Part shown: positions 1-64,000 of the stretch, one piece after another | Numbering within the stretch: the stretch's first letter is position 1 | Layout of the letters: each line of letters opens with the position of its first letter | Virus record (IMG/VR): IMGVR_UViG_3300010883_000001 | Coordinates: 81,182-145,181 of that record | Direction: 5' to 3' (one strand) | Length of the DNA: 64,000 bases | DNA from: a virus | Translations under genes and position numbers: made by a program | The notes under the pieces: generated by a model | Told to the model about the DNA's origin: nothing | Seen by the model: the letters and a program-made list of their open reading frames with translations, nothing else | The model's database searches: none

Positions 1-2
1 TA

Positions 3-335
3 TCTGATATGGTTGATGGATTGATTTTAGCTATGGGATCTGAGTATTTTGGGCCGATTAATTTAGGGAACCCAAATGAGATTACTGTTTCCAAGTTAAC
101 AAATATAGTATTAGAAAAATGTAATGCACGAAATGCTATTAATTATTACCCATTACCTCAGGACGATCCATGCATCAGGAGACCCAACATAAATAAAGCT
201 AAGTGGTTATTGGGGTGGGTACCCAAAGTTAGTCTAGATGAAGGTCTAGATAGGACGATACAATACTTTAGAGGTCTTTTACGTGTAGAACCTCAAGAAC
301 CATCATATAATTTAAAAATTGGTTATGAAAAATGA
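3..335 (+). CDS. UDP-glucuronate decarboxylase (UDP-xylose synthase)-like, 3' part only
   Basis: The reading frame is open to the window edge, so the N-terminus with the Rossmann fold and the YxxxK site is missing. The remaining ~110 residues read as the C-terminus of an extended SDR: SDMVDGLILAM, then NLGNPNEITVSKL, then DDPCIRRPNINKAKWLLGW and a final DEGLDRTIQYFR. The DDP-x-x-R-x-P-(D/N)-I-x-KAK-x-x-LGW block is the signature I know from UXS enzymes, which convert UDP-glucuronate to UDP-xylose. A related dTDP-glucose dehydratase is the alternative. The stop overlaps the ATG of the polymerase gene (ATGA), so it shares that operon. Confidence 0.75.
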   Translation, partial: SDMVDGLILAMGSEYFGPINLGNPNEITVSKLTNIVLEKCNARNAINYYPLPQDDPCIRRPNINKAKWLLGWVPKVSLDEGLDRTIQYFRGLLRVEPQEPSYNLKIGYEK

Positions 336-3300
336 AAAAAACACCCTCAAGATTCGTAGGTCTTCATGCACATTCTGGATTTTCTACATTTGATGGATTA
401 GGATACCCTCAAGAACATATTGATTATGTAAAATCAAATGGAATGGACTGTTGGGCACTTACTGACCATGGTCACATGAATGGTTTTGCACATGCTTATT
501 TACATGCTGAAAAATTAAAAAAGCTTGGTGAGAATTTTAAATTTATTCCCGGGTGTGAAATGTATGTTCATCCGGATTTAGATGTATGGAGTCTAGACTA
601 CAAGCTAGCCCGGGCGGCAAAGCGAGGTGATCATGAGTCGATCACAAAACTTAGACAGCAAAGGGAGTCCATAGTAACCCCTATTCTTGCAGTAACCGAT
701 CGCGATGATGAGATTATAGATGTTGATATAAATGAAGGAGGTATGACTGTAGAGAATGAGGAGGAGACTAAGTCTGCAAAATTTTATGATCCCGTTAAAC
801 GCCGGCATCATTTAGTTGTACTACCTAGAACTAGTGAGGGTTTAAAACGTTTATTTTCATTGGTCTCCAAAGGTTATCTTGAGGGATTTTATAGATTTCC
901 GCGTGTAGATTATAAGATGTTAAAAGAGGCCGCTAAAGGTGGTCATTTAATGCTTAGTACGGCATGCCTAGGAGGCCCCGTCGCATATGAAGTATTCAGG
1001 CATTTACAAGAAGTTTCATTTAATAATCTTAATGCTTCTCTTTTAGATGATAGATCATTAATGGAGAAGACAATCCTTGGTGTTGGAAATGCATATGGAT
1101 CACTGTGTGACGCAGTAGGGCGTGAGAACGTTATGCTTGAGTTACAGTTCAATAAACTCCCAGCTCAACATTTGGTGAATAGAGCTATACTTGAGTATTC
1201 TAGAAGAAACAATTTATCAGATCAATTAATAGTAACTTGCGACTCGCACTATGCAAATCCAGAACATTGGAAAGAGAGAGAATTATATAAGAAGTTAGGA
1301 TGGTTAAATTATCGTGATTATGATCCTTCTTCGTTACCACAAAGTCGCGACGATTTAGAGTGTGAATTATATCCGAAAAACGAAACACAGGTCTGGGATT
1401 CATATACAAATACATCTTCTGGGTATGATTTTTATAATGATGAAGAGATATGTAGCGCTATTGAGAGAACGCATGATATAGCACACGAAATGATAGGCGA
1501 TATCACAGCCGATAAAAAAATGAAGCTGCCGTCATATATAGTACCTCAAGGCACTGATGAAAACACGGCACTTCTAGAAGCTTGTAAAAAAGGATTAATA
1601 GAGAAGGGCTTACATGCTAACAATGAATATATAGACCGCTTAAAGCTAGAGCTCTCTGTAATACGCAGTAAGGATTTTTCTAGATATTTTTTGACGATGA
1701 AGTCAATTCTTGATATTGCAAGAGAACGCATGTTGATAGGACCGGGTCGAGGATCCGCAGCTGGTAGTCTGGTTGCATATGTACTTGGAATAACAAACGT
1801 TGATCCTATAGAATATGGATTATTGTTTGAAAGATTTTTATCTGTCCATCGTGAGGGCGCACCAGACATTGATACTGACGTAGGCGATAGGGATCTTCTG
1901 ATTGATCTACTCAAGGCAAATTTTGGTGATCAGAATGTTGTTCCTATTTCAAATTATAACACTTTTAAATTGAAATCATTAGTAAAAGATATATCACGTT
2001 TTTATGGTATACCCTTTGACGAAGTAAATAAGGCACTGGCACCGGTTGAGAATGACGTAAAAAAAGTAGTCTTTACAAAGGGTACCGACAAAAACCTTTT
2101 CGTGTTATTGTATGAAGATGCCATTGCACACTCGGCATCATTTCGAAGTTTTATTGAAAAGTATCCTGAGGTAGCTGAACCAATCGAAATTTTATTTAAG
2201 CAAAATAAGTCCTTGGGTCGACATGCTGGCGGAGTAATAATCAGTGAAAATATTCCGGAGCAGATGCCCTTGATACTCGCAAGGGGTGAGCTACAGACCC
2301 CTTGGGTCGAAGGGATGCATTATAAACATCTGGAAGAGTTTGGGTGGATTAAATTTGATCTTCTTGGATTAGAAACCCTACGAATAATCCAACGTTGTAT
2401 AGAGCTAGTTTTGAAGAGGCATGAGGGAAATGAGAACCCGACTTTTGTTGATGTGAAGAAATGGTTTGACCAAAACATGGATCCGAAAGTCATAGATTTT
2501 AATGATGAAGAAGTGTTTCGAAACATATATCATCAAGGAAAATGGGCTGGAATATTTCAGGCTACGCAACGAGGCGCACAGGCATTTTTTAAGAAAGGAA
2601 AGCCTTTGAGTATTATTGATGTTGCTACGCTTACATCAATTTATCGCCCAGGTCCGTTAAGTGCTAATGTGCATAAGATATATTTGGGATCAAAGGACAA
2701 TCCAGAAGATATAGATTATCAACATGATCTTATTAAACAGGTTCTGGAACCGACATATGGTGCGATAATCTTTCAAGAGCAAGTTATGGAGTTATGCAAC
2801 GTTGTAGCCGGTTTCCCTCAGGAAGACTGTGATAAGGTTCGTAGAACAATCATGAAGAGATCTGCGTCTAAGGCAGATGCTATGAAAGCCGAGGCTGAAG
2901 CTTTAAAGAACAGATTTGTTGAGGGTGCTGTCACAAATGGCGTGGCACAGGATGTTGCTAGCGAATTATATGAGAAAATCTTATTTTTCTCCGGATATGG
3001 TTTTAATAAATCTCATGCCGTATCTTACGCAGTTGATTCTTACTATTGCGCATGGTTGATGCACTACTATGAGGAGGAATGGCTGTGTGCTTATCTTGAG
3101 GCTATGTCAAGTACTCCGGATAAGTTGGCAAAAGCATCTAGCGAGATTAAAAAGCTGGGATATAAGACGGTACCTCTAGACATAAATTATGCTGAAAAGA
3201 CCTGGACAATATTAGACGGGAAGAAATTTATGCCATCATTCTTATCATGCAAAGGTATAGGACTAGCCGCAATCGACGAGATTATGAAAAATAGACCGTA

Positions 3301-3931
3301 TAGCTCAGTTGATGATTTACTATGGGATGAATCAGGTAAGTGGCGACATTCAAAGTTTAATAAGCGTGCGTTAGGCTCACTTATTCGTGTTTGTGCATTT
3401 GGGTCCATGGGCTTAGTTGGCGAAAGGAAGGCATTTTCTTCATATAAGCAGATGCACGAAATACTAATAGATAAAAACCAAGATATAAAAAAGTCAACAA
3501 GGAAAGATCCATGGAGAGGTAAAAAAGCAATGACTGAATTGCTGGTTGAATCAGATACTTCAAGCGAATGGACATCTTATGAGCTAGCAAAGAATAGTAT
3601 TGAGCTGTTGGGATCATTTAGTTCGAAATTACTAGTGGATGACGAGTTACAAAAAGAGCTACAAAAAAGAGGCATTCACACAATTGATGAATATCACTCA
3701 AAAGACCTATATTGGTTTATTGTAAAGAAGGCAATCCCAAAGTTGACAAAGAATAAAAAGCCGTATCTACTATTGACAATATCTGGTACTGAAGGATCGG
3801 AAAGTCGGATGTTCTACTGGGGATGGAATGGAAACACAGATATATCAGAGTTTTCAGTTTGTGTGGCAGAAATTGACAGGAGCGATTTTGGATTTTCAAC
3901 TAGATCCGGAAAGATAAAGGTAATTAGATAA
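332..3931 (+). CDS. dnaE: DNA polymerase III alpha subunit (DnaE-type replicative polymerase)
   Basis: This 1199-residue protein is a C-family polymerase, slightly longer than the ~1160 residues usual for bacterial DnaE. An N-terminal PHP domain starts with LHAHSGFSTFDG (residues 11-22) and TDHGHMNG. The PHP domain carries a long charged insertion after residue ~85. The palm holds LIGPGRGSAAGS (~469-480) and the metal-binding PDIDTD, with D512 and D514 matching E. coli D401 and D403. Later come SLGRHAGGVIIS, IYRPGPL, IFQEQVMELC and the fingers motif YGFNKSHAVSYA (~888). The C-terminal OB/tail region is short. It probably replicates the phage genome. It overlaps its neighbours by 1-4 bases on both sides and sits inside the sugar-nucleotide/modification operon. 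Confidence 0.95.
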   Translation: MKKTPSRFVGLHAHSGFSTFDGLGYPQEHIDYVKSNGMDCWALTDHGHMNGFAHAYLHAEKLKKLGENFKFIPGCEMYVHPDLDVWSLDYKLARAAKRGDHESITKLRQQRESIVTPILAVTDRDDEIIDVDINEGGMTVENEEETKSAKFYDPVKRRHHLVVLPRTSEGLKRLFSLVSKGYLEGFYRFPRVDYKMLKEAAKGGHLMLSTACLGGPVAYEVFRHLQEVSFNNLNASLLDDRSLMEKTILGVGNAYGSLCDAVGRENVMLELQFNKLPAQHLVNRAILEYSRRNNLSDQLIVTCDSHYANPEHWKERELYKKLGWLNYRDYDPSSLPQSRDDLECELYPKNETQVWDSYTNTSSGYDFYNDEEICSAIERTHDIAHEMIGDITADKKMKLPSYIVPQGTDENTALLEACKKGLIEKGLHANNEYIDRLKLELSVIRSKDFSRYFLTMKSILDIARERMLIGPGRGSAAGSLVAYVLGITNVDPIEYGLLFERFLSVHREGAPDIDTDVGDRDLLIDLLKANFGDQNVVPISNYNTFKLKSLVKDISRFYGIPFDEVNKALAPVENDVKKVVFTKGTDKNLFVLLYEDAIAHSASFRSFIEKYPEVAEPIEILFKQNKSLGRHAGGVIISENIPEQMPLILARGELQTPWVEGMHYKHLEEFGWIKFDLLGLETLRIIQRCIELVLKRHEGNENPTFVDVKKWFDQNMDPKVIDFNDEEVFRNIYHQGKWAGIFQATQRGAQAFFKKGKPLSIIDVATLTSIYRPGPLSANVHKIYLGSKDNPEDIDYQHDLIKQVLEPTYGAIIFQEQVMELCNVVAGFPQEDCDKVRRTIMKRSASKADAMKAEAEALKNRFVEGAVTNGVAQDVASELYEKILFFSGYGFNKSHAVSYAVDSYYCAWLMHYYEEEWLCAYLEAMSSTPDKLAKASSEIKKLGYKTVPLDINYAEKTWTILDGKKFMPSFLSCKGIGLAAIDEIMKNRPYSSVDDLLWDESGKWRHSKFNKRALGSLIRVCAFGSMGLVGERKAFSSYKQMHEILIDKNQDIKKSTRKDPWRGKKAMTELLVESDTSSEWTSYELAKNSIELLGSFSSKLLVDDELQKELQKRGIHTIDEYHSKDLYWFIVKKAIPKLTKNKKPYLLLTISGTEGSESRMFYWGWNGNTDISEFSVCVAEIDRSDFGFSTRSGKIKVIR

Positions 3932-5019
3932 TGCGGGTCTTAGTAGTCGGAGGAGGTATATTTGGTACCACGATAGCATCAGAACTATCAGAGCATGGAA
4001 ATGATGTAACATTAATTGAAAAAGAAAATACCTTGATGACGGCAGCCAGCAGGGTAAATCATAATCGTGTTCATTTTGGCTATCACTATCCTCGTAGTCC
4101 AGAGACGGCAAGACAATGTCTAGACAGCATTCCCAGTTTTTTAATGCATTATGGTGATTCTGTAGTATCGGATTTCCCTAACTATTATACGATTGCTAAT
4201 GAAGGTAGCTTCGTAACCCCGGAACAGTTTATTGATTTTTGTAAAGAGGTTAAAATTGATTTCTACGAACAATATCCACCTAAGCATCTTCTTAGAAGAG
4301 ACAAGCTAGCAGCTAGCTTTAGGGTAAGAGAGCCTATTTTTAGTACCAGTCGATTAGCACAGCTAGTTAACGATCGATTAGATCGAGCAGGTGTGAACGT
4401 TCTTGTAAGGACACAAATTACTAAGGCTAAGAAAAATCCTGGAGGTGGATACTCTGTAATGATAAATGGTGCTAGGTGTATATTTGATAAGGTTATTAAT
4501 GCAACATACGCCGGCCTGAATACTGTAAATAAGGTGTTTAATGTCCGGCCTCATGAACTACGGTTTGAGGAGACAGTAGTACCAGTATTCAAGTTCAGTC
4601 ACACACCTGTTGGGCTGACTATAATGGATGGTCCCTATTGTACTATAATGCCTCATGGAAATATTTCGGAAGAGTTTTTACTTTGGCATGTTGATGGCGG
4701 AGTTTTATCTCATGCTACTGACATTAAAAATATTCGTAGGGTTGTGTCATCTGATGAAGAGATCGCGGCTCGTATAATTGAGATGTCTGCTGAGTTTATG
4801 CCTTTTATGGAGGGCGTGGAATTTCTTTCATTGATGAAAACAGTAAAGACTGTCTATGAGAATAAGTATGATGCAAGAATGTCTGAGGTTCATACGTACG
4901 ACGACAGTCCGGACTTTATCTCAGTATTATCTGGGAAGATAATGTGTGCACCTCAGATTTCATATCAGGTTCGAGAATTAGTTAGGGGTAAGAAGTATCA
5001 CAGGAGTATTTTGGTATGA
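3931..5019 (+). CDS. FAD-dependent oxidoreductase (DAO/GlpO-like fold)
   Basis: The 362-residue protein opens with a Rossmann dinucleotide motif (VVGGGIFGTTIASEL, residues 4-18) followed by an acidic residue at the end of strand two (LIEKE). NRVHFGYHYPRS looks like the FAD-contacting segment of D-amino-acid-oxidase-like flavoproteins, and VNATYAG (around residue 190) fits the second nucleotide-contact strand. The substrate cannot be read from sequence. Its position between the polymerase and an SDR in an overlapping operon suggests a role in building or trimming a modified sugar or base. The start ATG shares one base with the polymerase stop. Confidence 0.75.
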   Translation: MRVLVVGGGIFGTTIASELSEHGNDVTLIEKENTLMTAASRVNHNRVHFGYHYPRSPETARQCLDSIPSFLMHYGDSVVSDFPNYYTIANEGSFVTPEQFIDFCKEVKIDFYEQYPPKHLLRRDKLAASFRVREPIFSTSRLAQLVNDRLDRAGVNVLVRTQITKAKKNPGGGYSVMINGARCIFDKVINATYAGLNTVNKVFNVRPHELRFEETVVPVFKFSHTPVGLTIMDGPYCTIMPHGNISEEFLLWHVDGGVLSHATDIKNIRRVVSSDEEIAARIIEMSAEFMPFMEGVEFLSLMKTVKTVYENKYDARMSEVHTYDDSPDFISVLSGKIMCAPQISYQVRELVRGKKYHRSILV

Positions 5020-5681
5020 TAAAGAATATACTAATTTTTGGTGCATCTGGTTATGTGGCACGTCATTTTAGCGAAAAATATTTTAATCATTATAATATTA
5101 TTCACTTTGCTAGAGAAGATTTTGATTTTTTGAGACCTGATTTTGAAAAATTGGTTGAAAATTTAATCGAGAAACTTCAACATTTACGGCAACCACGACA
5201 TGGCGGCGTAGATGGGATTGTGTTTTTGCAAGGAATTAACCCCTCATTTGGAGTAAGTGACATAGATGATAATCAGTTTCATGATATGTTAAGTATAAAT
5301 TTATCAGTACCACTTCAGGTTATTAGGCAAATTAAAGACTGGATTAATAAAAGTGCATCAATCACATTTATATCATCCATTGCAAGAAAGAAAGGGAGTT
5401 ATGATCCGAGCTATGCTTCTGCAAAAGCGGGGCTGGTTGGACTTCAGCAGGCTTTGTCAAATCATTTTTCTGATATTCGTTTTAATACGATATCACTCGG
5501 GTTGGTTGGGGGATCCCCTGTTCACGAGGGAATGACAGATGATTTTGCCCTTAAACATCTAGATGCCATGGGAGGAAAATTGGTAAAAGTTGATGATGTT
5601 TGTAAAGCTATAGGTTTTTTGATAGAATGTGATAGTATTTCTCGCGCGATTATTCCAATTGATAGAGGGTTTAAGTTATGA
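5016..5681 (+). CDS. Short-chain dehydrogenase/reductase
   Basis: The protein has 221 residues and a classical SDR layout. A glycine-rich NAD(P) motif lies at the N-terminus (FGASGYVARH). The active site has SITFISSIARKKG with the catalytic Ser, followed by YASAK, which gives the Tyr-x-x-x-Lys pair. PIDRGFKL at the end matches the usual SDR C-terminus. It probably oxidises or reduces a sugar, nucleotide-sugar or small metabolite. ATGA overlaps at both ends place it in the operon with the polymerase, oxidoreductase and kinase-like gene. Confidence 0.8.
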   Translation: MIKNILIFGASGYVARHFSEKYFNHYNIIHFAREDFDFLRPDFEKLVENLIEKLQHLRQPRHGGVDGIVFLQGINPSFGVSDIDDNQFHDMLSINLSVPLQVIRQIKDWINKSASITFISSIARKKGSYDPSYASAKAGLVGLQQALSNHFSDIRFNTISLGLVGGSPVHEGMTDDFALKHLDAMGGKLVKVDDVCKAIGFLIECDSISRAIIPIDRGFKL

Positions 5682-6208
5682 GTGATCAAAAGATCATAAT
5701 CTTTGATGGTCCGGACGGGTGTGGAAAGACAAATATCGCAGCTGCGTTGTCAAGACTTCTAGATATTCCCGTTTTTAAGAATGAATTTGAATGGGATCAT
5801 TTTAATCTTGGCTCAAGTAATGATTATTTTATTAAAGCAATAGAATATCAGCACCCCTACGTGTTATCTTTCTTAAAGCAAACCAGACATTCAGCAATAT
5901 TTGATAGGGCTCATCCTTCTGAGTTTGCATACTCCCGCGTATTTGAGAGAACAACAAGTTGGAGGGCTTTAAAGATGTGTGATGATATGAGTGCTGAAAT
6001 GTCTGTAAAAATAATTATTCCCTATCGCACAAATTATGAAAATGTCGATGATGAGTTTGGGGTAAATCCCATAAAGCTAGTAGAGATTGAATCCGAGTAT
6101 AGAGCATTTGCTAAGTGGACCAAGTGTGATGTAATGTGGTTAAATGTTGATGATGAAGATTTAGATAGGGAAATTAAGGAAATCGTTGATTTTTTGGAGA
6201 TGGTATAA
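5678..6208 (+). CDS. P-loop (deoxy)nucleoside monophosphate kinase-like protein
   Basis: At 176 residues it has the size of a dNMP kinase. The N-terminus is a clear Walker A segment (IIIFDGPDGCGKTNIAAAL), like thymidylate kinases with GxDGxGK. FDRAHPSEFAYSRVF (around residue 75) resembles the DR(x) segment of TMP and deoxynucleoside kinases. It likely phosphorylates a deoxynucleotide. In the context of a dCMP-hydroxymethylase-like enzyme 2 kb downstream, a role like T4 gp1 (kinase for hydroxymethyl-dCMP) is possible, but this is inference from neighbours. It overlaps both flanking genes. Confidence 0.65.
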   Translation: MSDQKIIIFDGPDGCGKTNIAAALSRLLDIPVFKNEFEWDHFNLGSSNDYFIKAIEYQHPYVLSFLKQTRHSAIFDRAHPSEFAYSRVFERTTSWRALKMCDDMSAEMSVKIIIPYRTNYENVDDEFGVNPIKLVEIESEYRAFAKWTKCDVMWLNVDDEDLDREIKEIVDFLEMV

Positions 6209-7239
6209 TGAGGGTACTGTTTAGTTATTGGGGATTTTGTGAGAGCTTTGAAGACTGTAACGAACCGAATACACCTGATGGATCTAGATTCACTAGACCG
6301 ATGTTTGTTAATGCACTTACGATTGCAGGGCACCAGGTAACATCTCTACAAAAAAGAAGAGAGAAAAATGAGTACCCCGGGATTACATATGATCCAGTTG
6401 GTTTACCTGATGGTGATATTTTATTTATTGAGTGGCGCTGGAAGACGTGGAAAAATTTTGGTGATACTAAATTTGAGAATGATTATGACAGGCAAATCGA
6501 ATTATTGCAACACTATCATGGAGAGGTACCCGTCGTAATATGGGACTGTGATATGAAATTGACGTCTGAGGATGAGAATAGGTGGCCTGAGGCTATCATT
6601 GCTGACCCTACAATGGACCCTAAGCAACTTACCAGAAAGAGGGCTAGGTTACCATTTTCATCAGATCTGAAATTTTTAGTTGAGCCGTATGAAGACCCGG
6701 TTAGGTATGGGTATATCGGGAACAATTACGAGCGAGATGAGATGTTTGAAAAATATTATAATTGTCCCGCAAAATCTCTTAGGCCGGAAGGAATTCAAAC
6801 ATCAGTTTTTGGAAACTGGCTTCTGCGATCTCCGGAGAGAATGTCTCCTGAACATGTAACGAAGAAATTTCGTAATATTGCGTTTATTGATAGGGTTGGG
6901 TTTACTGAATCCATGCAGCAGTTGAGAAAATTCATATGTACTACACATATCACAAAGCCAGAGTATGCAAAGAGGGGATTTGTCTCGCCTAGGTATCTTG
7001 AGAATATAGCAACATGTACTCCTTCATTGGTACCTTGTGAGTTTATGATGAATAATATTTTAGGAAATAATTGGATGGCATCAAGCTCAGGCAGTGTTGT
7101 CAAGGCTGTAAGATATTTGAGATGTCTTTTACCAGAAGATCGTGCTGCGGTTGTTGATGAGCAAAGGTATAATTTGAGAAATAACCTGAATGTTGATGTT
7201 AAGCAAACAGTTGAGTTTTTAGAGGGTTTGATAAAATGA
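6208..7239 (+). CDS. Glycosyltransferase-like protein (GT-B/CgeB type)
   Basis: This 343-residue protein begins with RVLFSYWGFCESF and includes a long middle part with no motif I know. The C-terminal third (GFVSPRYLENIATCTPSLV) resembles the R-x-x-E-x-x-A-x-x-x-P segment that binds the nucleotide-sugar donor in GT-B enzymes, and RPEGIQTSVFGNW resembles a spore-maturation CgeB-like segment. I infer transfer of a sugar from a nucleotide donor. Flanking kinase-like and epimerase genes, both overlapping by 1-4 bases, make a DNA-base or virion glycosyltransferase plausible. A non-catalytic GT-like protein cannot be excluded. Confidence 0.5.
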   Translation: MRVLFSYWGFCESFEDCNEPNTPDGSRFTRPMFVNALTIAGHQVTSLQKRREKNEYPGITYDPVGLPDGDILFIEWRWKTWKNFGDTKFENDYDRQIELLQHYHGEVPVVIWDCDMKLTSEDENRWPEAIIADPTMDPKQLTRKRARLPFSSDLKFLVEPYEDPVRYGYIGNNYERDEMFEKYYNCPAKSLRPEGIQTSVFGNWLLRSPERMSPEHVTKKFRNIAFIDRVGFTESMQQLRKFICTTHITKPEYAKRGFVSPRYLENIATCTPSLVPCEFMMNNILGNNWMASSSGSVVKAVRYLRCLLPEDRAAVVDEQRYNLRNNLNVDVKQTVEFLEGLIK

Positions 7240-8231
7240 AAAAATCAGTATTAATTACTGGAGGTTGTGGCTTTATAGGGGGCAATCTTGTAAAAGCACT
7301 ATACAATAAGGGATGGGTTGTTGATGTTGTTGATCACAGTGTAGAGATAGATCCGGATATATTTTCCCATGATGGAAAAAATGTGACGAGAATTTGTCCG
7401 GCTGCGTTAATGCCAGCGTTACAAAAAAGGGATAGAGAAGACAAAATATTAGTAATAACGTCTGATTTTACTGACGAAAATATTTTGAAGAAAATTTCTA
7501 ATAAAAAATATGATATAGTTTTTCATATGGCCGCTGAACCCCGAGTGGGGTTTAGTGTTAAAGATCCTGTCTTTACAACTGAAGAGAACTTGTTTAAGAC
7601 AGTTGTGTTGTTTAAGGCCTGTGCTGATGCTGGTACAAAGGTTGTATTTTCCTCCTCATCAGCAGTTTACGGAAATGCTGATCAACTACCCACCAGCGAA
7701 GATTGCAAAAAGAAACCAGCATCCCCATATGCATTGCAGAAGTTACATGCGGAGGATTACGCAAGGTTATTTAGCGACTTGTATGACTTAGATGTTGTAT
7801 GTCTGAGGTATTTTAACGTATTTGGCCCCGGGGCTCTAGGCAGTTCTCCTTACGCAACGGCAGTTGCTGCATGGTGCCAGGCAATATATGATGGAAACAC
7901 ATTACGAAGTGATGGTGACGGAGAGCAAACGCGGGATCTTGTTTATGTGGATGATATTGTAAGAATTAATATTGCCCTAGGGAAAAGTGCTAAAAACTTT
8001 AAAGGCGATTGTTATAATGTTTGTACCGGTAAGTCATATAGCAATAATTACGTATTATCTAGGTTTAGGGAAAAATTTTCTAATTTAGAGATCGTTTCTG
8101 CTCCTGCTCGTATTGGAGACGTTAAACATACTTTAGGTGATACCAGTAAGGCAACAAATGATCTTGGATTTGAGGTTGTACATGATTTCGATGATGCTTT
8201 AAAGGCAACATGGGCATGGTGGGGATTTTAG
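7236..8231 (+). CDS. NAD-dependent nucleotide-sugar epimerase (GalE/WbpP-like)
   Basis: The 331-residue protein is an extended SDR. The N-terminus is LITGGCGFIGGNLVKAL (GxxGxxG). FHMAAEPRVG, the Ser-rich strand VVFSSSSAVYG, YALQK (YxxxK) and LRYFNVFGPGALG follow in the order of UDP-sugar 4-epimerases. TRDLVYVDDIV is the usual C-terminal substrate-domain motif. It probably interconverts a UDP-sugar at C4. If its substrate is UDP-xylose from the UXS-like enzyme at the window edge, the product would be UDP-arabinose. That link is inference. It overlaps the glycosyltransferase-like gene by 4 bases. Confidence 0.82.
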   Translation: MKKSVLITGGCGFIGGNLVKALYNKGWVVDVVDHSVEIDPDIFSHDGKNVTRICPAALMPALQKRDREDKILVITSDFTDENILKKISNKKYDIVFHMAAEPRVGFSVKDPVFTTEENLFKTVVLFKACADAGTKVVFSSSSAVYGNADQLPTSEDCKKKPASPYALQKLHAEDYARLFSDLYDLDVVCLRYFNVFGPGALGSSPYATAVAAWCQAIYDGNTLRSDGDGEQTRDLVYVDDIVRINIALGKSAKNFKGDCYNVCTGKSYSNNYVLSRFREKFSNLEIVSAPARIGDVKHTLGDTSKATNDLGFEVVHDFDDALKATWAWWGF

Positions 8232-8241
8232 GGGAAAAAAA

Positions 8242-9231
8242 TTGCATATTGTCTCTCATTCGTTTAACGACTGCTATAATCAGTTGGCGAAATATTTGTT
8301 AACAAGCGGGGAATATGATGTATCCCCTAGAGGCCAGAGGGTTAGAGAATCTTTATGCGTAAGTTTTAAGATTGAAAACCCTAGGGATAGACTAATCTAT
8401 AATCCGGCGAGAAAATTTTCTTTCACATATGTTATAGCGGAGATGCTTTGGTATATTTCTGGAAATAATAAAACGTCGTGGATATCTCATTATTCTAAAT
8501 TTTGGAATAAAATATCTGATGATGGTAAGACGGCCAACTCTGCATATGGTGCTAGGATATTTGAGAAAAATGAAAGAATCGCAGGATCCCAATTTATTCA
8601 GTGGGATTTTATAAAGGAGGAGTTAAGAAAAGATCCGGATTCTAGAAGGGCAATAATTCATATCCGCGTTCCGGAGGATTCTATAAAGGCAAAGCTTGAT
8701 GTCCCCTGTACAATATCAATACAATACTTTATAAGATCTGAAAAATTACATTGCATAGTCAATATGAGATCTTCTGACTTAATTTTAGGGATAAGCTACG
8801 ATATTCCTGCGTTCACATTTATGCAGGAGATGATGGCAAATGAATTGGGGGTTGATGTAGGCTCTTATATGCATGTCAGTAATTCATTGCATGTATACGA
8901 GAGACATTTTGATATGCTAGAAAAGATAGCATCAACAGAAAATATTAATAAGTCTTATTCATTAAGTTCAGGAGCTAGAAAACTTAAATTACCACAGGGT
9001 GATCTACCCATATATAGTTTAATGCAGTTTGAGGACGCTATGCGAAAAACCACCCATAATAAAACCGCATTAGATTTATTAGATTCATCGATTTGTTTAT
9101 TCGATGATTATTGGAATGATTGGCTACGAGCGCTAGCAGCGCATAGGGTTCTTAAAAATGGTGATAAACATCTTCACGATAATATATTATATAGGTGTGA
9201 TCGCTTGAGGGGGTGTTATGAGAGATCCTGA
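8242..9231 (+). CDS. Thymidylate synthase homologue with Asn-to-Asp switch: predicted dCMP hydroxymethylase/methylase
   Basis: The 329-residue protein has the ThyA fold. SPRGQRVRE is the phosphate-binding N-terminal loop, AEMLWYISG carries the catalytic Glu, DPDSRRAIIHIR holds the paired Arg, DVPCTIS carries the nucleophile Cys156, and LHVYERH gives the late His/Tyr. The base-reading motif is RSSDLILGISYDIPAF, so the residue equal to E. coli Asn177 is Asp187. The spacing from the Cys (31) is identical to E. coli. Asp at this site is known from T4 dCMP hydroxymethylase and selects cytosine over uracil. A separate ThyX gene in the window covers dTMP synthesis. The start is TTG at 8242 behind AGGGGAAAAAAA. 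Its last bases overlap tdk. Confidence 0.8.
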   Translation: MHIVSHSFNDCYNQLAKYLLTSGEYDVSPRGQRVRESLCVSFKIENPRDRLIYNPARKFSFTYVIAEMLWYISGNNKTSWISHYSKFWNKISDDGKTANSAYGARIFEKNERIAGSQFIQWDFIKEELRKDPDSRRAIIHIRVPEDSIKAKLDVPCTISIQYFIRSEKLHCIVNMRSSDLILGISYDIPAFTFMQEMMANELGVDVGSYMHVSNSLHVYERHFDMLEKIASTENINKSYSLSSGARKLKLPQGDLPIYSLMQFEDAMRKTTHNKTALDLLDSSICLFDDYWNDWLRALAAHRVLKNGDKHLHDNILYRCDRLRGCYERS

Positions 9232-9811
9232 GTTTATAATTTTTACTGGACCAATGTTCGGTTCAAAAACTACTAGAATGCTAGCATGTGTAGACAGGTA
9301 TAGATACCAGCATAAACTTATTGCAGTATTTAAACCAAAGATAGATGATAGATACGAGACTGATAAAATTAAAACACATTCAGGTTTGTCTATACAGGCG
9401 CACTGCGTCGAGTCAGGTTACGAGATTGCTGATATTATAACTAAAATTGAGCTAGCGTCACTTAAGAGAGTTGACGTGATTGCCGTTGATGAAGCTTTTA
9501 TGATTGAAGGATGCTCGTCGACGCTAATTCAATTGTTTAAAACAGGATACACAATCGTAATTGCGTCGATACAATTATCGGCCACCGGCGAGCCATTTAA
9601 TGAAATTAAAGATATTCTGCCATGGGGGACAAGAGTTGAGGTTTGTCCAGCAGTATGTTCTAGGACTGGCGAAGATGCATATTATACATTTAGAAAAGTT
9701 GAATGTTTGGATAGCATTATGATTGGAGGTTCTGATATGTATGAGGCCAGGTGTTGGTCAAGTCATCCTGGACTGAATTCCTTGGAGAAATTAAATGATA
9801 GAGCCATCTAG
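9218..9811 (+). CDS. tdk: Thymidine kinase, type II
   Basis: The 197-residue protein shows the type II thymidine kinase layout: GPMFGSKTTRML as P-loop (residues 11-22), VFKPKIDDRYE with the downstream H-S-G, IAVDEAFMI as Walker B, and a zinc ribbon in which VCPAVCS (two Cys) is followed by a later GGSDMYEARCW. The second zinc half is less regular than in E. coli Tdk. It salvages thymidine or deoxyuridine to the monophosphate. The start overlaps the preceding gene by 14 bases, and the stop overlaps the DHH gene by 17 bases, so translation is probably coupled. Confidence 0.9.
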   Translation: MRDPEFIIFTGPMFGSKTTRMLACVDRYRYQHKLIAVFKPKIDDRYETDKIKTHSGLSIQAHCVESGYEIADIITKIELASLKRVDVIAVDEAFMIEGCSSTLIQLFKTGYTIVIASIQLSATGEPFNEIKDILPWGTRVEVCPAVCSRTGEDAYYTFRKVECLDSIMIGGSDMYEARCWSSHPGLNSLEKLNDRAI

Positions 9812-10649
9812 CGTTGATTGCGTAATATATCATGCTGACTGTACTGACGGCTTTGGGGCAGCCTACGCAGCATGGAAACTTTTAGGAAACAAGGCAGATT
9901 ATTATGCGTGTAAGCATGGCTCAGTCCCACCAGATGTATCGGGTAAAAGAGTTGTAATTCTAGATTTTTCTTTTAATAATGAGATTACAAAAGCAATGAT
10001 TGACACAGCGGATGGTTTGATAGTCATTGATCATCATAAGTCGGCCATGGTAGAATTGCATGATATTACGGATGCTATATTCAATATGAGTAAATCTGGA
10101 GCCATGCTAGCATGGGAATTTTTTCATCCGGGAAAAGAGCCACCAAAGTTTATTTCGTACATAGAGGATCGTGATCTGTGGAAGTGGGAGTTACCATATT
10201 CAAAAGAGTTCGCTGCAGCTTTTGATATGGTTCCTTTCGAGTTTGAAGAGTTTGAGAAGTTTGAAGATGACTCTGTTTTTGATGATGCTGTAAAACGAGG
10301 AAGTTACATACTGGCGTATTCAAAAACGGTAGTTAAAAAAGTCTCTGAGAAGGCATCACCAAGAAGATTAAACGGAAAGAGCATATTGGTCGTAAATGCT
10401 TCACATTGGATGTCGGAAATAGGCGCCAGGCTTTCTCCCGATTGTGATGTTGCAATGATCTGGTATTATGATCATATTGATAAAATGATAAAGGTTAGCT
10501 TAAGATCTTTTCATGACACCGTTGATGTCTCCGAGGTCGCAAAGAAATTTGGCGGAGGTGGGCATAAAAAGGCTGCTGGTTTTATACTTCCTGGAGATGC
10601 TGTCGTGGATGATATTTTTGACGATGAGGTTAAGAATGAAGAAGTTTAG
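9795..10649 (+). CDS. DHH-family phosphoesterase
   Basis: The 284-residue protein has the DHH motif (VIDHHKS, around residue 75), an upstream aspartate site in YHADCTDGFGAA, and the DHHA1-type C-terminal motif FGGGGHKKAAGF. These are the manganese-binding and RNA/nucleotide-binding signatures of the family that includes RecJ, oligoribonuclease NrnA and cyclic-dinucleotide phosphodiesterases. The substrate cannot be told from sequence. Its small size and place in a nucleotide-metabolism operon suit turnover of short oligonucleotides or nucleotide signals. The 3' end overlaps the dCMP deaminase start by 14 bases. Confidence 0.85.
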   Translation: MIEPSSVDCVIYHADCTDGFGAAYAAWKLLGNKADYYACKHGSVPPDVSGKRVVILDFSFNNEITKAMIDTADGLIVIDHHKSAMVELHDITDAIFNMSKSGAMLAWEFFHPGKEPPKFISYIEDRDLWKWELPYSKEFAAAFDMVPFEFEEFEKFEDDSVFDDAVKRGSYILAYSKTVVKKVSEKASPRRLNGKSILVVNASHWMSEIGARLSPDCDVAMIWYYDHIDKMIKVSLRSFHDTVDVSEVAKKFGGGGHKKAAGFILPGDAVVDDIFDDEVKNEEV

Positions 10650-11058
10650 GCCTGGATGGGATGCGATTTGGCTTAAGTTTGCGCATCTAATATCTGAGAG
10701 AAGTTATGATGATCGGTACAAGGTAGGTGCCATTGTAGTTTCGATCGACAATACACAGGTTCTTGCAGTGGGATATAATGGAAATTATTCTGGTGGTCCA
10801 AATGAAGCAGACTCAGCTGAACCAGGCAAATCAGGATTTATTCATGCTGAGATTAATGCATTACTTAAGTGCGACTATAATTATCACAAAGTTAAAAAAC
10901 TATATGTTACACTATCACCGTGCATGATGTGTGCTAAGGCCATTATTAATGCCGGAATCTCAGAGGTGATTTATGATGATGAGTATAGAGATACGGCCGG
11001 AATTCAGCTTATGAAGGATACAGGAATTGTCGTTAGGAGAGTAAACAATTATTCTTGA
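10636..11058 (+). CDS. dCMP deaminase
   Basis: I start this 140-residue protein at ATG 10636, behind GAGGTTAAG. The reading frame extends further upstream, but only as an out-of-frame shadow of the DHH gene. The zinc-dependent deaminase signature is complete: FIHAEINALL supplies His and the catalytic Glu, and LSPCMMCAKAI supplies the two Cys. GYNGNYSGGPNEAD is typical of dCMP deaminases. It converts dCMP to dUMP and feeds dTMP synthesis through ThyX. It is the last gene of the early operon, and a promoter-like TTGACA overlaps its end. Confidence 0.9.
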   Translation: MKKFRPGWDAIWLKFAHLISERSYDDRYKVGAIVVSIDNTQVLAVGYNGNYSGGPNEADSAEPGKSGFIHAEINALLKCDYNYHKVKKLYVTLSPCMMCAKAIINAGISEVIYDDEYRDTAGIQLMKDTGIVVRRVNNYS

Positions 11059-11084
11059 CATACTTCTGAATCAGTTTTTACTAT
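11055..11084 (+). promoter_or_regulatory. Sigma70-like promoter candidate after the nucleotide operon
   Basis: TTGACA at 11055-11060 is followed after 18 bases by TACTAT at 11079-11084. The -35 is a perfect consensus but overlaps the stop of the dCMP deaminase gene. It would serve the gene starting at 11162. Confidence 0.35.
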
Positions 11085-11130
11085 AAAAAAATAATTTCTA
11101 TATTTTCTTTTAGTCCTCCTGTGAAATAAG

Positions 11131-11138
11131 TATAAATA
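11131..11138 (+). promoter_or_regulatory. TATAAATA, possible T4-type late promoter
   Basis: TATAAATA is the T4 late -10 sequence and lies 23 bases upstream of ATG 11162, at the head of the probable virion-protein block. The same octamer is expected several times by chance in DNA this AT-rich, so this is weak evidence on its own. Confidence 0.25.
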
Positions 11139-11161
11139 GCCCAGTATTTTATGGATGTTTT

Positions 11162-13465
11162 ATGAGTAGTATAAAAAACGGTTTATTTAGAGAGTTTGAT
11201 TTAGAGTATATCATCGAGACTAGCCTAAAGTTACGTAGGCTAAGTGATAGCTCAATTATTCTCGAGAACGCGCTAGCCAACAACGATATTAGTGCATTGT
11301 TAATGGAGGAGCTAGAAAGTAAAGACATAGAAAAGCTGAGAAAAACTACTAAGGAAACAAAAAAGGCAGTTGAGCAGATACAGGCTGCCATAGGTGATAA
11401 ATTACCTAGCCTTAAAGATCCACTAGATAGTCTACACGATGCAATAACTGATTCCCTAAAGTTCGTATCAGAGCTTGATTTAGAAAATCCTGAAGGTATG
11501 ATGGCAAATATTGGGAGATTTTTTGGATCTAAGGTTGATATTGCATCTTCATTTCAAGCAGTTTTACAAATACAGACAAAAACAAAACAGATAGCAGATT
11601 CTTTAGAGCAAGCAATTCCTTTAATATTGAAAAATATTGAAGACCTTATTGATGAGACTCAGCAGGATGTTCCTTTAAGTGAGTTAGCTGGAACAGGTGA
11701 TATTCCGGATGCTAATAAAATTAAAGGAGGTGTTCAAAAGGCGTTTAAGGCCGGCGGCGGCGGGTTCTTGGGGAAACTTACCGGGTTTTTGAGAAAAGCA
11801 GCAGGTAAATCAAAGCTCTTAGCCGGTGTAGTTGATCCGGATTTCGATGAGGTCGCTGATGATTTCATGTTACTTTCAATTATACAAATGAAAGAGTTAG
11901 AAACGGCCTTAGGTACAGCTGCAGATGTTGAGATGTTAGATAAGGCTACAACTGAAGATCTTGCCAAGGCAGAGCCTGAAGATTACCAAGCCGTAGCCGC
12001 TGATCAAAGCGGATCCGGCGCAGCACCTGAAAATCCTGATAAGGCTGAGCCTAGACCTGATTTTACGCTTGAAGACTTAATGGCACTATTACAAAAAATG
12101 AACCCGCCAGCAGCCAAGGAGCTGGAGGCGATGCCTGAAGAAGAGCAGGAGGCCGTCGCGGCAGATGACGTAGAGGAGATAGTTGCGGGTGAGGTCAGCC
12201 CGGAGGATGCTGCAGAAGAGGTGTCCGAAGAGGCTGAAGAAGCTGCAGATGCACCAAAGTGGTCAGAGATAGCTAATTCGTTCTTAGATGATCTTAAGTC
12301 TAAAGGATTATCCGACAAAGGCGAAGAGTTTATTAAGAGTTATATGACCGACATTATAAACCAACCTGATTTTGAAGAGGCCGTAGGTGCGTCCCTTAAG
12401 TTGAAAGAGTCATTATTTATAGGCAGTATTTCTTCATTTTTATTTGAAGAAATAGAATATAAAGATTTAGAAAAGGCATCAAAGGACTCAGCTGAATTTT
12501 CATCAGATGAGCAGGCTGCAGCTGTTACTTCACATCTAGCCACCATGATGTCTGATGCCGGCGTAGCAGTTGCCGGCGACCCTGGTGTAGAATTAACTGA
12601 TGATATCATTGCAGGAATTGGCATTGCCGAAGAAGAGATTCCAAAACCAGAAGTAGGCGAAATTTATAATTTCACTACAGGGAAAAACAAAAAGACTTTT
12701 GTAAAGATCAACAGCGAACCAGATGGAGAATGGGTAAGTGCATCTACAGCTGATGGGAAAGGCTCTTTCAAAAAAGCAAAATTTAATGTAAAGATTACGA
12801 GACTTGGCGAAAAGACAACCGCTGAAGAAGCGGGGATTAGTGAAAAAGAAGGAGGGGAAGACATGCCAGAAGATCCAGAAGTTGAAAGCTCACCAGAAGA
12901 AGAGATTAAAGCGGCGCCTCAGGATGTACCTCCGGGCGTAGCAATTGGCACGGCATTAGAAGATTGGGAACAGTCACTATCTAAGAGTAGCCAAGAGACC
13001 ATTAACAGAAAAAATAGGTTTCAAGCATTAAAAGACGTTATTAACTCCAGTTTAGAGGGAGCAGCACAACGTACTGCCAAGCATGTTAAGACGGCTATTA
13101 AAAAGTGGCGTGCTGAACATGAGGAGACGCTAATAACATCAAAGAGATTTGCGAAGAAGAATTTTGATACACTATCAGAATTAATTCCCCAGCTGGTCGC
13201 AGTGATAATGGCAAAAAAGACAGAATCTGCAGGAAATCTAATGACTATAGGAAGCATCCATAGAACAGTTTATAAACATCTGAATAAGAGATTTTATGGA
13301 ACGAGATATTTATTATCGGAGATATTGGTTTCTAACGATGCCAGATCTAGCAGTATCAAATCTAATGATGTTAGTAGTACTCGACCTACCGGTAATTTTG
13401 ATCTTACAAATTCAGATAGTGATGATTCTACCATGGCTAGGTGGAGAGAATTAGCCGGATTATGA
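11162..13465 (+). CDS. Large acidic, probably virion-associated protein with repeated LLxEE motif
   Basis: I do not recognise this 767-residue protein. The N-terminal ~300 residues are helical. A long Ala/Glu-rich linker (EEVSEEAEEAADA and similar) follows, then a second copy of an N-terminal motif: ISALLMEELESKDIEKL near residue 45 matches SSFLFEEIEYKDLEKA near residue 425. The last ~120 residues are basic and helical, ending in MARWRELAGL. That ending resembles the end of the ParB-like protein at 33554 (MERWKTIAGIV). The LLME/E and FLFE/E segments fit the T4 prohead-protease rule (cleavage after L/I-x-E). A role in the head, or as a packaged protein, is inference. RBS is weak. Confidence 0.6.
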   Translation: MSSIKNGLFREFDLEYIIETSLKLRRLSDSSIILENALANNDISALLMEELESKDIEKLRKTTKETKKAVEQIQAAIGDKLPSLKDPLDSLHDAITDSLKFVSELDLENPEGMMANIGRFFGSKVDIASSFQAVLQIQTKTKQIADSLEQAIPLILKNIEDLIDETQQDVPLSELAGTGDIPDANKIKGGVQKAFKAGGGGFLGKLTGFLRKAAGKSKLLAGVVDPDFDEVADDFMLLSIIQMKELETALGTAADVEMLDKATTEDLAKAEPEDYQAVAADQSGSGAAPENPDKAEPRPDFTLEDLMALLQKMNPPAAKELEAMPEEEQEAVAADDVEEIVAGEVSPEDAAEEVSEEAEEAADAPKWSEIANSFLDDLKSKGLSDKGEEFIKSYMTDIINQPDFEEAVGASLKLKESLFIGSISSFLFEEIEYKDLEKASKDSAEFSSDEQAAAVTSHLATMMSDAGVAVAGDPGVELTDDIIAGIGIAEEEIPKPEVGEIYNFTTGKNKKTFVKINSEPDGEWVSASTADGKGSFKKAKFNVKITRLGEKTTAEEAGISEKEGGEDMPEDPEVESSPEEEIKAAPQDVPPGVAIGTALEDWEQSLSKSSQETINRKNRFQALKDVINSSLEGAAQRTAKHVKTAIKKWRAEHEETLITSKRFAKKNFDTLSELIPQLVAVIMAKKTESAGNLMTIGSIHRTVYKHLNKRFYGTRYLLSEILVSNDARSSSIKSNDVSSTRPTGNFDLTNSDSDDSTMARWRELAGL

Positions 13466-13475
13466 GGTATAATAA

Positions 13476-13817
13476 ATGAAAATCTCAGAGATAGATCTTA
13501 CTAGAAAAAACAAGGTAATTCTGCGTAAAGGATTAAAGATCGTACATTCACCTACCGGGTTGGAATATACTGTACTTGATGTATTTAAAGATTCATCAGG
13601 AAAAGTAAAAATTAAGCTAGCTCCCCCAGAACAACCTAGGGTAGAGCCGATCACATCTACTACGGTGATGCAAGAAGTTGAGCTAGTAAATAATACCCAA
13701 GACGATCAGACAATACACACCACGCCTGAAGATACTGCCGAAGAAGTCATAGATCTGGAGGACGAGGACGTCCTTGTTTTAGATCAAGGAGAATTGAAAG
13801 ATTATGAGGTTAGATAA
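13476..13817 (+). CDS. Conserved-looking small protein, unknown
   Basis: The 113-residue protein has a beta-rich N-terminal half (ILRKGLKIVHSPTGLEYTVL) and an acidic C-terminal half (EEVIDLEDEDVLVLDQGE). I do not recognise it. It starts behind ATGAGGT and ends in an ATG overlap with the next gene, so it belongs to the same transcription unit. Confidence 0.55.
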   Translation: MKISEIDLTRKNKVILRKGLKIVHSPTGLEYTVLDVFKDSSGKVKIKLAPPEQPRVEPITSTTVMQEVELVNNTQDDQTIHTTPEDTAEEVIDLEDEDVLVLDQGELKDYEVR

Positions 13818-14509
13818 TGTCTGATGTTATAAAAAGAGAAGTTGTCGCAGCGATAAGGGCCGTTATTAATAAAGACGATGACGTAAGTCAAGTCTCTGAG
13901 TCATATGTAGTTCAACCTAGGAAATATGCTTTATCAACAGAGAAGATTGGCGAAAAAACAAAGGGTATGATGATAAAGAGATTTGAGGAAGCTGTTGCAA
14001 ACCTAAACACAGTTTCAGCGAAGCTTGACACAGCTAATAAAGAAGCTGCTGGAGAGTTTCACTCTGATTTTCGCTCATTAAAATTTGATGAGTCATCGTT
14101 ACTATCTAGATCTTTTTTGACAGCTATGACCCTGGAGAACATAAGCGACTTAGATTCTAAAATAACGATGGATTCTCTTCCTTTTTTACGTTTAGATAGG
14201 GATTTTCAATCTTTTGACAATTGGCAAAGAGATTTTATTGCGTGTGGGAAATGTATAACGGATGGGTTTGTTGCATGCGGATTAAACGTTTATTTAAAGA
14301 AATACACAAACATAATCTGCGCCGGCCCAACATTCTCAGTTCCAGTTGGGTTTATGCCTATACTGGTTTTGGCAATTGATCCAATAGTAATATCAAGAAA
14401 TTTTTCTGCAGATAATTCGCAGTTTATTGCATCAATGATGAAAGAGATAGATTGGGATAAGGTCTCTGATAGAATTAAGAAGTCAGAAAAGTTTTTAAAG
14501 ATTTTGTGA
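13817..14509 (+). CDS. Unknown protein of the virion-type block
   Basis: The 230-residue protein begins with VIKREVVAAIRAVINKDDD, a helix similar to the tag seen in many proteins here. The remainder is mixed, with LPFLRLDRDFQSFDNWQRDF in the middle and a hydrophobic stretch (VPVGFMPILVLAIDPIVIS) near the end. No catalytic motif is evident. It overlaps the previous gene by one base. Confidence 0.55.
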   Translation: MSDVIKREVVAAIRAVINKDDDVSQVSESYVVQPRKYALSTEKIGEKTKGMMIKRFEEAVANLNTVSAKLDTANKEAAGEFHSDFRSLKFDESSLLSRSFLTAMTLENISDLDSKITMDSLPFLRLDRDFQSFDNWQRDFIACGKCITDGFVACGLNVYLKKYTNIICAGPTFSVPVGFMPILVLAIDPIVISRNFSADNSQFIASMMKEIDWDKVSDRIKKSEKFLKIL

Positions 14510-14516
14510 GGAAACA

Positions 14517-15287
14517 ATGATAAACATACAGTTCTTGAATTCTGTTAGGAATTTAATTAGAGAAGGATTATTGGGCAATGGTTCTCGTGATTTATTTCAA
14601 ATTACTAGATTAATATCAGAGATTAAAGAAGGATCTTTGGGAGAACATTATATTTTAGAAGAGGCAAGTAATGACGTCTTAGCCATGCTTAAGGGTGCAT
14701 CTTCAAACAGTAATATGATTATCGTTTTAGAGGGTGAAGAAGAAGATATTTTTGGCGGCGGTGATGACGAAGAAGACGCTGGCGAAGAAGACGCTGACGA
14801 AGAAGACGCTGACGAAGAAGGTGCCGATGAGGAAGGTGCCGATGAGGAAGGTACCGATGAGGAAGAGAAAGAAGAAGAGCCGACCGGTCCCGTAGATACA
14901 ATGTTCGATGCAGCAATATCTGATTTGTATACAGAGTTTGAAGGAAGAGCCATTGATACTGCCTCTGAGGAGAAAGTTGCATATGAAAATAGAGATTATT
15001 CAATTTCTCGTATACTGACAGAAGAGGAGCAATTGTTCGACGTTCGTGTTTTTGCTAGGGAGGTCGCAAATTTAATTAACAATTATGAACATTTATTAGA
15101 CGTGGAGTATTTACTCTATAAAAAAGCTGTAGATTTCATAGAGAAAAAATATGGCCAAATAGTTTCAAATGATTTTATAGATACCCTAAAGAGCGATTAT
15201 AGTTTATCATTCAGCGACGAGCCGGCCGAAGTTGCAACTCCAGATGCGCAGCAAAAATATGCGATAGGAGCCATGGCCGCGGAGTAA
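14517..15287 (+). CDS. Acidic protein with N-terminal tag helix and DEEDA/DEEGA repeats
   Basis: In this 256-residue protein the N-terminus carries FLNSVRNLIREGLLGNG and then ITRLISEIKEGS, both like the LRxLIRxxIxE tag. A run of acidic pentapeptides (about residues 84-117) separates it from a C-terminal helical domain that includes FAREVANLINNYEHLLD. Function is unknown. The build (tag, acidic linker, globular domain) suits a packaged or scaffold-associated protein. SD is AGGAAACA before ATG. Confidence 0.55.
   Translation: MINIQFLNSVRNLIREGLLGNGSRDLFQITRLISEIKEGSLGEHYILEEASNDVLAMLKGASSNSNMIIVLEGEEEDIFGGGDDEEDAGEEDADEEDADEEGADEEGADEEGTDEEEKEEEPTGPVDTMFDAAISDLYTEFEGRAIDTASEEKVAYENRDYSISRILTEEEQLFDVRVFAREVANLINNYEHLLDVEYLLYKKAVDFIEKKYGQIVSNDFIDTLKSDYSLSFSDEPAEVATPDAQQKYAIGAMAAE
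14766..14867 (+). repeat. 15-bp tandem repeat coding for acidic pentapeptides
   Basis: Six full 15-base units and a partial seventh encode DEEDA, GEEDA, DEEDA, DEEGA, DEEGA, DEEGT, DEEE. The DNA copies differ mainly at third positions and at one Asp/Gly switch, which suggests expansion by slippage followed by drift. Confidence 0.85.
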
Positions 15288-15294
15288 TATCACG

Positions 15295-15564
15295 ATGAGC
15301 CTTTATGATTTCGAGACAAGAAAATCAATTCATATAAACTTAACAAAATCAACACATTCTGAGCTTAGGGTTATGCTGATAAAGCGAGGTCTTTCTATGC
15401 AAGAAGTCTTTGATTCTTTTGCTGGAAAACTATGCTCAGGTGACGATAGGTTATCTTTCATATTGGATGAAATAGAAAGAGAAAAAAGAGAGAAGGTAAT
15501 AAAGAGAGTTTCAAAATCAGATGAAGAGTCAGTTTATAGATTAATAGAGGAGGATAATTCTTAA
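15295..15564 (+). CDS. Ribbon-helix-helix-like small protein
   Basis: The 89-residue protein has IHINLTKSTHSELRVMLIKR followed by GLSMQEVFDSF. A beta strand followed by two helices in that pattern resembles MetJ/CopG-type DNA-binding domains. The C-terminus is highly charged. It might be a regulator, but DNA-contact residues cannot be judged by eye. It overlaps the next gene by one base. Confidence 0.5.
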   Translation: MSLYDFETRKSIHINLTKSTHSELRVMLIKRGLSMQEVFDSFAGKLCSGDDRLSFILDEIEREKREKVIKRVSKSDEESVYRLIEEDNS

Positions 15565-15836
15565 TGTGGCCTTTTAGTAAATCAGCGAAAAATAAGAAAA
15601 TAAAGATTTTGACAAAAAGAATTGAAGAGCTTGAGCTTGAGCTTGATAGACTTTCAAAGTTATCTGACATTATTTCATTAGCACAGCATTCATTGGGCGA
15701 AGACATGCTTTCAATTATTGCCGTATTGAACGCCGCAGGTGTCCAAGCCGCGAGTGATTATTCAGATCCGGATGATGATGAAGAAGAGGATAAAATTGCA
15801 GTTTCGGCTGATGACGATGATACTTATTTAAACTAG
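15564..15836 (+). CDS. Small coiled-coil protein with acidic tail, unknown
   Basis: The 90-residue protein has a predicted coiled coil (KRIEELELELDRLSKLSDI) followed by an acidic tail (DPDDDEEEDK). I do not recognise it. AGAGGAGG lies upstream. Confidence 0.5.
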   Translation: MWPFSKSAKNKKIKILTKRIEELELELDRLSKLSDIISLAQHSLGEDMLSIIAVLNAAGVQAASDYSDPDDDEEEDKIAVSADDDDTYLN

Positions 15837-15876
15837 AGTAGAGTAGAGAATTAATTTTCTATATATGGAGAATATT

Positions 15877-16080
15877 ATGGTTGAGCAGATGAAAGCTTTC
15901 GCAGATAGACATGTTGAGAGATTTGTATCAAGAAAATTTTTAGCGTGGCTAACTGCAACTGGATTATGTGCATATGGGACCGTTACTAGTGATAATTGGA
16001 CAGCAATAACATTAGCGTATATTGGAACACAGGCGCTGGTTGATATGGCTGTACGTTGGAAGCATGGTCCAAGAGATTAA
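15877..16080 (+). CDS. Small membrane protein, holin-like
   Basis: I choose ATG 15877 because TGGAG lies seven bases upstream. An upstream in-frame ATG at 15865 has no RBS. The 67-residue product has FLAWLTATGLCAYGTVTSD and TAITLAYIGTQALVDMAV, two likely membrane helices, then a basic tail. This fits small phage holins. The next two genes also encode membrane proteins, which supports a lysis or membrane cassette. Confidence 0.5.
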   Translation: MVEQMKAFADRHVERFVSRKFLAWLTATGLCAYGTVTSDNWTAITLAYIGTQALVDMAVRWKHGPRD

Positions 16081-16082
16081 TA

Positions 16083-16484
16083 ATGTCGTGGTTAGCTATT
16101 AAATTATTTTTTATGAAGTCGTGGGCTATTTTTAAAAAATATTGGCAAATATTTTTTGGAGTTTCGATATCCGTGCTTTTTTATATTTTTACTAGGGATT
16201 CATCAAAGATGGGAACGGTACTCGGGGATGCACATAATTCCCATAAAAAGCAAATGGCTAAAATAGACGAAATAAAGAGTAAAGAGCAAAAAAAAATAGA
16301 TGTCGTCATTGATTTACACAATGAAAATATTGAAAAAATAGAATTAGAGCACTCTAAAAAAGTCGATAAAATATCTGAAGACAAAGAAAAAAGAAAAGAA
16401 GAACTAGGCGAGTTGGGTGATTCAACTGTTACGGATCTAATATCTGATGCTTTAGATATTTCGAATTTAGATGATGAGAAGTAG
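16083..16484 (+). CDS. Membrane-anchored coiled-coil protein, i-spanin-like layout
   Basis: Starting at ATG 16083 gives 133 residues: a hydrophobic N-terminal region (YWQIFFGVSISVLFYIF) then a long charged coiled coil (KIDEIKSKEQKKIDVVIDL and onward). An N-terminal anchor followed by a periplasmic coiled coil is the layout of inner-membrane spanins, but no sequence motif proves it. It starts three bases after the holin-like gene and overlaps the next gene. Confidence 0.45.
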   Translation: MSWLAIKLFFMKSWAIFKKYWQIFFGVSISVLFYIFTRDSSKMGTVLGDAHNSHKKQMAKIDEIKSKEQKKIDVVIDLHNENIEKIELEHSKKVDKISEDKEKRKEELGELGDSTVTDLISDALDISNLDDEK

Positions 16485-16932
16485 GGTGAAGTTTTTATCT
16501 ATTGTTATATCATTTTTAATGATACTGAGTCCTGCATATGCACAGCTAGAGGGTGCAAAAACCGTAACGGCCGGTGATATATGCCCATATTCCGGAACGT
16601 TACTGACGTCAACTGCAGCAGCAAAGTTGATTATAACGTTAGAGACAAATAAAGAGCTTTGCAACGCCCGGGCAGAAAAAGAGCTGGACTTATTACAGGA
16701 AAGATTGACGCTTAAAATAGAAATATTAAGTGTGCGTTTAAATTCTTCAAAAGAACAATATGATAGTATAGTAAAGCTTAAGGACGAACAAATACAAGGT
16801 CTTCATTCACATATTAAAGACATTGAAGGCCATGGCCTGGGAAAAACGTTTTGGTTTTCTATGGGTGTGGTTGGTGGCGTTATTATAGTTTTGGCGTCTG
16901 CATATGCTGTGGGTGAAGTTTCAAACAGATAA
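16471..16932 (+). CDS. Secreted coiled-coil protein with C-terminal membrane helix
   Basis: The 153-residue protein has a signal peptide ending in SPAYAQ, a periplasmic region with two Cys, a coiled coil (ELDLLQERLTLKIEILSVRL), and a C-terminal membrane helix (FSMGVVGGVIIVLASAYAVG). It is anchored in the inner membrane with most of its mass in the periplasm. With its two upstream neighbours it may form an envelope-disruption set. ATG 16471 and 16474 are both possible starts. Confidence 0.5.
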   Translation: MMRSRVKFLSIVISFLMILSPAYAQLEGAKTVTAGDICPYSGTLLTSTAAAKLIITLETNKELCNARAEKELDLLQERLTLKIEILSVRLNSSKEQYDSIVKLKDEQIQGLHSHIKDIEGHGLGKTFWFSMGVVGGVIIVLASAYAVGEVSNR

Positions 16933-16946
16933 TTGGTGAGTAGATT

Positions 16947-18098
16947 ATGAAAAAAAGAAAAAAGAGATTATTGGAGATAGCGCCTGAACCAGGATACAAT
17001 AGGCATGGTATATATGATCGCCCTGGTCCGAATGATAATATTGAAGATGAAGATATTTTACAAAATGGACCGATAGAACCGGTGCCACAAATGGCTACAC
17101 AACTATCTGGTGAGAAACCTCCTATTGAAGATCCCGATTTTATTCCTTCAAATCCAGATGAATTATCTAGAGCTGCATCACTAATTGCAAAGAAGGTCCC
17201 AAAAGGAAAGATCAAGAAATTTTATTCTTCACTTATGGATAGTCTGGATAGTGTACTTAATTTGGACGATGTTGGTGAAGAAGAAAAAGATGATCTAAGA
17301 TTTGAAGAATCAAAGAATCCCTATATTGGAAATTTAGTTGATTTATTATTCGAGAATATTGATGATTTACCACACTCATACAGTCCATCGGGTAAAGGTG
17401 ATCCGTCCGGATTAAAAAATATTGCCCGTGAATTTGGGTTATCGGTTTCCGGTGCAAATATTCTTGTTAGAAGAATAGTCGAAAAACTTAAGACCGTGAT
17501 GGGCGTTTCTGACGATGAAATTTCTGATGCTGAAGAATTAGCCGCAAAAATGTTCAGAGATGTTATAGAACAAAAAATAATTCCAAGAGAAGAGAAGACT
17601 CCAGGGGTATTGTCTCATACTTTTGATATTTCTGCTGATGAGTTTGCATTAATAGCAAAGAATCCACTAGATTCAGATATTTTTAATAGTTTCTTTGCTA
17701 TTTCCTATATCGCTCCAGCATATAAAAAGTTGATGAACAAGAGAACAAAAAATGCTAGAGAGCTTTATATTGAATTAGGATATCCAAGGGGCGCATTTAA
17801 TATGATAGTTAGTCAACTCAGGGGCTTAACTGGCTCAGATCCTCGCGCGCTGAGAAGTAAATTTGAGAAAGCTGCTATAGATTCATTTGCTCAAACAAAT
17901 CCAGAATTAAAAGGCATGGAAGAGAAGGAAGAGGCAGCGAGAAATATATATTCAAGATTAATATCTGATATGCCTGAGATAAGAGGAAAATTAATACCAG
18001 CGTCGGGCGAATTTTTATCGATGATAAACATAGTATCACCGGTGAGTCTTGAGGATGGTTTAAGATCTTTAATAGATTCTATAGAGGAGTCGCTATAG
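16947..18098 (+). CDS. Unknown helical protein of the virion-type block
   Basis: The 383-residue protein has a basic N-terminus (MKKRKKRLLEIAPEPGYNR) and an acidic, proline-rich linker. The rest is helical, with NPYIGNLVDLLFENIDDL, REFGLSVSGANILVRRIVEKL and a final DGLRSLIDSIEESL. No catalytic motif is visible. The position suggests a structural or packaged protein. Confidence 0.55.
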   Translation: MKKRKKRLLEIAPEPGYNRHGIYDRPGPNDNIEDEDILQNGPIEPVPQMATQLSGEKPPIEDPDFIPSNPDELSRAASLIAKKVPKGKIKKFYSSLMDSLDSVLNLDDVGEEEKDDLRFEESKNPYIGNLVDLLFENIDDLPHSYSPSGKGDPSGLKNIAREFGLSVSGANILVRRIVEKLKTVMGVSDDEISDAEELAAKMFRDVIEQKIIPREEKTPGVLSHTFDISADEFALIAKNPLDSDIFNSFFAISYIAPAYKKLMNKRTKNARELYIELGYPRGAFNMIVSQLRGLTGSDPRALRSKFEKAAIDSFAQTNPELKGMEEKEEAARNIYSRLISDMPEIRGKLIPASGEFLSMINIVSPVSLEDGLRSLIDSIEESL

Positions 18099-18111
18099 GC
18101 AGAGTCGTTTT

Positions 18112-18516
18112 ATGAAGAAAAATCAAAAATTATCATTATTGATGTCGGATTATCTAGATGAACAATTACCCTCGGCAACGAAAAAAGTTTCTGAATATGC
18201 GGAGTATATTGGGAGTCTAGTAACGGAGGCATCTTCCATGCCTATTTCACCAAAGAAGATACTGTGGTCTGTTGATGAAAATACCGGCGAGCTGACTAGG
18301 GTTTTTAAGTTTGGACAACACGAGCAATATATTACATTTGCATCTGATGTGTTAGAATTTGAGGCTGGATTTAAGCATTATGCTGATATTAGCATGAGAT
18401 ATCCAACTATAGAGATACGGTTAATAACACGTGAAAGAGTGACAATAACAGACATGGATATAGAATACTCTAGGGTTGTTTCATCTATTTTTGAAGAAGT
18501 AATGTCTAATGAATGA
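18112..18516 (+). CDS. Pterin-4a-carbinolamine dehydratase-like fold protein
   Basis: In this 134-residue protein the C-terminal 80 residues resemble the PCD fold in order: RVFKFGQHEQYITFASDV, EFEAGFKHYADISMRYPTIE, then VTITDMDIEYSRVVSSI. This parallels PCD's F-x-x-F strand, the (H)HP-E/D loop and T-x-x-D-I helix. The HHP catalytic pair is not intact (HYADI and RYPTI), so dehydratase activity is doubtful. A structural reuse of the fold is more likely. It overlaps the next gene by 8 bases. Confidence 0.4.
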   Translation: MKKNQKLSLLMSDYLDEQLPSATKKVSEYAEYIGSLVTEASSMPISPKKILWSVDENTGELTRVFKFGQHEQYITFASDVLEFEAGFKHYADISMRYPTIEIRLITRERVTITDMDIEYSRVVSSIFEEVMSNE

Positions 18517-18865
18517 TTTCGAAAAAGAGAGCATCATACTGAGTGATGGTCTTGAAGAAAGAATAAAGGACACGGTTCTTGTTGATGAGATAATATCTAA
18601 TAATTCATCTAGAAAAATTACGTTTGTATCAAAACAAGGCGATATATCTGGCGATATAACCCATTTTATGTATGATGATAAGATAGTTAAGATTGATGGT
18701 GTTTTTCGAAAACAACAGTTTAAGAATATCGTGACAAACATAGAAGAGGCGACGGTATCATTATTTAATAGATCTAGAACATTTAAAGTAGGAAATCCGT
18801 CAATAAGATACTCTGTTGCCGGTGAAGATATTAATATTAGCGTCGTTTTTATAGACGTTTCATAA
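18509..18865 (+). CDS. Small beta-rich protein, unknown
   Basis: The 118-residue protein has several predicted strands (RKITFVSKQGDISGDITHF, IKYSV-type segments). Its C-terminal half has the same strand-helix-strand rhythm as the preceding PCD-like protein, but I see no convincing alignment. Translational overlap with the previous gene suggests a joint function. Confidence 0.5.
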   Translation: MNDFEKESIILSDGLEERIKDTVLVDEIISNNSSRKITFVSKQGDISGDITHFMYDDKIVKIDGVFRKQQFKNIVTNIEEATVSLFNRSRTFKVGNPSIRYSVAGEDINISVVFIDVS

Positions 18866-18875
18866 AGGTTTTAAA

Positions 18876-19043
18876 ATGAAAAAATTTACTTTTGATAAAT
18901 TTATAAAGGCTCTAGAGAGAGATAGGACAAAGAAGGTACAAAAAGATGAAGAGAAAAAAAGGGCTGATGATGAAAACCCAACGCGACGGTTGGTTAACAA
19001 GCAAAAAGAGCATATAAAGAATCGTTTTTTCTGGAGAAGATAA
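18876..19043 (+). CDS. Small basic charged protein (55 aa)
   Basis: ATG 18876 follows AAAGG and opens a 55-codon frame: FTFDKFIKALERDRTKK at the start, a Lys/Glu-rich middle, and HIKNRFFWRR at the end. The stop overlaps the ATG of the next gene (TAATG), and the density of neighbours leaves no room for another gene. Function is unknown. Confidence 0.6.
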   Translation: MKKFTFDKFIKALERDRTKKVQKDEEKKRADDENPTRRLVNKQKEHIKNRFFWRR

Positions 19044-19660
19044 TGTCATCGAATAATAGTAATAAGTTTGATGATCTGTATATTCTGACCGAGCAGATAG
19101 TAAAGTCTGTGATGTCTGATATGTCGTTGCTGACTGAAGGTGAAAGAGAACAGCAAAAAGAGACAGAAAAACTATTGAAGGATGATTCTGCAATTGGCGA
19201 AAAAAAAGAAGAAGTAAACGAAGACGAAGACGAAGATAAAGGGTCGGACAAAAAAGTTGTAGTGCCCCGGACAGGATCAACAGAGTCCGGGGAGGAAAAA
19301 GATCCAGCAGCTAATGCAGATATACCTCAACCGTCCGTTTCCGAGTTTACTGATGCAAAACTATCAGATGTAATTGATCAGATTAATATGCTCCGGAGCG
19401 GAAAGTCTCTTAAAGATAAAGAAATACAAGGGCAATTGTCTACATACTATAATAGGCTCAAGGCTGGTGAGCGACAGGTATTTATGATTTTTATGTCTGC
19501 GTTAAGCCAGATATTGTCTGGTGATATTGGGGGTGGTTCCGCACCATCACCAAAGGGTCTGGACATAGAAATCGTTCCAAAGGAAAAGAAAGATAATCGT
19601 GAAGAAGAAAATGATCAGGAGAAAGCCCCTCAGGGGACTGTAATTGTAGGTGGTATATGA
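19043..19660 (+). CDS. Acidic protein with LLTE/G site, unknown
   Basis: The 205-residue protein begins with a helix (LYILTEQIVKSVMSDMSLLTEGE). SLLTE-G matches the L-x-E cleavage rule of T4-type prohead proteases. A disordered acidic linker (NEDEDEDKGSDKK) and a helical core (DAKLSDVIDQINMLRSGKSL) follow. Probably a packaged or head protein, by inference only. It overlaps the genes on both sides. Confidence 0.5.
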   Translation: MSSNNSNKFDDLYILTEQIVKSVMSDMSLLTEGEREQQKETEKLLKDDSAIGEKKEEVNEDEDEDKGSDKKVVVPRTGSTESGEEKDPAANADIPQPSVSEFTDAKLSDVIDQINMLRSGKSLKDKEIQGQLSTYYNRLKAGERQVFMIFMSALSQILSGDIGGGSAPSPKGLDIEIVPKEKKDNREEENDQEKAPQGTVIVGGI

Positions 19661-19926
19661 AACCTAGGTCTGCATATAAAAGTGCAGGACACCTCATTTC
19701 TGAATTAAAGAATGATGGATATGGCCCCGATCACCTATGTCGGTCTGGTTCGGTTATTAAGTTTGGTTCATCTAGATGTATAAGTGATATAGAATTAAGA
19801 ATTAAGGATGCAACCCATCATAGAAATAGTTGTGGTTCTAGAACGGCTGCTCGCCAGAGCTATAATGGGCTTTTACATGAACTGAGAAGAATGTTGAGGT
19901 TTGCTATTAGGATTAGTGGTATATAA
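19657..19926 (+). CDS. Small basic protein, unknown
   Basis: The 89-residue Arg/Ser-rich protein ends in GLLHELRRMLRFAIRISGI, a positively charged amphipathic helix. I do not recognise it. It overlaps the previous gene by 4 bases and is followed at once by the next ATG. Confidence 0.5.
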   Translation: MKPRSAYKSAGHLISELKNDGYGPDHLCRSGSVIKFGSSRCISDIELRIKDATHHRNSCGSRTAARQSYNGLLHELRRMLRFAIRISGI

Positions 19927-19927
19927 T

Positions 19928-21172
19928 ATGTCTATTAGAAGATATGTACGTAGGAATATTAGGGATACATTATATCACGATGATATAGTTGAGACCTCAC
20001 TTTATGATGTTTTCGTAGGTCCATTTGAAGATGTATTGCATGCACTCCCGCTGACGATCGCCACGATTACATCTGTCGCTAGGTTAAATTTAACAGTATT
20101 ATTCGCAATAGATCCTGGAAAAATTGCCGCGGCACATGGTGAGTTTGATAAACGTCAGGGAGAAATTAGTAAAAAGTGGGAGCCTATAATGAAAAACAAC
20201 CAAATAGCAGCAGCTCAGGGTGATCTGGGTGCAGTTGCTTTTGCGTTGGCGCCGGCGGCATTTCTAGGCGGCGCAGCAATGAAGGGTCTATATAATAATG
20301 CCGGTAATATAGGCGGCTGGGCGAGAGATGCAGGTCTAGACAAGGGTCTTTTAAGCATGCTTCCAGGATTTTCGGCGGGAAAGTCAAAATACCCTGAAAC
20401 TCCCGGCGGCGCCGCCAATGATAGCAAAAAAAAGGGGACAGTCCGAAACGTTTTAGAGAAATTGGCATCTATATTTTTTATTTATACACCTACTGAATCA
20501 CAATTTAGAGATGATCTTCCGCTAATTGTGGAGAAGATACAGAAGCCGGCCCCATTTGAGCAGGCATTAGCACAGTGGTTAGATGATACCGGTCTTTCTA
20601 ATGAGTTTGAAGAAATGAAAAAAGAGACAGCCGAAATTCAGATCGGCAAAGCCAAAGCCTCCCACAAGATATTTGCTGATAAGCTGATAAAGTTTGCTGG
20701 ACTGTTCCAGGCAACAGATCTTGAACAAATAGTTGCAGCTATTAAAGAAATTTCACCTGAGCAGGCATCTAAGGTAGAATCAATTGATCAGAATTTAAAA
20801 AAGGCTGAGGACGAGCTAGCTAAAAACGAGAAATTTATTCAACAGCTTAAGGATGAGAAAAAGACAAACCCTAAAGAAGAAATAGAGATGTCAGAGGATG
20901 AAATAAGGTCTTCCGCGAAAAAAGTAGCATTTGCTCAAGCAAAGGTTGATCTACAAAAACAACTTGAAGATATGCTGAAGGATAAAAAGTCTATGGATGA
21001 CTTAATAATGCAAGCGACTGATGCAATATTTTCTGACTTTCCTATTAAGAATGAGAAAGCAATGACGGCCCTTAGGAAAGATTCGTTTGCTGCTAGTGTA
21101 GTAAAAGAGCTGCAGATCCTAGTAGATGATATCAAATCTCAAATTCAAAAGTTACAAAGCATGAGTTTCTAA
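19928..21172 (+). CDS. Virion-type protein with hydrophobic segment and coiled coil, unknown
   Basis: ATG 19928 gives 414 residues. The first residues (MSIRRYVRRNIRDTLYHDD) resemble the tag helix. A glycine/alanine-rich hydrophobic segment (GAVAFALAPAAFLGGAAM) is followed by a long Lys/Glu-rich coiled coil ending in LVDDIKSQIQKLQSMSF. This layout (hydrophobic patch plus coiled coil) fits injected or tail-associated proteins, but nothing specific is recognised. Confidence 0.5.
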   Translation: MSIRRYVRRNIRDTLYHDDIVETSLYDVFVGPFEDVLHALPLTIATITSVARLNLTVLFAIDPGKIAAAHGEFDKRQGEISKKWEPIMKNNQIAAAQGDLGAVAFALAPAAFLGGAAMKGLYNNAGNIGGWARDAGLDKGLLSMLPGFSAGKSKYPETPGGAANDSKKKGTVRNVLEKLASIFFIYTPTESQFRDDLPLIVEKIQKPAPFEQALAQWLDDTGLSNEFEEMKKETAEIQIGKAKASHKIFADKLIKFAGLFQATDLEQIVAAIKEISPEQASKVESIDQNLKKAEDELAKNEKFIQQLKDEKKTNPKEEIEMSEDEIRSSAKKVAFAQAKVDLQKQLEDMLKDKKSMDDLIMQATDAIFSDFPIKNEKAMTALRKDSFAASVVKELQILVDDIKSQIQKLQSMSF

Positions 21173-21202
21173 TATTATTTTTCATTATTAAGGAGTTTTA
21201 AT

Positions 21203-21559
21203 ATGAGTCAAGATTCTGGCAAGGGTTGGGTACCGGAAATTTGTTATGAGGAGCTTGAAGGAGGGTTAACCAGCAAAATACCCTTTATCAATGTCCCAGA
21301 AGACAAGGCAATGCCTGGTGTTATTTTTATATTTGAGTCAAGGGAGACCGGTGAGCTTGAACCCGGGTCTGAGGGAGAAGATCTTCCCGTTATTGAACTG
21401 AACCTTCATCAATATGCCGATATGAGTATGCTGAAAGAAAACCTGACAACCCTAGAATATAATCGGGTTAGAGAAGTGCTGGGTTTAGATCCTTTGGTTA
21501 TAGCGGTTGATAAAGGCAGGGAGATAACAAGTAATATTAGGGGTACTATAGGATCCTAG
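21203..21559 (+). CDS. Small conserved-type phage protein, unknown
   Basis: The 118-residue acidic protein starts behind AAGGAG. It contains PEICYEELEGGLTSKIPFIN, MPGVIFIFESRETGE and LPVIELNLHQYADMSML. It looks like a compact beta protein, with no motif I can name. It ends just before a convergent minus-strand gene. Confidence 0.6.
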   Translation: MSQDSGKGWVPEICYEELEGGLTSKIPFINVPEDKAMPGVIFIFESRETGELEPGSEGEDLPVIELNLHQYADMSMLKENLTTLEYNRVREVLGLDPLVIAVDKGREITSNIRGTIGS

Positions 21560-21591
21560 GTAGCCGCCTTATCGATCCAAGGTTCTGATAA

Positions 21592-22008
21592 TTAGCGCAT
21601 AAACTTAGACAGATCATAACAGCTATTATTAATTATCTCACCTCTTACATTATATGTTTTTGACTTTTTCTCTGTTTTGTGTATGTGCGCATTCTGAGTC
21701 GTTGTGTTGTCTTCAGATATTATTGTGACTACTGGTTGACTTTTTAGCTGAATTGCCGTCGCAATATTTAAGAATACCTCGGCCGGACACTTCGCGGTTT
21801 TTCCACTATCCATCCTATATTCAACTAACACCGGTGTGGTTCCCACCCACGTGATATTTGTGACCGTCACCTTACCTAAACTTTGTACATTCCACCTCTG
21901 GCCTGGTAATATTGTAATGAATGTATTTTTATTAGTTTTTTCTGCTAGAAAGAATATTGCAATTGACGTGATTACTGATCCTATTAATATTCCAAGGAAA
22001 AGATACAT
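21592..22008 (-). CDS. Membrane-anchored small protein
   Basis: The 138-residue minus-strand product opens with a membrane helix (LFLGILIGSVITSIAIFFLA) and continues with a beta-rich soluble part beginning ILPGQRWNVQSLGKVTVTNI. It is one of only a few minus-strand genes in the window and stands alone between two plus-strand blocks. The shape suggests an inner-membrane protein with a periplasmic SH3-like or KOW-like domain. Function is unknown. Confidence 0.6.
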   Translation of the reverse strand: MYLFLGILIGSVITSIAIFFLAEKTNKNTFITILPGQRWNVQSLGKVTVTNITWVGTTPVLVEYRMDSGKTAKCPAEVFLNIATAIQLKSQPVVTIISEDNTTTQNAHIHKTEKKSKTYNVRGEIINNSCYDLSKFMR

Positions 22009-22063
22009 TATTTGAAACTCCCTGTCATTAATTTAATCATAACAAAACATTGGAGCTAATAAA

Positions 22064-22720
22064 ATGTGCTATATTTTGCCCAAAGACGTAAAAAATACGT
22101 TGAAAAAAATGTCTGGTTTTTATAATGATATGACGACGGTTTTTGATTCATATGGTTTTAAGTTTGATGAAAATGCCGGCCGCCGAAATATTGTAATGTC
22201 ACATGCTCAAGAAAAAATGCTAGCAAGTGAAATTAGGGATTCATTTGACTCGGTGATATCAGATGGGCGAACGGGACAACCTGATATTGTCATAACGGAT
22301 AATGATATCACTCGCGAACTTGAATGTAAGATTACAACCCCAAGAAAGAGCCTATCATTACAGACGGATTACGAGACCCTACAAAGAAAAGGTTCACTAG
22401 ATTACATTTACTTTATTACAGATGAGAGTTTTAAAGAATTTGCCGTACTTTTCTTTGAGGGTTTAACGGCGGATGATTTTCGTCCCCCGAGCCCTGGATC
22501 ACGTGGAAAGTCGAGCATGATAAAGTATAAGGCATTTTCGAAGTGCACACCCCTACACGGATCATACAATGACTTACGCGAGCTAAATATTAAGAAATGT
22601 CAAAATAAATTAGGGAAATTGAAGAGTTCTCAACAATATGAGAAAAAAAAGATTGAAAAATCCCTGAATTTTTGGTTAAATTCCAATAAGCGATTTACTG
22701 TTAACTTAGAGAGGATTTAA
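22064..22720 (+). CDS. PD-(D/E)xK nuclease-like protein
   Basis: The 218-residue protein shows GQPDIVI with Asp74, followed 13 residues later by ELECK (Glu87, Lys89). These are the PD...ExK metal-binding residues of restriction-endonuclease-fold nucleases. Strands follow as expected (YIYFITDES). The C-terminus is basic (GKLKSSQQYEKKKIEKSLNF), suiting DNA contact. It may cut host or concatemeric DNA, or act in repair. GGAG precedes the start. Confidence 0.65.
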   Translation: MCYILPKDVKNTLKKMSGFYNDMTTVFDSYGFKFDENAGRRNIVMSHAQEKMLASEIRDSFDSVISDGRTGQPDIVITDNDITRELECKITTPRKSLSLQTDYETLQRKGSLDYIYFITDESFKEFAVLFFEGLTADDFRPPSPGSRGKSSMIKYKAFSKCTPLHGSYNDLRELNIKKCQNKLGKLKSSQQYEKKKIEKSLNFWLNSNKRFTVNLERI

Positions 22721-23212
22721 ATGAGTACTAGAGCGTATACCGTAGGATCGGTATTATTCATATTGTCACCGGGTAATAGGGAAGTACTACCCGTACGGGT
22801 TGTAGAGGAAGTATATAGAAAAAACTTATCCGGACAATCAACGTCATATATTGTTCAAACCACGGAGGGGACATCACATTCGCTAGAAGATTTGGAGGGT
22901 ACCATTTTTTCTTCGACGGAGGAAGTTAGGGCAACAATGTATGATTTATTGAGACGAAAGGTAGATGAAGTTGTTGATGTAACTCACCAATTGGCAAAAG
23001 ATACATTCATGAATTCGGATAATGATGTATACGAAGATCAACATGTCCCCGTGGTACCAACTATAGAAGAAGGTCAGGAGATAGTAGGTCAGCGAGATAA
23101 TCTTGTCGTTGAAGAAGTGAAGGGATTGAGTGAGACTGTTTCTCATGTTACGTTGCCTGATGGATCAGTGGCAAAAGTTTCTGTTAACCTACCTGAGGGT
23201 TTTGAGTATTAA
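22721..23212 (+). CDS. Unknown protein
   Basis: The 163-residue protein has a beta-rich N-terminal region (AYTVGSVLFILSPGNREVLP) that looks like a small barrel, a helical middle (MYDLLRRKVDEVVDVTHQLA) and an acidic C-terminus. I do not recognise it. It follows the nuclease-like gene directly, with AGAGGA upstream. Confidence 0.55.
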   Translation: MSTRAYTVGSVLFILSPGNREVLPVRVVEEVYRKNLSGQSTSYIVQTTEGTSHSLEDLEGTIFSSTEEVRATMYDLLRRKVDEVVDVTHQLAKDTFMNSDNDVYEDQHVPVVPTIEEGQEIVGQRDNLVVEEVKGLSETVSHVTLPDGSVAKVSVNLPEGFEY

Positions 23213-23225
23213 GAAGAAGATTATT

Positions 23226-24032
23226 ATGAAAAAAAAGAGAGTTTTACTTGTTGATGCCTATAATATGCTATATAGATCTAGGTGTGGATGGAAAGATGGT
23301 GAGAACCCTATCGTATATACGTTTTTTAGATGTTTGAGATCTGTTTTAAACCAGTTTTCTCCAGATGTCGCTTATTTTGTTCTAGAAGGTTATCCTGAAA
23401 TGAAGATGAATTTTGATTCATCTTATAAGGCGCAGAGGAAACGTGAGCATGATCCTGAATGGTTTAGACAGAAGCAAATTTGTATTAATGCAGTCTCTGA
23501 TTTAACCCCAGTAATATCAGTTAAGCATGAAAAACGTGAGGCTGATGATGTGATTGCTCATCTGGCGTTAAATGATCACGCAGAAGATGAGTGTATTGTA
23601 ATTTCATCGGATAAAGATTTTATATTGTTAGCACAACGCCATGAAAGTTTAAAGTTATATAATCCTATTAGCAAAAAGATGCAAGAAATTCCAGACTTTG
23701 ATTATTTGACTTATAAATCATTACGAGGAGATCCATCTGATAATATTCCGGGATTTAGGGGTATCGGAGATAAGCGCGCAACAGCAATGTCTGAAGACGC
23801 TGAGTTATTTTCTAGTTTTATGAGTGATATAGAAAAAGAAAAATTATTTGAAAAAAATAAGCAGATGATAGAATTTGTAAAGATTAATTCGTCATCAGAA
23901 TTAGATTTCTTAGGTGCGCCTAACAATCCGTCTCTTTTAAGAGAACTATTTAACGATTTGGGATTCGAGTCATTATCAACTGAGGGTTCATGGGAAAAAT
24001 ATAGCGCACCATTCTACAAGTTGATCTGCTAG
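23226..24032 (+). CDS. 5'-3' exonuclease / flap endonuclease (Pol I N-terminal-domain type)
   Basis: ATG 23226 gives 268 residues. The open frame upstream overlaps the previous gene and is rejected as start. The FEN layout is clear: LLVDAYNMLYRSR, FVLEGYPEMKM, KREADDVIAHLA and VISSDKDFILL with the clustered acidic residues, then SLRGDPSDNIPGFRGIGDKRA, the helix-hairpin-helix with the conserved GDxSDNIPG. It removes RNA primers and flaps. It pairs naturally with the DnaE polymerase encoded here, which lacks such a domain. Confidence 0.9.
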   Translation: MKKKRVLLVDAYNMLYRSRCGWKDGENPIVYTFFRCLRSVLNQFSPDVAYFVLEGYPEMKMNFDSSYKAQRKREHDPEWFRQKQICINAVSDLTPVISVKHEKREADDVIAHLALNDHAEDECIVISSDKDFILLAQRHESLKLYNPISKKMQEIPDFDYLTYKSLRGDPSDNIPGFRGIGDKRATAMSEDAELFSSFMSDIEKEKLFEKNKQMIEFVKINSSSELDFLGAPNNPSLLRELFNDLGFESLSTEGSWEKYSAPFYKLIC

Positions 24033-24060
24033 TTGGCTAAATTATATATGAGGTATTTAA

Positions 24061-25927
<1,867 letters not shown>

Positions 25928-25945
25928 TGTATTGTCAGAAGATGT

Positions 25946-25960
25946 TAGCACATAGTGCTA
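25946..25960 (+). promoter_or_regulatory. Small hairpin in the leader of the 25983 gene
   Basis: TAGCAC, loop ATA, GTGCTA forms a perfect 6-bp stem between the promoter and the AGGAGG ribosome site. It may protect the transcript 5' end. Confidence 0.35.
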
Positions 25961-25982
25961 TTAACTAGAATAGGAGGGCTTT

Positions 25983-26234
25983 ATGCCTGCCACGATCGAA
26001 GCAACTGAAGAAGAAAGCCATTTGACTAGGGAAACCCTATCGACAATGTCAGATAGGGAGTTGAATGATTCATTGTCAGACATAACCAGAAAAATTAGAA
26101 TGTTTAGAAAAAACGGAAAGGATACGAAGGTATTTGAGGTAGAGTACTGTTACCTAGAAGACGAAAGTCAGCGGCGCGCTACATATGGTCGAAATTTTGT
26201 GTCGAGAAACTTGTATAAGAAGAGAACTCGATAA
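25983..26234 (+). CDS. Small protein upstream of sigma factor, unknown
   Basis: The 83-residue charged protein contains SDRELNDSLSDITRKIRMF and ends in FVSRNLYKKRTR. It starts behind a strong AGGAGG and is the first gene behind the extended -10 promoter. It could modify sigma or RNA polymerase, but nothing in the sequence shows that. Confidence 0.6.
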   Translation: MPATIEATEEESHLTRETLSTMSDRELNDSLSDITRKIRMFRKNGKDTKVFEVEYCYLEDESQRRATYGRNFVSRNLYKKRTR

Positions 26235-26260
26235 ACCTAAATTAATTCCCGGAGAGTTTA

Positions 26261-27034
26261 ATGTCTGATATGTTACAACATTTTTTTAAAGAAGTGGGAA
26301 AATCGCCGCTTCTAACCAGAGAAGAAGAAGTTGAATTATCAAAAAGAATAGAAAAGGGTGACGCCAAGGCAAGGGATAGGATGATTAGATCTAATCTTCG
26401 CCTTGCAATTAGCATTGCAAAAAAATATCAAAACAAAGGCTGTTCATTGGAGGATTTAATTCAAGAATCCAGTATTGGTCTTATGAAAGCAGTAGAAAGA
26501 TTTGACTGGAGGAAGGGTTTTAAATTTTCTACTTATGCGTGTTGGTGGATTCGACAATCTGTTAGGCGTCATATTGCCAGTCATTCAAGCTCTATTAAGC
26601 TTCCTACATACGCAAAGAATATGTTATGGAAATCGAGGCAGATGTCGCTTGAGTATGAAAAAGAGTTTGGTGTAAAACCTACAAAAAAAGAGGTTGCTGA
26701 TCTATTAGGGGTATCCGTCTCTACAATTGACTCCATATTTGCGTGTTCCGGCCCTACAGATTCACTTGATAGAAATCTGAGCTATCGTTCTAGGCAAACA
26801 TCAAGAACATTAGCTGAAGTTCTAGTTGACGAAAATGCCTCTGGTGTTGATGATAAACTTGACAGTGCAACGCTTTTATCGTCAATTCGTGATGCTTTAG
26901 ACAGTCTTTCGGATCGCGAACAAAAAATTGTACGAATGAGATTTGGAATATCTGAGGATGATAATAATATTAAAAATTATCCTTTAAAAAAATCAGAGTT
27001 TGATAAAATTAAGTCTGCATCAGGAGTTAGTTGA
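26261..27034 (+). CDS. Sigma70-family factor lacking region 4.2
   Basis: The 257-residue protein has regions 1.2 to 4.1 of a primary-type or RpoH/RpoS-type sigma. LLTREEEVELSKRIEKGD is region 1.2, IRSNLRLAISIAKKYQNKG and LEDLIQESSIGLMKAVERF are 2.1-2.2, FKFSTYACWWIRQSVRRHI is 2.3-2.4 (conserved aromatics for melting and -10 reading), FGVKPTKKEVADLLGVS is region 3, and SLSDREQKIVRMRFGI is 4.1. The usual helix-turn-helix of 4.2 is replaced by a short tail ending SASGVS. Such a factor should rely on the -10 and extended -10. The next gene encodes a separate helix-turn-helix. Confidence 0.88.
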   Translation: MSDMLQHFFKEVGKSPLLTREEEVELSKRIEKGDAKARDRMIRSNLRLAISIAKKYQNKGCSLEDLIQESSIGLMKAVERFDWRKGFKFSTYACWWIRQSVRRHIASHSSSIKLPTYAKNMLWKSRQMSLEYEKEFGVKPTKKEVADLLGVSVSTIDSIFACSGPTDSLDRNLSYRSRQTSRTLAEVLVDENASGVDDKLDSATLLSSIRDALDSLSDREQKIVRMRFGISEDDNNIKNYPLKKSEFDKIKSASGVS

Positions 27035-27036
27035 AA

Positions 27037-27357
27037 ATGACAATGCCAAAAGGTTTCAAGAGTGAGCACGGATATGCGACGGTTACATCTGTAGAGGGGG
27101 CCCTAGATTATCGTAGGATTGCGGAAAAGATGACTAGCGAGGGTTACAAAATGAACCACTCCACAGCTAGGAATATCTTTTTGTCTGCAATGAGAAAACT
27201 TGCGTCTCACGTGGTAGATACTTATAGAATAGATAGCTCATCTGAGATAGTTGACAGGACTGCAAAAGATCCAAGGTTTCAAGAAGGTATTTTTGAGATT
27301 ATGGATGAAATTGAAGCTGATAAAAAGACGTCGACACAAGGTGAGTGTGGTATTTAA
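27037..27357 (+). CDS. Helix-turn-helix protein resembling sigma region 4
   Basis: I take ATG 27037, ten bases after AGGAG. A TTG at 27031 is closer to the SD than is usual. The 106-residue protein contains LDYRRIAEKMTSEGYKMNHS followed by TARNIFLSAMRKLASHV. This resembles region 4.2 (TLEEIA..LG.s..rvrqi...AL.KL). It directly follows the sigma gene that lacks this part. It may act in trans as a -35 reader, or as a separate regulator. Confidence 0.6.
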   Translation: MTMPKGFKSEHGYATVTSVEGALDYRRIAEKMTSEGYKMNHSTARNIFLSAMRKLASHVVDTYRIDSSSEIVDRTAKDPRFQEGIFEIMDEIEADKKTSTQGECGI

Positions 27358-27382
27358 TCTTTTAATTTTAAGGAGTAGTTAA

Positions 27383-27751
27383 ATGGGAGCTGGTATACCT
27401 TTTGAGTTTTTTTTGGCTCGAAGAAAATATTCTGTTGAAGATGTCGTAAGAATTGCTGGGGCATTTTCTTATGAAGAGCTTGTAACATTTTGTAGGGAGT
27501 CGCAAATCCGTCCCCCTGGTCGGACTGACAAAGTTTTGAGTGCAATAAGCGCCTTCGCTACGTCTGAGAATGCCTTATCCGCAGGAAACACCCCGGTGCC
27601 AAAGGTAAGAAAGTTGAAAGTGAACAATAATCATGAAAAAGTAACTAATGAACCAACCACGGTTGAGCCGGCGGTTACTATCGAGAAAGAGGCTCCACCA
27701 AAGTCGTCAACGCCTCGTGTTCCTCGTCACCGGCGCACAAAGAAATCATAA
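27383..27751 (+). CDS. Unknown protein with basic C-terminal tail
   Basis: The 122-residue protein has an N-terminal helical domain (YSVEDVVRIAGAFSYEELVT, then RPPGRTDKVLSAISAF), reminiscent of SAP-like DNA-binding domains but unproven. A Pro/Thr linker and an Arg/Lys-rich end (RVPRHRRTKKS) follow. AAGGAG lies upstream. Confidence 0.5.
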   Translation: MGAGIPFEFFLARRKYSVEDVVRIAGAFSYEELVTFCRESQIRPPGRTDKVLSAISAFATSENALSAGNTPVPKVRKLKVNNNHEKVTNEPTTVEPAVTIEKEAPPKSSTPRVPRHRRTKKS

Positions 27752-27754
27752 CAT

Positions 27755-27928
27755 ATGTTATTTCCACGCTGGCTTTGGGGTACATGTGTATTTCTTAATG
27801 TTCTTTTGACTTCATTCAATTTATACATTGGAAATAGGGGATATGCTGTTATGGCAACATTAACTGCATTTGTTTGTTTATTTAATTTTATTTCCGTGGG
27901 GAAGAGAGAAGAAGAGAATGGCACTTAG
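27755..27928 (+). CDS. Small two-helix membrane protein (57 aa)
   Basis: ATG 27755 opens 57 codons: WLWGTCVFLNVLLTSFNLYI and YAVMATLTAFVCLFNFISV are two likely membrane helices, followed by a charged tail. It fills the gap before def and overlaps its start by 11 bases. No clear ribosome site is seen. Confidence 0.45.
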   Translation: MLFPRWLWGTCVFLNVLLTSFNLYIGNRGYAVMATLTAFVCLFNFISVGKREEENGT

Positions 27929-28586
27929 AGATATTCGTCAATATCCGGATAAGGTTTTAAGAGAGAGATCTGAGGATTTAGATCTGAGTTCTGATTTAGC
28001 ATGTCAGATTAGAGATGACCTGATAGATACATTATCACTTGTTTCCGGGGCCGGCTTAGCCGCGCCCCAGATTGGGTTTTCGTATAATGCGGTGATTATA
28101 AGACCTTCAATTATGAAAATTCATAATCCTGATCCTAGTGAGAAAAATCCGGATTTTTGGTTTCTTGGAAACCCAGTAATAACGGTCTTATCTGATTCTG
28201 AGAAGATTGTATGGAAAGAAGCATGTTTATCCGTACCCGTCGTTTCGGGTCCGGTCGCAAGAGAGTCATATATTAAGATTAATTACGAAAATATAAAGGG
28301 TGAAAAGAAAGAGGTTACGCTTGGGCCACCTATGTCAATGGTTATGCAACATGAGGTGGATCATCTAGAAGGCAAGCTTTATATTGATAGAGTTCAAGGT
28401 GTTTCCAAGTACATGATAAATAAAAAATTAAAGAAAGCATTTCGAAAGGAAAAGAAGAATCACGAGCAACTAGTTGAAACAATGGCCTCAATTTCCAGAC
28501 CTCAATTAACTAAGTTACATAATGAAAAAAGAAAGAGCCTTCGGGAAAAGAGAAAGAATAAAAAGAAGTCGAGAAGTAAGGGATAA
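27918..28586 (+). CDS. def: Peptide deformylase with basic C-terminal extension
   Basis: ATG 27918, behind GAAGAGA, gives 222 residues. All three PDF motifs are present: GAGLAAPQIG, EACLSVP (Ala in place of the usual Gly) and QHEVDHLEGKLYIDR with the HExxH zinc site. The last ~55 residues are a Lys/Arg-rich tail not found in bacterial PDF and may bind ribosomes or nucleic acid. It removes the formyl group from nascent proteins. Phage PDFs are known from marine phages. It is followed directly by dnaJ. Confidence 0.92.
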   Translation: MALRDIRQYPDKVLRERSEDLDLSSDLACQIRDDLIDTLSLVSGAGLAAPQIGFSYNAVIIRPSIMKIHNPDPSEKNPDFWFLGNPVITVLSDSEKIVWKEACLSVPVVSGPVARESYIKINYENIKGEKKEVTLGPPMSMVMQHEVDHLEGKLYIDRVQGVSKYMINKKLKKAFRKEKKNHEQLVETMASISRPQLTKLHNEKRKSLREKRKNKKKSRSKG

Positions 28587-28588
28587 AA

Positions 28589-29620
28589 ATGTCACATGAT
28601 CCTTACTATAGAGAGTTAGGTTTAAAATCCTCAGCATCAGACTCTGATATTAAAAAAGCTTATCGCAAGCTTGCAATGAAATATCATCCTGATAAGAATG
28701 AAGGCAATAAAGCGGCTGTAGAAAAATTTAAGAAAATTTCTCATGCATATGCAGTCCTAACTGGAAAAGAATCACCTGAAAATGATGCATCAAACTTTAA
28801 TCCATTTGCTCATGGCACTGGATTAGATGATATATTTAAAGAGTTTTTTGGTGGTTTCAGCACCGGTTTTGCAAGAGACTTTTCAGATTTTGAGAGGCCC
28901 CAGACCAGACCACGCCGCGATCTAGATATTCATAGCAACATAAATATTGATTTTCTAGATGCAGTTAGAGGTTATGACAGCGTAATAAGTGTAAATACAA
29001 ATAAAACATGTAACCCATGCCAAGGTACTGGTTCTGATGGCGGTCATTTAGTTTCATGTGAAACGTGTGACGGAACAGGGTCTAGCGTAATACGTAGGGG
29101 TCTTATGGTGATTCGGCAGGCATGTCCGTCCTGCGCTGGTAGTGGTCGTCAACCGGCATCATTATGTAGAATATGCTCTGGCCGTGGTTTTGGTACCGGC
29201 CTAACAGAGGTTCGTGTTACGATTCCTCCAGGAGTAGACTCAGGAAATATTTTAAGAATGGTTGGGCTTGGAAACGAATTCTTAGGATCTGTTGGAGATC
29301 TTTTTCTTCAAATTGGTGTTGGAGATTCATCGGAGTTTTCTAGGGATGGATATAATATTTCTTCAACATATGATTTGAAGTATACTGATTTTATCCTGGG
29401 CGCAAGAGAGAATATAAAAACAATATACGGTAATATCTCAGTAACAATCCCCCCAAATACTAGGCCTGACAGTAAATTAAAAATCTCAGGTAAAGGTATC
29501 ACAAACCCATCTACGGGTGCAAGAGGGGATCATTTTTTAAGGTTAAAAGTATCCGTACCTTCGCACATAACAGATAAGCAACGAAGCGCTATCATGGTGT
29601 TAAGAGGTTTAGGGTTGTAA
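28589..29620 (+). CDS. dnaJ: DnaJ (Hsp40) co-chaperone
   Basis: The 343-residue type I DnaJ has an N-terminal J domain with His33-Pro34-Asp35 in KYHPDK, a short Gly/Phe region (FFGGFSTGFARDF), four CxxCxGxG-type zinc modules (CNPCQGTG, CETCDGTG, CPSCAGSG, CRICSGRG) and the two-lobed C-terminal substrate domain. No DnaK is encoded in the window, so it must use the host DnaK. With GroEL, Hsp20 and SlyD it completes an unusual folding set. Confidence 0.93.
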   Translation: MSHDPYYRELGLKSSASDSDIKKAYRKLAMKYHPDKNEGNKAAVEKFKKISHAYAVLTGKESPENDASNFNPFAHGTGLDDIFKEFFGGFSTGFARDFSDFERPQTRPRRDLDIHSNINIDFLDAVRGYDSVISVNTNKTCNPCQGTGSDGGHLVSCETCDGTGSSVIRRGLMVIRQACPSCAGSGRQPASLCRICSGRGFGTGLTEVRVTIPPGVDSGNILRMVGLGNEFLGSVGDLFLQIGVGDSSEFSRDGYNISSTYDLKYTDFILGARENIKTIYGNISVTIPPNTRPDSKLKISGKGITNPSTGARGDHFLRLKVSVPSHITDKQRSAIMVLRGLGL

Positions 29621-29627
29621 TTATATT

Positions 29628-29657
29628 CGTGCAATTTAGTTTTTTCTGTGGTATAAT
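29628..29657 (+). promoter_or_regulatory. Phage promoter, CGTGCAA / TGGTATAAT type
   Basis: CGTGCAA at 29628-29634 lies exactly 17 bases before TATAAT at 29652-29657, which is preceded by TGTGG. It drives the 29684 gene. The upstream ATTCGTGCAA is identical to that of the 40124 promoter. Confidence 0.75.
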
Positions 29658-29683
29658 ATTACTATAAACAGGGAGGATTTAAT

Positions 29684-29941
29684 ATGTTCTTGACCACCTT
29701 AATTTTTCTACTAATCTTATTTGGTGGAATTCCTGCATTAAAATATTTTACGGCATCATTTATAATTAGTTTTGCAGTGGGAATAGGTGCTTGTGCTCTC
29801 TTATTTGCAGGATCTACTATCGGTTATTATGTGGGTGGGGTTACTGGCTTGTGGACATCAATATTTCTATCCTCAGGTGTTGTCCTAGGTACCCTGGTTC
29901 TTATTATTGTTTTTAGCTGGACAAAGTGTTCCTGTGAGTAA
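29684..29941 (+). CDS. Small integral membrane protein
   Basis: The 85-residue protein consists almost entirely of three predicted membrane helices (for example TTLIFLLILFGGIPALKYF and FIISFAVGIGACALLFAGS) and ends in WTKCSCE. It has its own promoter and an AGGGAGG ribosome site. Function is unknown. A superinfection or holin-like role is possible. Confidence 0.65.
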   Translation: MFLTTLIFLLILFGGIPALKYFTASFIISFAVGIGACALLFAGSTIGYYVGGVTGLWTSIFLSSGVVLGTLVLIIVFSWTKCSCE

Positions 29942-30230
29942 GGATTCAATCGCTACTTTAGTAGAGCTTTTGATGCTAGAGTCAGGTATTGTACCTTTAT
30001 CTGCCGGTGATATATACCCTAAGATAGTTGATGCTAGTTGGTCAATTGATAAAAGATTCAGTTCTATCTCTAAAGAAGAGAAGAGAAAGATGAAAAGAAA
30101 ATTTCGAAAACTTTGGAGAAAAAAAGCAAAATCATCCGGGAGAGATTTTTCAAAACTGTCTCGTACTACAAAAAGACAATTAGTAAGATCTTTATTTTTA
30201 GACATGGCCAAAGAAAGTTTTTTTGATTGA
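29934..30230 (+). CDS. Basic protein with C-terminal tag-like helix
   Basis: I use GTG 29934, which overlaps the previous stop. A TTG at 29907 is also possible. The ~98-residue product has a Lys/Arg-rich middle (EEKRKMKRKFRKLWRKKAK) and ends with RQLVRSLFLDMAKESFFD, similar to the LRxLIRxxIxE tag. It may bind nucleic acid. Confidence 0.5.
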   Translation: MSKDSIATLVELLMLESGIVPLSAGDIYPKIVDASWSIDKRFSSISKEEKRKMKRKFRKLWRKKAKSSGRDFSKLSRTTKRQLVRSLFLDMAKESFFD

Positions 30231-30298
30231 TTGTTTAAGTGTGGAAAAATAGCGTATATTTATGTATGTTATTTTCTCAATAAACGAGGTCATACTTT

Positions 30299-30598
30299 AT
30301 GAAAGAAATAGAAATACCACTATCTGTCCTTAAGGCCATGTCACGACTCCCAATGTCAAGAGAAGAGATTGATGAGGTTGTTGACATGAAACATACAGAT
30401 CTAATAATTGAATATGGGCTAGATTCTCTTCAGGCTCATATGGCATGTACATGGACTTATACCGAGGCCCAACGCCAGCATTCCCAAGATATGTCTATGT
30501 CACTTGCGGACGCACCAGAAAGAAAACCATATGGTGCGCATACAAAAACATACCCCCTCAAGGAATCGTTAAGAAGATTAATCAAAAAGTACAGGTAA
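30299..30598 (+). CDS. Small protein with C-terminal LRRLIKKY helix
   Basis: The 99-residue protein contains an N-terminal helical part (LSVLKAMSRLPMSREEIDEV) and ends with KESLRRLIKKYR, again like the shared tag. ACGAGG precedes the start. Function is unknown. Confidence 0.55.
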   Translation: MKEIEIPLSVLKAMSRLPMSREEIDEVVDMKHTDLIIEYGLDSLQAHMACTWTYTEAQRQHSQDMSMSLADAPERKPYGAHTKTYPLKESLRRLIKKYR

Positions 30599-30633
30599 GC
30601 TGTACATATTATATTTGTTTTATAAAATTTTCT

Positions 30634-31242
30634 ATGATTAAGCTTCATGTAAAGCTACCGCACAGATTTAATCTAGCGCTTAGTGGTGGCCCTGATTCTA
30701 TGTCTGCACTTGATTTTTTTTGTAGAGGCCACCGCGACTTTAAGTGTATATACTTCAACCATAAAACAAAGCATTCAGTAGAGGCAGTTCAGCACGTTGT
30801 AAAAGAGTGTAAGAATAGGGGTGTTGAATTAATTATAAGTGATATTGATACAACATTAATAGACAAGGCAAAAAGCCTGGAGGCTGAGTGGAGAAAGCAG
30901 AGAATAGCATTTTTTAATTCTTTTAATGAAGATATAATAACCGCACATAATTTAAACGATGTTGTTGAGTGGTGGATGTTTACTTCGCTGCACGGAAACC
31001 CTAGACTAATACCTACTAGAAACAAAAATATATTGAGACCCTTTTTGACAACTTCAAAAGATGATTTTCTTAAGTGGAATAAAAAAAATGATGTTAAGAC
31101 AGTTTTAGATCCGGGGAATACAAATAGAGACTTTATGCGTACAATAATAAGGCATGATATGATGCCACATGTATTAAAAATTAACCCGGGTATCGGAAAG
31201 GTTTTGAGGAAGAAAATCATGAGAATTAAAAATGAAGCTTAG
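30634..31242 (+). CDS. TilS-like N-type ATP pyrophosphatase (tRNA-Ile lysidine synthase-like)
   Basis: ATG 30634 gives 202 residues, about the length of the TilS catalytic domain alone. LALSGGPDSMSAL (Ser17-Ser22) is the PP-loop, YFNHKTKHS the second strand, and ITAHNLNDVVEWWMF followed by ILRPFL matches TilS's HHADDQ-x-E and RPLL segments. Full TilS adds C-terminal tRNA-binding domains, which are absent here. TilS changes the CAU anticodon of tRNA-Ile2 to read AUA. A CAT-anticodon tRNA with Ile2-like features is encoded at 59555, which supports the call. No good RBS is seen. Confidence 0.72.
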   Translation: MIKLHVKLPHRFNLALSGGPDSMSALDFFCRGHRDFKCIYFNHKTKHSVEAVQHVVKECKNRGVELIISDIDTTLIDKAKSLEAEWRKQRIAFFNSFNEDIITAHNLNDVVEWWMFTSLHGNPRLIPTRNKNILRPFLTTSKDDFLKWNKKNDVKTVLDPGNTNRDFMRTIIRHDMMPHVLKINPGIGKVLRKKIMRIKNEA

Positions 31243-32260
31243 ACAAGCGTTATGTTTTGATGATGTTCTTTTAGAACCTAGGTTTTCAAGTATTTGTTCA
31301 AGATCAGATATATCTTTAGAGTTTAAGCTAAGAAATTTATCTCATACTTTCTCTCTTCCTGTATTTTCTAGCCCAATGGATACAGTTACGGAAGACAAGA
31401 TGGCTTATGGGATGTATAGGGCTGGTGGGCTAGGTATTATCCACAGATATAATACTATAGATGAACAGGTGGTGCATGTGAATTCAGTGTGTGCCTCAAA
31501 GACAGCACACGTTGGCGCGGCCATAGGGGTTTCAGGTGACTTTGAAGAAAGGGCATGTGCTGTATACGATGCCGGTGCCCGCATAATTTGTATAGATGTT
31601 GCTCATGGCCACCATATGCTAGTAAAAGAAGCACTCAGTTGCCTGCGGACTACGTTCGGCAACAACATTCATATAATGGCTGGCAATGTTGCTACTATAG
31701 ATGGGTTTAATGACTTGGCTGATTGGGGCGCTGATAGTATTCGAGTTGGTATAGGCGGAGGATCAATATGTTCAACTAGAATACAAACAGGTCATGGTAT
31801 ACCCACTTTACAAAGCGTGTTTGACTGTGCTAGATCTGATAGGCATGTTTCTATTATTGCTGATGGAGGGATTCGGAGTAGTGGTGATATCGTAAAGTGT
31901 CTGGCCGCCGGCGCCGATGCTGTTATATGTGGTTCACTATTAGGTAGGACGTCCGCTGCCCCGGGTGCACGATTTGTCGACGCTTCGGGAAATGAATATA
32001 AACAATACAGAGGAATGGCCTCTATAGAGGCCCAGATTGACTGGAGGGGTCATTCATCATCGGTTGAAGGGGTAACATCAAACGTTATGATACAAGGCAC
32101 GTTAGATGATGTCTTGGCAGCACTTGAGAGAGGCATAAGATCAGGTTTATCATATAGCGGGTGTACAACGTTAGATAAATTTAGGGCTAGCGCAAGGTTT
32201 ATAAACTCATCGACACTTTCGTCTGCTGAAAACGATACTCATATTTTTACACGTAAATGA
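31232..32260 (+). CDS. IMP dehydrogenase / GMP reductase family enzyme
   Basis: The 342-residue TIM-barrel protein lacks CBS domains, as GMP reductases do. It has TFDDVLL-type [13 protein letters not shown] at the start, [23 protein letters not shown], the catalytic loop [18 protein letters not shown] with the nucleophile Cys, and [27 protein letters not shown] is nearer to IMPDH (YRGMGS) than to GMPR (FYGMSS). I therefore cannot decide between the two activities. Either would adjust guanine nucleotide pools. It overlaps the TilS-like gene by 11 bases. Confidence 0.88.
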
Positions 32261-32292
32261 TTTACTGACGAATATAGAGACTTAGTATTTTC

Positions 32293-32619
32293 ATGAGTAG
32301 GGATGAGAATACTATGATTGATGATGAGTTTTTGACCAATACAATCGTCGAATTTGCTATATTAAGCTTGTTAGGGTTTCATTTAATAAAGATACCACCA
32401 TCATCCTCATATTTTTCAGATATAAAATATCGTCCTGTTTGGACATTGGCTCAAGACAAAAAAACAAAAACGCCTGTTCGTTTAGAGTTGATATGTCCGG
32501 CAAAACGGGAAACTAGGGTCGCATGGCCTCAAGATTTAAATGAGTTTGGTGTGACTTTAGTAGATATTATTGAATATTTACGATCAATAGGTGCAAAAAA
32601 GTTACCTGCTGTCTTGTGA
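32293..32619 (+). CDS. Unknown protein
   Basis: The 108-residue protein contains FAILSLLGFHLIKIPPSSSY and VWTLAQDKKTKTPVRLELIC. It looks like a compact alpha/beta protein, with no motif I can name. Confidence 0.5.
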   Translation: MSRDENTMIDDEFLTNTIVEFAILSLLGFHLIKIPPSSSYFSDIKYRPVWTLAQDKKTKTPVRLELICPAKRETRVAWPQDLNEFGVTLVDIIEYLRSIGAKKLPAVL

Positions 32620-32662
32620 TCACATATATATTAATGCCAGCTGAATTTTGGTGGGAGACTTT

Positions 32663-33175
32663 ATGGGTAATCGAAAATTTGAATTTGACGTAAGAACATG
32701 GATAAGAGAAGCAGCGCAAGAAAAACAAGATAAAGCTGTTGAAGAGATGTCAAAAGAAATAGAGAAACTAAGTCATGAGTGGGCGGGTGGAGATAACCTA
32801 GAACACTCAATTGATCATACTAAATCATCAACGGGCCTTGAGTCTATAAAACACCCGGAGGTTGATGGTCTAGAAATTTCTGAATCACATTTTGAACTTG
32901 GTGGTGATGAAGGTATTTCTGTATGTGATTTAGGAAATTCAGATTTGGCAGCCCAGTATGAAAGAAAGGCTAGCAGATCGATGATAGCAGTACCATGCCC
33001 GGAGTCATATGCCACAGCTGCTCAGGCCCTTGTTGGATCACCGTATGATGCAGAGGGATTACTCAGGCCCCTCATGGAGGCTACTGGCGCCACGTGCCCA
33101 GCATCGGTTGCGCGTGCATTAGCTGATCTGATTGACGTAGCTCAGGCACTTGGGATTATTGGGAGTCTCAAATAA
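32663..33175 (+). CDS. Unknown protein with N-terminal tag-like helix
   Basis: ATG 32663 is chosen because GGGAG lies six bases upstream. The 170-residue product begins with FDVRTWIREAAQEKQDK, similar to the shared LIRxxI tag. An acidic linker leads to an Ala-rich C-terminal domain (ATCPASVARALADLIDVAQA). It may be a packaged protein. It ends one base before the cupin start. Confidence 0.5.
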   Translation: MGNRKFEFDVRTWIREAAQEKQDKAVEEMSKEIEKLSHEWAGGDNLEHSIDHTKSSTGLESIKHPEVDGLEISESHFELGGDEGISVCDLGNSDLAAQYERKASRSMIAVPCPESYATAAQALVGSPYDAEGLLRPLMEATGATCPASVARALADLIDVAQALGIIGSLK

Positions 33176-33567
33176 TGTCATTTACCAGCCAGACATTGGT
33201 AGAGAAGCCATGGGGTCATGAAAAAATATGGGCAAATTGCTCTAATTATATTGGCAAAATTTTATATATTAAAAAAGGTCATAGGTTATCACTTCAGTTT
33301 CACAAGGAAAAAGAAGAATCTATTATGGTACTTGAGGGAACGATGATATTACATCATAGATTACCCACTAGCAACTTACATGGCCCAGGATCTATGCAGA
33401 GGACTGAAATGAGTGAAGGAGATTGTTTTCACATAAAACCAGGGCTTACACATAGATTTGAGGCGGTAGACTCAGACGTAACGATATTAGAGGTATCAAC
33501 AACACAACTTGACGACGTAGTTCGTCTAGACGATGATTATGGGAGAGATAAACGTGAAAACGCTTAA
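33175..33567 (+). CDS. Cupin, mannose-6-phosphate isomerase type II-like
   Basis: The 130-residue single cupin has EKPWGHEKIWA at the start, GHRLSLQFHKEKEESIMVLEG (cupin motif 1 with the metal-binding His/Glu) and GDCFHIKPGLTHRFEA (motif 2). This is the isomerase domain usually fused behind a GDP-mannose pyrophosphorylase. Here it stands alone. It may interconvert fructose-6-P and mannose-6-P and so feed the phosphomannomutase at 40906. Confidence 0.75.
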   Translation: MSFTSQTLVEKPWGHEKIWANCSNYIGKILYIKKGHRLSLQFHKEKEESIMVLEGTMILHHRLPTSNLHGPGSMQRTEMSEGDCFHIKPGLTHRFEAVDSDVTILEVSTTQLDDVVRLDDDYGRDKRENA

Positions 33568-34666
33568 AGAAGTTTACGGATACTCAAAGAAAAAAAGACT
33601 TTCAAATAAAAGTTTAAAAAAGATAATTTTAGATGAAACGATTAAGGTCTTGATCGAGCAAGGTGAAACCGCAGAAGAAAAATCAGCAGATGCAGGTGGT
33701 TTTGCTAGCGTTACTACTTCGACCAACATCGCAGACTTAGACGGTAGTGATGCCTATAGGCAACTGGTATCTGGAGATGAAAGCGCTCCGCTAGTACAAG
33801 CCATGATCAACGCTGAACCTTGGGCTTCTGGGGCCGTATCAAAAGCCGGCGGCGTTGAAGCCATTAAAAAATGGGCTGAAGGAGTAGGCGAAGCCGACCT
33901 GTCTGCACGAATTTCTAAAATTGGGTCATCATTACCTGGTTCTGCTCCGGCCAAGGTTGACATGCCTGCTTTGGAAGGCGAAGATGCAGCAAATGTTGCC
34001 GATGCCCTTTCTCCTGGTGGGAAGTATAATATAGACCTCGCAGCCGTGTATGCTGGAGATTCAGAGGATTTTGATGCTTGGTATGACGGCCTCTCTGATG
34101 AAGATAAGGCGTCTTATGACGCAGGCAAAGTTCCAAGTGCCGATAAAAATGAATCTTTTATTAGAGAAGATAAGTACCCTCGCCAAGGCAAATCTCCAAT
34201 GCCGGGAGGGGGTGCGGATGCAGTTGGAAAAGCTCTGGCGTTTCTAACCAAGGGAATGGCAGATGGAAACCCTACAGATGATAACATCAGTGTAACACAG
34301 GGTGGATCTATAGCTAATTCAAAGATGGTTCCAACACAATCCAATATTCTAGCCGGAAAATCTATGCTGTTTGCATTTCTGCAGGGTACAGGAAATACTG
34401 ACCTATCTGATATGGGCGGGGCTTTCGTGACGTCTGCCGGAGAAATATTAGACGGACATCACCGGTGGTCAGGTGCCTATATTGGAACAGGTGGTGGATT
34501 AACCCACAGCAATGTCCATGTCGTTGACGGAGATAAGGATACGCTTATTCCGATGTTAGTATCTGTTGGTAATGCACTCGGTCGTTCACAAAAAGAATCT
34601 CGTACTAGAAATAACAAAGACCAGCTTATCATGGAGCGATGGAAAACGATCGCAGGCATCGTATAA
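33554..34666 (+). CDS. ParB/sulfiredoxin-fold (DGHHRW) protein with N-terminal tag
   Basis: GTG 33554 follows GGGAGA and gives 370 residues. The N-terminus has NKSLKKIILDETIKVLIEQGE, which fits the shared tag and an L-I-E cleavage site. An acidic Ala/Gly-rich spacer follows. The C-terminal domain holds GGAFVTSAGEILDGHHRWSG. DGHHRW is the catalytic-type motif of ParB-like nuclease/ATPase domains. It ends with MERWKTIAGIV, like the end of the 11162 protein. I infer a packaged protein with a ParB-like enzymatic domain. It overlaps the cupin gene. Confidence 0.6.
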   Translation: MKTLKEVYGYSKKKRLSNKSLKKIILDETIKVLIEQGETAEEKSADAGGFASVTTSTNIADLDGSDAYRQLVSGDESAPLVQAMINAEPWASGAVSKAGGVEAIKKWAEGVGEADLSARISKIGSSLPGSAPAKVDMPALEGEDAANVADALSPGGKYNIDLAAVYAGDSEDFDAWYDGLSDEDKASYDAGKVPSADKNESFIREDKYPRQGKSPMPGGGADAVGKALAFLTKGMADGNPTDDNISVTQGGSIANSKMVPTQSNILAGKSMLFAFLQGTGNTDLSDMGGAFVTSAGEILDGHHRWSGAYIGTGGGLTHSNVHVVDGDKDTLIPMLVSVGNALGRSQKESRTRNNKDQLIMERWKTIAGIV

Positions 34667-34685
34667 ACTAGTTTAGGAGAGTTAG

Positions 34686-35516
34686 GTGCCTTGGAAAGCT
34701 ATAAAAAGAGATTGTGTTCAAAAAACTACCGGTAAAAAAGGCACCCACGCAGTTGTAAAGAAAAAACGTGGCGGAAAGACGGAGCAGGAGTCATGTCATG
34801 ATAATGAAAAATCTGCAAATTCAGCCATCAGGGCCCGGCATGCGAATGAGTCGCGAGTATACGCATTAACAGAATTAGAGTTAAGAAACCTCATTAGAAA
34901 ATCAATAATTTCGGAAAAGAAATGGGCTGATTTTAACGCACCTAAGGGTGAGACTATTTCATTAAGCGTATCGGATTTTGATGATAATACTCCTAGTGTT
35001 AGAGATTTAGATGATGAAATATTTGATTTAATTCAAAATGCGTATAATGATGTACCGTTAGGTAATGATGAGTTTGGGCATGCAAAAGTTAGAAGTCCTG
35101 AAAGTTTACCGGCGGGATATACAGTTTTGCAGGCTGCTGATTTAGATTCAGATCCAGATCCGGATTATTTTCGTGGATCAAAAATGAAATCAGGTAGGGT
35201 TAAGCTTGGAATAGTTGGTCATGACGGATCCGATATAGCAATTCAAAAATATCTAGATGAGACCGCTGAACAACTTAAGTCTGGTGGGATGGCTGAGATG
35301 TCTGGGGCAATTGCACATGTCATGATAACTCGTCATGGTGTAAGTGCAGTAACAGATCAGGCGACTGTAGAGTCTTTATTAGGAAAAAGAGTAGAGTGGG
35401 TAGGCCTGCATCCGGATGAGAAATATGCTAGTAGATACGGCCCTGCTTATAAGGGATGGTATAATAGGACAATAGGTGGTGGAAAACATATGAAAATTTT
35501 ATTAGGAGCAGTATAG
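34686..35516 (+). CDS. Tagged protein with Lys-rich N-terminal domain, unknown
   Basis: GTG 34686 follows AGGAGAG. Of the 276 residues, the first ~55 form a basic domain with paired Cys/His (QESCHDNEKSANSAIRARHA), a type I recall at the N-terminus of phage head or protease-linked proteins. The tag LELRNLIRKSIISEKKW comes next and includes an I-S-E site. The C-terminal domain (AIAHVMITRHGVSAVTD, VEWVGLHPDEKYASRYGP) is unrecognised. Confidence 0.5.
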   Translation: MPWKAIKRDCVQKTTGKKGTHAVVKKKRGGKTEQESCHDNEKSANSAIRARHANESRVYALTELELRNLIRKSIISEKKWADFNAPKGETISLSVSDFDDNTPSVRDLDDEIFDLIQNAYNDVPLGNDEFGHAKVRSPESLPAGYTVLQAADLDSDPDPDYFRGSKMKSGRVKLGIVGHDGSDIAIQKYLDETAEQLKSGGMAEMSGAIAHVMITRHGVSAVTDQATVESLLGKRVEWVGLHPDEKYASRYGPAYKGWYNRTIGGGKHMKILLGAV

Positions 35517-35713
35517 TGTTATTAAGAAAAGGCGACAGGGTTCAGATGATATTTCAGATGAATAAAGTAGGGACAGTTTTGGAGGTAAGATCCAAAGCAA
35601 GCCATCAATGGCTGATGGGTGGCGCGCTAAGTTCTAAATTATTTGTTGATATTAAGCTCGATACCGGTGATGTCGTGACTGTGGCGCATGATGATTTGAT
35701 GAGGGAAGACTAA
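35516..35713 (+). CDS. Small KOW-like protein
   Basis: The 65-residue protein, with a GTG start overlapping the previous stop, contains KGDRVQMIFQMNKVGTVLEV, a pattern like the small KOW/SH3 barrels common in phages. Its last 62 bases overlap the convergent gene on the other strand. Confidence 0.5.
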   Translation: MLLRKGDRVQMIFQMNKVGTVLEVRSKASHQWLMGGALSSKLFVDIKLDTGDVVTVAHDDLMRED

Positions 35714-36047
35714 CATCAACTTCATCATCATTAAACTGGCGCATCTGTTCAATTTCTTCAGGTCGATACCCCTTAACTAGGTCGAATACTTCGGGTCTGG
35801 GATCTTGATCATCTTCAATTTCGTCAACCTCTGCACCTTCATCGTCAGCTTCGCCGTAGAATGCTCCATCACCCCATCCGGTATCTTCTCCCCAACCGGC
35901 TGTATGTGATGTTCTTATCGTATCAAGCATTCCAAGCGTGGCACTTCCATTTTTGCCACCCCCACCTTTTAATGCTTCTGGTGGTTGCCAGAGTTCGCTG
36001 ATTGCGCTTCTTATTAACTGGCGTAACGTAGTTTCTGTTAATCTCAT
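35652..36047 (-). CDS. Minus-strand tagged protein, unknown
   Basis: The 131-residue protein opens with LTETTLRQLIRSAISELWQP, a clear copy of the shared tag. Glycine-rich and acidic stretches (GWGEDTGWGDGAFYGEADDE) follow, then a His-rich end. TAGGA lies upstream on the minus strand. The tag is the main reason to accept it as real. Its 3' end overlaps the plus-strand KOW-like gene. Confidence 0.6.
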   Translation of the reverse strand: MRLTETTLRQLIRSAISELWQPPEALKGGGGKNGSATLGMLDTIRTSHTAGWGEDTGWGDGAFYGEADDEGAEVDEIEDDQDPRPEVFDLVKGYRPEEIEQMRQFNDDEVDVSLPSSNHHAPQSRHHRYRA

Positions 36048-36240
36048 TTTTAATTCCTAGCTTTTAATTATATTCTTATAATTGGAGACAATAAAAAATA
36101 CCTAATATCAATCACCAGTTTAATATGGATTCACTTTAAAGCATATTTGTAAGTATTGTAAGCGTGAGTAGCTTATATGTTGAATAATTAAACAATAGGT
36201 ATTTTGATAATACTTCTAATTCATTATGATAGGAATTTTT
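36048..36240. other. Divergent intergenic region
   Basis: About 190 bases of very AT-rich DNA separate a minus-strand and a plus-strand tagged gene. It probably holds both promoters. TTGTAA occurs twice (36148-36165 area), but no -10 stands at a convincing distance. Confidence 0.4.
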
Positions 36241-36402
36241 ATGAAGAAAAATAAGTCAATTGCTGTAAGAAAAGTTGATAGAATAATTGAGGTTCTTAAT
36301 AAAAAAGATGAGCCCTTATATAAGATGACGTTTATGACCGTCGGTGATTTCAGAAAAATAATTAGGGAAGAGATTGAGGGATTATTAAACGTTAAAAAAT
36401 AG
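36241..36402 (+). CDS. 53-residue protein ending in the shared tag
   Basis: ATG 36241 follows ATAGGAATTTTT and encodes 53 residues, mostly basic, ending in DFRKIIREEIEGLLNVKK. This is the cleanest example of the LRxLIRxxIxE peptide and makes up almost half of the protein. It could be a nearly bare packaging or adaptor peptide. Confidence 0.65.
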   Translation: MKKNKSIAVRKVDRIIEVLNKKDEPLYKMTFMTVGDFRKIIREEIEGLLNVKK

Positions 36403-36482
36403 TATGCTCACCGCTCTGTATTACGATTGGGGTTACGCTTGTATATTATATTAAGAGAAAAATTTCTGGTGACTAATCAATT

Positions 36483-36737
36483 ATGGATGATAAAGATGCT
36501 CATGATCTTTTTAAAGATCTGAATTATAAGCTTAAGCTTAATTGGACAAATCATGAGCGCCGATATGGCAAATTTGTCAAGCTAAAGAAGCATGAAATAA
36601 GATATGCTGCCTTCATTAAAGATAAGTACAATGAGGTTGGCTGGGCAGTTAAGGTTATTATGGGCTTAAGCCCGGGTTTAAAACGTGAGGCCTGGCTAAA
36701 TTTTAAAGTACCCGGGTGGTCAAAGAAAGAATCTTAA
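36483..36737 (+). CDS. Small basic protein before the fibre gene, unknown
   Basis: The 84-residue protein contains DLFKDLNYKLKLNWTNHERR and VGWAVKVIMGLSPGLKREAW. I do not recognise it. Three bases separate it from the fibre-like gene. Confidence 0.55.
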   Translation: MDDKDAHDLFKDLNYKLKLNWTNHERRYGKFVKLKKHEIRYAAFIKDKYNEVGWAVKVIMGLSPGLKREAWLNFKVPGWSKKES

Positions 36738-36740
36738 AAA

Positions 36741-37997
36741 ATGGCAAGAACAAAAAATTTTGGCGCTAGCGCCGTAAGGTTCAATCAGGGAATTTCATTA
36801 TCAGGATCTGTAGGTGCAAACGCCGGCCACTCATTGGTCGTGACAGGATCAGCTGTTATTAGCGGACTATCTTATCCAATGTCTGATGGTACTGCAAATT
36901 ATGTTCTTAAGACTGATGGGAATGGAAGTTTAAGCTGGACTTCAAATTCAGGTGGAGGGTCTGGATCACCTGGTGGATCTAATACTCAATTACAATATAA
37001 CAATAATAGTTCGTTCGGCGGGGTCTCTGGTGTCACTACTGATGGTACTAATGTAACTTTTGGGGATACTGCCTTACTAGTTGGATCAGATATTATTCAT
37101 TCTGGCGATGCAGATACTTTTGTTCGGTTTGAAACCAACAATATCAGTTTGTCAGCCGGTGGTGCCGTGATGACTTATGATGGAACAGACTTAACAGTTC
37201 CGGGTGTCAGCAGCATTTACGTGGACAAAATAAGGCGAGCATCAGATAGCAGCACTACTACAAAAATACTTCTCAATGATGAAGCATTAAAGTTATATGC
37301 TGGCCACTCATCAGATAACATATGCACGATAGATTCTACTGGTCTAACAATAGATAACGGCAGCTTAGAAACAGCAACCATCGATTACACTGACGGCGAT
37401 CTGTCTATGACCATTGCCGATGGGGGCAAGGTTACGTTTGCAGCAGGTTTTGGCGTTGGATCCGATGCGGCTGGTGACATATTGTACCATAACGGTACCA
37501 GCTATATTAGGCTGGCTAAGGGCACCGCAGACCAAGTGCTTACCATGAACGACGCAGCTACTGCACCCGGCTGGGAAGCTGCTAGTGGAGGAGGGGGTTC
37601 AAGTGAATCGACTGTTTCATACACATTAGGATATGCGACATTGAATACAGCTGCAGGAGGTAGCGTATCTGATGCACTTACAATTCCGGCTGGAAAGACT
37701 CTTAAAATAATAACAATTGATATAACGACCGGCTTTACAGATTCATACGGAAGCGGGACTTATGCAACGATATATTTTAAATCTGGTTCAACATCACTAA
37801 GACCCCGGGGTACATATACATCTTACGGATCTGTTAGTGAAGGTAGTAGTTTTTGGGGCGCATCTGATGCTTATGGTTCTACATCATGCCGACTGACGAT
37901 TGGCGGCGGCGGCAGTGAAGATTTTGCACTTTATTGGTCAAATCAGAGTTCAACTCTCACAGCTGGATCTGCAATAATAAAAGCTTGGTATGTATGA
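36741..37997 (+). CDS. Tail-fibre-like / virion surface protein
   Basis: The 418-residue Gly/Ser/Thr-rich protein has repeated short strands typical of trimeric phage fibres: NYVLKTDGNGSLSW, SNTQLQYNNNSSFGG, DILYHNGTSYIRLAKG and QVLTMNDAATAPGWEAA. The C-terminal ~120 residues (after GGGGSSESTVSYTLG) form a separate beta-rich head. The MARTKNFGASAVRF start and overall style match the 58420 minus-strand protein in type but not in detail. It is probably a receptor-binding or fibre component. Confidence 0.7.
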   Translation: MARTKNFGASAVRFNQGISLSGSVGANAGHSLVVTGSAVISGLSYPMSDGTANYVLKTDGNGSLSWTSNSGGGSGSPGGSNTQLQYNNNSSFGGVSGVTTDGTNVTFGDTALLVGSDIIHSGDADTFVRFETNNISLSAGGAVMTYDGTDLTVPGVSSIYVDKIRRASDSSTTTKILLNDEALKLYAGHSSDNICTIDSTGLTIDNGSLETATIDYTDGDLSMTIADGGKVTFAAGFGVGSDAAGDILYHNGTSYIRLAKGTADQVLTMNDAATAPGWEAASGGGGSSESTVSYTLGYATLNTAAGGSVSDALTIPAGKTLKIITIDITTGFTDSYGSGTYATIYFKSGSTSLRPRGTYTSYGSVSEGSSFWGASDAYGSTSCRLTIGGGGSEDFALYWSNQSSTLTAGSAIIKAWYV

Positions 37998-38043
37998 GCT
38001 AATTATCCACCCCTGAAATATTTATAAAAAACAGGGTTAAAGC

Positions 38044-38769
38044 TTGCAAGAACACGAGAAATTACAAATAATTGAAGATCTTATGCTAGAGTTTCCGGAA
38101 GGCCCGGGACCGAACTCACTACAGTATGACAAAATAATTATAAAAGAAACAACAGCAAGACCTGGCTCTATAAGGTATATACCCAAAGAAAGTAATTACG
38201 GATACGATCCAACAATTATTTTTTCATTGGGTATAAGAGCATATACCGAATGTAGAGATATCATTACCAGGATCGTATGTGGCGACTATTGTGATATTTA
38301 TGACAGGGAAAAAGTCTCTGATAAACAAAAACGCTTTATCCAAAATAGGGCTCCAGATGTATGGTCTAGGTTGTGTAGGGCTATGAGTAAGATACAAAAA
38401 GAAGGAGGAAGAGGAATATATAAAGTTTATAATCAGAGTTCATTTTTCAATCCTCCCCTTGGGTTTGTCTATGCAAAAAATAAGCAGGACGCGATTGATT
38501 GCTGTGACATATTATTTTCAGGATTATGCGATGATAAAAAGAGATTGATAATAGAGTTTTATGGATATGAAGATGTTAATGCTGCGATATCACATAATCG
38601 TGAGATACTACAGAAGATGTCATCAAGCATAGAGACATCACGGGTAAATGTAGATAATCTTAATAGGAGGATTTTAAAGTATGAAACAGCATTACAGAGA
38701 TTGTCAACAATTTTAGACGTTCAATTATCATTAGTAGAAAAGCAATGTGAACAAAAAGATGATGATTGA
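38044..38769 (+). CDS. Unknown protein with C-terminal coiled coil
   Basis: The start is TTG 38044, behind AGGG. An ATG at 38083 is an alternative. The 241-residue product has a mixed N-terminal domain (KIIIKETTARPGSIRYIPK) and a C-terminal coiled coil (VDNLNRRILKYETALQRLS). The location after a fibre gene suggests a tail-related role, without proof. Confidence 0.5.
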   Translation: MQEHEKLQIIEDLMLEFPEGPGPNSLQYDKIIIKETTARPGSIRYIPKESNYGYDPTIIFSLGIRAYTECRDIITRIVCGDYCDIYDREKVSDKQKRFIQNRAPDVWSRLCRAMSKIQKEGGRGIYKVYNQSSFFNPPLGFVYAKNKQDAIDCCDILFSGLCDDKKRLIIEFYGYEDVNAAISHNREILQKMSSSIETSRVNVDNLNRRILKYETALQRLSTILDVQLSLVEKQCEQKDDD

Positions 38770-38790
38770 TATTTTTATGATATGATATAA

Positions 38791-38880
38791 ATGATTGATA
38801 TTAGCGATATTTTATCAGTAGCTTTATTGGCAAATATTTCTTCTATAGTCACGTATATTATTGAGAGTAAAATTAGGTGA
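38791..38880 (+). CDS. 29-residue single-helix membrane peptide (tentative)
   Basis: ATG 38791 encodes MIDISDILSVALLANISSIV and a short basic end. It resembles two other tiny peptides in the window (55441, 63335) that also begin MI(D/E) and have one membrane helix. No ribosome site is evident. Confidence 0.3.
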   Translation: MIDISDILSVALLANISSIVTYIIESKIR

Positions 38881-38893
38881 GGTGCTATAGGAA

Positions 38894-39385
38894 ATGACTA
38901 AGAAAGAAGATGGGACGGTTGTTGGTTTTACGTGTGGATCTTTTGATTTGATGCATGCAGGGCATGTTCTTATGTTCGAAGAGTGTAAAAAATATTGTGA
39001 TAAGCTCGTAGTTGGTGTACAATCAGATCCATCAGCTGACAGGCCTGAGTCAAAGAATACACCCATCCAGACTTTTGTCGAGAGAATTTTGCTAGTAAAG
39101 TCAGTGAGATGGATTGATGACGTTATACTTTATCATACCGAGGAAGATCTTTATAGAATATTAGAGGAATTGAAACCCAGCGTTAGGATAATTGGCGAAG
39201 ACTGGAGGGATAAAGAGTATACAGGTCATAATTTACCTATTGATGTTATTTTTAATTCTAGATCCCATACATACTCAACTAGCGAATTGAGGGAAAGGGT
39301 TTATGATAGAGAAAAAAAGAAAAAAGATAAAGAGAAAAATGTAGGTCTATCTCATGGTACCGGTTTACCTACAGGAAGCGATTAG
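38894..39385 (+). CDS. Cytidylyltransferase-like nucleotidyltransferase (TagD/RfaE-type)
   Basis: In this 163-residue protein, VGFTCGSFDLMHAGHVLMF contains the HxGH signature (His21-His24), and YSTSELRERV matches the ISTTxxR segment of the family. SVRWIDDVILY and VRIIGEDWRDKEY are also usual for glycerol-3-phosphate cytidylyltransferases. It joins a sugar or polyol phosphate to a nucleotide. The C-terminal ~20 residues are Lys-rich. It overlaps the region upstream of ThyX. Confidence 0.85.
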   Translation: MTKKEDGTVVGFTCGSFDLMHAGHVLMFEECKKYCDKLVVGVQSDPSADRPESKNTPIQTFVERILLVKSVRWIDDVILYHTEEDLYRILEELKPSVRIIGEDWRDKEYTGHNLPIDVIFNSRSHTYSTSELRERVYDREKKKKDKEKNVGLSHGTGLPTGSD

Positions 39386-39389
39386 TTTT

Positions 39390-40115
39390 ATGAAAATAGA
39401 TGATGCCGCCGAAGTGAACCGGCAATACTTATATCACGATAATGATGGATTTGTTGAATATGTCCAACACATGGGTGATGATGCCACAATCGTTAATGCA
39501 GCCAGGGTTTCTTTTGGTAAACAGGTGGCTGAGTTATCTAATAAAGACAAAAAATTGATTAAATACCTTGTAGCGCATAAGCATACGTCTACTTTAGAAC
39601 ATAATGTTTTAACAATGCGGTTTAGGGTACCCTTGTTTGTTGCGCGGCAACATATGAGGCATCGTACTTGGAGTTTTAATGAAATTTCTCGTAGATATAC
39701 AAGCATTGATATGTCAATGTACGAGCCAGACATGTTCAGGGTTCAACATTCTCAGAATAGACAGGCATCCGAAGATGATGGGTTGATTAATCCCTTATGC
39801 GTGTCGACAACAGCATATGATATTGGGATATCCGGCTCAGCGTCAAGTCTAGTAAAGAGACACCACAAATCATCAATGTTACTGTATGAGTCTTTAATGC
39901 AAGCCGGTGTTTGTAGGGAACAGGCCCGCGGAGTTCTACCTCAAAATATGTATACAGAATATTTGGGAACAGTCAATCTAAATAATCTGATCAAATTTAT
40001 ACATTTGCGTATCCATGAGGGTGCACAGTGGGAGATAAGAAGGGTTGCTGAGTCTTGTTACCATATAGCTAGCTCTTTGTGGCCGGATGTTATGAAATGT
40101 GCGGTGAAAAATTAA
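39390..40115 (+). CDS. thyX: Flavin-dependent thymidylate synthase
   Basis: ATG 39390 gives 241 residues. The ThyX signature RHRx7S is perfect: Arg90-His91-Arg92 and Ser100 in RHRTWSFNEIS. SRRY follows as usual, and ARGVLPQNMYTEYLGTVNL is the FAD/dUMP-binding C-terminal segment. It makes dTMP from dUMP, using dCMP deaminase output. Its presence frees the ThyA-like enzyme at 8242 for another reaction. Confidence 0.95.
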   Translation: MKIDDAAEVNRQYLYHDNDGFVEYVQHMGDDATIVNAARVSFGKQVAELSNKDKKLIKYLVAHKHTSTLEHNVLTMRFRVPLFVARQHMRHRTWSFNEISRRYTSIDMSMYEPDMFRVQHSQNRQASEDDGLINPLCVSTTAYDIGISGSASSLVKRHHKSSMLLYESLMQAGVCREQARGVLPQNMYTEYLGTVNLNNLIKFIHLRIHEGAQWEIRRVAESCYHIASSLWPDVMKCAVKN

Positions 40116-40123
40116 TCTTAATT

Positions 40124-40153
40124 CGTGCAAATTTTATTAAGTTATGGTATAAT
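40124..40153 (+). promoter_or_regulatory. Phage promoter, CGTGCAA / TGGTATAAT type
   Basis: CGTGCAA at 40124-40130 is followed by 17 bases and TATAAT at 40148-40153, preceded by TATGG. Of the 33 bases from ATTCGTGCAA to TATAAT, both conserved blocks and the length equal those of the 29628 promoter, while the spacer differs. It drives the 40178 gene cluster. Confidence 0.75.
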
Positions 40154-40177
40154 TGAATTATAATGTAGAGTGAAAAT

Positions 40178-40450
40178 ATGAATGACTTGCAGTTAGGATC
40201 TGAGGTTTGGTTTGTTTCTCTTTCTGAGAAGCAACCTAGGCAAGGTATAGTTCTTTCTATATATGAAAATGATGCGATCACCCCCTCAGCTCAGCTCCAA
40301 TGTATCCACTCGGGTGCATATTATGTAGTCCCAAAGTCTTGGATTGGGGATACTCGAAAATCAGCAAAGTGCCTTCGCATAGATAATGATATTGATTTTC
40401 GAAAACGCGTTAATAAAATAATAACTTCAAAGGGAGAAAAAGATGAATAA
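40178..40450 (+). CDS. Small KOW-like protein, unknown
   Basis: The 90-residue protein contains LGSEVWFVSLSEKQPRQGIV and ends in charged residues. The first half looks like a small beta barrel. It is first behind the extended -10 promoter and overlaps the next gene. Confidence 0.55.
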   Translation: MNDLQLGSEVWFVSLSEKQPRQGIVLSIYENDAITPSAQLQCIHSGAYYVVPKSWIGDTRKSAKCLRIDNDIDFRKRVNKIITSKGEKDE

Positions 40451-40682
40451 ATTTAGTAGTATCGATATTCTTGATTTAATCTTTATCAAGAATTATGAGC
40501 AAAATCTTGCAAGAAAGAATGAGGATACAAGACCAGTATTATATTTGAGTCCCCCCAGTGCTCAGTTTGAGACTAAAAATCTCCCAAAAACTCAATCAAT
40601 TAGCACTGTAATAGAGATTGATCTCACAAAAGATGAAGAAGAATCAAATTGTTCAAGGGTGATTATTATTAATAACGTCTGA
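40443..40682 (+). CDS. Small protein, unknown
   Basis: The 79-residue protein starts FSSIDILDLIFIKNYEQNLA and ends in an acidic strand region (VIEIDLTKDEEE). I do not recognise it. It starts inside the previous gene behind AAAGGGAG. Confidence 0.5.
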   Translation: MNKFSSIDILDLIFIKNYEQNLARKNEDTRPVLYLSPPSAQFETKNLPKTQSISTVIEIDLTKDEEESNCSRVIIINNV

Positions 40683-40700
40683 GATCTGAGGGGAAATTAC

Positions 40701-40934
40701 ATGAATCCTATTATAAAGACTGCTATATTTGAGTATGAAAACAGGGATAAAACATGGAGATCTAATATTGGAGCTCCGGTCAAAGCTTTAAAAGTACTTT
40801 CAGGAGTTCTGAGTAAATTAACACCCGAGACTATCATCGCATTAGAGGATGCAGGCTGGCCCAATCGGGATGATGTTCTTAAGATATTTTTAAAGGCGAT
40901 AAGATTTGAATGTAGTAAAAAAGAAGTTAAGTAA
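40701..40934 (+). CDS. Small protein with HhH-like helix pair, unknown
   Basis: The 77-residue protein contains LSKLTPETIIALEDAGWPNR, which resembles a helix-hairpin-helix. GAGGGGA precedes it. It overlaps the phosphomannomutase gene by 29 bases. Confidence 0.5.
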   Translation: MNPIIKTAIFEYENRDKTWRSNIGAPVKALKVLSGVLSKLTPETIIALEDAGWPNRDDVLKIFLKAIRFECSKKEVK

Positions 40935-41745
40935 TACCATTGCACTTTTTGACATGGATGGCACGCTAACACCGGCTAGAAAGAAAATTGATGATAGTAT
41001 GATTGGTCCTATGATCGATCTATTAAGTGTCACACGCGTTGGAATCGTGTCTGGTAGTGGTATCGACTATATTACGCAACAGTGTAATGGATTGTTTAAA
41101 GAGTTGCTGGCGCGCCATAGTCTTCGTGAAAATCTAGATATCTTGCCATGTAACGGTACTCAGGTATATAAGCTTGATCCAATGTCACATGAAAATCCTC
41201 TCGTAAAAAAATATGCAGTTGATATGATCCAAAAGGTAGGAGAAGAAAAGTATAAATCTCTTATTTCAAAGATTATATCATTAACACATGAGTGCCAGGC
41301 GAATAATAATATTCCTTGCACTGGTACTTTTATGTCGTACAGAGGTAGCATGCTGAATTGGGCTCCCTCGGGTCGCGATTGTAATTTTGATAAAAGGCAG
41401 GCGTTCATGGATTTTGATAAAGATGCGGGTCTTCGTGTCGATTTAGTTGAGAGGTTGGCATCATTTGTTGAGGATGAGCTACATGCTAATATAGACATGG
41501 CCATTGGTGGTGAGATTTCAATTGATATATTTCCGACCGGATGGGATAAGACCTACGCTCTGCGTCATTATCCGGATTTTATCTATTCTTTTGTCGGAGA
41601 TAGGTGCACTCCACCGGGAAATGATTATCCCATATATTCTAATGTGGAGAACCTGGGATACCCCGTATATAATGTTTCAGACCCTTCAGACACTATAGAT
41701 ATAATTAACAATAGACTTATTCCTTATTTTTCTAAAGGACAATAA
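40906..41745 (+). CDS. Phosphomannomutase, eukaryotic (PMM/Sec53) HAD type
   Basis: The 279-residue protein matches the HAD-type PMM found mainly in eukaryotes. FDMDGTLTPARKK holds the nucleophile Asp16 and acid Asp18. YRGSMLNWAPSGRDCN aligns with the FRNGMLNVSPIGR substrate segment, GGEISIDIFPTGWDKTYAL with GGQISFDVFPKGWDKTY, and FVGDRCTPPGNDYPIY with FGDKTxPGGNDYEIY. All known catalytic and substrate residues I can place are kept. It interconverts mannose-6-P and mannose-1-P. The start is a TTG inside the preceding gene. No ATG precedes the motif. Confidence 0.88.
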   Translation: MNVVKKKLSNTIALFDMDGTLTPARKKIDDSMIGPMIDLLSVTRVGIVSGSGIDYITQQCNGLFKELLARHSLRENLDILPCNGTQVYKLDPMSHENPLVKKYAVDMIQKVGEEKYKSLISKIISLTHECQANNNIPCTGTFMSYRGSMLNWAPSGRDCNFDKRQAFMDFDKDAGLRVDLVERLASFVEDELHANIDMAIGGEISIDIFPTGWDKTYALRHYPDFIYSFVGDRCTPPGNDYPIYSNVENLGYPVYNVSDPSDTIDIINNRLIPYFSKGQ

Positions 41746-41747
41746 CA

Positions 41748-43013
41748 ATGGGATTAATTCACCTCAGTCACTTACACGAAAATATGTCTTTGACGTTTGG
41801 CGAGATAAAGGCCGTATTTAGCGGTATAACTACAGGAGAAATTCAACCGATTGAAAAGTTTGATGGGCAGAGTATATTCTTTAAGTGGAATGCGCCAGAT
41901 AGTACAGTCCGGGTTGCATACAGCGCATCAGAGATCAGAGCTGGGGGCAAGACAATCGAGGAGTTTTCTCAACGGTGGATTGGCCACCCCGCCGAGAATG
42001 CGTTTGTTGGGGGTGCCGAGGCAATTCAACTAGGGGTTCAGTCACTTGATGACGCTACCTTGCTGACAATCTTTGGGGATAGTGGGAATAGCTTTATTGC
42101 AGCGGAGATAATATATCCAGACAACCCGAATATGATAAATTATAATGGCAATTATATTGCGATGCATAACCTGCAGAAGTTTGATGATGCCGGGAAACCG
42201 GCAGACGCGCAGCTAGCAGGCGGAGAGTTTGGGCAGCTAATATCTGCGATAGAGGAGGCAGAAGAGGCTGCCGATCAGAGTGAGTGGTCAGTAATAGGCC
42301 CCCAAATTACCAACATTCAAGATTTAGTATCAGGTGATACTGTAGCAGAGTATATCTCCCAATTAGACGTTGTTTCTGGGATGAGTGATAATGCAACAAT
42401 TGGTGATTATGTTGAAGAGCAGCTTCGGGCCGGCCCAATTTTTGATTTACCAATTCCCATTACTAAACAAGAGGGTTTAATTAAGCTTATTTTGAAAAAA
42501 GATGGCGCTCCACGGTTAATTGACTTAAAGAAAGGATTACCAAGAGATGTCGCAGCGCAAGTTTCGGCACTAGGCCAGGCTAAAAATAGGAATAAGGTTG
42601 TTGGAAATGCTGTTAGCAAGATCGAGGGAGTGATTAGTGATTTTGCTATAGAAATTTTATCCGGAGTTGAATCAGTAATTGTAGGTTCTCACAGTGAAGA
42701 GATTTCTAGACTAAAGACAATGTTGAATGATGCCGTCACGCAGATCGAGGCTGCGGAGGGATCAGATGATTTAATGCCTATGGTTGAAAAGCAGCTTGAA
42801 AAGTTAGGCGGAATTGATAAGATAACATCTACCGTAGAAGGGATAGTATTTGAGTATCCAGCTGGCAGTAAGCAGTTATACAAATTGACCGGCGCTTTCG
42901 CAATGTTGAATCAGATTGTTGGCCGGGCCCGAAGGTTGCCTGCTCCCACGAAAGAAAGCGAGCAAAACGAGGCTCTCTTGCGTAATTATGTAAGGGCATT
43001 TATAACGGGATGA
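41748..43013 (+). CDS. Possible nucleotidyltransferase/ligase-fold protein
   Basis: The 421-residue protein shows PIEKFDGQSIFFKW (like ligase motif I, KxDG), FIAAEIIYPDNPNMINY in mid-domain and, 300 residues later, EGIVFEYPAGSKQLYKLTG followed by FAMLNQIVGRARR. This resembles motifs IV (EG) and V (K) of covalent nucleotidyltransferases such as DNA/RNA ligases. I recall similar uncharacterised proteins in T4-like cyanophages. A helical insert separates the two halves. Activity is uncertain. The last residues (LLRNYVRAFITG) again look tag-like. Confidence 0.45.
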   Translation: MGLIHLSHLHENMSLTFGEIKAVFSGITTGEIQPIEKFDGQSIFFKWNAPDSTVRVAYSASEIRAGGKTIEEFSQRWIGHPAENAFVGGAEAIQLGVQSLDDATLLTIFGDSGNSFIAAEIIYPDNPNMINYNGNYIAMHNLQKFDDAGKPADAQLAGGEFGQLISAIEEAEEAADQSEWSVIGPQITNIQDLVSGDTVAEYISQLDVVSGMSDNATIGDYVEEQLRAGPIFDLPIPITKQEGLIKLILKKDGAPRLIDLKKGLPRDVAAQVSALGQAKNRNKVVGNAVSKIEGVISDFAIEILSGVESVIVGSHSEEISRLKTMLNDAVTQIEAAEGSDDLMPMVEKQLEKLGGIDKITSTVEGIVFEYPAGSKQLYKLTGAFAMLNQIVGRARRLPAPTKESEQNEALLRNYVRAFITG

Positions 43014-43020
43014 TGATAGA

Positions 43021-44706
43021 ATGAATCAAGAATTAGTTAGACAACTTGTGCGTGAGTGGTTGAATGAATTATTCGATGAGCCGAAAACAGCAGGTTATTA
43101 TAAGCCTCGTCACGGGGGTTACACTGGCCCAGGATTGAACCAGGCCAGCGATAATCATTCTTATGTAGAAGATGGTTCTTGGAACCCTACTGGCCTATCC
43201 AGCTTAAGCGTTTTCGGTAATGTTTCGAGGGCAAGAGACGGTAAAACCGGCTACAAAGTTCAACCAACAGACTCTGTTGCAGCGGAGCTTAAGCAGTTTT
43301 TTGAAGAGTCAGGTGCAACAAAAGACGAAATCGTCGAGCTTGGCCAAAAAGTAAAGACTAAAATTGACGCTATTTTTACGTCTGCGCTTAAAGCGATTCC
43401 GGATCTTGATCCTGCAAAGTGGGATGGCCCTAAAATTCGTGGAAAAGACGAGATTACGGGTGCAGTAGGCTATAGGTACGATCACCCAGGCTTATCTGCT
43501 CCATTTATGGTTAGCTTACACGGTATCACTAGCGCAAGAGGTAATACAACTGAAAGAACTCAAAACGTCGCAGGTTACTGCATGAACATAGCGTTGACAG
43601 CTCCACCACCACAAGGGCCCGGCCTAAAAGTAAAGGACTTTACTCAAATAGCCAAAAAGGGCTCAACTGTTCCAGATGTCAAATTTAATTTTGAGAACTC
43701 TGAGCCTATCATCGTTGAAGTGAAACAAGACAACGCTTATCTTTTTGATAAAACAATGAGTCGAGACGGTGTAACAAGCAAAAAAGCAGCTAGAGCTGGT
43801 TCAATGATCGACAAAATGGCGGTGGCACTGGCAAAATCTGTTGCAGGGGTTTCAAGTAGTTTTCCTCGCGGATCAATTGCATCATTAGCAGACTACGTTG
43901 ATGCTCTGAGGGCTGATCCGGTGGTGAAGAAGGCCGTGTCAAAAGGCGCGCCCATGCCGGGTTATGCAGGCGATGGCGGAGGCACTGCAGCGAAAGGAAG
44001 TCTTCCAGCAGCATATTTTTCGCTGCCTGACTCAAGTAAGGGTTTCTTAGTGCAAGTGCTTCAGGAACACTGGGTAGAGGGCGGGGACAATTATTTGGCA
44101 GTAGTTTCCGGTAATCAGTCTTATGTGTGGTTTACTGGAAACGGTAAAAACCTTTTAGAAAGCATGGGTGTCAAATCCTTCGGTCCGGAATCGTTCACTA
44201 GCGCAAGATTAAGAAATGGATCAGCGGGAGAAGGAAAGATAAGGGTCATGGTCGATGTTAAGTTTAACCTGACAGATGGCTTTGAGGTGTGTGCCGGCAA
44301 AGGTGCATTCATGAATGAAGCGCTAGTACGAGAATCCAGGGATATTCAGAGACTGCGTAGTGTAATCAGGGAATCTCTTTTGATGGAAGAACTAACTCGC
44401 TCAGACAAGGTTGAGGTTGGTAGAATAATCCGAAAAGAGATTGACAAAGATCGAGCAAAGCAAAAGAAGGTCGCGAGGACCGAGGCAGAAGAAGAGATCA
44501 AGAAGGCTTTAGGAGTCTCATTCTTTGGGAGCAAAGGAAAGATAAATAAGTTTGTTGTGGACGCTATTCATAGTGAAGTTACCAAGCTTATCAACAAAGG
44601 CCAGACCCGTGATGATATTGCCAAGATAACAAAGGACGTTATCAAGAAGCTCTACAAAGAGCTAGCGGTTGCGCAGGCCCCAGTCATAGACAGGATCAAG
44701 GTCTAA
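43021..44706 (+). CDS. Tagged protein with PD-(D/E)xK nuclease-like core
   Basis: The 561-residue protein begins with LVRQLVREWLNELFDEP, a strong tag with an L-N-E site. The centre contains VPDVKFNFENSEPIIVEVK: Asp near 218 and Glu-x-Lys near 231, the order and spacing of PD-(D/E)xK nucleases. A second tag, LRSVIRESLLMEEL, lies near residue 450 and is followed by a basic helical tail (VGRIIRKEIDKDRAKQKK and onward). I read it as a nuclease-like protein that may be packed into the head and cleaved. The core match is by eye only. Confidence 0.55.
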   Translation: MNQELVRQLVREWLNELFDEPKTAGYYKPRHGGYTGPGLNQASDNHSYVEDGSWNPTGLSSLSVFGNVSRARDGKTGYKVQPTDSVAAELKQFFEESGATKDEIVELGQKVKTKIDAIFTSALKAIPDLDPAKWDGPKIRGKDEITGAVGYRYDHPGLSAPFMVSLHGITSARGNTTERTQNVAGYCMNIALTAPPPQGPGLKVKDFTQIAKKGSTVPDVKFNFENSEPIIVEVKQDNAYLFDKTMSRDGVTSKKAARAGSMIDKMAVALAKSVAGVSSSFPRGSIASLADYVDALRADPVVKKAVSKGAPMPGYAGDGGGTAAKGSLPAAYFSLPDSSKGFLVQVLQEHWVEGGDNYLAVVSGNQSYVWFTGNGKNLLESMGVKSFGPESFTSARLRNGSAGEGKIRVMVDVKFNLTDGFEVCAGKGAFMNEALVRESRDIQRLRSVIRESLLMEELTRSDKVEVGRIIRKEIDKDRAKQKKVARTEAEEEIKKALGVSFFGSKGKINKFVVDAIHSEVTKLINKGQTRDDIAKITKDVIKKLYKELAVAQAPVIDRIKV

Positions 44707-44788
44707 TTAGAGACCCCAATTAACAAACATTCATTAGAATACTATTTTTATAATATTGCTATAGCTTTATTTGGAGACAGTACCATCA

Positions 44789-47074
44789 ATGAAAAACGTA
44801 ATTTTATTTCTTGTTACTCTTGCGTTTCTTGTGTCGTGCAAGGATGAGACGCCGGCGGGACAAGGTGCAGATGATCAGGAGCTCCCCCCTCGATTATCAT
44901 CTGACAATCCAGATGCTTCTCTAGAGCCAGATGTTCATATTTTAGACTGGCAACCCTCACTCCCTCCGGAGCCTGAGCTCACGCGTGAAGAACGCTGTGC
45001 ACAGATACCGGTTATCGAGACTCAAGAATATTGCCTGTGTTTTCCACAATGTTGTGATAACCAGAGGTGGTACTGCCCACCAAACCCCCGTCAGACAATA
45101 GACGTAATGCAGGTCGTTGTTGAGATTTGTGATGAGAATAAGGTACCTTGCATATTTGGGATTGACCCGGGTTGTCCGCCACCTGAAATATTATCACGAG
45201 GTGAATGCATCACACAGTGGGAGTGCCCTCCGGGAACAATCGGCGAGTTTATACGCTGGTTTGAATGCCAGCTTGAGGATGGTACGTTGGGTAGACAACA
45301 GATTATTTGTGACAAGGGCAATTTGCAACACATGCCTTGTCATCCATGTGATCCGGAGGTCTGTGACGATGAGGACAATGATTGTGATAACATCATTGAT
45401 GAAGGTAGATTTCCATGTGAGACGCAGTGTGGCGAAGGGTGGGGTTTTTGCATAGAAGGGCAAGTTGTTGATTGTAATGCGGCGAATCCTGGTGAGGAAA
45501 GATGTAATTTCCTAGATGATGACTGTGATGGCACCATTGATGAGGGTCAGAGGAATGCATGTGATGAATGTGGCCCATTATCCATAGACATATGTGATGG
45601 TGCAGATAATGACTGTGATGGTACTGTTGATGAAGAGTTAGTTCGGGAATGTGAAACTGCATGTGAAAGAGGTATCGAGACATGCGAAAATGGTAACTGG
45701 ATATCGTGTACGGCACAACAACCGGTTGATGAAGTGTGTGACGGCGCAGACAATGATTGTGACGGTCGGATTGATGAGCAACTAGATTGCCTATGTACGA
45801 TCCAGGACGTAGGAAATCTAATGCCTTGCTCAGAGCCACCGTTATTGTGTGGTCAGGGATTTAAGACATGCGAGTGTGTAGATCCGGATTGTCATGAGTT
45901 GAGAGTGACAGAGTGTGCAGCGTTATGTACGTATGTACCCCAACCACCTCCATGCGATCCTAGGGTTGGGATTGCTTTGGGGCAAGAAGAGTGTAATAAT
46001 TTTGATGAAGACTGTGATGATCTAATTGATGAGGGTTTGAGACAGGCATGTTATACCGGTGAGCCAGAAACACTACTTACGGGTGTTTGTATTCCGGGTG
46101 AAGTATATTGTGATAGGGGTACCTGGGGAAATGATAGAAATAATGCATTTGATCCAGGATATTGTTCCGGAGAAGTAACGCCTAGCGAAGAGATCTGTGA
46201 TGGAGCCGATAACGATTGTGACGGTGAGATCGATTACGGAGAAGAGATAAGGGATACTGATATTTTATTTATTGTCGACTGGTCTGGATCAATGGATCAG
46301 GAAATAGAGGCAGTTAAGATTGCATTGAATAGATTTGCACAGCATTTTGAGGCTGAGATACCACTTCAGTGGGGGTTGGTGGTTGGGCCAAAAGCATTTC
46401 CACATGCAGTTGGTCATGAAACGTTAGTATTAGTTTCAAATATATCTCCATTTGATCAATTCTTAGCTGCATTTGCGGCTTTGGGAAATGAAGGCATGTC
46501 CACCGGTAATGAGATGTTGCTGGACGCAATTTATTTTGCCGTAAGGAATATCTCTGGTAACGCCAATATAGACATTGCTGCGCTACAGTGGAGACGGAAT
46601 GTCGATTCAATCCCGGAGAAAGAAAATTTTAATATTACCTGGCGCCCAGATGCTGATAGGATCATCATTGTATTTACGGATGAGGCTGAGCAGTCTTATT
46701 TGGATCCTCAAATTACAAAACTTCATGTCGAAGATGCTTTAAGAGCAGGTATAAATCTTAAATTATACACATTTTCAATTCCTCTTATCGGAAATTGGGA
46801 AGAAATTTCTCAGGCCGGAAATGGATCTAGTTTCCCACTGTCAGATAATGCAGTTGTTATGTATAATGATCTAATGTCTATCATCGATGAAGCATGCCTC
46901 CCTAAACCGGCTAATCAACCTCAACCGGCTGCTGCAGATATTGGTGATGGGTCGGCAAGGATGTACATCACAAATTATTATGCTAATTTTTATGTAGGTG
47001 GATATGTACGCACTATTAACGAATATTCAGCCTACGATAAATATTATGATTATCATATAATGGAGTGTCGTTGA
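44789..47074 (+). CDS. Lipoprotein with MopE-type repeats and von Willebrand A domain (1)
   Basis: ATG 44789 gives 761 residues. The signal peptide ends in LVSC (lipobox, Cys17), so it is probably lipid-anchored to the envelope. A Cys-rich region precedes six copies of the C-D/N-x-x-D-N/D-DCDG-x-I-D-E motif (first EVCDDEDNDCDNIIDEG near 45360, last EICDGADNDCDGEIDYG near 46195). These are PF11617-type metal-binding repeats, common in secreted Myxococcota proteins. The C-terminal VWA domain starts DILFIVDWSGSMD (MIDAS DxSxS), with IIIVFTDEAEQS later. It is a paralogue of the next gene. A role in host surface change, attachment or exclusion is inference. Confidence 0.85.
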   Translation: MKNVILFLVTLAFLVSCKDETPAGQGADDQELPPRLSSDNPDASLEPDVHILDWQPSLPPEPELTREERCAQIPVIETQEYCLCFPQCCDNQRWYCPPNPRQTIDVMQVVVEICDENKVPCIFGIDPGCPPPEILSRGECITQWECPPGTIGEFIRWFECQLEDGTLGRQQIICDKGNLQHMPCHPCDPEVCDDEDNDCDNIIDEGRFPCETQCGEGWGFCIEGQVVDCNAANPGEERCNFLDDDCDGTIDEGQRNACDECGPLSIDICDGADNDCDGTVDEELVRECETACERGIETCENGNWISCTAQQPVDEVCDGADNDCDGRIDEQLDCLCTIQDVGNLMPCSEPPLLCGQGFKTCECVDPDCHELRVTECAALCTYVPQPPPCDPRVGIALGQEECNNFDEDCDDLIDEGLRQACYTGEPETLLTGVCIPGEVYCDRGTWGNDRNNAFDPGYCSGEVTPSEEICDGADNDCDGEIDYGEEIRDTDILFIVDWSGSMDQEIEAVKIALNRFAQHFEAEIPLQWGLVVGPKAFPHAVGHETLVLVSNISPFDQFLAAFAALGNEGMSTGNEMLLDAIYFAVRNISGNANIDIAALQWRRNVDSIPEKENFNITWRPDADRIIIVFTDEAEQSYLDPQITKLHVEDALRAGINLKLYTFSIPLIGNWEEISQAGNGSSFPLSDNAVVMYNDLMSIIDEACLPKPANQPQPAAADIGDGSARMYITNYYANFYVGGYVRTINEYSAYDKYYDYHIMECR

Positions 47075-47090
47075 GACCAAGGATATATTA

Positions 47091-49397
47091 ATGAATATTA
47101 GATTATGTATGGCAATTTTTTTATTGATTGGATGCGAGGATTCAACGATTTCACAATCCCCGATGAAGAGAGATGCTTCACGATCTGAGGCAGGCCTAGG
47201 CCTATTATTACAAGACGTTAATATACCAGGTGAACAGTTAGATGTTATGATTATACGCCAGTGGGATGCAAGACAACCGGTTATTGATGCTATTGTTGAC
47301 GCTGCTCCCCCGGAGGTTTGCGAGAGACTTGGTCTTAGAGAACCATGTCAAATAGAGGGTTTGTCTGGACCCTGTGCCATAGGTGTTAAGATATGCAATG
47401 TTACAAGCTGGTCAGGATGTAACCCGATCAGCTTTTCCAGAATAGAAATATGTGATGCTATTGACAATGATTGTGACGGCCGGCTAAACGAGGCGCCTCA
47501 TGGGTTAGCTGATGAACAGCTACCGCCGCAACACCCAATATTGTTTCGTAGTTGTTATACTGGTCCTGCTGGTACATCAAAGGAGGGAACATGCGCACCG
47601 GGTATATCAGTCTGTATGGAAATGAGAAGGGATACTGATGCAGGTGTTGAAGTGTATTATGACTATGGCACATGTGAACAGCAAATAATACCATCTGAAG
47701 AAGAGTGTGATTTATTTGATAACGACTGTGATGGCCAGACGGACGAGGGTGTCTTAAATGTCTGTAGCGAATGTGCACCTGATCCTATTGAGGTATGCGA
47801 TGGTCTCGGCATTGATGAGGATTGTGATGGTTTGATCGATGAAAATTTGTTGAACGTCTGTGGTGAATGTGGTGATGATCCCATTGAAGTTTGTGATGGC
47901 GTTGATAATAATTGTGATGGAAATATAGATGAGGAGCTTTTAAATGACTGTGGCGAATGTGGTGACGTGCCTCATGAGTTGTGTGATTTTGTTGACAACG
48001 ATTGTGATGGAAATGTAGACGAAGATTTTGCTAATGAGGTATGTGCATGTGATCACCCAGATTACGTTCCTCAGCCAGAAATATGTAATGGCGCCGACGA
48101 AGACTGTGATGGGTTTATAGACGAAGGGCCGGATGGTGGCCCTTTATCTAGATTATGCTCTACAGATTTAATGACAAATGAAATTATAACATATGACAGG
48201 CGAGAAGATGGTCCACAATATGTTGCTGGCGAATGTCGTCTAGGAATATCCCTCTGTGAATTGGGTCGAAATGCTGCCGGCGAGATGCAGCGTGGATATT
48301 ACGGATGTTTGCAAGAGATACGGCCTGGGGTTGAAAGGTGCAATGAGATTGATGATGACTGTGACGGAAATGTAGACGAAGATTTCATGCAGGGTAGTGT
48401 TGCTGTCATGATGGTCGTTGACGTATCTGGCTCCATGGATCAGGGTGAGCTACAGGCAGCTTTTGATGCTACTAGAAATTCAGTCCAAAGATTATTTAAC
48501 GATGGGGTTGTCGACGTATGTTATATGCTAGCAGTTGTCGGTAATAATGATATGCCTGATCCATACTTGTTTTACCCTGGAGATACGTGCGTTCCTGGTG
48601 TTGAAGATCCGCGAGTAGTCCCGATTGAAGATATGTCTAACGCGGTAAATACTTTGAGATTGAATTTGTTAGCTGGCATTATTAATCAGGGTGGCGCAAC
48701 AGAGAATACTTTGGATGCTATAGGTAGGTTCCTTACAGATGATCTGATCGATTGGGATAATGATGGTATACCAGAAAATATTCTGTGGAGTACTAATCGT
48801 CCTGCAGCTCAGATTCAAGGAATCCAAGATGCATGGGATGTAGACCTCAGCCAGTATACACATCGTATTGTTGTAGTGATAGGCGATGAGCCGGCCCAGG
48901 GAGCTGAATGGGGTAACCATGATGCAGCTCGAGCCATGGCTTGGGCCAATGGTATGGTTTTCATAATAGGTACTCAGCAAAATATTTGGAGCTATCAACC
49001 GCTAATCGATTTCGGTGCTGTTCATTCCGACGGGTTAGATGGATTTGGTGCACAGAATGCCCAGCAGATATCTGATGCCGTTACTGAGGCCATTGAAGAG
49101 GCAGCCTGTATTAACAGAGGCCAGGAAGAACAAGAGCATGAAGAGATACCTGGGGAACAGGCAAAAAATATTAGTTTGCCAAATACGTTTTTAGCTAATA
49201 TCAATCAAGCACATGATAAGATTATGAACGTACTTGTATACTCATGCGAAAACTGTGATTTTTTTAAAGATGATTATTTTATGAAGAACATTTTTCATAA
49301 TAATAAACCTGCTAGTAATACCGCAGAGTTTTATTATACGCATAATCAATGTTTAAATGTCAAGCCTGAACAATCTGTCATTTATACGTTTGATTAA
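47091..49397 (+). CDS. Lipoprotein with MopE-type repeats and von Willebrand A domain (2)
   Basis: The 768-residue paralogue of the previous protein has the same domain order. The lipobox is LLIGC (Cys15). About seven repeats follow (for example EVCDGVDNNCDGNIDEE and ERCNEIDDDCDGNVDED), and the VWA domain begins AVMMVVDVSGSMDQG with an intact MIDAS and later IVVVIGDEPAQGAEW. A tail with paired Cys (SCENCDFFKDD) ends the protein. AAGGA precedes the ATG, 17 bases after the first copy. The 3' end overlaps a convergent gene by 45 bases. Confidence 0.85.
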   Translation: MNIRLCMAIFLLIGCEDSTISQSPMKRDASRSEAGLGLLLQDVNIPGEQLDVMIIRQWDARQPVIDAIVDAAPPEVCERLGLREPCQIEGLSGPCAIGVKICNVTSWSGCNPISFSRIEICDAIDNDCDGRLNEAPHGLADEQLPPQHPILFRSCYTGPAGTSKEGTCAPGISVCMEMRRDTDAGVEVYYDYGTCEQQIIPSEEECDLFDNDCDGQTDEGVLNVCSECAPDPIEVCDGLGIDEDCDGLIDENLLNVCGECGDDPIEVCDGVDNNCDGNIDEELLNDCGECGDVPHELCDFVDNDCDGNVDEDFANEVCACDHPDYVPQPEICNGADEDCDGFIDEGPDGGPLSRLCSTDLMTNEIITYDRREDGPQYVAGECRLGISLCELGRNAAGEMQRGYYGCLQEIRPGVERCNEIDDDCDGNVDEDFMQGSVAVMMVVDVSGSMDQGELQAAFDATRNSVQRLFNDGVVDVCYMLAVVGNNDMPDPYLFYPGDTCVPGVEDPRVVPIEDMSNAVNTLRLNLLAGIINQGGATENTLDAIGRFLTDDLIDWDNDGIPENILWSTNRPAAQIQGIQDAWDVDLSQYTHRIVVVIGDEPAQGAEWGNHDAARAMAWANGMVFIIGTQQNIWSYQPLIDFGAVHSDGLDGFGAQNAQQISDAVTEAIEEAACINRGQEEQEHEEIPGEQAKNISLPNTFLANINQAHDKIMNVLVYSCENCDFFKDDYFMKNIFHNNKPASNTAEFYYTHNQCLNVKPEQSVIYTFD

Positions 49398-49952
49398 TTT
49401 ACTGTGCTTTTTTGTCCATCCTGAAAACTGCTTACCTTCATGATCCGGATCACCATGTACATCATTCAATTTCCAGATAATGACGTGTATTAATTCGTGT
49501 ATTAATGAAGAAGTCCAGATTTGACTAGTCTTAATCTCAACCCAGATTTGACTTTTTGATAATGCTAATCCACTAACATATGGATTTTTTAATTTTTTTC
49601 CGTTTTTATCATATGCGGACGGTACTATTTTTGGTATTATACTAACTTCTATTCGCAAGCCTCTTAACATTTCCCAAACTAATAATTCCGAAGTTTCAAA
49701 TGTATTAGAGTATTCTTCTACAAAAATATGAATTGCTTTTGATAATTTTTGCTTATTGAATATATAGTCATCACATCGTTCAGGGTGCATTATAATACCT
49801 GGTGTGGCAGGTATTATTTTTTCTATCTCTTGATCCTTTGTACAGTCATATTTTTCAACACTATGTTTTTTGCTATATGATGTACATGAAGGTATTACCA
49901 TCATTAAAATGATGCACGGAATTGATATTGTTGTGAATTTTCGATTTATCAT
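49353..49952 (-). CDS. Lipoprotein with HExxH metallopeptidase motif
   Basis: The 199-residue minus-strand product has a lipobox (VIPSC, Cys23) and HELIHVIIW (His152-Glu153-His156), followed by DVHGDPDHEG, which could supply the third zinc ligand as in SprT-like or M-class peptidases. It would sit in the envelope facing the periplasm or surface. Its location back to back with the MopE/VWA lipoproteins suggests a joint envelope function. Confidence 0.6.
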   Translation of the reverse strand: MINRKFTTISIPCIILMMVIPSCTSYSKKHSVEKYDCTKDQEIEKIIPATPGIIMHPERCDDYIFNKQKLSKAIHIFVEEYSNTFETSELLVWEMLRGLRIEVSIIPKIVPSAYDKNGKKLKNPYVSGLALSKSQIWVEIKTSQIWTSSLIHELIHVIIWKLNDVHGDPDHEGKQFSGWTKKHSKLIKRINDRLFRLDI

Positions 49953-49966
49953 TCATTTTTAAATAT

Positions 49967-50575
49967 CTACCCGACGATTATTTCTCTAATGAAATTTCTA
50001 ATTAGCACTTCATTTTGATCTTGCCTTATTAATATATTGAATATATTTTGTCCGTTAGCGCCGGCCGGCATCGCTGTAATAAACCCTTCGAGATCTTTAG
50101 TTTGTAGCATGTGCCTAACTTTTGTACCACTAATGTTGGGCGTACCTTCACCTCTTGTAAGGCTACCGGGGTTTTCTTCTGCAGCAAGTAGACATTTTCC
50201 ACTAGATCTTAGGCTATTACAATACTTTACAAGGCTAGTTTCTGGATAATTTTGTGCTGTATCAACTGGATCTGAATAAACGACATAAACATCAGATGAA
50301 CCTGAATCATTCGCGGCACTTAATGTTTCATATACGTTTCTAACAGGCGATCCCCCATACTGTATTTCAACATTTCCAGGCATAATATTTTCAAGTTCTT
50401 CTTGCCAGACCTTTAACATATCGGTACCAAAAATAGGAAATTCACCGCTTCGCTTTCGATCGGACGTTGAAACAAATAAGATGACTTTCTCGTTTTCATT
50501 GGCAGCTTTTGTCACTAAGGCATGGTGCCCCGCGTGATAAGGTTTTGCCGAAACTGGTACTAGGCCAATTCTCAT
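49967..50575 (-). CDS. HxGH nucleotidyltransferase with C-terminal tag
   Basis: The 202-residue protein has LVPVSAKPYHAGHHALV (His14-His17) and ISGTKVRHML, the two active-site motifs of the cytidylyltransferase/NMN adenylyltransferase superfamily. The substrate is unclear. NAD or a lipid/sugar precursor are options. It ends in EVLIRNFIREIIVG, the shared tag at the C-terminus rather than the N-terminus. AAGGAATG-like sequence lies upstream on the minus strand. Confidence 0.75.
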   Translation of the reverse strand: MRIGLVPVSAKPYHAGHHALVTKAANENEKVILFVSTSDRKRSGEFPIFGTDMLKVWQEELENIMPGNVEIQYGGSPVRNVYETLSAANDSGSSDVYVVYSDPVDTAQNYPETSLVKYCNSLRSSGKCLLAAEENPGSLTRGEGTPNISGTKVRHMLQTKDLEGFITAMPAGANGQNIFNILIRQDQNEVLIRNFIREIIVG

Positions 50576-50619
50576 ATATCATTCCTTTATATTATTACTA
50601 ATTATACTATGACTATCAT

Positions 50620-51279
50620 CTATGTTTTAGTCTTGATAATTTTAGATAATTCATCCACTAGCTCTTGCGATGTATCAACGATATTAATTAACTCCATATC
50701 ACTTTCTGATATCAGCCCCTCATGTAAAAGTATGCGAAAGTTAATTAGACGTTTCCAGAATTCTTTTTGGAACAGAAATACTTTCTGTTTCGGAATTTTG
50801 TTGGTCTGGATTAGTGTTAGAGTCTCAAATAATTCATCAAGTGTCCCGAATCCCCCGGGAAATACGACGATGGCTACTGATTTTTGTAGGAATGAAACTT
50901 TTCTTGTGAAGAAATAGTTTAGTATTGCGCCCTTACCTTCGGAGACACCATCATTTAATCCATTTTCATGAGGTAAATCTATTCCAATTCCTATAGATTC
51001 AAATCCCGAGTTTTTGGCTTCTTCATTTACGTATTTCATAACCCCGGGACCACCTCCAGTGACAAAGTGAAATGTTTGTTTCCCATGTTCATTCTGATCC
51101 CATTCACAGAGATTTTTGACCATATTTCGTGAGTGCCGCTCAATATAGTCATAACATTCAGAATTGGCGGGAACAGTATCCATCCTGGCCGAACCGAATA
51201 CGACAATTGTTTTTTCTACGTCTTCGAAAATGGCATCCGTAGTTTCAAGATCTTCTTTTATTTTTTCTATTTTTTCCAT
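50620..51279 (-). CDS. LOG family protein (nucleotide 5'-monophosphate phosphoribohydrolase type)
   Basis: I take ATG at 51279 (minus strand), behind AGGTG. A GTG at 51288 is possible. The 219-residue protein has IVVFGSARMD, VTGGGPGVMKYVNEEA and VVFPGGFGTLDELFETLTL, the PGGxGTxxE signature of LOG/TIGR00730 proteins, which split the base from nucleoside monophosphates. It might salvage bases or act in a nucleotide signal pathway. Confidence 0.85.
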   Translation of the reverse strand: MEKIEKIKEDLETTDAIFEDVEKTIVVFGSARMDTVPANSECYDYIERHSRNMVKNLCEWDQNEHGKQTFHFVTGGGPGVMKYVNEEAKNSGFESIGIGIDLPHENGLNDGVSEGKGAILNYFFTRKVSFLQKSVAIVVFPGGFGTLDELFETLTLIQTNKIPKQKVFLFQKEFWKRLINFRILLHEGLISESDMELINIVDTSQELVDELSKIIKTKT

Positions 51280-51352
51280 TTGTAGCACCTAGTTTTTCTA
51301 TGTATATTTTTCATATATTATTGGCATTTAATTTATACTAGCATTTCAATGA

Positions 51353-51676
51353 TTACTCTTTTATATTGTGGGCAAACACATTTAGAATTCTATTGTTTAT
51401 GTAGACTTCGTATACATCATACCGCCACCATTCCCCCTTTTCAGATATTCGATCCGGCCGACCAATCATGGACAGGATTAAGCCACTTGAATTTTCTTTT
51501 ATAAGATAACTTTCTCCCGTATAATCATTCCATCCTGGAAATGATGATAGATCAATTTTTTCATATAACTTCATAAACCGATCGGTTGTAATATCACACG
51601 TCGAATAACCTTCACTAGTGAATGTATCATCATCAACATGTATTTTTATAACTTGCCCGGGCGAAAAAAATTTCAT
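51353..51676 (-). CDS. Small protein, unknown
   Basis: The 107-residue minus-strand protein contains FFSPGQVIKIHVDDDTFTSE and YEVYINNRILNVFAHNI. The N-terminus looks like a small barrel, as in several other short proteins here. Function is unknown. Confidence 0.5.
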   Translation of the reverse strand: MKFFSPGQVIKIHVDDDTFTSEGYSTCDITTDRFMKLYEKIDLSSFPGWNDYTGESYLIKENSSGLILSMIGRPDRISEKGEWWRYDVYEVYINNRILNVFAHNIKE

Positions 51677-51756
51677 AATTTTAAGTATTTGTGATAACCA
51701 TTTGTTGAATTGATGCTATTATAATCATAGACTACTTATAAGTAAGGGGAAAAATT

Positions 51757-51912
51757 ATGAAAACACCTATTGAAATAAACATAGAGAAGATTGATGAGAA
51801 AACTTTTATGATATTAGCATACCAAAATAAGCAACTGTGTATGCCGTCTGGTAAGTATTCTTCATATGAAAATGCGAGACATGCCTTACATTCATGGGGG
51901 TTAATTAATTAA
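51757..51912 (+). CDS. 51-residue protein, unknown
   Basis: ATG 51757 follows AAGGGGA. The product contains INIEKIDEKTFMILAYQNKQ and ENARHALHSWG. The stop abuts the next ATG. Confidence 0.6.
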   Translation: MKTPIEINIEKIDEKTFMILAYQNKQLCMPSGKYSSYENARHALHSWGLIN

Positions 51913-52149
51913 ATGTCTTATTTTAATGTAGGTGACGTTGTTAAGATGACGCGGCATGCATTAAAATTTCACAGAAAGCATAAATTAAATAATCCGGGTG
52001 AGTTTCCATGTATTGTTATCAGCAGATTTAGACGAACCACCACACCGGGGAAATGCATGGTAGATCTTTTATGTTCAAAGGACTCTATAATAGATGCATA
52101 TGCTGTTGATGATTTCGAGATTATATCAAAACACCAGGTTGTTAGATAA
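51913..52149 (+). CDS. Small KOW-like protein, unknown
   Basis: The 78-residue protein opens with FNVGDVVKMTRHALKFHRKH and has CIVISRFRR and CMVDLLCSKD strands. It resembles the small phage barrel proteins at 35516 and 40178. It starts directly after the previous stop. Confidence 0.5.
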   Translation: MSYFNVGDVVKMTRHALKFHRKHKLNNPGEFPCIVISRFRRTTTPGKCMVDLLCSKDSIIDAYAVDDFEIISKHQVVR

Positions 52150-52180
52150 TTAAATATGATGCCTTATTGGAGACTTATAT

Positions 52181-52504
52181 ATGGTAAAAAAGTATAGTAA
52201 TAAGAATCAGCTTAGACGAGTAATTAGGAAAATAATCCTGGAACATGAGGATGTGTTTAAAGCATTGTCTGACTCCAGTAAGTATAATTTTGTGAGTCAC
52301 TCATTTGAGCCGATTGTAGGCGACAAGATCATTAACAACAATCCAAACTGTAAACATTACAGAAGTGAGGGAGTTGTCCTTTCAATAGATTCGCTTGCCG
52401 ATGATGTAGGAAAAACCGTTGAATACCAATGTACAAATGACGGTGACAACTGGGCATCTGGTGATGTTTTAGTAAAGACTATGGATCAACTGGCACCGGC
52501 CTAA
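52181..52504 (+). CDS. Tagged small protein
   Basis: The 107-residue protein begins with NKNQLRRVIRKIILEHEDVF, a canonical tag with an I-L-E site, followed by a compact domain (VGDKIINNNPNCKHYRSEGV, YQCTNDGDNW). I recall this domain in other environmental phage proteins, with no known function. TTGGAGA precedes the start. Confidence 0.6.
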   Translation: MVKKYSNKNQLRRVIRKIILEHEDVFKALSDSSKYNFVSHSFEPIVGDKIINNNPNCKHYRSEGVVLSIDSLADDVGKTVEYQCTNDGDNWASGDVLVKTMDQLAPA

Positions 52505-52509
52505 AAATT

Positions 52510-53322
52510 ATGCAGACAGAAAAACTACCAAAAGTTCGTGGGTACCTAAAGCCGCTTTCATCATTTAAACATTTAAATGAATGGGAGGTAGTAGTAAATA
52601 GACTAATAGACTTACAGGCAAGAGGTATAGATTCACGTGGTGGCGAGATAAGCTGCAAGGTACCTGAGTTTTGCAGCAGTGAGGATGCGTTGGCCTTCGT
52701 GCAGACAGTAGCACAAAATTTTGAGTATCTATTGACTCATGAAGTTGATCGCTGGGATCTTTTTACGAGAAAAAATGCCCTAGATTTTATTGAAGATTTT
52801 GCAAACCATCGATTTTGGGGGATGTCGCAAGAGTATGAAGATTATTTCCCTGATATTTCTTCACTTAAGTTTTCACACTTTTATTCTCGCGGTGATGTTG
52901 AGCCATATGTTCTTCTGGATGAAAGCTATACGATGCAGCTTTATGGAAGCTTGCAGAACCATAAAAAATTATTACATTTTACCAATATGGATGGTTTAGC
53001 GAGGATCCAGAAATCGATTGAAGAGAATACCTCATTTGACGTATCTAGTTTTACCATTGCAAATAGACCTTTTTTTAGGGAAGACTCAAATATTATCGTA
53101 GAGTTTATTGGTAATGTTCGTGCCGGTTTTCGTAGTGACGTAAAGTCTTATGCTGTGGAGGGTGGCAGAAAGGCTTGTAACATGTATAGGCTGCAGTATC
53201 CTGGTCATGATAAAAACAATATTTGTTATGAGCTTGATAGTTGTGATGGATCTATAAAGACGTCTTTGTGGAATGAGTATATAGCAACCCCTATGGAAAT
53301 TATATCATATCATAAAAGATGA
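52510..53322 (+). CDS. Unknown protein
   Basis: The 270-residue protein contains EWEVVVNRLIDLQARGIDS, HFTNMDGLARIQKSIEENT and a C-terminal beta-rich part. KLLHFTNMDGLARI resembles the start of some ADP-ribosyltransferase-like phage domains (LxHxT), but key residues are not evident. Unassigned. Confidence 0.5.
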   Translation: MQTEKLPKVRGYLKPLSSFKHLNEWEVVVNRLIDLQARGIDSRGGEISCKVPEFCSSEDALAFVQTVAQNFEYLLTHEVDRWDLFTRKNALDFIEDFANHRFWGMSQEYEDYFPDISSLKFSHFYSRGDVEPYVLLDESYTMQLYGSLQNHKKLLHFTNMDGLARIQKSIEENTSFDVSSFTIANRPFFREDSNIIVEFIGNVRAGFRSDVKSYAVEGGRKACNMYRLQYPGHDKNNICYELDSCDGSIKTSLWNEYIATPMEIISYHKR

Positions 53323-53384
53323 CTCCGATGTACATCAGCATCCTCTAAAGTATATTTCCATTGTATGTATAGGGGTTAATATCT

Positions 53385-54863
53385 ATGGAAATTTTAGAAC
53401 ACCAATCAAGAGATATATTGCTTAAGTGGGCAATAGATTATGAAGAAGCCAGAATTTCTAGTACCGGTGCATTAGTTGTTCAGACCGGTATACATACCGG
53501 CAGATCTGCCGGCGCAAAAAGAATTGTTTTTGATGAGATAACAAAAGATAAAGTCAATTGGAATGATAATAAAAAAATTATGCCAAATGACTTTCATGAG
53601 ATAAAATCTTCAATGTTAACCCGCCTAGATGTCGGTGAGGGTACGGTTTTTAAACAAGAGCTTTTTGCTAATAATGATACAAAGAACCAGCTTAAGTTGA
53701 ACGTTTATACTACGTTAGCATGGCACTCAATATTTTCGAAAAATATGTTTGTAGAAAAATCTGCTCTAGGGTTTCATGATAGCGACGCAGATGAGTGGGA
53801 TCTATATTATTTTCATGATCATCTTTCATCACCGAGTGTCTTAATTTCATTTACGGAAAAAGCAATATTGATATCTGGTACCATGTATGCTGGTGAAATG
53901 AAAAAATCTGTCTTTACTGTCTTAAATTTCTGTTTACCTAATAAAGGCGTTTTACCAATGCATTGCTCTGTCAATGTTAGCAAGGCTGGAGATTCTAGTG
54001 CAATATTTTTTGGTCTTTCCGGAACGGGAAAGACGACCCTAAGTTCTGACGTTAGGCGTGATCTTGTAGGCGATGATGAACATTCATGGTCGGATACTGG
54101 ATTATATAATTTTGAAGGGGGTTGTTACGCAAAAGTTATTAACCTGTCTAAGAGTGATGAACCGCAAATTTGGGATGCCGTAAATTCAGATTTTTCTATA
54201 CTTGAAAATGTTGTTTTTGGTAATGACGATACTCCTAATTTTGATGATGACTCCATTACGCAGAACACGCGTGGATCTTATCCAATATCATCTATAAGTA
54301 ATTTCGTCGAATCGTGTTCTGCCGGCCACCCTACGAACGTTATTATGTTGACATGTGATGCATTTGGTGTACTCCCTCCCGTTTCGAAGCTTTCATATGA
54401 TGATGCAATCTCTCATTTTCTTCTAGGGTATACGGCCAAGGTTGCTGGTACTGAAGTAGGAATAGTTGAGCCAGAAGTTACATTTTCTTATTGTTATGGT
54501 GCTCCCTTTATGCCATTATCTCCAGGTGTATATGGTGATCTATTACGAGATAAATTAGTGGAACATAATCCCAATTGCTGGTTGGTTAATACCGGATGGA
54601 CAGGCGGGCCTTACGGTGTGGGATCTAGGATGCCAATATCACTTACAAGAAGTATAATTGATGCTATTCATGATGGGACGTTGGCTAATTGTTCAACTAC
54701 CCTACATGACTATACGGGTTTACGGATCCCCGTGGGTCACGATTTAATAGAGCAAAATCTATTATTTCCGGAAAAGACGTGGAATGATAAAGAGATGTAT
54801 ATTGCGGAGGCAGCTGGCCTTATGACATTATTTGATCATAAGCGCCACTTTTTGAGAATCTAA
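53385..54863 (+). CDS. pckA: ATP-dependent phosphoenolpyruvate carboxykinase
   Basis: The 492-residue protein is somewhat shorter than the ~540 residues of E. coli PckA, but its active site looks complete. GIHTGRSAGAKR holds the substrate Arg, GEMKKSVFTVLNF the metal-binding Lys pair region, LPMHCSVNV the metal His, GLSGTGKTTLS (210-220) the kinase-1a P-loop, GDDEHSW the kinase-2 acidic pair and NTRGSYPI the gamma-phosphate Arg. GTEVGIVEPEVTFSYCYG and NTGWTGG follow. It makes PEP, CO2 and ADP from oxaloacetate and ATP. This is very unusual in a phage. Its codon use is as AT-rich as its neighbours, so it is long resident rather than newly acquired. Confidence 0.93.
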   Translation: MEILEHQSRDILLKWAIDYEEARISSTGALVVQTGIHTGRSAGAKRIVFDEITKDKVNWNDNKKIMPNDFHEIKSSMLTRLDVGEGTVFKQELFANNDTKNQLKLNVYTTLAWHSIFSKNMFVEKSALGFHDSDADEWDLYYFHDHLSSPSVLISFTEKAILISGTMYAGEMKKSVFTVLNFCLPNKGVLPMHCSVNVSKAGDSSAIFFGLSGTGKTTLSSDVRRDLVGDDEHSWSDTGLYNFEGGCYAKVINLSKSDEPQIWDAVNSDFSILENVVFGNDDTPNFDDDSITQNTRGSYPISSISNFVESCSAGHPTNVIMLTCDAFGVLPPVSKLSYDDAISHFLLGYTAKVAGTEVGIVEPEVTFSYCYGAPFMPLSPGVYGDLLRDKLVEHNPNCWLVNTGWTGGPYGVGSRMPISLTRSIIDAIHDGTLANCSTTLHDYTGLRIPVGHDLIEQNLLFPEKTWNDKEMYIAEAAGLMTLFDHKRHFLRI

Positions 54864-54871
54864 ATTTAATA

Positions 54872-54900
54872 TTGTAAAAACAATAGAATGCTCATATACT
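54872..54900 (+). promoter_or_regulatory. Promoter for the tRNA-Lys / MazG region
   Basis: TTGTAA at 54872-54877 and TATACT at 54895-54900 are separated by 17 bases, ending 15 bases before the tRNA 5' end. Confidence 0.5.
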
Positions 54901-54915
54901 ATAAATTGGTTTCAC

Positions 54916-54988
54916 GGGTTGCTGGCGCAATTGGCAGCGCATCGGACTTTTAATCCGTTGGTTCCGGGTTCGAGTCCCGGGCGACCCA
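54916..54988 (+). tRNA. tRNA-Lys (TTT)
   Basis: The acceptor stem is GGGTTGC with GCGACCC (one G-U pair). The D stem is GCGC/GCGC, the anticodon loop CTTTTAA in a CGGA/TCCG stem, and the T arm CCGGG-TTCGAGT-CCCGG. The discriminator base is A. CCA is not encoded. Confidence 0.93.
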
Positions 54989-55001
54989 CTACTAGGAGCA
55001 G

Positions 55002-55310
55002 TTGTTGTCACTACCAAAACTAGTCAGGGATAAAATACCTGAGATTATCAAAGAGTCAGGCCATGAACCCCAGATGCACCGAGCAATGCCTAAAGAGTTT
55101 AGCAATCTTTTGATTGAAAAGATGAAGGAGGAGTTAGCGGAGTTTGAAGAGAACCCGTGTTTGGATGAGGCGGCTGATATTTATGAGGTTTTTTTGGCCA
55201 TATTGGATAATTGGGGTATGAGTAGGGATTTGCTGGAGATGGTGGCGAAGAGCAAGAGAGACATTCGGGGTGCATTTAAAAAAGGTATTGTCTTGGAGAA
55301 AGTTTTATGA
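55002..55310 (+). CDS. MazG-like / phosphoribosyl-ATP pyrophosphohydrolase-like protein
   Basis: The start is TTG, at 55002 or 55005, behind AGGAG. The 102-residue protein has KLVRDKIPEIIKESG, MKEELAEFEENPCLDEAADI and a last helix, the layout of small all-alpha NTP pyrophosphohydrolases (EExxE...DExxD). It may clear unwanted NTPs or dNTPs. It lies between two tRNA-like genes. Confidence 0.75.
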   Translation: MLSLPKLVRDKIPEIIKESGHEPQMHRAMPKEFSNLLIEKMKEELAEFEENPCLDEAADIYEVFLAILDNWGMSRDLLEMVAKSKRDIRGAFKKGIVLEKVL

Positions 55311-55441
55311 GATATCATTTAGAAGTAATTGCACATGGTAAGCCAGGTTATTATGAAGCTGATTCTTTGTTCTATTTGTTTTGGGGAGTGTTTGTCCACC
55401 GGACTCAACACCTGCTTAAGCATGGGAAGTGGATGGACTAG
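55307..55441 (+). CDS. 44-residue protein, unknown
   Basis: ATG 55307 overlaps the previous stop and encodes YHLEVIAHGKPGYYEADSLF and a basic end (LLKHGKWMD). Overlap on both sides (ATGA, TAGTG) is typical of real small genes in this genome. Confidence 0.5.
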   Translation: MRYHLEVIAHGKPGYYEADSLFYLFWGVFVHRTQHLLKHGKWMD

Positions 55442-55548
55442 TGATAGAATTATTCGCGACAGTATGCCTAACGTTTGTCCTGTGGTTAGGATTAAAAGAT
55501 GCAATAAGCGTTATGGAAAATAAAGATAAAGATAAAGATAAAGAATAA
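55441..55548 (+). CDS. 35-residue single-helix membrane peptide
   Basis: The GTG start shares a base with the previous stop. The product has one membrane helix (MIELFATVCLTFVLWLGLKD) and a KDKDKDKE tail encoded by a GATAAA tandem repeat. It resembles the peptides at 38791 and 63335. Confidence 0.45.
   Translation: MIELFATVCLTFVLWLGLKDAISVMENKDKDKDKE
55519..55548 (+). repeat. 6-bp tandem repeat (GATAAA)
   Basis: AATAAA, then three GATAAA units, then GAATAA form the Lys/Asp tail and stop of the 35-residue peptide gene. Likely slippage expansion. Confidence 0.7.
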
Positions 55549-55621
55549 GGCTGTGTGGCGCAATTGCCAGCGCATCGGACTTTTGATCCGTTGGTTCCGA
55601 GTTTAAGTCTCGGGTGCTACA
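55549..55621 (+). tRNA. Degenerate copy of tRNA-Lys (probable pseudo-tRNA)
   Basis: From GCGCAATTG to the T arm this matches the tRNA-Lys at 54916 almost base for base: the same D arm, anticodon stem and variable loop, with loop CTTTTGA instead of CTTTTAA. The T arm is CCGAG-TTTAAGT-CTCGG, with compensated pairs. In the aligned register the acceptor strands GGCTGTG and GTGCTAC pair at only one position. GTGTGGC/GCTACAC would pair, but only by running into the D stem. It is either a decaying duplicate or a non-standard RNA. Confidence 0.5.
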
Positions 55622-55676
55622 CTATTTTACAAAGTCCTATTAAAAATAGGCAAATCTTAAAAGAAAGGAGAATATT

Positions 55677-55889
55677 ATGAAAGAACTATTATTTTTGATT
55701 GTATTGGCATCTTGCGTTGCATTAGGCTTTGCGGGGTGTGATGATGAAACAGACGTACCGGTTGTGGACGCCGGTGGAGAAGTAACAGCATCTGATGCTG
55801 GTGGTAGCGATACCACAGATTCAGAGTCTGAGACCGATAGTGGTGGTACTGATGCAGCAAAAGCTGCTGATGGATCTGAAGTAGAATAA
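55677..55889 (+). CDS. Small acidic lipoprotein
   Basis: The 70-residue protein has a signal peptide ending GFAGC (lipobox, Cys21) and a disordered Asp/Ser/Thr/Gly-rich mature part (SDAGGSDTTDSESETDSGG). Such linker-like lipoproteins are common in Myxococcota. AAAGGAG precedes the start. Confidence 0.75.
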   Translation: MKELLFLIVLASCVALGFAGCDDETDVPVVDAGGEVTASDAGGSDTTDSESETDSGGTDAAKAADGSEVE

Positions 55890-55893
55890 TACA

Positions 55894-55924
55894 ACTCGGT
55901 TTTCGGATCCTTCTAAAACCGAGT
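55894..55924 (+). terminator. Hairpin between lipoprotein gene and tRNA-Leu
   Basis: ACTCGGTTTT and AAAACCGAGT form a perfect 10-bp stem with an 11-base loop. No U-run follows, and the tRNA starts three bases later. It may be a processing or stabilising hairpin rather than a classical terminator. Confidence 0.5.
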
Positions 55925-55926
55925 AT

Positions 55927-56009
55927 GGCTGGGTGGTGGAATTGGTATACACAGCAGACTTAAAATCTGCCGGTTTTAGACCTTACGGGTTCGAGTCCCG
56001 TCCCAGCTA
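55927..56009 (+). tRNA. tRNA-Leu (TAA)
   Basis: The acceptor is GGCTGGG/CCCAGCT (first pair G-U). The anticodon arm is GCAGA-CTTAAAA-TCTGC. A long variable arm (CGGTTTTAGACCTTA region) and T arm ACGGG-TTCGAGT-CCCGT follow. 83 nt, discriminator A. Confidence 0.92.
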
Positions 56010-56032
56010 CTACTAAAGAAAGAGAAAAGAAT

Positions 56033-56248
56033 ATGAAGGATAGTCTACTATTAGACGCCGCGATCGCTTACTATGAATCTCAGAAAGCTGAGGCATTGGC
56101 AATACTTCAAGTTTATTTTTTAAACCCTGTTGGGATTGGCGATCACTCGAATCTCTTAGGCGAGATTAAGAAGTGGACGTCTATTCTTACTGAGGCGGAA
56201 GATAATTTGAAAACGTTAAATAAACATTTCCCTAAGGGAAAGAAATAA
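56033..56248 (+). CDS. Small helical protein, unknown
   Basis: The 71-residue protein has two or three helices: LLDAAIAYYESQKAEALAIL, NPVGIGDHSNLLGEIKKW and LTEAEDNLKTLNKHF. I recall relatives in marine phages, of unknown role. Its start is close behind the tRNA-Leu gene. Confidence 0.55.
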   Translation: MKDSLLLDAAIAYYESQKAEALAILQVYFLNPVGIGDHSNLLGEIKKWTSILTEAEDNLKTLNKHFPKGKK

Positions 56249-56279
56249 TAATCATAGTATATAGTTGGACTGTGTTTGA

Positions 56280-57158
56280 ATGAAAAATAATTTTAAGAGT
56301 ATCATGCAAAATTATAACAATTCTCTTGATAGAGACTTTAGCTTTGTACAGCTTGGTTGTAATGATGGTAAGATGGCAGATCCTATTTTCGAGCTCATAT
56401 ATGAGAATGGGTGGAATAACGGATTATTTGTAGACGCTGACATACATTACCTGCGAGAGGCACAGGCACTTTATAACCATACATGTCCTGGGCGTGATTT
56501 TACTTTTGCGAATGTAGGAATGGTAACTTTTTCTGATAGAGAAATTCAAAATACTAATTTGAGGAAGTTTTTTTCAATAAATCCTGATGTATTAATTCCA
56601 AAGCTTGTCCAGCATGGTGATGATTATTTTTGGGTGTATGGTACGGAACCCATAAAGCTTACCAATAATCCTCTTCTCGAGTTAATGCCCGGATTCAGCG
56701 TTGATGTTATAAATAGTCCCTTGAATTATTTGCAAGGTGTGGGAAGCTTTGACTATGATTTTGTGTTAGATCATTTTCGAAACATTATTTCAAAAGGAAT
56801 AAATGAAGATGGAAGGCCAGATATTTCCGCGTACATTGCCCGAAATCTTTTTACCGAGGATACTCTAGAACACAGAAAGTATATAAAGATGCAGATTGTT
56901 CCCGTTATGACCTTAAATGAGATTCTTTGTTTTAAAGAGTTTGAAAATATAGATTTGCTTCAGACTGACTTAGAGACCTGGGATGTAAAAATTCTTGCAG
57001 ACTTGGATAAATTTTCGCACAAGCCAAAATTTATACATTTTGAGGCTCCAGGTGCCCATGGTGGGGTTGATAAGTCATTGAGAAGTAAGTTTAAAGAGTG
57101 TGGGTATAGTCTCAATAAGATGAATGATACTCGAGATTATCTAGCAGAGTTACTATAG
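56280..57158 (+). CDS. FkbM-family methyltransferase
   Basis: In this 292-residue protein, FVQLGCNDGKMADPIFELI fits the S-adenosylmethionine loop, and VPVMTLNEILCF with IDLLQTDLETWDVKILADLD matches the FkbM pattern (tLd..l, D-x-x-K/Q-x-D-x-E). These enzymes usually O-methylate sugars or other hydroxyls. A target among phage or host surface glycans is possible. It starts alone after the tRNA-Leu block and ends before a hairpin. Confidence 0.7.
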   Translation: MKNNFKSIMQNYNNSLDRDFSFVQLGCNDGKMADPIFELIYENGWNNGLFVDADIHYLREAQALYNHTCPGRDFTFANVGMVTFSDREIQNTNLRKFFSINPDVLIPKLVQHGDDYFWVYGTEPIKLTNNPLLELMPGFSVDVINSPLNYLQGVGSFDYDFVLDHFRNIISKGINEDGRPDISAYIARNLFTEDTLEHRKYIKMQIVPVMTLNEILCFKEFENIDLLQTDLETWDVKILADLDKFSHKPKFIHFEAPGAHGGVDKSLRSKFKECGYSLNKMNDTRDYLAELL

Positions 57159-57168
57159 GTTTAAAAAC

Positions 57169-57192
57169 AAACTCAGATGCTCTACTGAGTTT
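57169..57192 (+). terminator. Hairpin ahead of slyD
   Basis: AAACTCAG, an 8-base loop and CTGAGTTT form a stem ending in TTT. It may terminate the methyltransferase transcript. It lies two bases before the AAGGAGG ribosome site of the next gene and could also affect its translation. Confidence 0.5.
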
Positions 57193-57205
57193 TAAGGAGG
57201 TTAAA

Positions 57206-57643
57206 ATGAGCAAGGTTATTGTTGAAGGAAGCGTTGTGAGTGTTCATTATCGAGGTACGCTCAATGATGGATCACAGTTTGATAGTTCGTATGACAGGGA
57301 TGAGCCAATTGGTTTTACGGTAGGTTCCGGTCATATGATTTCTGGATTTGAAGATAATGTTTTAGGTATGAGCGCAGGAGAAAAAAAGACTATAGTGCTT
57401 AAGCCAGAATCGGCATATGGTGATAGAGATGAAACCAGGATTCAGGAGATTAATAAGTCAAATTTTCCTCCGGATTTTAAGTTTATTGAGGGTGCATTTG
57501 TGCATGGTGAGACCATGAATGGCGAAGAGATTTTGGGTAAGATCACCGGTGAAAAGGAAGATGATATTGTTGTTATTGATTTCAATCATCCATTAGCCGG
57601 CCTTGAGTTGAATTTTGAAATTGAGGTTGTTGGAGTGCAATAA
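57206..57643 (+). CDS. SlyD-like FKBP peptidyl-prolyl isomerase
   Basis: The 145-residue protein has VVSVHYRGTLNDGSQFDSSY and IGFTVGSGHMISGFEDNVLG of the FKBP domain, an inserted-flap domain in the SlyD position (residues ~70-120) and the closing NHPLAGLELNFEIEV. The His-rich metal tail of E. coli SlyD is absent. It catalyses prolyl isomerisation and can act as a chaperone. Strong AAGGAGG precedes the start. Confidence 0.9.
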   Translation: MSKVIVEGSVVSVHYRGTLNDGSQFDSSYDRDEPIGFTVGSGHMISGFEDNVLGMSAGEKKTIVLKPESAYGDRDETRIQEINKSNFPPDFKFIEGAFVHGETMNGEEILGKITGEKEDDIVVIDFNHPLAGLELNFEIEVVGVQ

Positions 57644-57683
57644 TTTTATGACCTTAGGGTATGTCAATAAACTATCCTAATAT

Positions 57684-57757
<74 letters not shown>

Positions 57758-57762
57758 CAAAT

Positions 57763-57835
57763 GCTGACGTAGCTCAATTGGAAGAGCTCCTGATTTGTAA
57801 TCAGGGGGTTGGGAGTTCGAATCTCCTCGTCAGCT
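57763..57835 (+). tRNA. tRNA-Thr (TGT)
   Basis: The acceptor is GCTGACG/CGTCAGC, with discriminator T. The anticodon arm is CCTGA-TTTGTAA-TCAGG and the T arm GGGAG-TTCGAAT-CTCCT. It lies five bases after tRNA-Arg, so both are likely cut from one transcript. Confidence 0.92.
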
Positions 57836-57860
57836 TATAATCTATATACTAGGAGGGGAA

Positions 57861-58106
57861 ATGGCACGACCAGGAAATTTTTATCTAACATATAAAGAGC
57901 AGGAACAGTTACTAAGAACGCTTAAGTGGGTTAAGGTGGCAACAGTATCCAATTCTTTTCCTATCGAGCTGGATAGTATTATAGAGAAAATAGGGACTTA
58001 TATTTCTTATTTGAATGAAGAAACCTATGATCCTGTAGCTCCGGATATTACTAAAGAAGTACTAGATGAATTAGTCAGTGCTTATGGTGAAGAAAACTCT
58101 GATTAG
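57861..58106 (+). CDS. Small protein, unknown
   Basis: The 81-residue protein contains FYLTYKEQEQLLRTLKWVKV and IIEKIGTYISYLNEE. AGGAGGGG lies upstream. I do not recognise it. Confidence 0.55.
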   Translation: MARPGNFYLTYKEQEQLLRTLKWVKVATVSNSFPIELDSIIEKIGTYISYLNEETYDPVAPDITKEVLDELVSAYGEENSD

Positions 58107-58162
58107 TCGTCACAAAACCCTGAGTATCTACTAGTTAAAATTAGGTAATAGAGGGGTTTGTT

Positions 58163-58417
58163 ATGATAAGGTTTATTTTTGCTACTATATTTGTCTTTTT
58201 TTTGACGTCGCCTGTTGTGATTGCACAGGATAACCCCACCGGGACTAAGACTAAATTTTATAATTTTGATGATTTATTAATAAATGGCCAATATAAGAAA
58301 CCTCAGGTTCTTTATACTGACGCCCGTCAAAAGGTGAAGTTTGAGAGACTTCTGAAGTTAAAGAAAGACTTTTTGCCAAAACTAAAGGCCACACATAAGG
58401 ATCACTCTTTAAGATAG
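58163..58417 (+). CDS. Secreted small protein of a type seen in Myxococcota
   Basis: The 84-residue protein has a signal peptide ending SPVVIAQ. The mature part has FYNFDDLLINGQYKKPQVLY and FERLLKLKKDFLPKL. The pattern F-D-D-x-x-I-x-G-x-x-x-x-P followed by a basic helix with F-(L/I)-P-(K/E) is one I recall from short secreted Myxococcota proteins. This recollection is unverified. AGAGGGG precedes the start. Confidence 0.6.
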   Translation: MIRFIFATIFVFFLTSPVVIAQDNPTGTKTKFYNFDDLLINGQYKKPQVLYTDARQKVKFERLLKLKKDFLPKLKATHKDHSLR

Positions 58418-58419
58418 TT

Positions 58420-59376
58420 TTATTGGACCTTTACGGTAACAATATCATCAGGATCTAGATCCATCCCGAATATAATATCACATGCGGCTTCACCACCTGA
58501 GACGTCCAGTTGATAATCTGCATCAGACGCCGCCAGCTCTCCGCTAGATCCAGTGATCATTAATACACCATTCAAGAAAACATCAACTCTTTTTGATCTA
58601 GCAACACCGGAGATGATGCTGACGTTGAAGCTAAGCCCAGTACCGGTACCGGCTGCTAGCCCACCCCCTCCAATAGTGCCAGAAACTTTTTGATAAGATC
58701 TACCAGACAATACCGCACCTAATATTGACGTAAATCCTTGACCGACCATGTCGCTCCACTCTGTCGCATTATTACTGAGTCTAATTCCCTTTGTCTTATC
58801 AGTCCACGTAGAGCTCTGTATATTTCCGTCTATAAAATACAGACCATGTGTTGATGCAGAGATAACCAAGTTATTTGTTTCGTATGCTAGTGTATTTGAG
58901 TATAGTGCACCTGATACAACTAAATCGCCACCAAAGACAGAGGTACCCACTGTTGTAGTTTTTGCCGATCCAGTAGATCCTGAAACCCAAAAGTTATTAT
59001 CACTTCCTGCGCCACTGTTCGCCCCAAAGTAAACACTATCATTACTAGTATCGACAAATAACGCATGTGTGTTATTGTCACTTTCTACTCGTAGGTCTCC
59101 CCCAAAATATCCTGCTCCTGAGACATGAAGTGTTTGGTTTGATAAGAGGACAAACTTATTTTCTGAGCCCATGGGCTTAAAGACTGCGGGTGCTTCCCAC
59201 CAGTTCGATGATACATCATCAAAATTATTCAGTCTTCTAATCGAAGAGCCCATTTCATCAAGTACATGTTGCAGATCTCTTAGGCCTGGTATGGTCGCGA
59301 AAGATGAGCCTGAGCTAACCGGCAATGTTCCTGTGATAAAATGTGTTCTTGCTTGCGTTCTAGAAGGGCGAGACAT
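58420..59376 (-). CDS. Fibre-like / virion surface protein
   Basis: The 318-residue minus-strand protein is Ser/Gly/Thr-rich: an N-terminal helix (LRDLQHVLDEMGSSIRRLNN), then repeated short strands (TLHVSGAGYFGGDLRVESDN, FGGDLVVSGALYSN, HGLYFIDGNIQSST) and a compact C-terminal domain (RVDVFLNGVLMITGSSGELA). This is the style of phage fibre or appendage proteins. It ends three bases from the convergent secreted-protein gene. Confidence 0.65.
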   Translation of the reverse strand: MSRPSRTQARTHFITGTLPVSSGSSFATIPGLRDLQHVLDEMGSSIRRLNNFDDVSSNWWEAPAVFKPMGSENKFVLLSNQTLHVSGAGYFGGDLRVESDNNTHALFVDTSNDSVYFGANSGAGSDNNFWVSGSTGSAKTTTVGTSVFGGDLVVSGALYSNTLAYETNNLVISASTHGLYFIDGNIQSSTWTDKTKGIRLSNNATEWSDMVGQGFTSILGAVLSGRSYQKVSGTIGGGGLAAGTGTGLSFNVSIISGVARSKRVDVFLNGVLMITGSSGELAASDADYQLDVSGGEAACDIIFGMDLDPDDIVTVKVQ

Positions 59377-59516
59377 ACTTTACTTCCTTTCTTTTACTAT
59401 CTTTCTTTTGCGCAACAAAAATAAAAAAATAAAGTAATGAAAGGAAATAATCGTAAGACGATAAACGAACTAACGTTTGCTAAATATTGCCTATTATAAG
59501 ATTATTTTTCTGAAAT

Positions 59517-59545
59517 TTGAACATGCTGACTTATAACGTTAGAAT
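59517..59545 (+). promoter_or_regulatory. Sigma70-like promoter for the CAT tRNA
   Basis: TTGAAC at 59517-59522 and TAGAAT at 59540-59545 are 17 bases apart. The -10 ends 9 bases before the tRNA. Confidence 0.55.
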
Positions 59546-59554
59546 ATTTCTTAG

Positions 59555-59628
59555 GGGCCTCTAGCTCAATAGGTTAGAGCATCCGGCTCATAACCGGCAG
59601 GTTCGCGGTTCAAGTCCGCGGAGGCCCA
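59555..59628 (+). tRNA. tRNA with CAT anticodon, probably tRNA-Ile2 (lysidine type)
   Basis: The acceptor is GGGCCTC/GAGGCCC. The anticodon arm is CCGG-CTCATAA-CCGG and the T arm GCGG-TTCAAGT-CCGC. CAT can mean elongator Met or Ile2. Features shared with E. coli tRNA-Ile2 rather than tRNA-Met are C4-G69 and C5-G68 in the acceptor and the TTCAAGT T-loop. The phage also encodes a TilS-like enzyme, which would convert this anticodon to read AUA. Confidence 0.88.
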
Positions 59629-59648
59629 CTATTTTTAGGAGTTAATTA

Positions 59649-59810
59649 ATGGCAAGGTCAAAGAGAGCAGCCCCGGGGCAAACGAGAAAAAAGACATGTC
59701 AAGGAAATGGAAGATATTCTGCATTTCCGCAAAAGGGTAGTGCATGCGCGACCGGTGGTCGGTCGGCTAAGAAATATAGGAAGAGATATAGGGGTCAAGG
59801 AAAGAAATAG
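59649..59810 (+). CDS. 53-residue highly basic protein
   Basis: ATG 59649 follows AGGAG. The product is rich in Lys, Arg and Gly: RKKTCQGNGRYSAFPQKG, then GGRSAKKYRKRYRGQGKK. It has two Cys. Such a composition suits nucleic-acid binding. It ends directly before the next ATG. Confidence 0.65.
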   Translation: MARSKRAAPGQTRKKTCQGNGRYSAFPQKGSACATGGRSAKKYRKRYRGQGKK

Positions 59811-60008
59811 ATGATTCGTCTGTTGTTAATATCAACATTAGTTTTGTGTTGTATTACATGTAATGACGAAAAGTCAGATGAGTTACAATGCAGATCAGAT
59901 ATGAAGTATATGTGTAAGGAGTGGATTGAAGATTGTGACAATTCAAGATGTGATGAAGAAGATTATCAAAAAAACTGTAAACTACATATAATTTTTATAT
60001 GTGAATAA
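59811..60008 (+). CDS. Small Cys-rich lipoprotein
   Basis: The 65-residue protein has a hydrophobic signal with lipobox CCITC (Cys17) and a mature part with five more Cys (CRSDMKYMCKEWIEDCDNSR). It is probably envelope-anchored and disulphide-bonded. It abuts the previous stop. Confidence 0.65.
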   Translation: MIRLLLISTLVLCCITCNDEKSDELQCRSDMKYMCKEWIEDCDNSRCDEEDYQKNCKLHIIFICE

Positions 60009-60127
60009 TACACTTTATGAAATGTGTACATTTGTTATATTATGTCTACATTTTATATAGTTGAGTTGATCGCCATACTGGGGTTGCTGAACCAATATAT
60101 AATCTTGCTTTAATATAAGGAGAAATT

Positions 60128-60556
60128 ATGACAACCACAATTACAAGACAACATTTTCATCCTGGCCTGTTGGGTATGGGTGTTTTTGATAGTTTATTTT
60201 CTGATATCCCAACACATCTTCAAAGATCAACTTCTGGATATCCTGTTGTTGATATTTATACGGGCAATGAAGGAGATACTATCTTAGAGTTTGCTCTAGC
60301 AGGATTTTCTAAAGAAGATCTATCTGTAGATATTCAGTCTGATAAGCGAAGCATTACAGTTACTGCATGTATGGATAATAAATCAGATGACTTGAATGTA
60401 CGTCGCATCGCAAGACGTAGTTTTAAGAAGACGTATGTAAATTATGACAATAATCTAGATTTAACAAAATCAGTTGCAAAATTTGATAATGGTTTGTTAA
60501 GTGTAATTATTCCTGTGCGACCTGAAACAAAGTCTAGACCCATTAAGATTCAGTAA
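60128..60556 (+). CDS. Hsp20 / small heat-shock protein
   Basis: The 142-residue protein carries the alpha-crystallin domain: VDIYTGNEGDTILEFALAGF, KEDLSVDIQ, RRSFKKTYV and FDNGLLSVIIPV (the A-x-x-x-NG-L/V motif), ending with PIKI, an I-x-I-like tail. These holdases stabilise unfolding proteins, and phage Hsp20 is known from marine T4-like phages. AAGGAG precedes the start, and a strong terminator follows. Confidence 0.92.
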   Translation: MTTTITRQHFHPGLLGMGVFDSLFSDIPTHLQRSTSGYPVVDIYTGNEGDTILEFALAGFSKEDLSVDIQSDKRSITVTACMDNKSDDLNVRRIARRSFKKTYVNYDNNLDLTKSVAKFDNGLLSVIIPVRPETKSRPIKIQ

Positions 60557-60583
60557 GCAATTTTTTATTCCAAACATTGAGAG

Positions 60584-60608
60584 CCGGAGGCTTAGCCTCC
60601 GGACTTTT
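60584..60608 (+). terminator. Rho-independent terminator after hsp20
   Basis: CCGGAGGC, loop TTA, GCCTCCGG forms a perfect 8-bp GC-rich stem, followed by ACTTTT. It is the clearest terminator in the window. Confidence 0.85.
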
Positions 60609-60632
60609 ACTATAATCAAACCACATATGTTT

Positions 60633-60641
60633 TGTTATACT
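60633..60641 (+). promoter_or_regulatory. Extended -10 promoter candidate
   Basis: TGTTATACT is an extended -10 directly after the hsp20 terminator. Transcription would begin close to ATG 60647, so the message would have almost no leader. No -35 is evident. Confidence 0.4.
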
Positions 60642-60646
60642 TAGAT

Positions 60647-61225
60647 ATGCGGTATTTATTAGTCAGTTTATTTTCGCTAGTATTATTAGTGCCTTTTGTT
60701 TTTTCTACGTCTATCGCAAAAAATCCATTTCAAATAGATACGATAAAAAAACATAAGGATGTCCCAAGAGAAATTCCGGGATTTCGCTACTGGTACGGTG
60801 ATGTTAATTACGGCCTAATAGTTTATCTGGGTACGAAAGATCTCGCAGGATTTGAAACTGAACTACATTTAAAGTTCCAGAATAAATTAATTACCAGTAT
60901 TCTTTTAATACTCGGGCCTGCCGGATTAGATGATGAAAATTGTATAGTAGAATACAAGAAAATATTAAAGATTATGAATTCTAAGTACGGTCATTATACC
61001 TTCCAGACAATTGAGAAAGATCCTCTAATCGATGAGTTAATAGCTTTTAGCGTTTGCCAGCCGGTTCGGGTGGGTTTATATCTACCAATTACAACATGGA
61101 AATTAAAGGATCGATCGATCGAAGTAATTCTTGTTGGAGATGATGATGGGTTTGGGATAGAGATCGAGTATCGATATCGCCCTCATATCAATAGATCTTT
61201 AGAAGTTTTAAAGAAGGTACTTTAG
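60647..61225 (+). CDS. Secreted protein, unknown
   Basis: ATG 60647 gives 192 residues. An N-terminal signal sequence (LLVSLFSLVLLVPFVFSTS) is followed by a mixed alpha/beta domain (FRYWYGDVNYGLIVYLG, ITSILLILGPAGLDDENC). I do not recognise it. The folded part begins after Lys-Asn-Pro. Confidence 0.55.
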   Translation: MRYLLVSLFSLVLLVPFVFSTSIAKNPFQIDTIKKHKDVPREIPGFRYWYGDVNYGLIVYLGTKDLAGFETELHLKFQNKLITSILLILGPAGLDDENCIVEYKKILKIMNSKYGHYTFQTIEKDPLIDELIAFSVCQPVRVGLYLPITTWKLKDRSIEVILVGDDDGFGIEIEYRYRPHINRSLEVLKKVL

Positions 61226-61286
61226 AAACATTTAGATAATTACTGGTATTTTTTATGTATCCAATTTCTTATAGGAGTTTTATTAA

Positions 61287-62294
61287 ATGGGAAGTTTAGT
61301 TGCTGATGTTGTTGTAGGACTTCAGTTTGGTGATGAAGGAAAAGGGAAGGTGAGTCATCATCTTGCTAAGACCGGTGAATATACACATGTGTTAAGATTC
61401 AATGGAGGATGCAATGCCGGTCATACGATCTATCATGAGGGAAAAAAGTTTGTGACGCATCATATTCCATGTGGGGTATTTTTTGGAATAAAATCTATAA
61501 TAGGCCATGGGTGTGTTCTGAACATAAAACAGTTTATGTCCGAGATTGACGAATTAGAGAGAAACGGGATTAACGTAAAGCCGCTGATAGGTATTGCTTC
61601 ACATACTAACGTAATAACAGACTTCCACGTCGCACAAGATTCTAGGGATACAAAGATAGGAACGACCAAGAGAGGAAACGGGCCGGCATATAGAGACAAG
61701 TACGCAAGAAAAGGATTGTTAGCAATTGAAGTACCGGAACTGGCTGAATACATAGTTGATCTATACACTGAGTTTCATGATAATCCTGAATTTGAGGATG
61801 TTAAGGTTCTGTGTGAAGGTGCACAAGGGTTCGGTTTGGATATAGATTGGGGTGACTACCCATATGTTACTTCAAGTCATTGTACAGCTGGTAGCGTGAC
61901 TCTAAACGGTATTACTTGTGGTTCCATTAGGAATGTGTGGGGAGTTGCAAAGGTTTATTCAACATATGTTGGCGCAAAGCAGTTTGAAGGTCAAGATCCA
62001 GATTTTGAGAAGTTGAGAAAAATCGGTGATGAGTTTGGATCTACAACTGGCCGGCCTAGACAAATTGATTGGCTAGACATGGATATGATAAAAATGGCAG
62101 TAAAGATTAATGGCGTGAATAAGCTCGTTTTTAATAAAGTGGATATCCTTGAAGAACTGGGCATATGGAGACTATATTCTGGGCCGTCTGTTGAAGAGTT
62201 TAATGATGCCAAGACCATGCACGAATTCATACTATCAGAATTATCAGATAGAGATATTGAGACTATGTTCTCGTGTAGTCCTTATGAGATTTAG
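61287..62294 (+). CDS. purA: Adenylosuccinate synthetase-family enzyme, short form
   Basis: The 335-residue protein is about 100 shorter than E. coli PurA and near the size of archaeal and phage forms. GLQFGDEGKGK holds the catalytic Asp16 (E. coli Asp13), GGCNAGHT the His41 equivalent, IGTTKRGNGPAY the IMP loop, VTSSHCTAG the aspartate region, TGRPRQIDWLD the Arg loop, and FNKVDIL the GTP-base NKxD. In phage PurZ (2-aminoadenine genomes) the catalytic Asp is, as I recall, replaced. Here it is kept, so ordinary PurA or a PurZ0-like intermediate is likelier. AGGAG precedes the start. Confidence 0.85.
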   Translation: MGSLVADVVVGLQFGDEGKGKVSHHLAKTGEYTHVLRFNGGCNAGHTIYHEGKKFVTHHIPCGVFFGIKSIIGHGCVLNIKQFMSEIDELERNGINVKPLIGIASHTNVITDFHVAQDSRDTKIGTTKRGNGPAYRDKYARKGLLAIEVPELAEYIVDLYTEFHDNPEFEDVKVLCEGAQGFGLDIDWGDYPYVTSSHCTAGSVTLNGITCGSIRNVWGVAKVYSTYVGAKQFEGQDPDFEKLRKIGDEFGSTTGRPRQIDWLDMDMIKMAVKINGVNKLVFNKVDILEELGIWRLYSGPSVEEFNDAKTMHEFILSELSDRDIETMFSCSPYEI

Positions 62295-62379
62295 CTCGCA
62301 TTTGCATATATTCGTATATATGATGAATAGAATAGAATACAGTTCTCATTGTTGTTTTTGTAACTAAAAAGAGAGAGTG

Positions 62380-63297
62380 ATGTTTAGAGTAGTTATTATA
62401 GTCTTTAGTACCTTAATGGCAATTGCAACTATATGTTATGCACAGACGCATACTCTGCATATAGACGGAGGGGTCTATAAGCCCACGGTTACACGCTGGC
62501 TTAACGCCTTAGATAAGCTTTCGATGATGCCATCAACAACCTACATTGTAAAGAAGTCCGGAGGGAAGGATAAGTTACATCAGGCCGGCCACAGAGATCT
62601 GTTAATATGGATACCCAGTACAACGAATCTTTCAAAGGATTTCACGGTTGTATTGTGGTTTCATGGCCACTGGGGATATATTCAACACAGGACATTTCAA
62701 GATCGGATCCTAAAACAGTTTGTACCTCATGCAAAACCCGCGGGTGTGGGTGGTAAAAATTTCGTCATAGTCTTACCAGAGATGCCATGGTCTATTAACA
62801 CACGGACGCCGGCAAAAAGAAACGGGCAATTATGGCTTAAGCCAGGAGATTTTTTAGAATTTATTACTCAAGTTGAAAGTATACTGGTCAAACACTTAAT
62901 TAATAAAACCCTAGAGGGCTCAGAGTCTAGATCTAAAATAAACGCAGGACTTGGTAATATCAACTACAAGGTTATTGGTCATTCAGCCGGAGGTAGTGCA
63001 ATTGCAACCCTGGGACATACAGGAGACTTATGCAAGATAAATCCATCCTTAGTAGTATGGTCGGATTCATCTTACGGGAGGTGGTTAGCCAAGGCATGGA
63101 GTGGGTGCTTAGAGGCACATGACATTCGTACCGAGGTTTTTGTAAAGAAGGGCGGATCACCATGGCGTAGATCTACACATTTCATGGGAGAGTTTCAGGG
63201 TCAACCAAAATTTTTACATCTTCATATAAAAAATAAGGGGTGGTCACATAAGTTGATAGGCAATAATATCGTAGAATTATCAGGTATTTTAGATTAG
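62380..63297 (+). CDS. Secreted alpha/beta hydrolase
   Basis: ATG 62380 gives 305 residues. The signal peptide ends ATICYAQ. WFHGHWG supplies the oxyanion region, VIGHSAGGSA the nucleophile elbow with Ser202, VWSDSSYG a likely Asp, and NKGWSHKLI a late His. It may be an esterase, lipase or peptidase working in the periplasm or outside the cell. A role in lysis or envelope remodelling is possible. It is not an obvious LysB-type mycolyl esterase. Confidence 0.75.
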   Translation: MFRVVIIVFSTLMAIATICYAQTHTLHIDGGVYKPTVTRWLNALDKLSMMPSTTYIVKKSGGKDKLHQAGHRDLLIWIPSTTNLSKDFTVVLWFHGHWGYIQHRTFQDRILKQFVPHAKPAGVGGKNFVIVLPEMPWSINTRTPAKRNGQLWLKPGDFLEFITQVESILVKHLINKTLEGSESRSKINAGLGNINYKVIGHSAGGSAIATLGHTGDLCKINPSLVVWSDSSYGRWLAKAWSGCLEAHDIRTEVFVKKGGSPWRRSTHFMGEFQGQPKFLHLHIKNKGWSHKLIGNNIVELSGILD

Positions 63298-63334
63298 TAA
63301 TTTTGAGTTCGAGTTTTGTGTTTAAGGGTGGGAA

Positions 63335-63451
63335 GTGATTGACATATTAGTTTTTTCTGGCAAGGGATTAGTTGTAGCCATAGTTGTTGGTTTATTTATA
63401 GTCACGGTATCATTATCAAACAATGATAATGATAAAGATAGACGGAATTAA
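63335..63451 (+). CDS. 38-residue single-helix membrane peptide
   Basis: GTG 63335 follows AAGGGTGGGAA. The product has a charged start (MIDILVFSGKG), one membrane helix (LVVAIVVGLFIVTVSL) and a charged tail (NDNDKDRRN), like the peptides at 38791 and 55441. Confidence 0.5.
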   Translation: MIDILVFSGKGLVVAIVVGLFIVTVSLSNNDNDKDRRN

Positions 63452-63465
63452 AGAAATGATCTCAA

Positions 63466-63735
63466 GTGAAAGTAACTTTAAAAAAACCATGGCTGTCACC
63501 CCGGGGAAAACTTTATCCATCTGGAAGTATTTTTATAAAGAGTGAGCTCCAATCACATCCAAGCTTAGGATTAATTTGGTATAATTTCAGTATACCTAAT
63601 GAATCTTATGGAATCGTCCTTATTCCAAATAGCGTATTCTCCATTATCTCAGAATATGAAAAGGCTTTAAGGGCTGCTAGAAAGAAATCGATCGATAAGC
63701 ATAATGAGGCAACGAAAGATCCATTTATGCGATAG
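63466..63735 (+). CDS. Small protein, unknown
   Basis: The GTG start gives 89 residues with PWLSPRGKLYPSGSIFIKSE, a beta-rich middle and a basic C-terminal helix (YEKALRAARKKSIDKHNEA). I do not recognise it. Confidence 0.5.
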   Translation: MKVTLKKPWLSPRGKLYPSGSIFIKSELQSHPSLGLIWYNFSIPNESYGIVLIPNSVFSIISEYEKALRAARKKSIDKHNEATKDPFMR

Positions 63736-63822
63736 TCAACTGCCTGTACAACTATTAGTCAGCGAATATTATTTATAGAATTATTAATATTCTAGTACAT
63801 TCAGAATCAAAAGGAAAATTTA

Positions 63823-64000
63823 TGTTAAAAACAATTCTAATTTGTGCCTTAGGGCTTTTGATCACGACGCCATTGATGGCACAAGAAACGCAAGCAGACA
63901 AGAAGTGGACCAAGAGAGCTGGTATCCGCTTCGGTTATGTTTACGCTAATAATGCGCACAAACCAGATGCTGATGGTAAGGAATCAAAACTCAATAGTCC
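63823..64000 (+). CDS. Secreted protein, N-terminal part (runs off the window)
   Basis: ATG 63823 follows AAAAGGAAAA. The signal peptide (LLITTPLMAQ) is followed by WTKRAGIRFGYVYANN, which looks like the first strand of an outer-membrane barrel. Only 59 residues are in the window. Confidence 0.6.

Follow-up and report, generated by a model that had tools for sequence, protein, structure and literature searches.

Primary-type sigma factors normally consist of one chain. The locus described here, in which a sigma factor gene stops short of region 4.2 and is followed at once by a gene for a small helix-turn-helix (HTH) protein, raises the question of whether a phage has divided such a factor between two genes and placed the reading of the -35 element on the second. 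The locus is located within a stretch of 64,000 nucleotides, designated the window, that corresponds to positions 81182-145181 of the 145 kb IMG/VR record IMGVR_UViG_3300010883_000001. One region-2 sigma factor was found in the whole virus record, and it is the one encoded at this locus.

The sigma core and the adjacent helix-turn-helix gene

The sigma core gene (26261-27034, + strand) encodes a protein of 257 amino acids that contains regions 1.2, 2, 3 and 4.1, lacks region 4.2, and ends in a short tail for which a C-terminal helix is predicted. The protein belongs to the sigma70 family by homology of region 2 (Pfam Sigma70_r2, 2.1e-21) and region 1.2 (Sigma70_r1_2, 2.7e-14), and a weak match to region 3 was also obtained. 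Its structural match to RpoS, SigA and RpoD reached a VIA-align Z of 19.9, with 35-37% identity to the solved RpoD and RpoS in the structural alignment. The core therefore resembles the group 1/2 sigma70 factors (RpoD, RpoS) from region 1.2 to 4.1, but unlike them it has no 4.2 in the polypeptide. An earlier note on this DNA had described the protein as having regions 1.2-4.1 without the 4.2 HTH, and two lines of evidence bore this out. The Pfam region 4 model was matched at positions 1-18 of 50 only, with the match ending at residue 232, and the structural alignment of the AlphaFold model with E. coli sigma70 holoenzymes mostly ended at residue 234, equivalent to sigma70 569 and inside 4.1. 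Only about 27 residues remain after RMRFGI, the end of 4.1, and a second HTH, and with it a complete region 4, is absent from the protein. The tail itself (window 26950-27034) is non-random; the pattern [FY]P[IV]T..E...L, predicted to form a short helix, is common to many relatives. Decay of the sigma gene into a pseudogene was rejected because residues of region 2 and 4.1 are invariant over 85 sequences.

The HTH gene (27037-27357, + strand) begins 2 nt past the sigma stop codon and encodes a protein of 106 amino acids that we regard as a separate subunit and the putative reader of the -35 element. The ATG at 27037 was chosen as the start over the TTG at 27031 because the relatives have a common M-x-M-P start. 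In the AlphaFold model, helices 25-34 and 41-62 form the HTH and are followed by a C-terminal helical pair. Few parts of the protein are as conserved as the recognition helix, with an invariant R45 and near-invariant H41, N46 and K54, and the C-terminal helices are also conserved and carry a DPxFQ motif. Searches of Pfam and PHROG returned no significant family for the HTH protein of the window, a search of the INPHARED phages returned no relative, and no gp33-named family was among the PHROG matches listed for 85 members of the HTH family.

The earlier note had further stated that the HTH resembles region 4.2. The HTH itself was upheld, with pLDDT values above 90 across most of it, but the likeness to 4.2 did not rise above controls. 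The best hhalign alignment of the HTH profile fell on 4.2 in register (P about 0.03-0.04), yet its score of 18.3 was below the maximum for shuffled profiles (18.6), and the reversed profile scored 17.7. Sigma70_r4_2 was matched by 6/85 members of the HTH family, equal to the count for an unrelated family. Foldseek gave no match with the HTH model, and a second structural aligner placed region 4 of RpoS (Z 2.3, weak) below a small-terminase HTH (Z 3.8); sequence and fold searches of the PDB with the HTH protein likewise gave no conclusive match to 4.2. In the 4.2-aligned register, H41, R45 and N46 coincide with R584, R588 and Q589, which contact the -35 element in sigma70. Mutual information between the sigma and HTH proteins was not concentrated in 4.1, in an alignment with little power for this purpose (Neff 55). 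The profile alignment is suggestive of a resemblance to 4.2 in register only, and the HTH protein may be either a 4.2 that has diverged or an HTH of other origin that came to fill its role.

Pairing of the two genes and their natural fusion

Searches of viral contigs with either protein as the query yielded 160 loci, including the window's own copy. The sigma and HTH genes were adjacent, on the same strand and with sigma first in 159/160 loci, and the lone exception (L160) encodes an intact sigma with a canonical 4.2. Because the pair is kept in 104 distinct relatives, this layout is far beyond chance. As a control set, we used 53 phage sigma loci (L181-L233) that were fetched with the protein of a fused relative, L180, described below, together with 12 sigma loci from a phage collection (L161-L172). 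An HTH gene was located nearby in 0/53 and 0/12 of these loci, respectively, and the control sigmas that were read through to the C terminus retain 4.2. Given that no HTH gene stands beside a 4.2-bearing control sigma and that 159 loci are paired, in this sample the HTH gene is found wherever 4.2 has been lost, and nowhere else, without exception. The alternative of a single gene with a frameshift or a sequencing error was rejected because the break is kept in the 104 distinct pairs, many of which overlap or have genes between the two.

Among 85 non-redundant pairs, the two genes overlap in 35/85 and are separated by 0-40 nt in 33/85; the spacing is approximately 200-280 nt in 16, several with a small ORF between the genes, and 490 nt in 1. 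This close spacing points to coupled, stoichiometric expression of the sigma and HTH proteins. The earlier note had proposed that the phage uses one core with or without the -35 reader, for instance early and late in infection. Genes that mostly overlap or abut argue for joint use, and the promoters that were found carry both elements, so this switch is left unsupported. In one locus an ORF resembling a GIY-YIG homing endonuclease (L373:2258-2968) lies exactly between the sigma and HTH genes, and elements of this type could have helped to split the sigma gene.

The HTH profile matched three loci when it was run against contigs of bacterial genomes. One of these, L180, is a contig of a Flavobacteriales metagenome-assembled genome (MAG) on which the two parts form one uninterrupted ORF of 357 amino acids, with the sigma regions up to 4.1 followed by the HTH domain. 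In this one relative, the HTH domain occupies the exact place of 4.2, C-terminal to 4.1, and therefore the HTH can act as the C-terminal domain of this sigma. The closest relatives of L180 (L179, L369 and L372) are all split, and the fusion is probably secondary. The evidence for it comes from this single assembled MAG contig, and two additional viral scans returned no further fused relatives.

The pair is accompanied by two further genes. A small gene (25983-26234, + strand) that precedes sigma in the operon encodes a conserved CYLxxE motif and was found in 59/84 split loci and in no control. The gene directly after the HTH gene (27383-27751, + strand) encodes a protein with the sequence FFLARRKY and a weak resemblance to the SAP domain. 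It was found in 72/79 split loci, also follows the fused ORF of L180, and was present in no control. Its product may be a third subunit or a further partner of the pair.

A GTGYAA promoter linked to the gene pair

The promoter of the sigma operon lies at 25898-25927 on the + strand and consists of CGTGTAA (25898-25904), a spacer of 17 nt that ends in TGG, and TATAAT (25922-25927). Two promoters of the same type, each with CGTGCAA, a 17-nt spacer and TATAAT, were located on the + strand at 29628-29657, upstream of the gene at 29684, and at 40124-40153, upstream of the gene at 40178. All three perfect promoters have TGG just before the -10 element. The CGTGYAA promoters named in the earlier note held only as part of this composite. 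CGTGYAA alone occurs in the window at chance level (9 found, 8.8 expected), whereas CGTGYAA followed by TATAAT at exactly 17 nt occurs in 3 perfect + strand copies against approximately 0.014 expected per spacer, an estimate based on 18 CGTGYAA and 228 TATAAT words counted over the two strands of the 145 kb genome. As there are only three perfect copies, the regulon may be small, or other promoters in the phage's own genome may be divergent.

The same composite was found across the relatives. With at most one mismatch allowed, CGTGYAA-N17/18-TATAAT had 48 copies with a 17-nt spacer and 30 with an 18-nt spacer on the sense strand of 84 split loci; no copies were found antisense, and 0-3 were found at other spacers. 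Shuffled -35 words gave a mean of 1.6 matches, compared to 77 for the real composite. The 53 control loci contained none on the sense strand and 2 antisense. Variants of the TTGACA-type -35 element of host sigma70 promoters were not enriched near the sigma operons. The clades were given the working labels marine and freshwater from the grouping of contigs in this analysis, not from sample records. Of 68 marine loci, 42 have the composite in the 400 nt that precede sigma, and in a divergent freshwater clade GTGYAA stands 18 nt from a less strict -10 (20 sense, 0 antisense).

When contigs were chosen by the promoter pattern alone, 7/50 encoded the HTH protein, and the same 7 encoded the sigma. 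The remaining 43/50 were without the pair; many of these contigs are fragments, and some chance matches are expected. One contig without sigma and without HTH carries eight CGTGYAA-N15/16-GGTATAAT copies in 7 kb (L236:1955-8882), and is probably a fragment or a repeat.

A proposed two-subunit sigma factor and its relation to known systems

The reading that we favor, with a probability of roughly 0.78, is that the product of the locus is an obligate phage sigma factor of two subunits, the core for the -10 element and the HTH protein for a dedicated -35 element. The idea of a sigma in two pieces, with the second taking the place of 4.2, was first proposed in the earlier note and is supported by strict co-occurrence of the two genes, mutual exclusion of the HTH gene and 4.2, the fusion in L180, and a -35 element that is private to these phages and canonically spaced. 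The larger protein would bind the host RNA polymerase and read TATAAT, often with a TGn extension. Region 4 of the core stops after helices 1-2, and the small HTH protein would dock on or beside the truncated 4.1 at the beta flap, where it would supply the absent -35 contact and read (C)GTGYAA, set 17-18 nt ahead of the -10 element. An HTH in place of 4.2 would leave out host-type TTGACA promoters and select phage promoters, among them the sigma operon's own. A GTGYAA-type promoter at that operon would imply positive feedback, with first expression of the sigma dependent on another promoter or on upstream read-through.

The alternative that fares best, although we consider it improbable, is that the HTH protein is a MotA-like activator that binds GTGYAA and recruits RNA polymerase with host sigma70, while the truncated phage sigma serves promoters with a -10 element only. 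Middle promoters of T4 likewise have a phage box ahead of a sigma70-type -10 element that is often TGn-extended (PMC2988021), and the HTH profile matches 4.2 no better than shuffled profiles do; both are consistent with such an activator. However, the HTH protein is strictly paired with a 4.2-less sigma, is absent beside intact sigmas, and is fused to sigma in L180. The spacing also differs. In the T4 MotA/AsiA system, the contact of host sigma70 at -35 gives way to a MotA box whose centre is at -30, 13 bp upstream of the -10 (PMC2988021), whereas the element described here is at the -35 position, 17-18 nt from the -10. Both systems would replace the -35 contact with a phage DNA-binding protein, predicted as such here, and keep a normal -10 element, but MotA acts with AsiA-remodelled host sigma70 and the present phages encode their own sigma without 4.2.

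A T4-like arrangement is less probable still. The core would then need no partner at -10 promoters, and the small protein would be a gp33-like co-activator or clamp tether that binds the flap and does not read DNA. T4 gp55/gp33 is explicitly named a split sigma, and gp33, a protein of similar size (112 amino acids), replaces sigma domain 4 on RNA polymerase (PMC2988020). Like the locus described here, it combines a phage sigma-family core with a small separate protein, and the HTH protein has conserved C-terminal helices (DPxFQ) with which it could bind a partner of this kind. In contrast, gp33 reads no DNA sequence and T4 late promoters are without a -35 element (PMC2988020), whereas the promoters of the present loci carry a sharp, conserved GTGYAA at 17-18 nt and the recognition helix is among the best conserved parts of the HTH protein. 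In addition, gp33 cannot be recognised as a sigma homologue and genes 33 and 55 lie far apart in T4, while the present genes are adjacent and, unlike in the gp55/gp33 arrangement, the sigma retains regions 1.2 to 4.1.

It is similarly improbable that some other factor, of host or phage, uses the GTGYAA promoters and that their link to the pair reflects the common ancestry of one phage group. Although all loci are from related phages, the element is common to marine and freshwater clades with HTH proteins mostly <50% identical to that of the window, is absent from the sense strand of control phages, and enriches for the sigma/HTH pair when contigs are chosen by promoter only.

The two-subunit reading also differs from the SigO-RsoA system of Bacillus subtilis. 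Both comprise two separately encoded subunits, but the split in SigO-RsoA separates domain 2 from domain 4 (PMC8103513), whereas the cut described here is inside domain 4, between 4.1 and 4.2, and does not place domains 2 and 4 on separate proteins. A primary-type sigma of the phage's own, the cut in domain 4 and a dedicated -35 element at canonical spacing thus set the present system apart from T4, SigO-RsoA and MotA/AsiA. A search of open-access published papers on split, two-subunit and bipartite sigma factors returned SigO-RsoA and T4 gp55/gp33 and not this group. With somewhat less confidence than in the two-subunit reading itself, we consider it likely that the locus represents a large, undescribed lineage of environmental phages with a heterodimeric sigma cut inside domain 4 and a separate -35 subunit that reads GTGYAA, in which the protein encoded downstream may complete a three-part complex and one member is fused.

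A sigma that is naturally broken inside domain 4 suggests that recognition of the -35 element can reside in a separate subunit open to exchange, and the system brings with it a ready-made promoter code for testing this idea. For T4, the question has been raised of why phage sigmas that are split do not also occur as fusions (PMC2988020). The present loci bear on this question, as split and fused forms occur here among close relatives. The composite element would also make promoter calling possible in >100 uncultured marine and freshwater phages.

The surroundings of the operon were also recorded. Genes similar to those for GroEL, peptide deformylase, DnaJ, TilS and GuaB lie around the sigma operon (window 24252-32260), and GroEL and deformylase genes flank the sigma/HTH pair in several relatives as well. 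Elsewhere in the window are a gene for a phage DNA polymerase of the bacterial Pol III alpha type (332-3928) and one for an ATP-type phosphoenolpyruvate carboxykinase (53385-54863; Pfam 3e-171), which is unusual for a phage.

Follow-up and report, generated by a model that had tools for sequence, protein, structure and literature searches.

Two adjacent genes, A and B, lying in the final 64 kb of a viral record of 145 kb (the whole stretch of 64,000 nucleotides analysed, here called the window), encode putative lipoproteins in which a MopE-type Cys-rich region is followed by a VWA domain, and both belong to a family found in many uncultivated phages. We read A and B, with roughly an even chance of being right, as MIDAS-dependent binding proteins on the envelope of the infected cell, where they would cover, bind or remodel host surface partners.

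Gene A (44789–47074, plus strand), delimited by ORF calling, Pfam, alignment and inspection of the start site, encodes a MopE-VWA lipoprotein of 761 amino acids. The mechanical ORF spans 44771–47074 and opens at a TTG (44771), but the ATG at 44789 is most likely the start, since a GGAG sits 12 nt upstream of it. The short hydrophobic signal peptide carries the lipobox LVS/C (44789–44839; LVSC followed by K), the Cys of which was invariant in the alignment of 18 members (A1). The Cys-rich region (45347–46240) contained, by motif count and Pfam, six MopE-type cores (C..xDNDCDG..DE) and matched PF11617 at 2.6e-16 and 60 bits (cut-off 27). The VWA domain (46253–46900), with the MIDAS sequence DWSGS and a conserved FTDE, was delimited by Pfam, alignment, AlphaFold2 and Foldseek. 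Its score against PF00092 (E = 7e-4, 20.3 bits) was slightly below the curated cut-off of 23.8, and the VWA (Rossmann-like) fold was confirmed by prediction: the AlphaFold2 model gave a pLDDT of mostly 80–92 across residues ~496–709, and Foldseek matched it best to the I domains of integrin beta and to the A domains of ANTXR2 and VWF (E ~1e-6 to 1e-5). A variable linker and the C-terminal sequence ..YDYHIMECR (46901–47071) complete the protein.

Gene B (47091–49397, plus strand), preceded by AAGGA 8 nt upstream of its start, encodes a MopE-VWA lipoprotein of 768 amino acids which ORF calling, Pfam, alignment and the VWA tree place in a second ancient subfamily. Its short hydrophobic signal peptide has the lipobox LIG/C (47091–47135; LIGC followed by E), with the Cys invariant in the alignment of 11 members (A2). 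Seven MopE-type cores were found by motif count and Pfam in the Cys-rich region (47451–48395), which matched PF11617 at 1e-27 and 96.5 bits (cut-off 27); all 11 B-type members matched this family. Both scores greatly exceed the cut-off, so the repeats of A and B are well beyond chance. The VWA domain of B (48396–49118; Pfam, alignment and profile comparison), with the MIDAS sequence DVSGS and a conserved GDE, was matched in Pfam by PF13519 alone (E = 0.013, 16.5 bits, cut-off 27) and, the structure model of B being poor (pLDDT 41), was assigned by its profile kinship with A. The alignment of relatives delimited a variable tail (49119–49394) with ..HNQCL and 13 extra residues absent in the relatives. 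At the end of the gene (49317–49397), 13 codons follow ..HNQCL before the stop codon, unlike in the relatives, which suggests the loss of an ancestral stop codon.

A and B share one layout (signal peptide with lipobox, acidic or Pro-rich tether, MopE Cys-rich region and VWA domain) and a comparison of their profiles showed them to be homologous (E = 1.6e-41, with 32% identity across 410 columns). In agreement with the initial annotation, two genes of about 765 residues were thus found, with lipoboxes, six or seven repeats and VWA domains that keep DxSxS as well as the later Asp of the MIDAS. Their description as tandem paralogues held as far as homology is concerned; a recent tandem duplication is ruled out, since the deepest fork of the VWA tree separates A from B (support 100/99).

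Single-sequence scans gave 38 relatives, and a VWA profile search gave 193 IMG/VR contigs, the best 80 of which were taken for analysis of loci (E-values of the contig scans are relative to the candidates only). These 193 viral contigs encoding the VWA domain contradict the earlier view that the architecture is not one of phages. In the loci examined, at least one MopE-type motif was present in all 139 complete members and a lipobox, counted with a simple, conservative pattern, in 98 of them. Among the 104 distinct complete members, DxSxS occurred in all and the later Asp-Glu (DE) in 103, so the binding residues appear to be retained despite large divergence; the MIDAS Thr/Ser position was matched by a simple pattern in 73. 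This conservation across many divergent phages bears out the earlier argument that the genes must matter. In the VWA tree A was placed among the A-types, nearest to L037, L032, L288 and L030, and B formed a supported group with L001, L002, L003 and L015. Most records carry one type, and five (L005, L011–L013 and L225) carry a B-type and a short A-type; the window was the only place among the loci examined where both are full length. No PHROG was matched by A or B, and no relative of B was found in isolate phages among ~50,000 phage records searched. A core gene of the whole capsid clade was also rejected, as none of 20 capsid relatives had a MopE match in a search that does give one in the genome of the window.

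Many members end in a variable linker followed by a hydrophobic residue, Cys and an aromatic residue. The total number of Cys was odd in 28 of 29 tailed members and mixed in the untailed ones (15 odd, 21 even). A role of the C-terminal Cys as a free thiol or a sorting tag was considered, but the residue is better explained as a by-product of gene overlap: its codon supplies, in 37 of 48 tailed members, the TG of the ATG, GTG or TTG which opens the overlapping next gene. The window (gene A), L030 and a small number of other loci have lost that next gene, and there the terminal Cys is taken to be what is left of its start. A diversity-generating retroelement acting on the variable tail was rejected, since no reverse transcriptase (RVT_1) was found in 26 records, including the genome of the window.

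Genes for a T4-like terminase, portal, major head protein and tail sheath are located in the remainder of the 145-kb record, and the closest isolate terminases (~39–43% identical) were those of Flavobacterium phage immuto and a Microcystis phage. The VWA gene of many relatives occupies a fixed slot, in the order DnaB-like helicase, class II ribonucleotide reductase, GroES-like gene, VWA gene, two genes of unknown function, DnaE and IMPDH (slot order and neighbour counts are from ORF calls without curated gene starts), that is, in the replication cluster and apart from the virion genes. A slot survey with the second of the two unknown genes as bait gave 69 informative loci: the slot held a VWA gene in 19, an SLT lytic transglycosylase but no VWA gene in 22, and neither of them in 28; these and the other locus counts include near-identical contigs and depend on the contigs sampled, and viral records may be incomplete. 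Since just 19 of the 69 loci carry it, the VWA gene is accessory and not core. Outside this survey, an SLT gene was found directly upstream of the VWA gene in 17 loci. The downstream slot gene was absent from the searched parts of the genome of the window phage, and A and B have moved out of the ancestral slot.

A partner gene absent from the initial annotation (49353–49952, minus strand) is convergent with B and overlaps it by 45 bp. As judged by Pfam, alignment and the loci of relatives, it encodes an SprT-like, metalloprotease-like lipoprotein with the motif HELIH and the lipobox IPS/C; its match to PF10263 had E = 0.0014 and 18.9 bits (cut-off 25.6). In 15 other loci the gene immediately after the VWA gene encodes an SprT-like lipoprotein, and in one branch the VWA gene is followed, at 3–240 bp, by a gene for a 178–205-residue lipoprotein with an invariant HExxH (SprT-like; HELVH). 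HExxH was invariant in nine aligned members, together with D..DHE and a later His. The partnership is not universal, an SprT-like gene being present in one of 36 further phage records searched. In record G029 the SLT and SprT-like genes are ~1 kb apart. All these neighbours are predicted to act on, or be located in, the envelope, which supports an envelope role for the VWA protein.

Besides the domains, conservation, gene associations and separation from virion genes observed in these contigs, we infer lipidation, display in the outer leaflet, ligand binding and a biological effect of A and B. The proteins would be made in the infected cell as phage-encoded envelope lipoproteins, with the N-terminal lipid as the anchor, and the acidic, Pro-rich tether and the disulfide-rich, metal-binding MopE stalk would present the C-terminal VWA domain. 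By analogy with integrins and the myxobacterial adhesin CglB, the VWA MIDAS is expected to use a divalent cation to bind an acidic ligand. The VWA lipoprotein would be part of an envelope-acting set made up of lytic transglycosylase, VWA lipoprotein and zinc-protease-like lipoprotein. The outcome could be, for example, the exclusion of a second phage or a change in adhesion, both of which are speculative.

Several known systems offer partial parallels. CglB is a Myxococcus VWA outer-membrane lipoprotein mediating substrate binding, and CglB and CglD, of Myxococcus xanthus gliding, combine lipidation and a VWA domain as A and B do (PMC13104615, PMC4488436); these are cellular proteins at the outer membrane, and the likeness appears to concern the MIDAS region, neither the order of the MopE stalk nor a wider kinship being in evidence. 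Llp, an outer-membrane lipoprotein of T5, both blocks FhuA and excludes superinfection (PMC9586334). Llp and the T1-type Cor, like A and B, are phage-encoded lipoproteins, in their case located in the outer membrane and made during infection (PMC9586334), but they are small and have neither VWA nor MopE, and the llp gene lies beside that for the receptor-binding protein. A and B, with 761 and 768 residues and genes that are not among tail genes, are far larger than these known exclusion lipoproteins, which is a point against the surface-display model. The best Foldseek matches of A, the integrin beta subunits, also join a MIDAS domain to Cys-rich repeats; with ~12–16% identity in the structural alignments, this is a general likeness of VWA folds only.

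The phage lipoproteins known to change the host surface are small proteins that block receptors. A family of ~700-residue MIDAS proteins that many uncultivated T4-like phages carry, and whose recurrent neighbours act on the envelope, would represent a different route to host-surface change. More tentatively, this widespread new phage family may cause infected bacteria to present integrin-like adhesins on their surface. In some phages a membrane-anchored metalloprotease and a lytic transglycosylase would join them, and the whole would form a dedicated system for remodelling the surface and controlling who binds the infected cell (second phages, sister cells, prey or particles).

The same neighbours could point to lysis, with the VWA lipoprotein, the transglycosylase and the protease-like lipoprotein dismantling the envelope late in infection, somewhat like an outer-membrane spanin lipoprotein that aids an endolysin. 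An SLT gene that immediately precedes the VWA gene in 17 loci and stands alone in the slot in 22 of 69, the adjoining protease-like lipoprotein gene and the proximity of both partners in G029 speak for such a module, but most full VWA-bearing records, including that of the window, had no SLT match, a 700-residue MIDAS protein is unlike a spanin, and the genes lie among replication genes, so that this reading is unlikely. T4-like virions commonly bear large multi-domain proteins, and VWA-MIDAS domains are binding modules; the proteins might then be carried in the particle and help the phage to hold host or particle surfaces. We consider this distinctly unlikely, given signal peptides with lipoboxes, which send a protein to the host envelope, and the distance of the genes from those for terminase, capsid, sheath and tail. 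Metal capture, in which the MopE repeats would supply the infected cell with scavenged calcium or copper and the VWA domain would serve for docking, might be suggested by the six or seven Asp-rich metal-type repeats per protein and by the metal-cofactor-dependent reductase (class II, B12) adjacent in relatives; it is very unlikely, as calcium-stiffened stalk repeats are the closest likeness of the repeat, the VWA gene had no transporter gene beside it, and the copper label in Pfam is a family name only. That the genes are host-derived passengers kept by chance, as an accessory distribution at one slot might hint, is already disfavoured and highly improbable, with the signal peptide, cysteines and DxSxS conserved over deep divergence and no close cellular source found in the genomes sampled.

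The search of host genomes for the source, proposed with the initial annotation, covered two bacterial phyla as a loose first look. Run against 379 Myxococcota genomes, the VWA profile picked up mostly likeness limited to the MIDAS and one near full-length match, on a 34.9-kb contig of a Myxococcota MAG (G260). Its candidacy as a full-length myxobacterial homologue was rejected: this contig (loci L368 and L371) is a phage contig, because several of its other genes match the phages studied here (up to 61% identity) and an SprT-like neighbour is present. No match at 1e-20 was found in 395 Bacteroidota genomes or in the 90 other genomes of the class of that MAG, and in the Myxococcota and Bacteroidota sampled no full-length cellular source was found. 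A and B were therefore not acquired recently from any sampled host genome. A scan of genome contigs gave mainly MopE-region matches, mostly in Myxococcota or Deltaproteobacteria MAGs. Proteins with both domain types do occur in such MAGs, but the domain order is usually reversed, with the VWA domain N-terminal, before the repeats, in four of five. Those of L052, L053, L057 and L058, also exported, have the VWA domain near the N-terminus, and the phage VWA domains gave no blastp match to them.

The family also gives a concrete handle on finding the hosts of these phages. Lipoprotein starts of the form C-x-D, and a closest terminase from a Flavobacterium phage, pointed to a Bacteroidota host, which was rejected on Shine-Dalgarno usage: an SD-like site precedes 57% of the genes of the window phage versus 16% in a control stretch, which argues against a Bacteroidota-type host, the corresponding values in the Flavobacterium phage being 8% and 15%. 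The DAG-type linkers of some members resemble linkers of Myxococcota lipoproteins. This resemblance, the Shine-Dalgarno use and, as weak evidence, the MAG-binned phage contig make a Myxococcota or Myxococcota-like host plausible. The presence of that contig in a Myxococcota MAG may be a host hint or a binning error.

Other genes of the window, all on the plus strand where indicated (+), include a full-length ATP-type phosphoenolpyruvate carboxykinase (53385–54863, +; PF01293, 3e-171), with a 48% identical relative in L030 (13373–14821), and a member of the adenylosuccinate-synthetase family (61287–62294, +; PF00709), the best PHROG of which is a 2-aminoadenylosuccinate synthetase family. IMPDH (31232–32260) and a DnaE-type polymerase (332–3931) are also encoded, and the product of 61287–62294 could be the PurZ of a diaminopurine-DNA phage. 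GroEL, DnaJ and a sigma-70-type factor are encoded at 24252–25904, 28589–29620 and 26261–27034 (+), respectively, and, by eye, the ORF at 57206 resembles an FKBP isomerase and that at 60128 a small heat-shock protein. This one phage genome also encodes two unrelated thymidylate synthases, ThyA-like by PHROG (8242–9231, +) and ThyX (39354–40115, +). In L040 (6087–7982), the major head protein has 631 residues and its isolate relatives align in two pieces covering about two thirds of it, which may reflect an inserted domain; relatives of this protein are encoded by at least 598 viral contigs.

Follow-up and report, generated by a model that had tools for sequence, protein, structure and literature searches.

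The stretch of DNA analysed here (64,000 nucleotides, henceforth the window) raises the question whether a phage carries a working PEP carboxykinase (PEPCK) and, if so, which purpose the enzyme serves during infection. PEPCK sits where the TCA cycle meets gluconeogenesis. Most of the metabolic genes known from phages to date have to do with photosynthesis, nucleotides or the pentose phosphate pathway. At positions 53385 to 54863 (+), where a PEPCK gene had originally been predicted, an open reading frame with an ATG start encodes a protein of 492 amino acids. Its sole match in Pfam is PF01293 (PEPCK_ATP, E=3e-171), with a score of 570.6 bits against a cut-off of 26.5 and coverage of profile positions 3-458 of 465, and the closest solved structures are the PEPCKs from Thermus (4.6e-129) and E. 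coli (5.8e-113). Compared with the NCBIfam pckA models, the cut-offs of which are naming thresholds and represent no mechanistic feature, the protein stays below the limit for TIGR00224 (530 bits, cut-off 590) and lies just above that for NF006821 (370.3, cut-off 369), which is in line with a diverged member of the PEPCK family. Judged by its sequence, the gene product is an ATP-dependent PEP carboxykinase and as such belongs to a known enzyme family.

The structure predicted on the basis of 26 aligned sequences from the window and the loci (pLDDT 89.7, pTM 0.90) matches Thermus PEPCK 1j3b best (Z 50.5, 1.6 Å over 477 residues), followed by a Z of ~46 for the E. coli enzyme. The ATP-PEPCKs from Actinobacillus and Anaerobiospirillum are also among the structural matches. 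Solved ATP-PEPCKs yield Z values of 44-50 whereas GTP-PEPCKs reach only about 30; this difference and the adenine site formed by R415 and T421 indicate that the protein is of the ATP and not of the GTP type.

An alignment with the E. coli chain 1aq2 allowed all 14 catalytic and ligand residues examined to be placed in the phage protein (E. coli counterparts in brackets; all features on the plus strand). The substrate loop, TGRSAGAK instead of the usual TGRSPKDK (53496-53519), retains R40 (R65) and carries Ala44 for Asp (D69). The motif YAGEMKK (53886-53906) provides Y168, K173 and K174 (Y207, K212, K213) to the substrate and Mn site, and H193 (H232; 53961-53963) is a further Mn ligand. The PEPCK P-loop GLSGTGKT (G210-T217; 54012-54035) with S212, K216 and T217 (S250, K254, T255) is present, as is the second kinase motif with its two aspartates, D230-D231 (D268, D269; 54072-54077), at the metal site. 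K250 (K288; 54132-54134), R296 (R333; 54270-54272) and the ATP-type adenine site from R415 to T421 (R449, T455; 54627-54647) complete the set. None of the ligands of Mn and substrate (E. coli R65, Y207, K212, K213, H232, D269, R333) is missing. Both the gene assignment and the intact active site of the original prediction are therefore borne out.

The viral record is 145,181 bp long, and the window covers its final 64 kb. This contig is DNA of a large T4-like phage because it carries T4-type terminase (TerL, 2.5e-47), portal (3.9e-78), major head protein (2.4e-70), sheath (1.4e-51) and prohead protease genes; a T4 baseplate protein, a gp32-like protein, RecA and ribonucleotide reductase are likewise encoded on it, and DNA polymerase III-like and sigma-factor genes lie within the window. 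By terminase, the nearest named phages are Flavobacterium phage immuto (39%) and Microcystis phage Mel-JY01 (43%). The GC content of pckA (0.383) fits that of the window's open reading frames (0.391 +/- 0.032). Structural genes and matching GC rule out contamination or a chromosome junction for this contig, and the join to a bacterial chromosome that had been named as evidence against a phage origin was looked for and is not there. Immediately upstream of pckA, a gene at 52510-53322 (+) encodes a protein of 270 amino acids without family match that is not kept beside pckA in related phages. Directly downstream follows a tRNA-Lys (54916-54989, +), the first of five tRNAs in 54916-59629; within this run, a weak tRNA-like match at 55556-55613 (+; Rfam 37 bits, no ARAGORN call) is perhaps a decayed tRNA. 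A scan for promoters and terminators performed no better than shuffled sequences.

The enzyme is not confined to a single phage. A single-sequence scan of viral contigs returned no match because the patterns were too specific, while an alignment-based scan of IMG/VR gave 80 viral PEPCK loci and a clade-specific scan four more relatives of the window protein (L287, L288, L290, L296; the matched stretch of L290 contains one stop). A tree built from 149 proteins puts the window protein into a viral group with 21 members (support 99). In a tree of 49 proteins, its clade (clade A, 15 rows) and clade B (5 rows) received support of 95/93 and 100/100, respectively, and A plus B are split with 96/93 from all cellular sequences included, 24 in total. 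The latter derive from the 80 top-scoring cellular matches listed for a phage-led query, and the true cellular neighbours of clade B may not be among them. The best cellular match to the window protein among those listed is 50% identical, versus 56% for the phage protein L009; the clade A members mostly show 48-56% identity, with 43% for L030. On the sequences compared, clade A is a phage-only PEPCK branch. It comprises 28 viral contigs from more than 20 distinct phages, several contigs being near-identical, so that the proposed search for pckA in related phages was successful; together with the T4-type structural genes on the contig and strong purifying selection (see below), this upholds the claim that the gene is phage-encoded.

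The relatives also resemble the window phage in their structural genes. Among 14 clade A records tested, T4-type terminase, sheath and major head protein were each found in ten, all three in nine and at least one in eleven; the other three records are fragments of 35-108 kb. Terminases are 47-68% and head proteins 47-70% identical to those of the window phage where compared, the corresponding PEPCK values being 49-56% (L030: 43%), and the subgroup formed by L015, L024 and L019 appears in terminase, capsid and PEPCK trees alike. The genes flanking pckA vary between clade A subgroups, indicating that either pckA changed its place in the genome or the genes around it turned over, and conserved operon partners were seen only within close relatives and not across the clade. 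A capsid relative of 273 kb lacks PEPCK, which makes pckA an accessory gene and not one essential to the lineage; it is one of 21 further capsid relatives among the matches listed, none of them with PEPCK, but most of these contigs are short and only the 273-kb one is informative. The remaining viral PEPCKs are placed among enzymes from Bacteroidota, Planctomycetota and Bacillota, implying that viruses acquired pckA several times. A second phage-only PEPCK clade of 35 rows (for example L049:5075-7449, L074:5063-7416 and L086:5063-7416) has pckA directly 3' of a gene that by eye resembles a DNA methyltransferase (SPPYGVG motif), and the 270-kb contig of L086 encodes T4-type terminase, sheath and capsid.

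What, then, is the enzyme used for? We favour, with a probability of about 0.57, a functional ATP-PEPCK that acts as an auxiliary metabolic enzyme of large T4-like phages and converts oxaloacetate to PEP for gluconeogenesis and pentoses. That the enzyme is active is suggested by its identity, its active site and the selection on it, and it is probably put to work during infection rather than being a stray host gene; catalytic activity, the direction of flux and a limiting role of the product in infection are what we infer. Oxaloacetate and ATP would be converted to PEP, CO2 and ADP in the infected cell, and TCA-cycle carbon stemming from amino or organic acids would be drawn up into gluconeogenesis. 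A flux of this kind into PEP and sugars is plausible. It would supply pentose phosphate and sugar precursors to a phage with a nucleotide-synthesis set of its own: ribonucleotide reductase, ThyA-like and ThyX proteins, thymidine kinase, an IMPDH/GMP-reductase-like protein and a short adenylosuccinate synthetase are all encoded on the contig. If the host feeds on amino or organic acids, the pentoses for nucleotides come via PEP and gluconeogenesis, and the simplest benefit would be a PEPCK that stays active after host shut-off. Counted against this reading are the PEPCK-less 273-kb relative and the fact that, among the open reading frames of the contig that were scanned, PEPCK is the only gluconeogenic or PEP-producing enzyme seen.

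A serious rival is an enzyme that mostly runs in the carboxylating, ATP-forming direction (PEP + CO2 + ADP → oxaloacetate + ATP) and thereby furnishes aspartate for purines and pyrimidines. ATP-type PEPCKs are reversible, as is established for the enzymes from Actinobacillus and Anaerobiospirillum. The adenylosuccinate synthetase-like gene, whose product uses aspartate derived from oxaloacetate, suits this opposite direction and counts against the gluconeogenic one. Furthermore, dedicated PEP-using synthases are nearly absent, with NeuB in one and a DAHP/KDO8P-type synthase in none of 15 PEPCK phage records, so that no dedicated PEP sink was found. On the other hand, adenylosuccinate synthetase occurs in just five of the 15 records, and it is typically fermenting hosts at high CO2 that use PEPCK for carboxylation. 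We consider this direction possible, albeit not probable.

Both the gluconeogenic and the carboxylating direction presuppose the ordinary reaction, and it is here that the peculiarities of clade A have to be weighed. In all 22 clade A proteins the loop aspartate is replaced by alanine (TGRSPxDK to TGRSPxAK), whereas all 79 cellular proteins with this column filled, among the matches listed, and all but one of the 41 clade B proteins carry Asp. Three of the added clade A members share the alanine and the fourth ends before the loop. Clade A furthermore lacks the DGTxS hairpin that precedes a central beta strand, and the two ends are trimmed by about 40 residues altogether. These features, along with the TIGR00224 score below cut-off, would suit a protein that has lost or changed its reaction in favour of another substrate or a regulatory or moonlighting role. 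Such a loss is unlikely, however: the loop's catalytic arginine is kept despite the alanine, and the 14 residues placed in the window protein, among them the substrate, metal and nucleotide ligands, are kept in every one of the 22 clade A proteins, the one deviation being Ser for T421 at the adenine site in four of them. Except that Thr and Ser are exchanged at two positions of the ATP site, the catalytic residues are complete in all 22 clade A and all 41 clade B sequences. In addition, dN/dS amounts to 0.035-0.085 within clade A (seven phage pairs with unsaturated synonymous distances of 0.08 to 1.5), values that point to function-preserving selection on PEPCK in phages. The loop change beside R40 could alter the kinetics. 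More tentatively, and with some doubt, clade A may represent a phage-evolved PEPCK with altered catalysis, in which the alanine and the lost hairpin and ends retune direction, CO2 handling or regulation, with the result that the enzyme is freed from host control and works for the nucleotide production of the phage.

An assembly or binning artefact that joined bacterial pckA to phage DNA, or a recent neutral pick-up, is a largely refuted and highly improbable explanation, since, although several PEPCK "phage" records do resemble bacterial chromosome, clade A is phage-only across independent assemblies, structural genes lie on the same contigs, GC matches, purifying selection is evident and the phage neighbours differ by subgroup. 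In the named phage collection seven of eight PEPCK matches are, or look like, bacterial DNA: UPMK_1 has pckA near menaquinone genes, and half-megabase Salmonella contigs are likewise chromosome-like. L003 (MG543995) is among the records of this appearance. The sole convincing case is the uncultured 636-kb phage LR756504, in which a Bacteroidota-like PEPCK (L002:9962-11536) resides among large structural-looking genes; loci closely matching it occur in IMG/VR contigs of 348 and 268 kb (L084 and L042). The original statement that phages rarely encode gluconeogenic enzymes consequently holds for named phages but understates the spread of PEPCK in uncultured large phages.

The phage enzyme shares the whole fold, all catalytic residues and the ATP-type adenine site with bacterial PckA but is only 43 and 42% identical to the Thermus (1j3b) and E. 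coli (1aq2) proteins, from which it also differs by the loop alanine, the missing hairpin and the trimmed ends. The PEPCK of LR756504 is likewise that of a huge phage; however, it is 41% identical to the window protein, has 524 residues, groups with a Bacteroidota enzyme and keeps TGRSPKDK, all of which speaks for a separate acquisition. In a library of predicted viral structures, the PEPCK fold was found only in Catovirus and Klosneuvirus and in no phage protein, the best match being a Catovirus protein of 480 amino acids. These giant-virus ATP-PEPCKs (Catovirus CTV1, Klosneuvirus KNV1) are also virus-encoded, but by viruses of eukaryotes, and exhibit 34% and 20% identity, respectively. PEPCK in giant viruses is on record (PMC9270025, PMC8407384). 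In the open-access papers searched, the same enzyme is named once as a viral auxiliary metabolic gene, for trench-sediment contigs, in the parts of that report consulted by annotation and without phylogeny, active-site or selection analysis (PMC12448302). Lambda CI acts on the same metabolic step, but it represses the host pckA gene and encodes no enzyme (PMC6359870, PMC6814406). Nothing on PEPCK in jumbo phages was found in the open-access literature. Provisionally, and as far as the open literature searched goes, neither clade A nor its modified loop appears to have been described before. The locus is accordingly a real phage-borne PEPCK from a phage clade under selection, a member of a known family on an apparently undescribed phage-specific branch. 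A deep phage-only clade of this kind, kept by selection, would mean that large T4-like phages seize the TCA/gluconeogenesis junction in their hosts, and their PEPCK offers a testable route to the question whether PEP and pentose or oxaloacetate and aspartate limit phage production.

Several other genes of this phage deserve mention. Two kinds of thymidylate synthase are encoded on one contig, a ThyA type (PF00303, 3.7e-34; window 8242-9231) and a ThyX type (PF02511, 3e-47; window 39354-40115). The short adenylosuccinate synthetase (335 amino acids, PF00709 1.2e-82; window 61287-62294, +) scores 140.6 with the NCBIfam PurZ model (cut-off 300) versus 278 with a PurA model, such that it is PurA-like and an identity as PurZ (2-aminoadenine) is unsupported. 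Two adjoining large lipoprotein-like proteins (window 44771-49397, +) contain MopE-type metal-binding repeats (PF11617, two members, best 1e-27), the second also a part that by eye resembles VWA; relatives lie near pckA in L009 and L035. We take such repeats to recall Myxococcota-like hosts. An adjacent pair of sheath-like proteins of about 1,050 residues each (contig G000:C1:33082-36309 and 36352-39456) is common to many related phages. The chaperone set consists of GroEL-like, DnaJ, peptide deformylase, FKBP isomerase and Hsp20 proteins (window 24252-29620, 57206-57643 and 60128-60556), and an IscU iron-sulfur scaffold (contig G000:C1:63587-63979, L007:3587-3979) matches TIGR01999 at 6.3e-66, exceeding the cut-off of that model.
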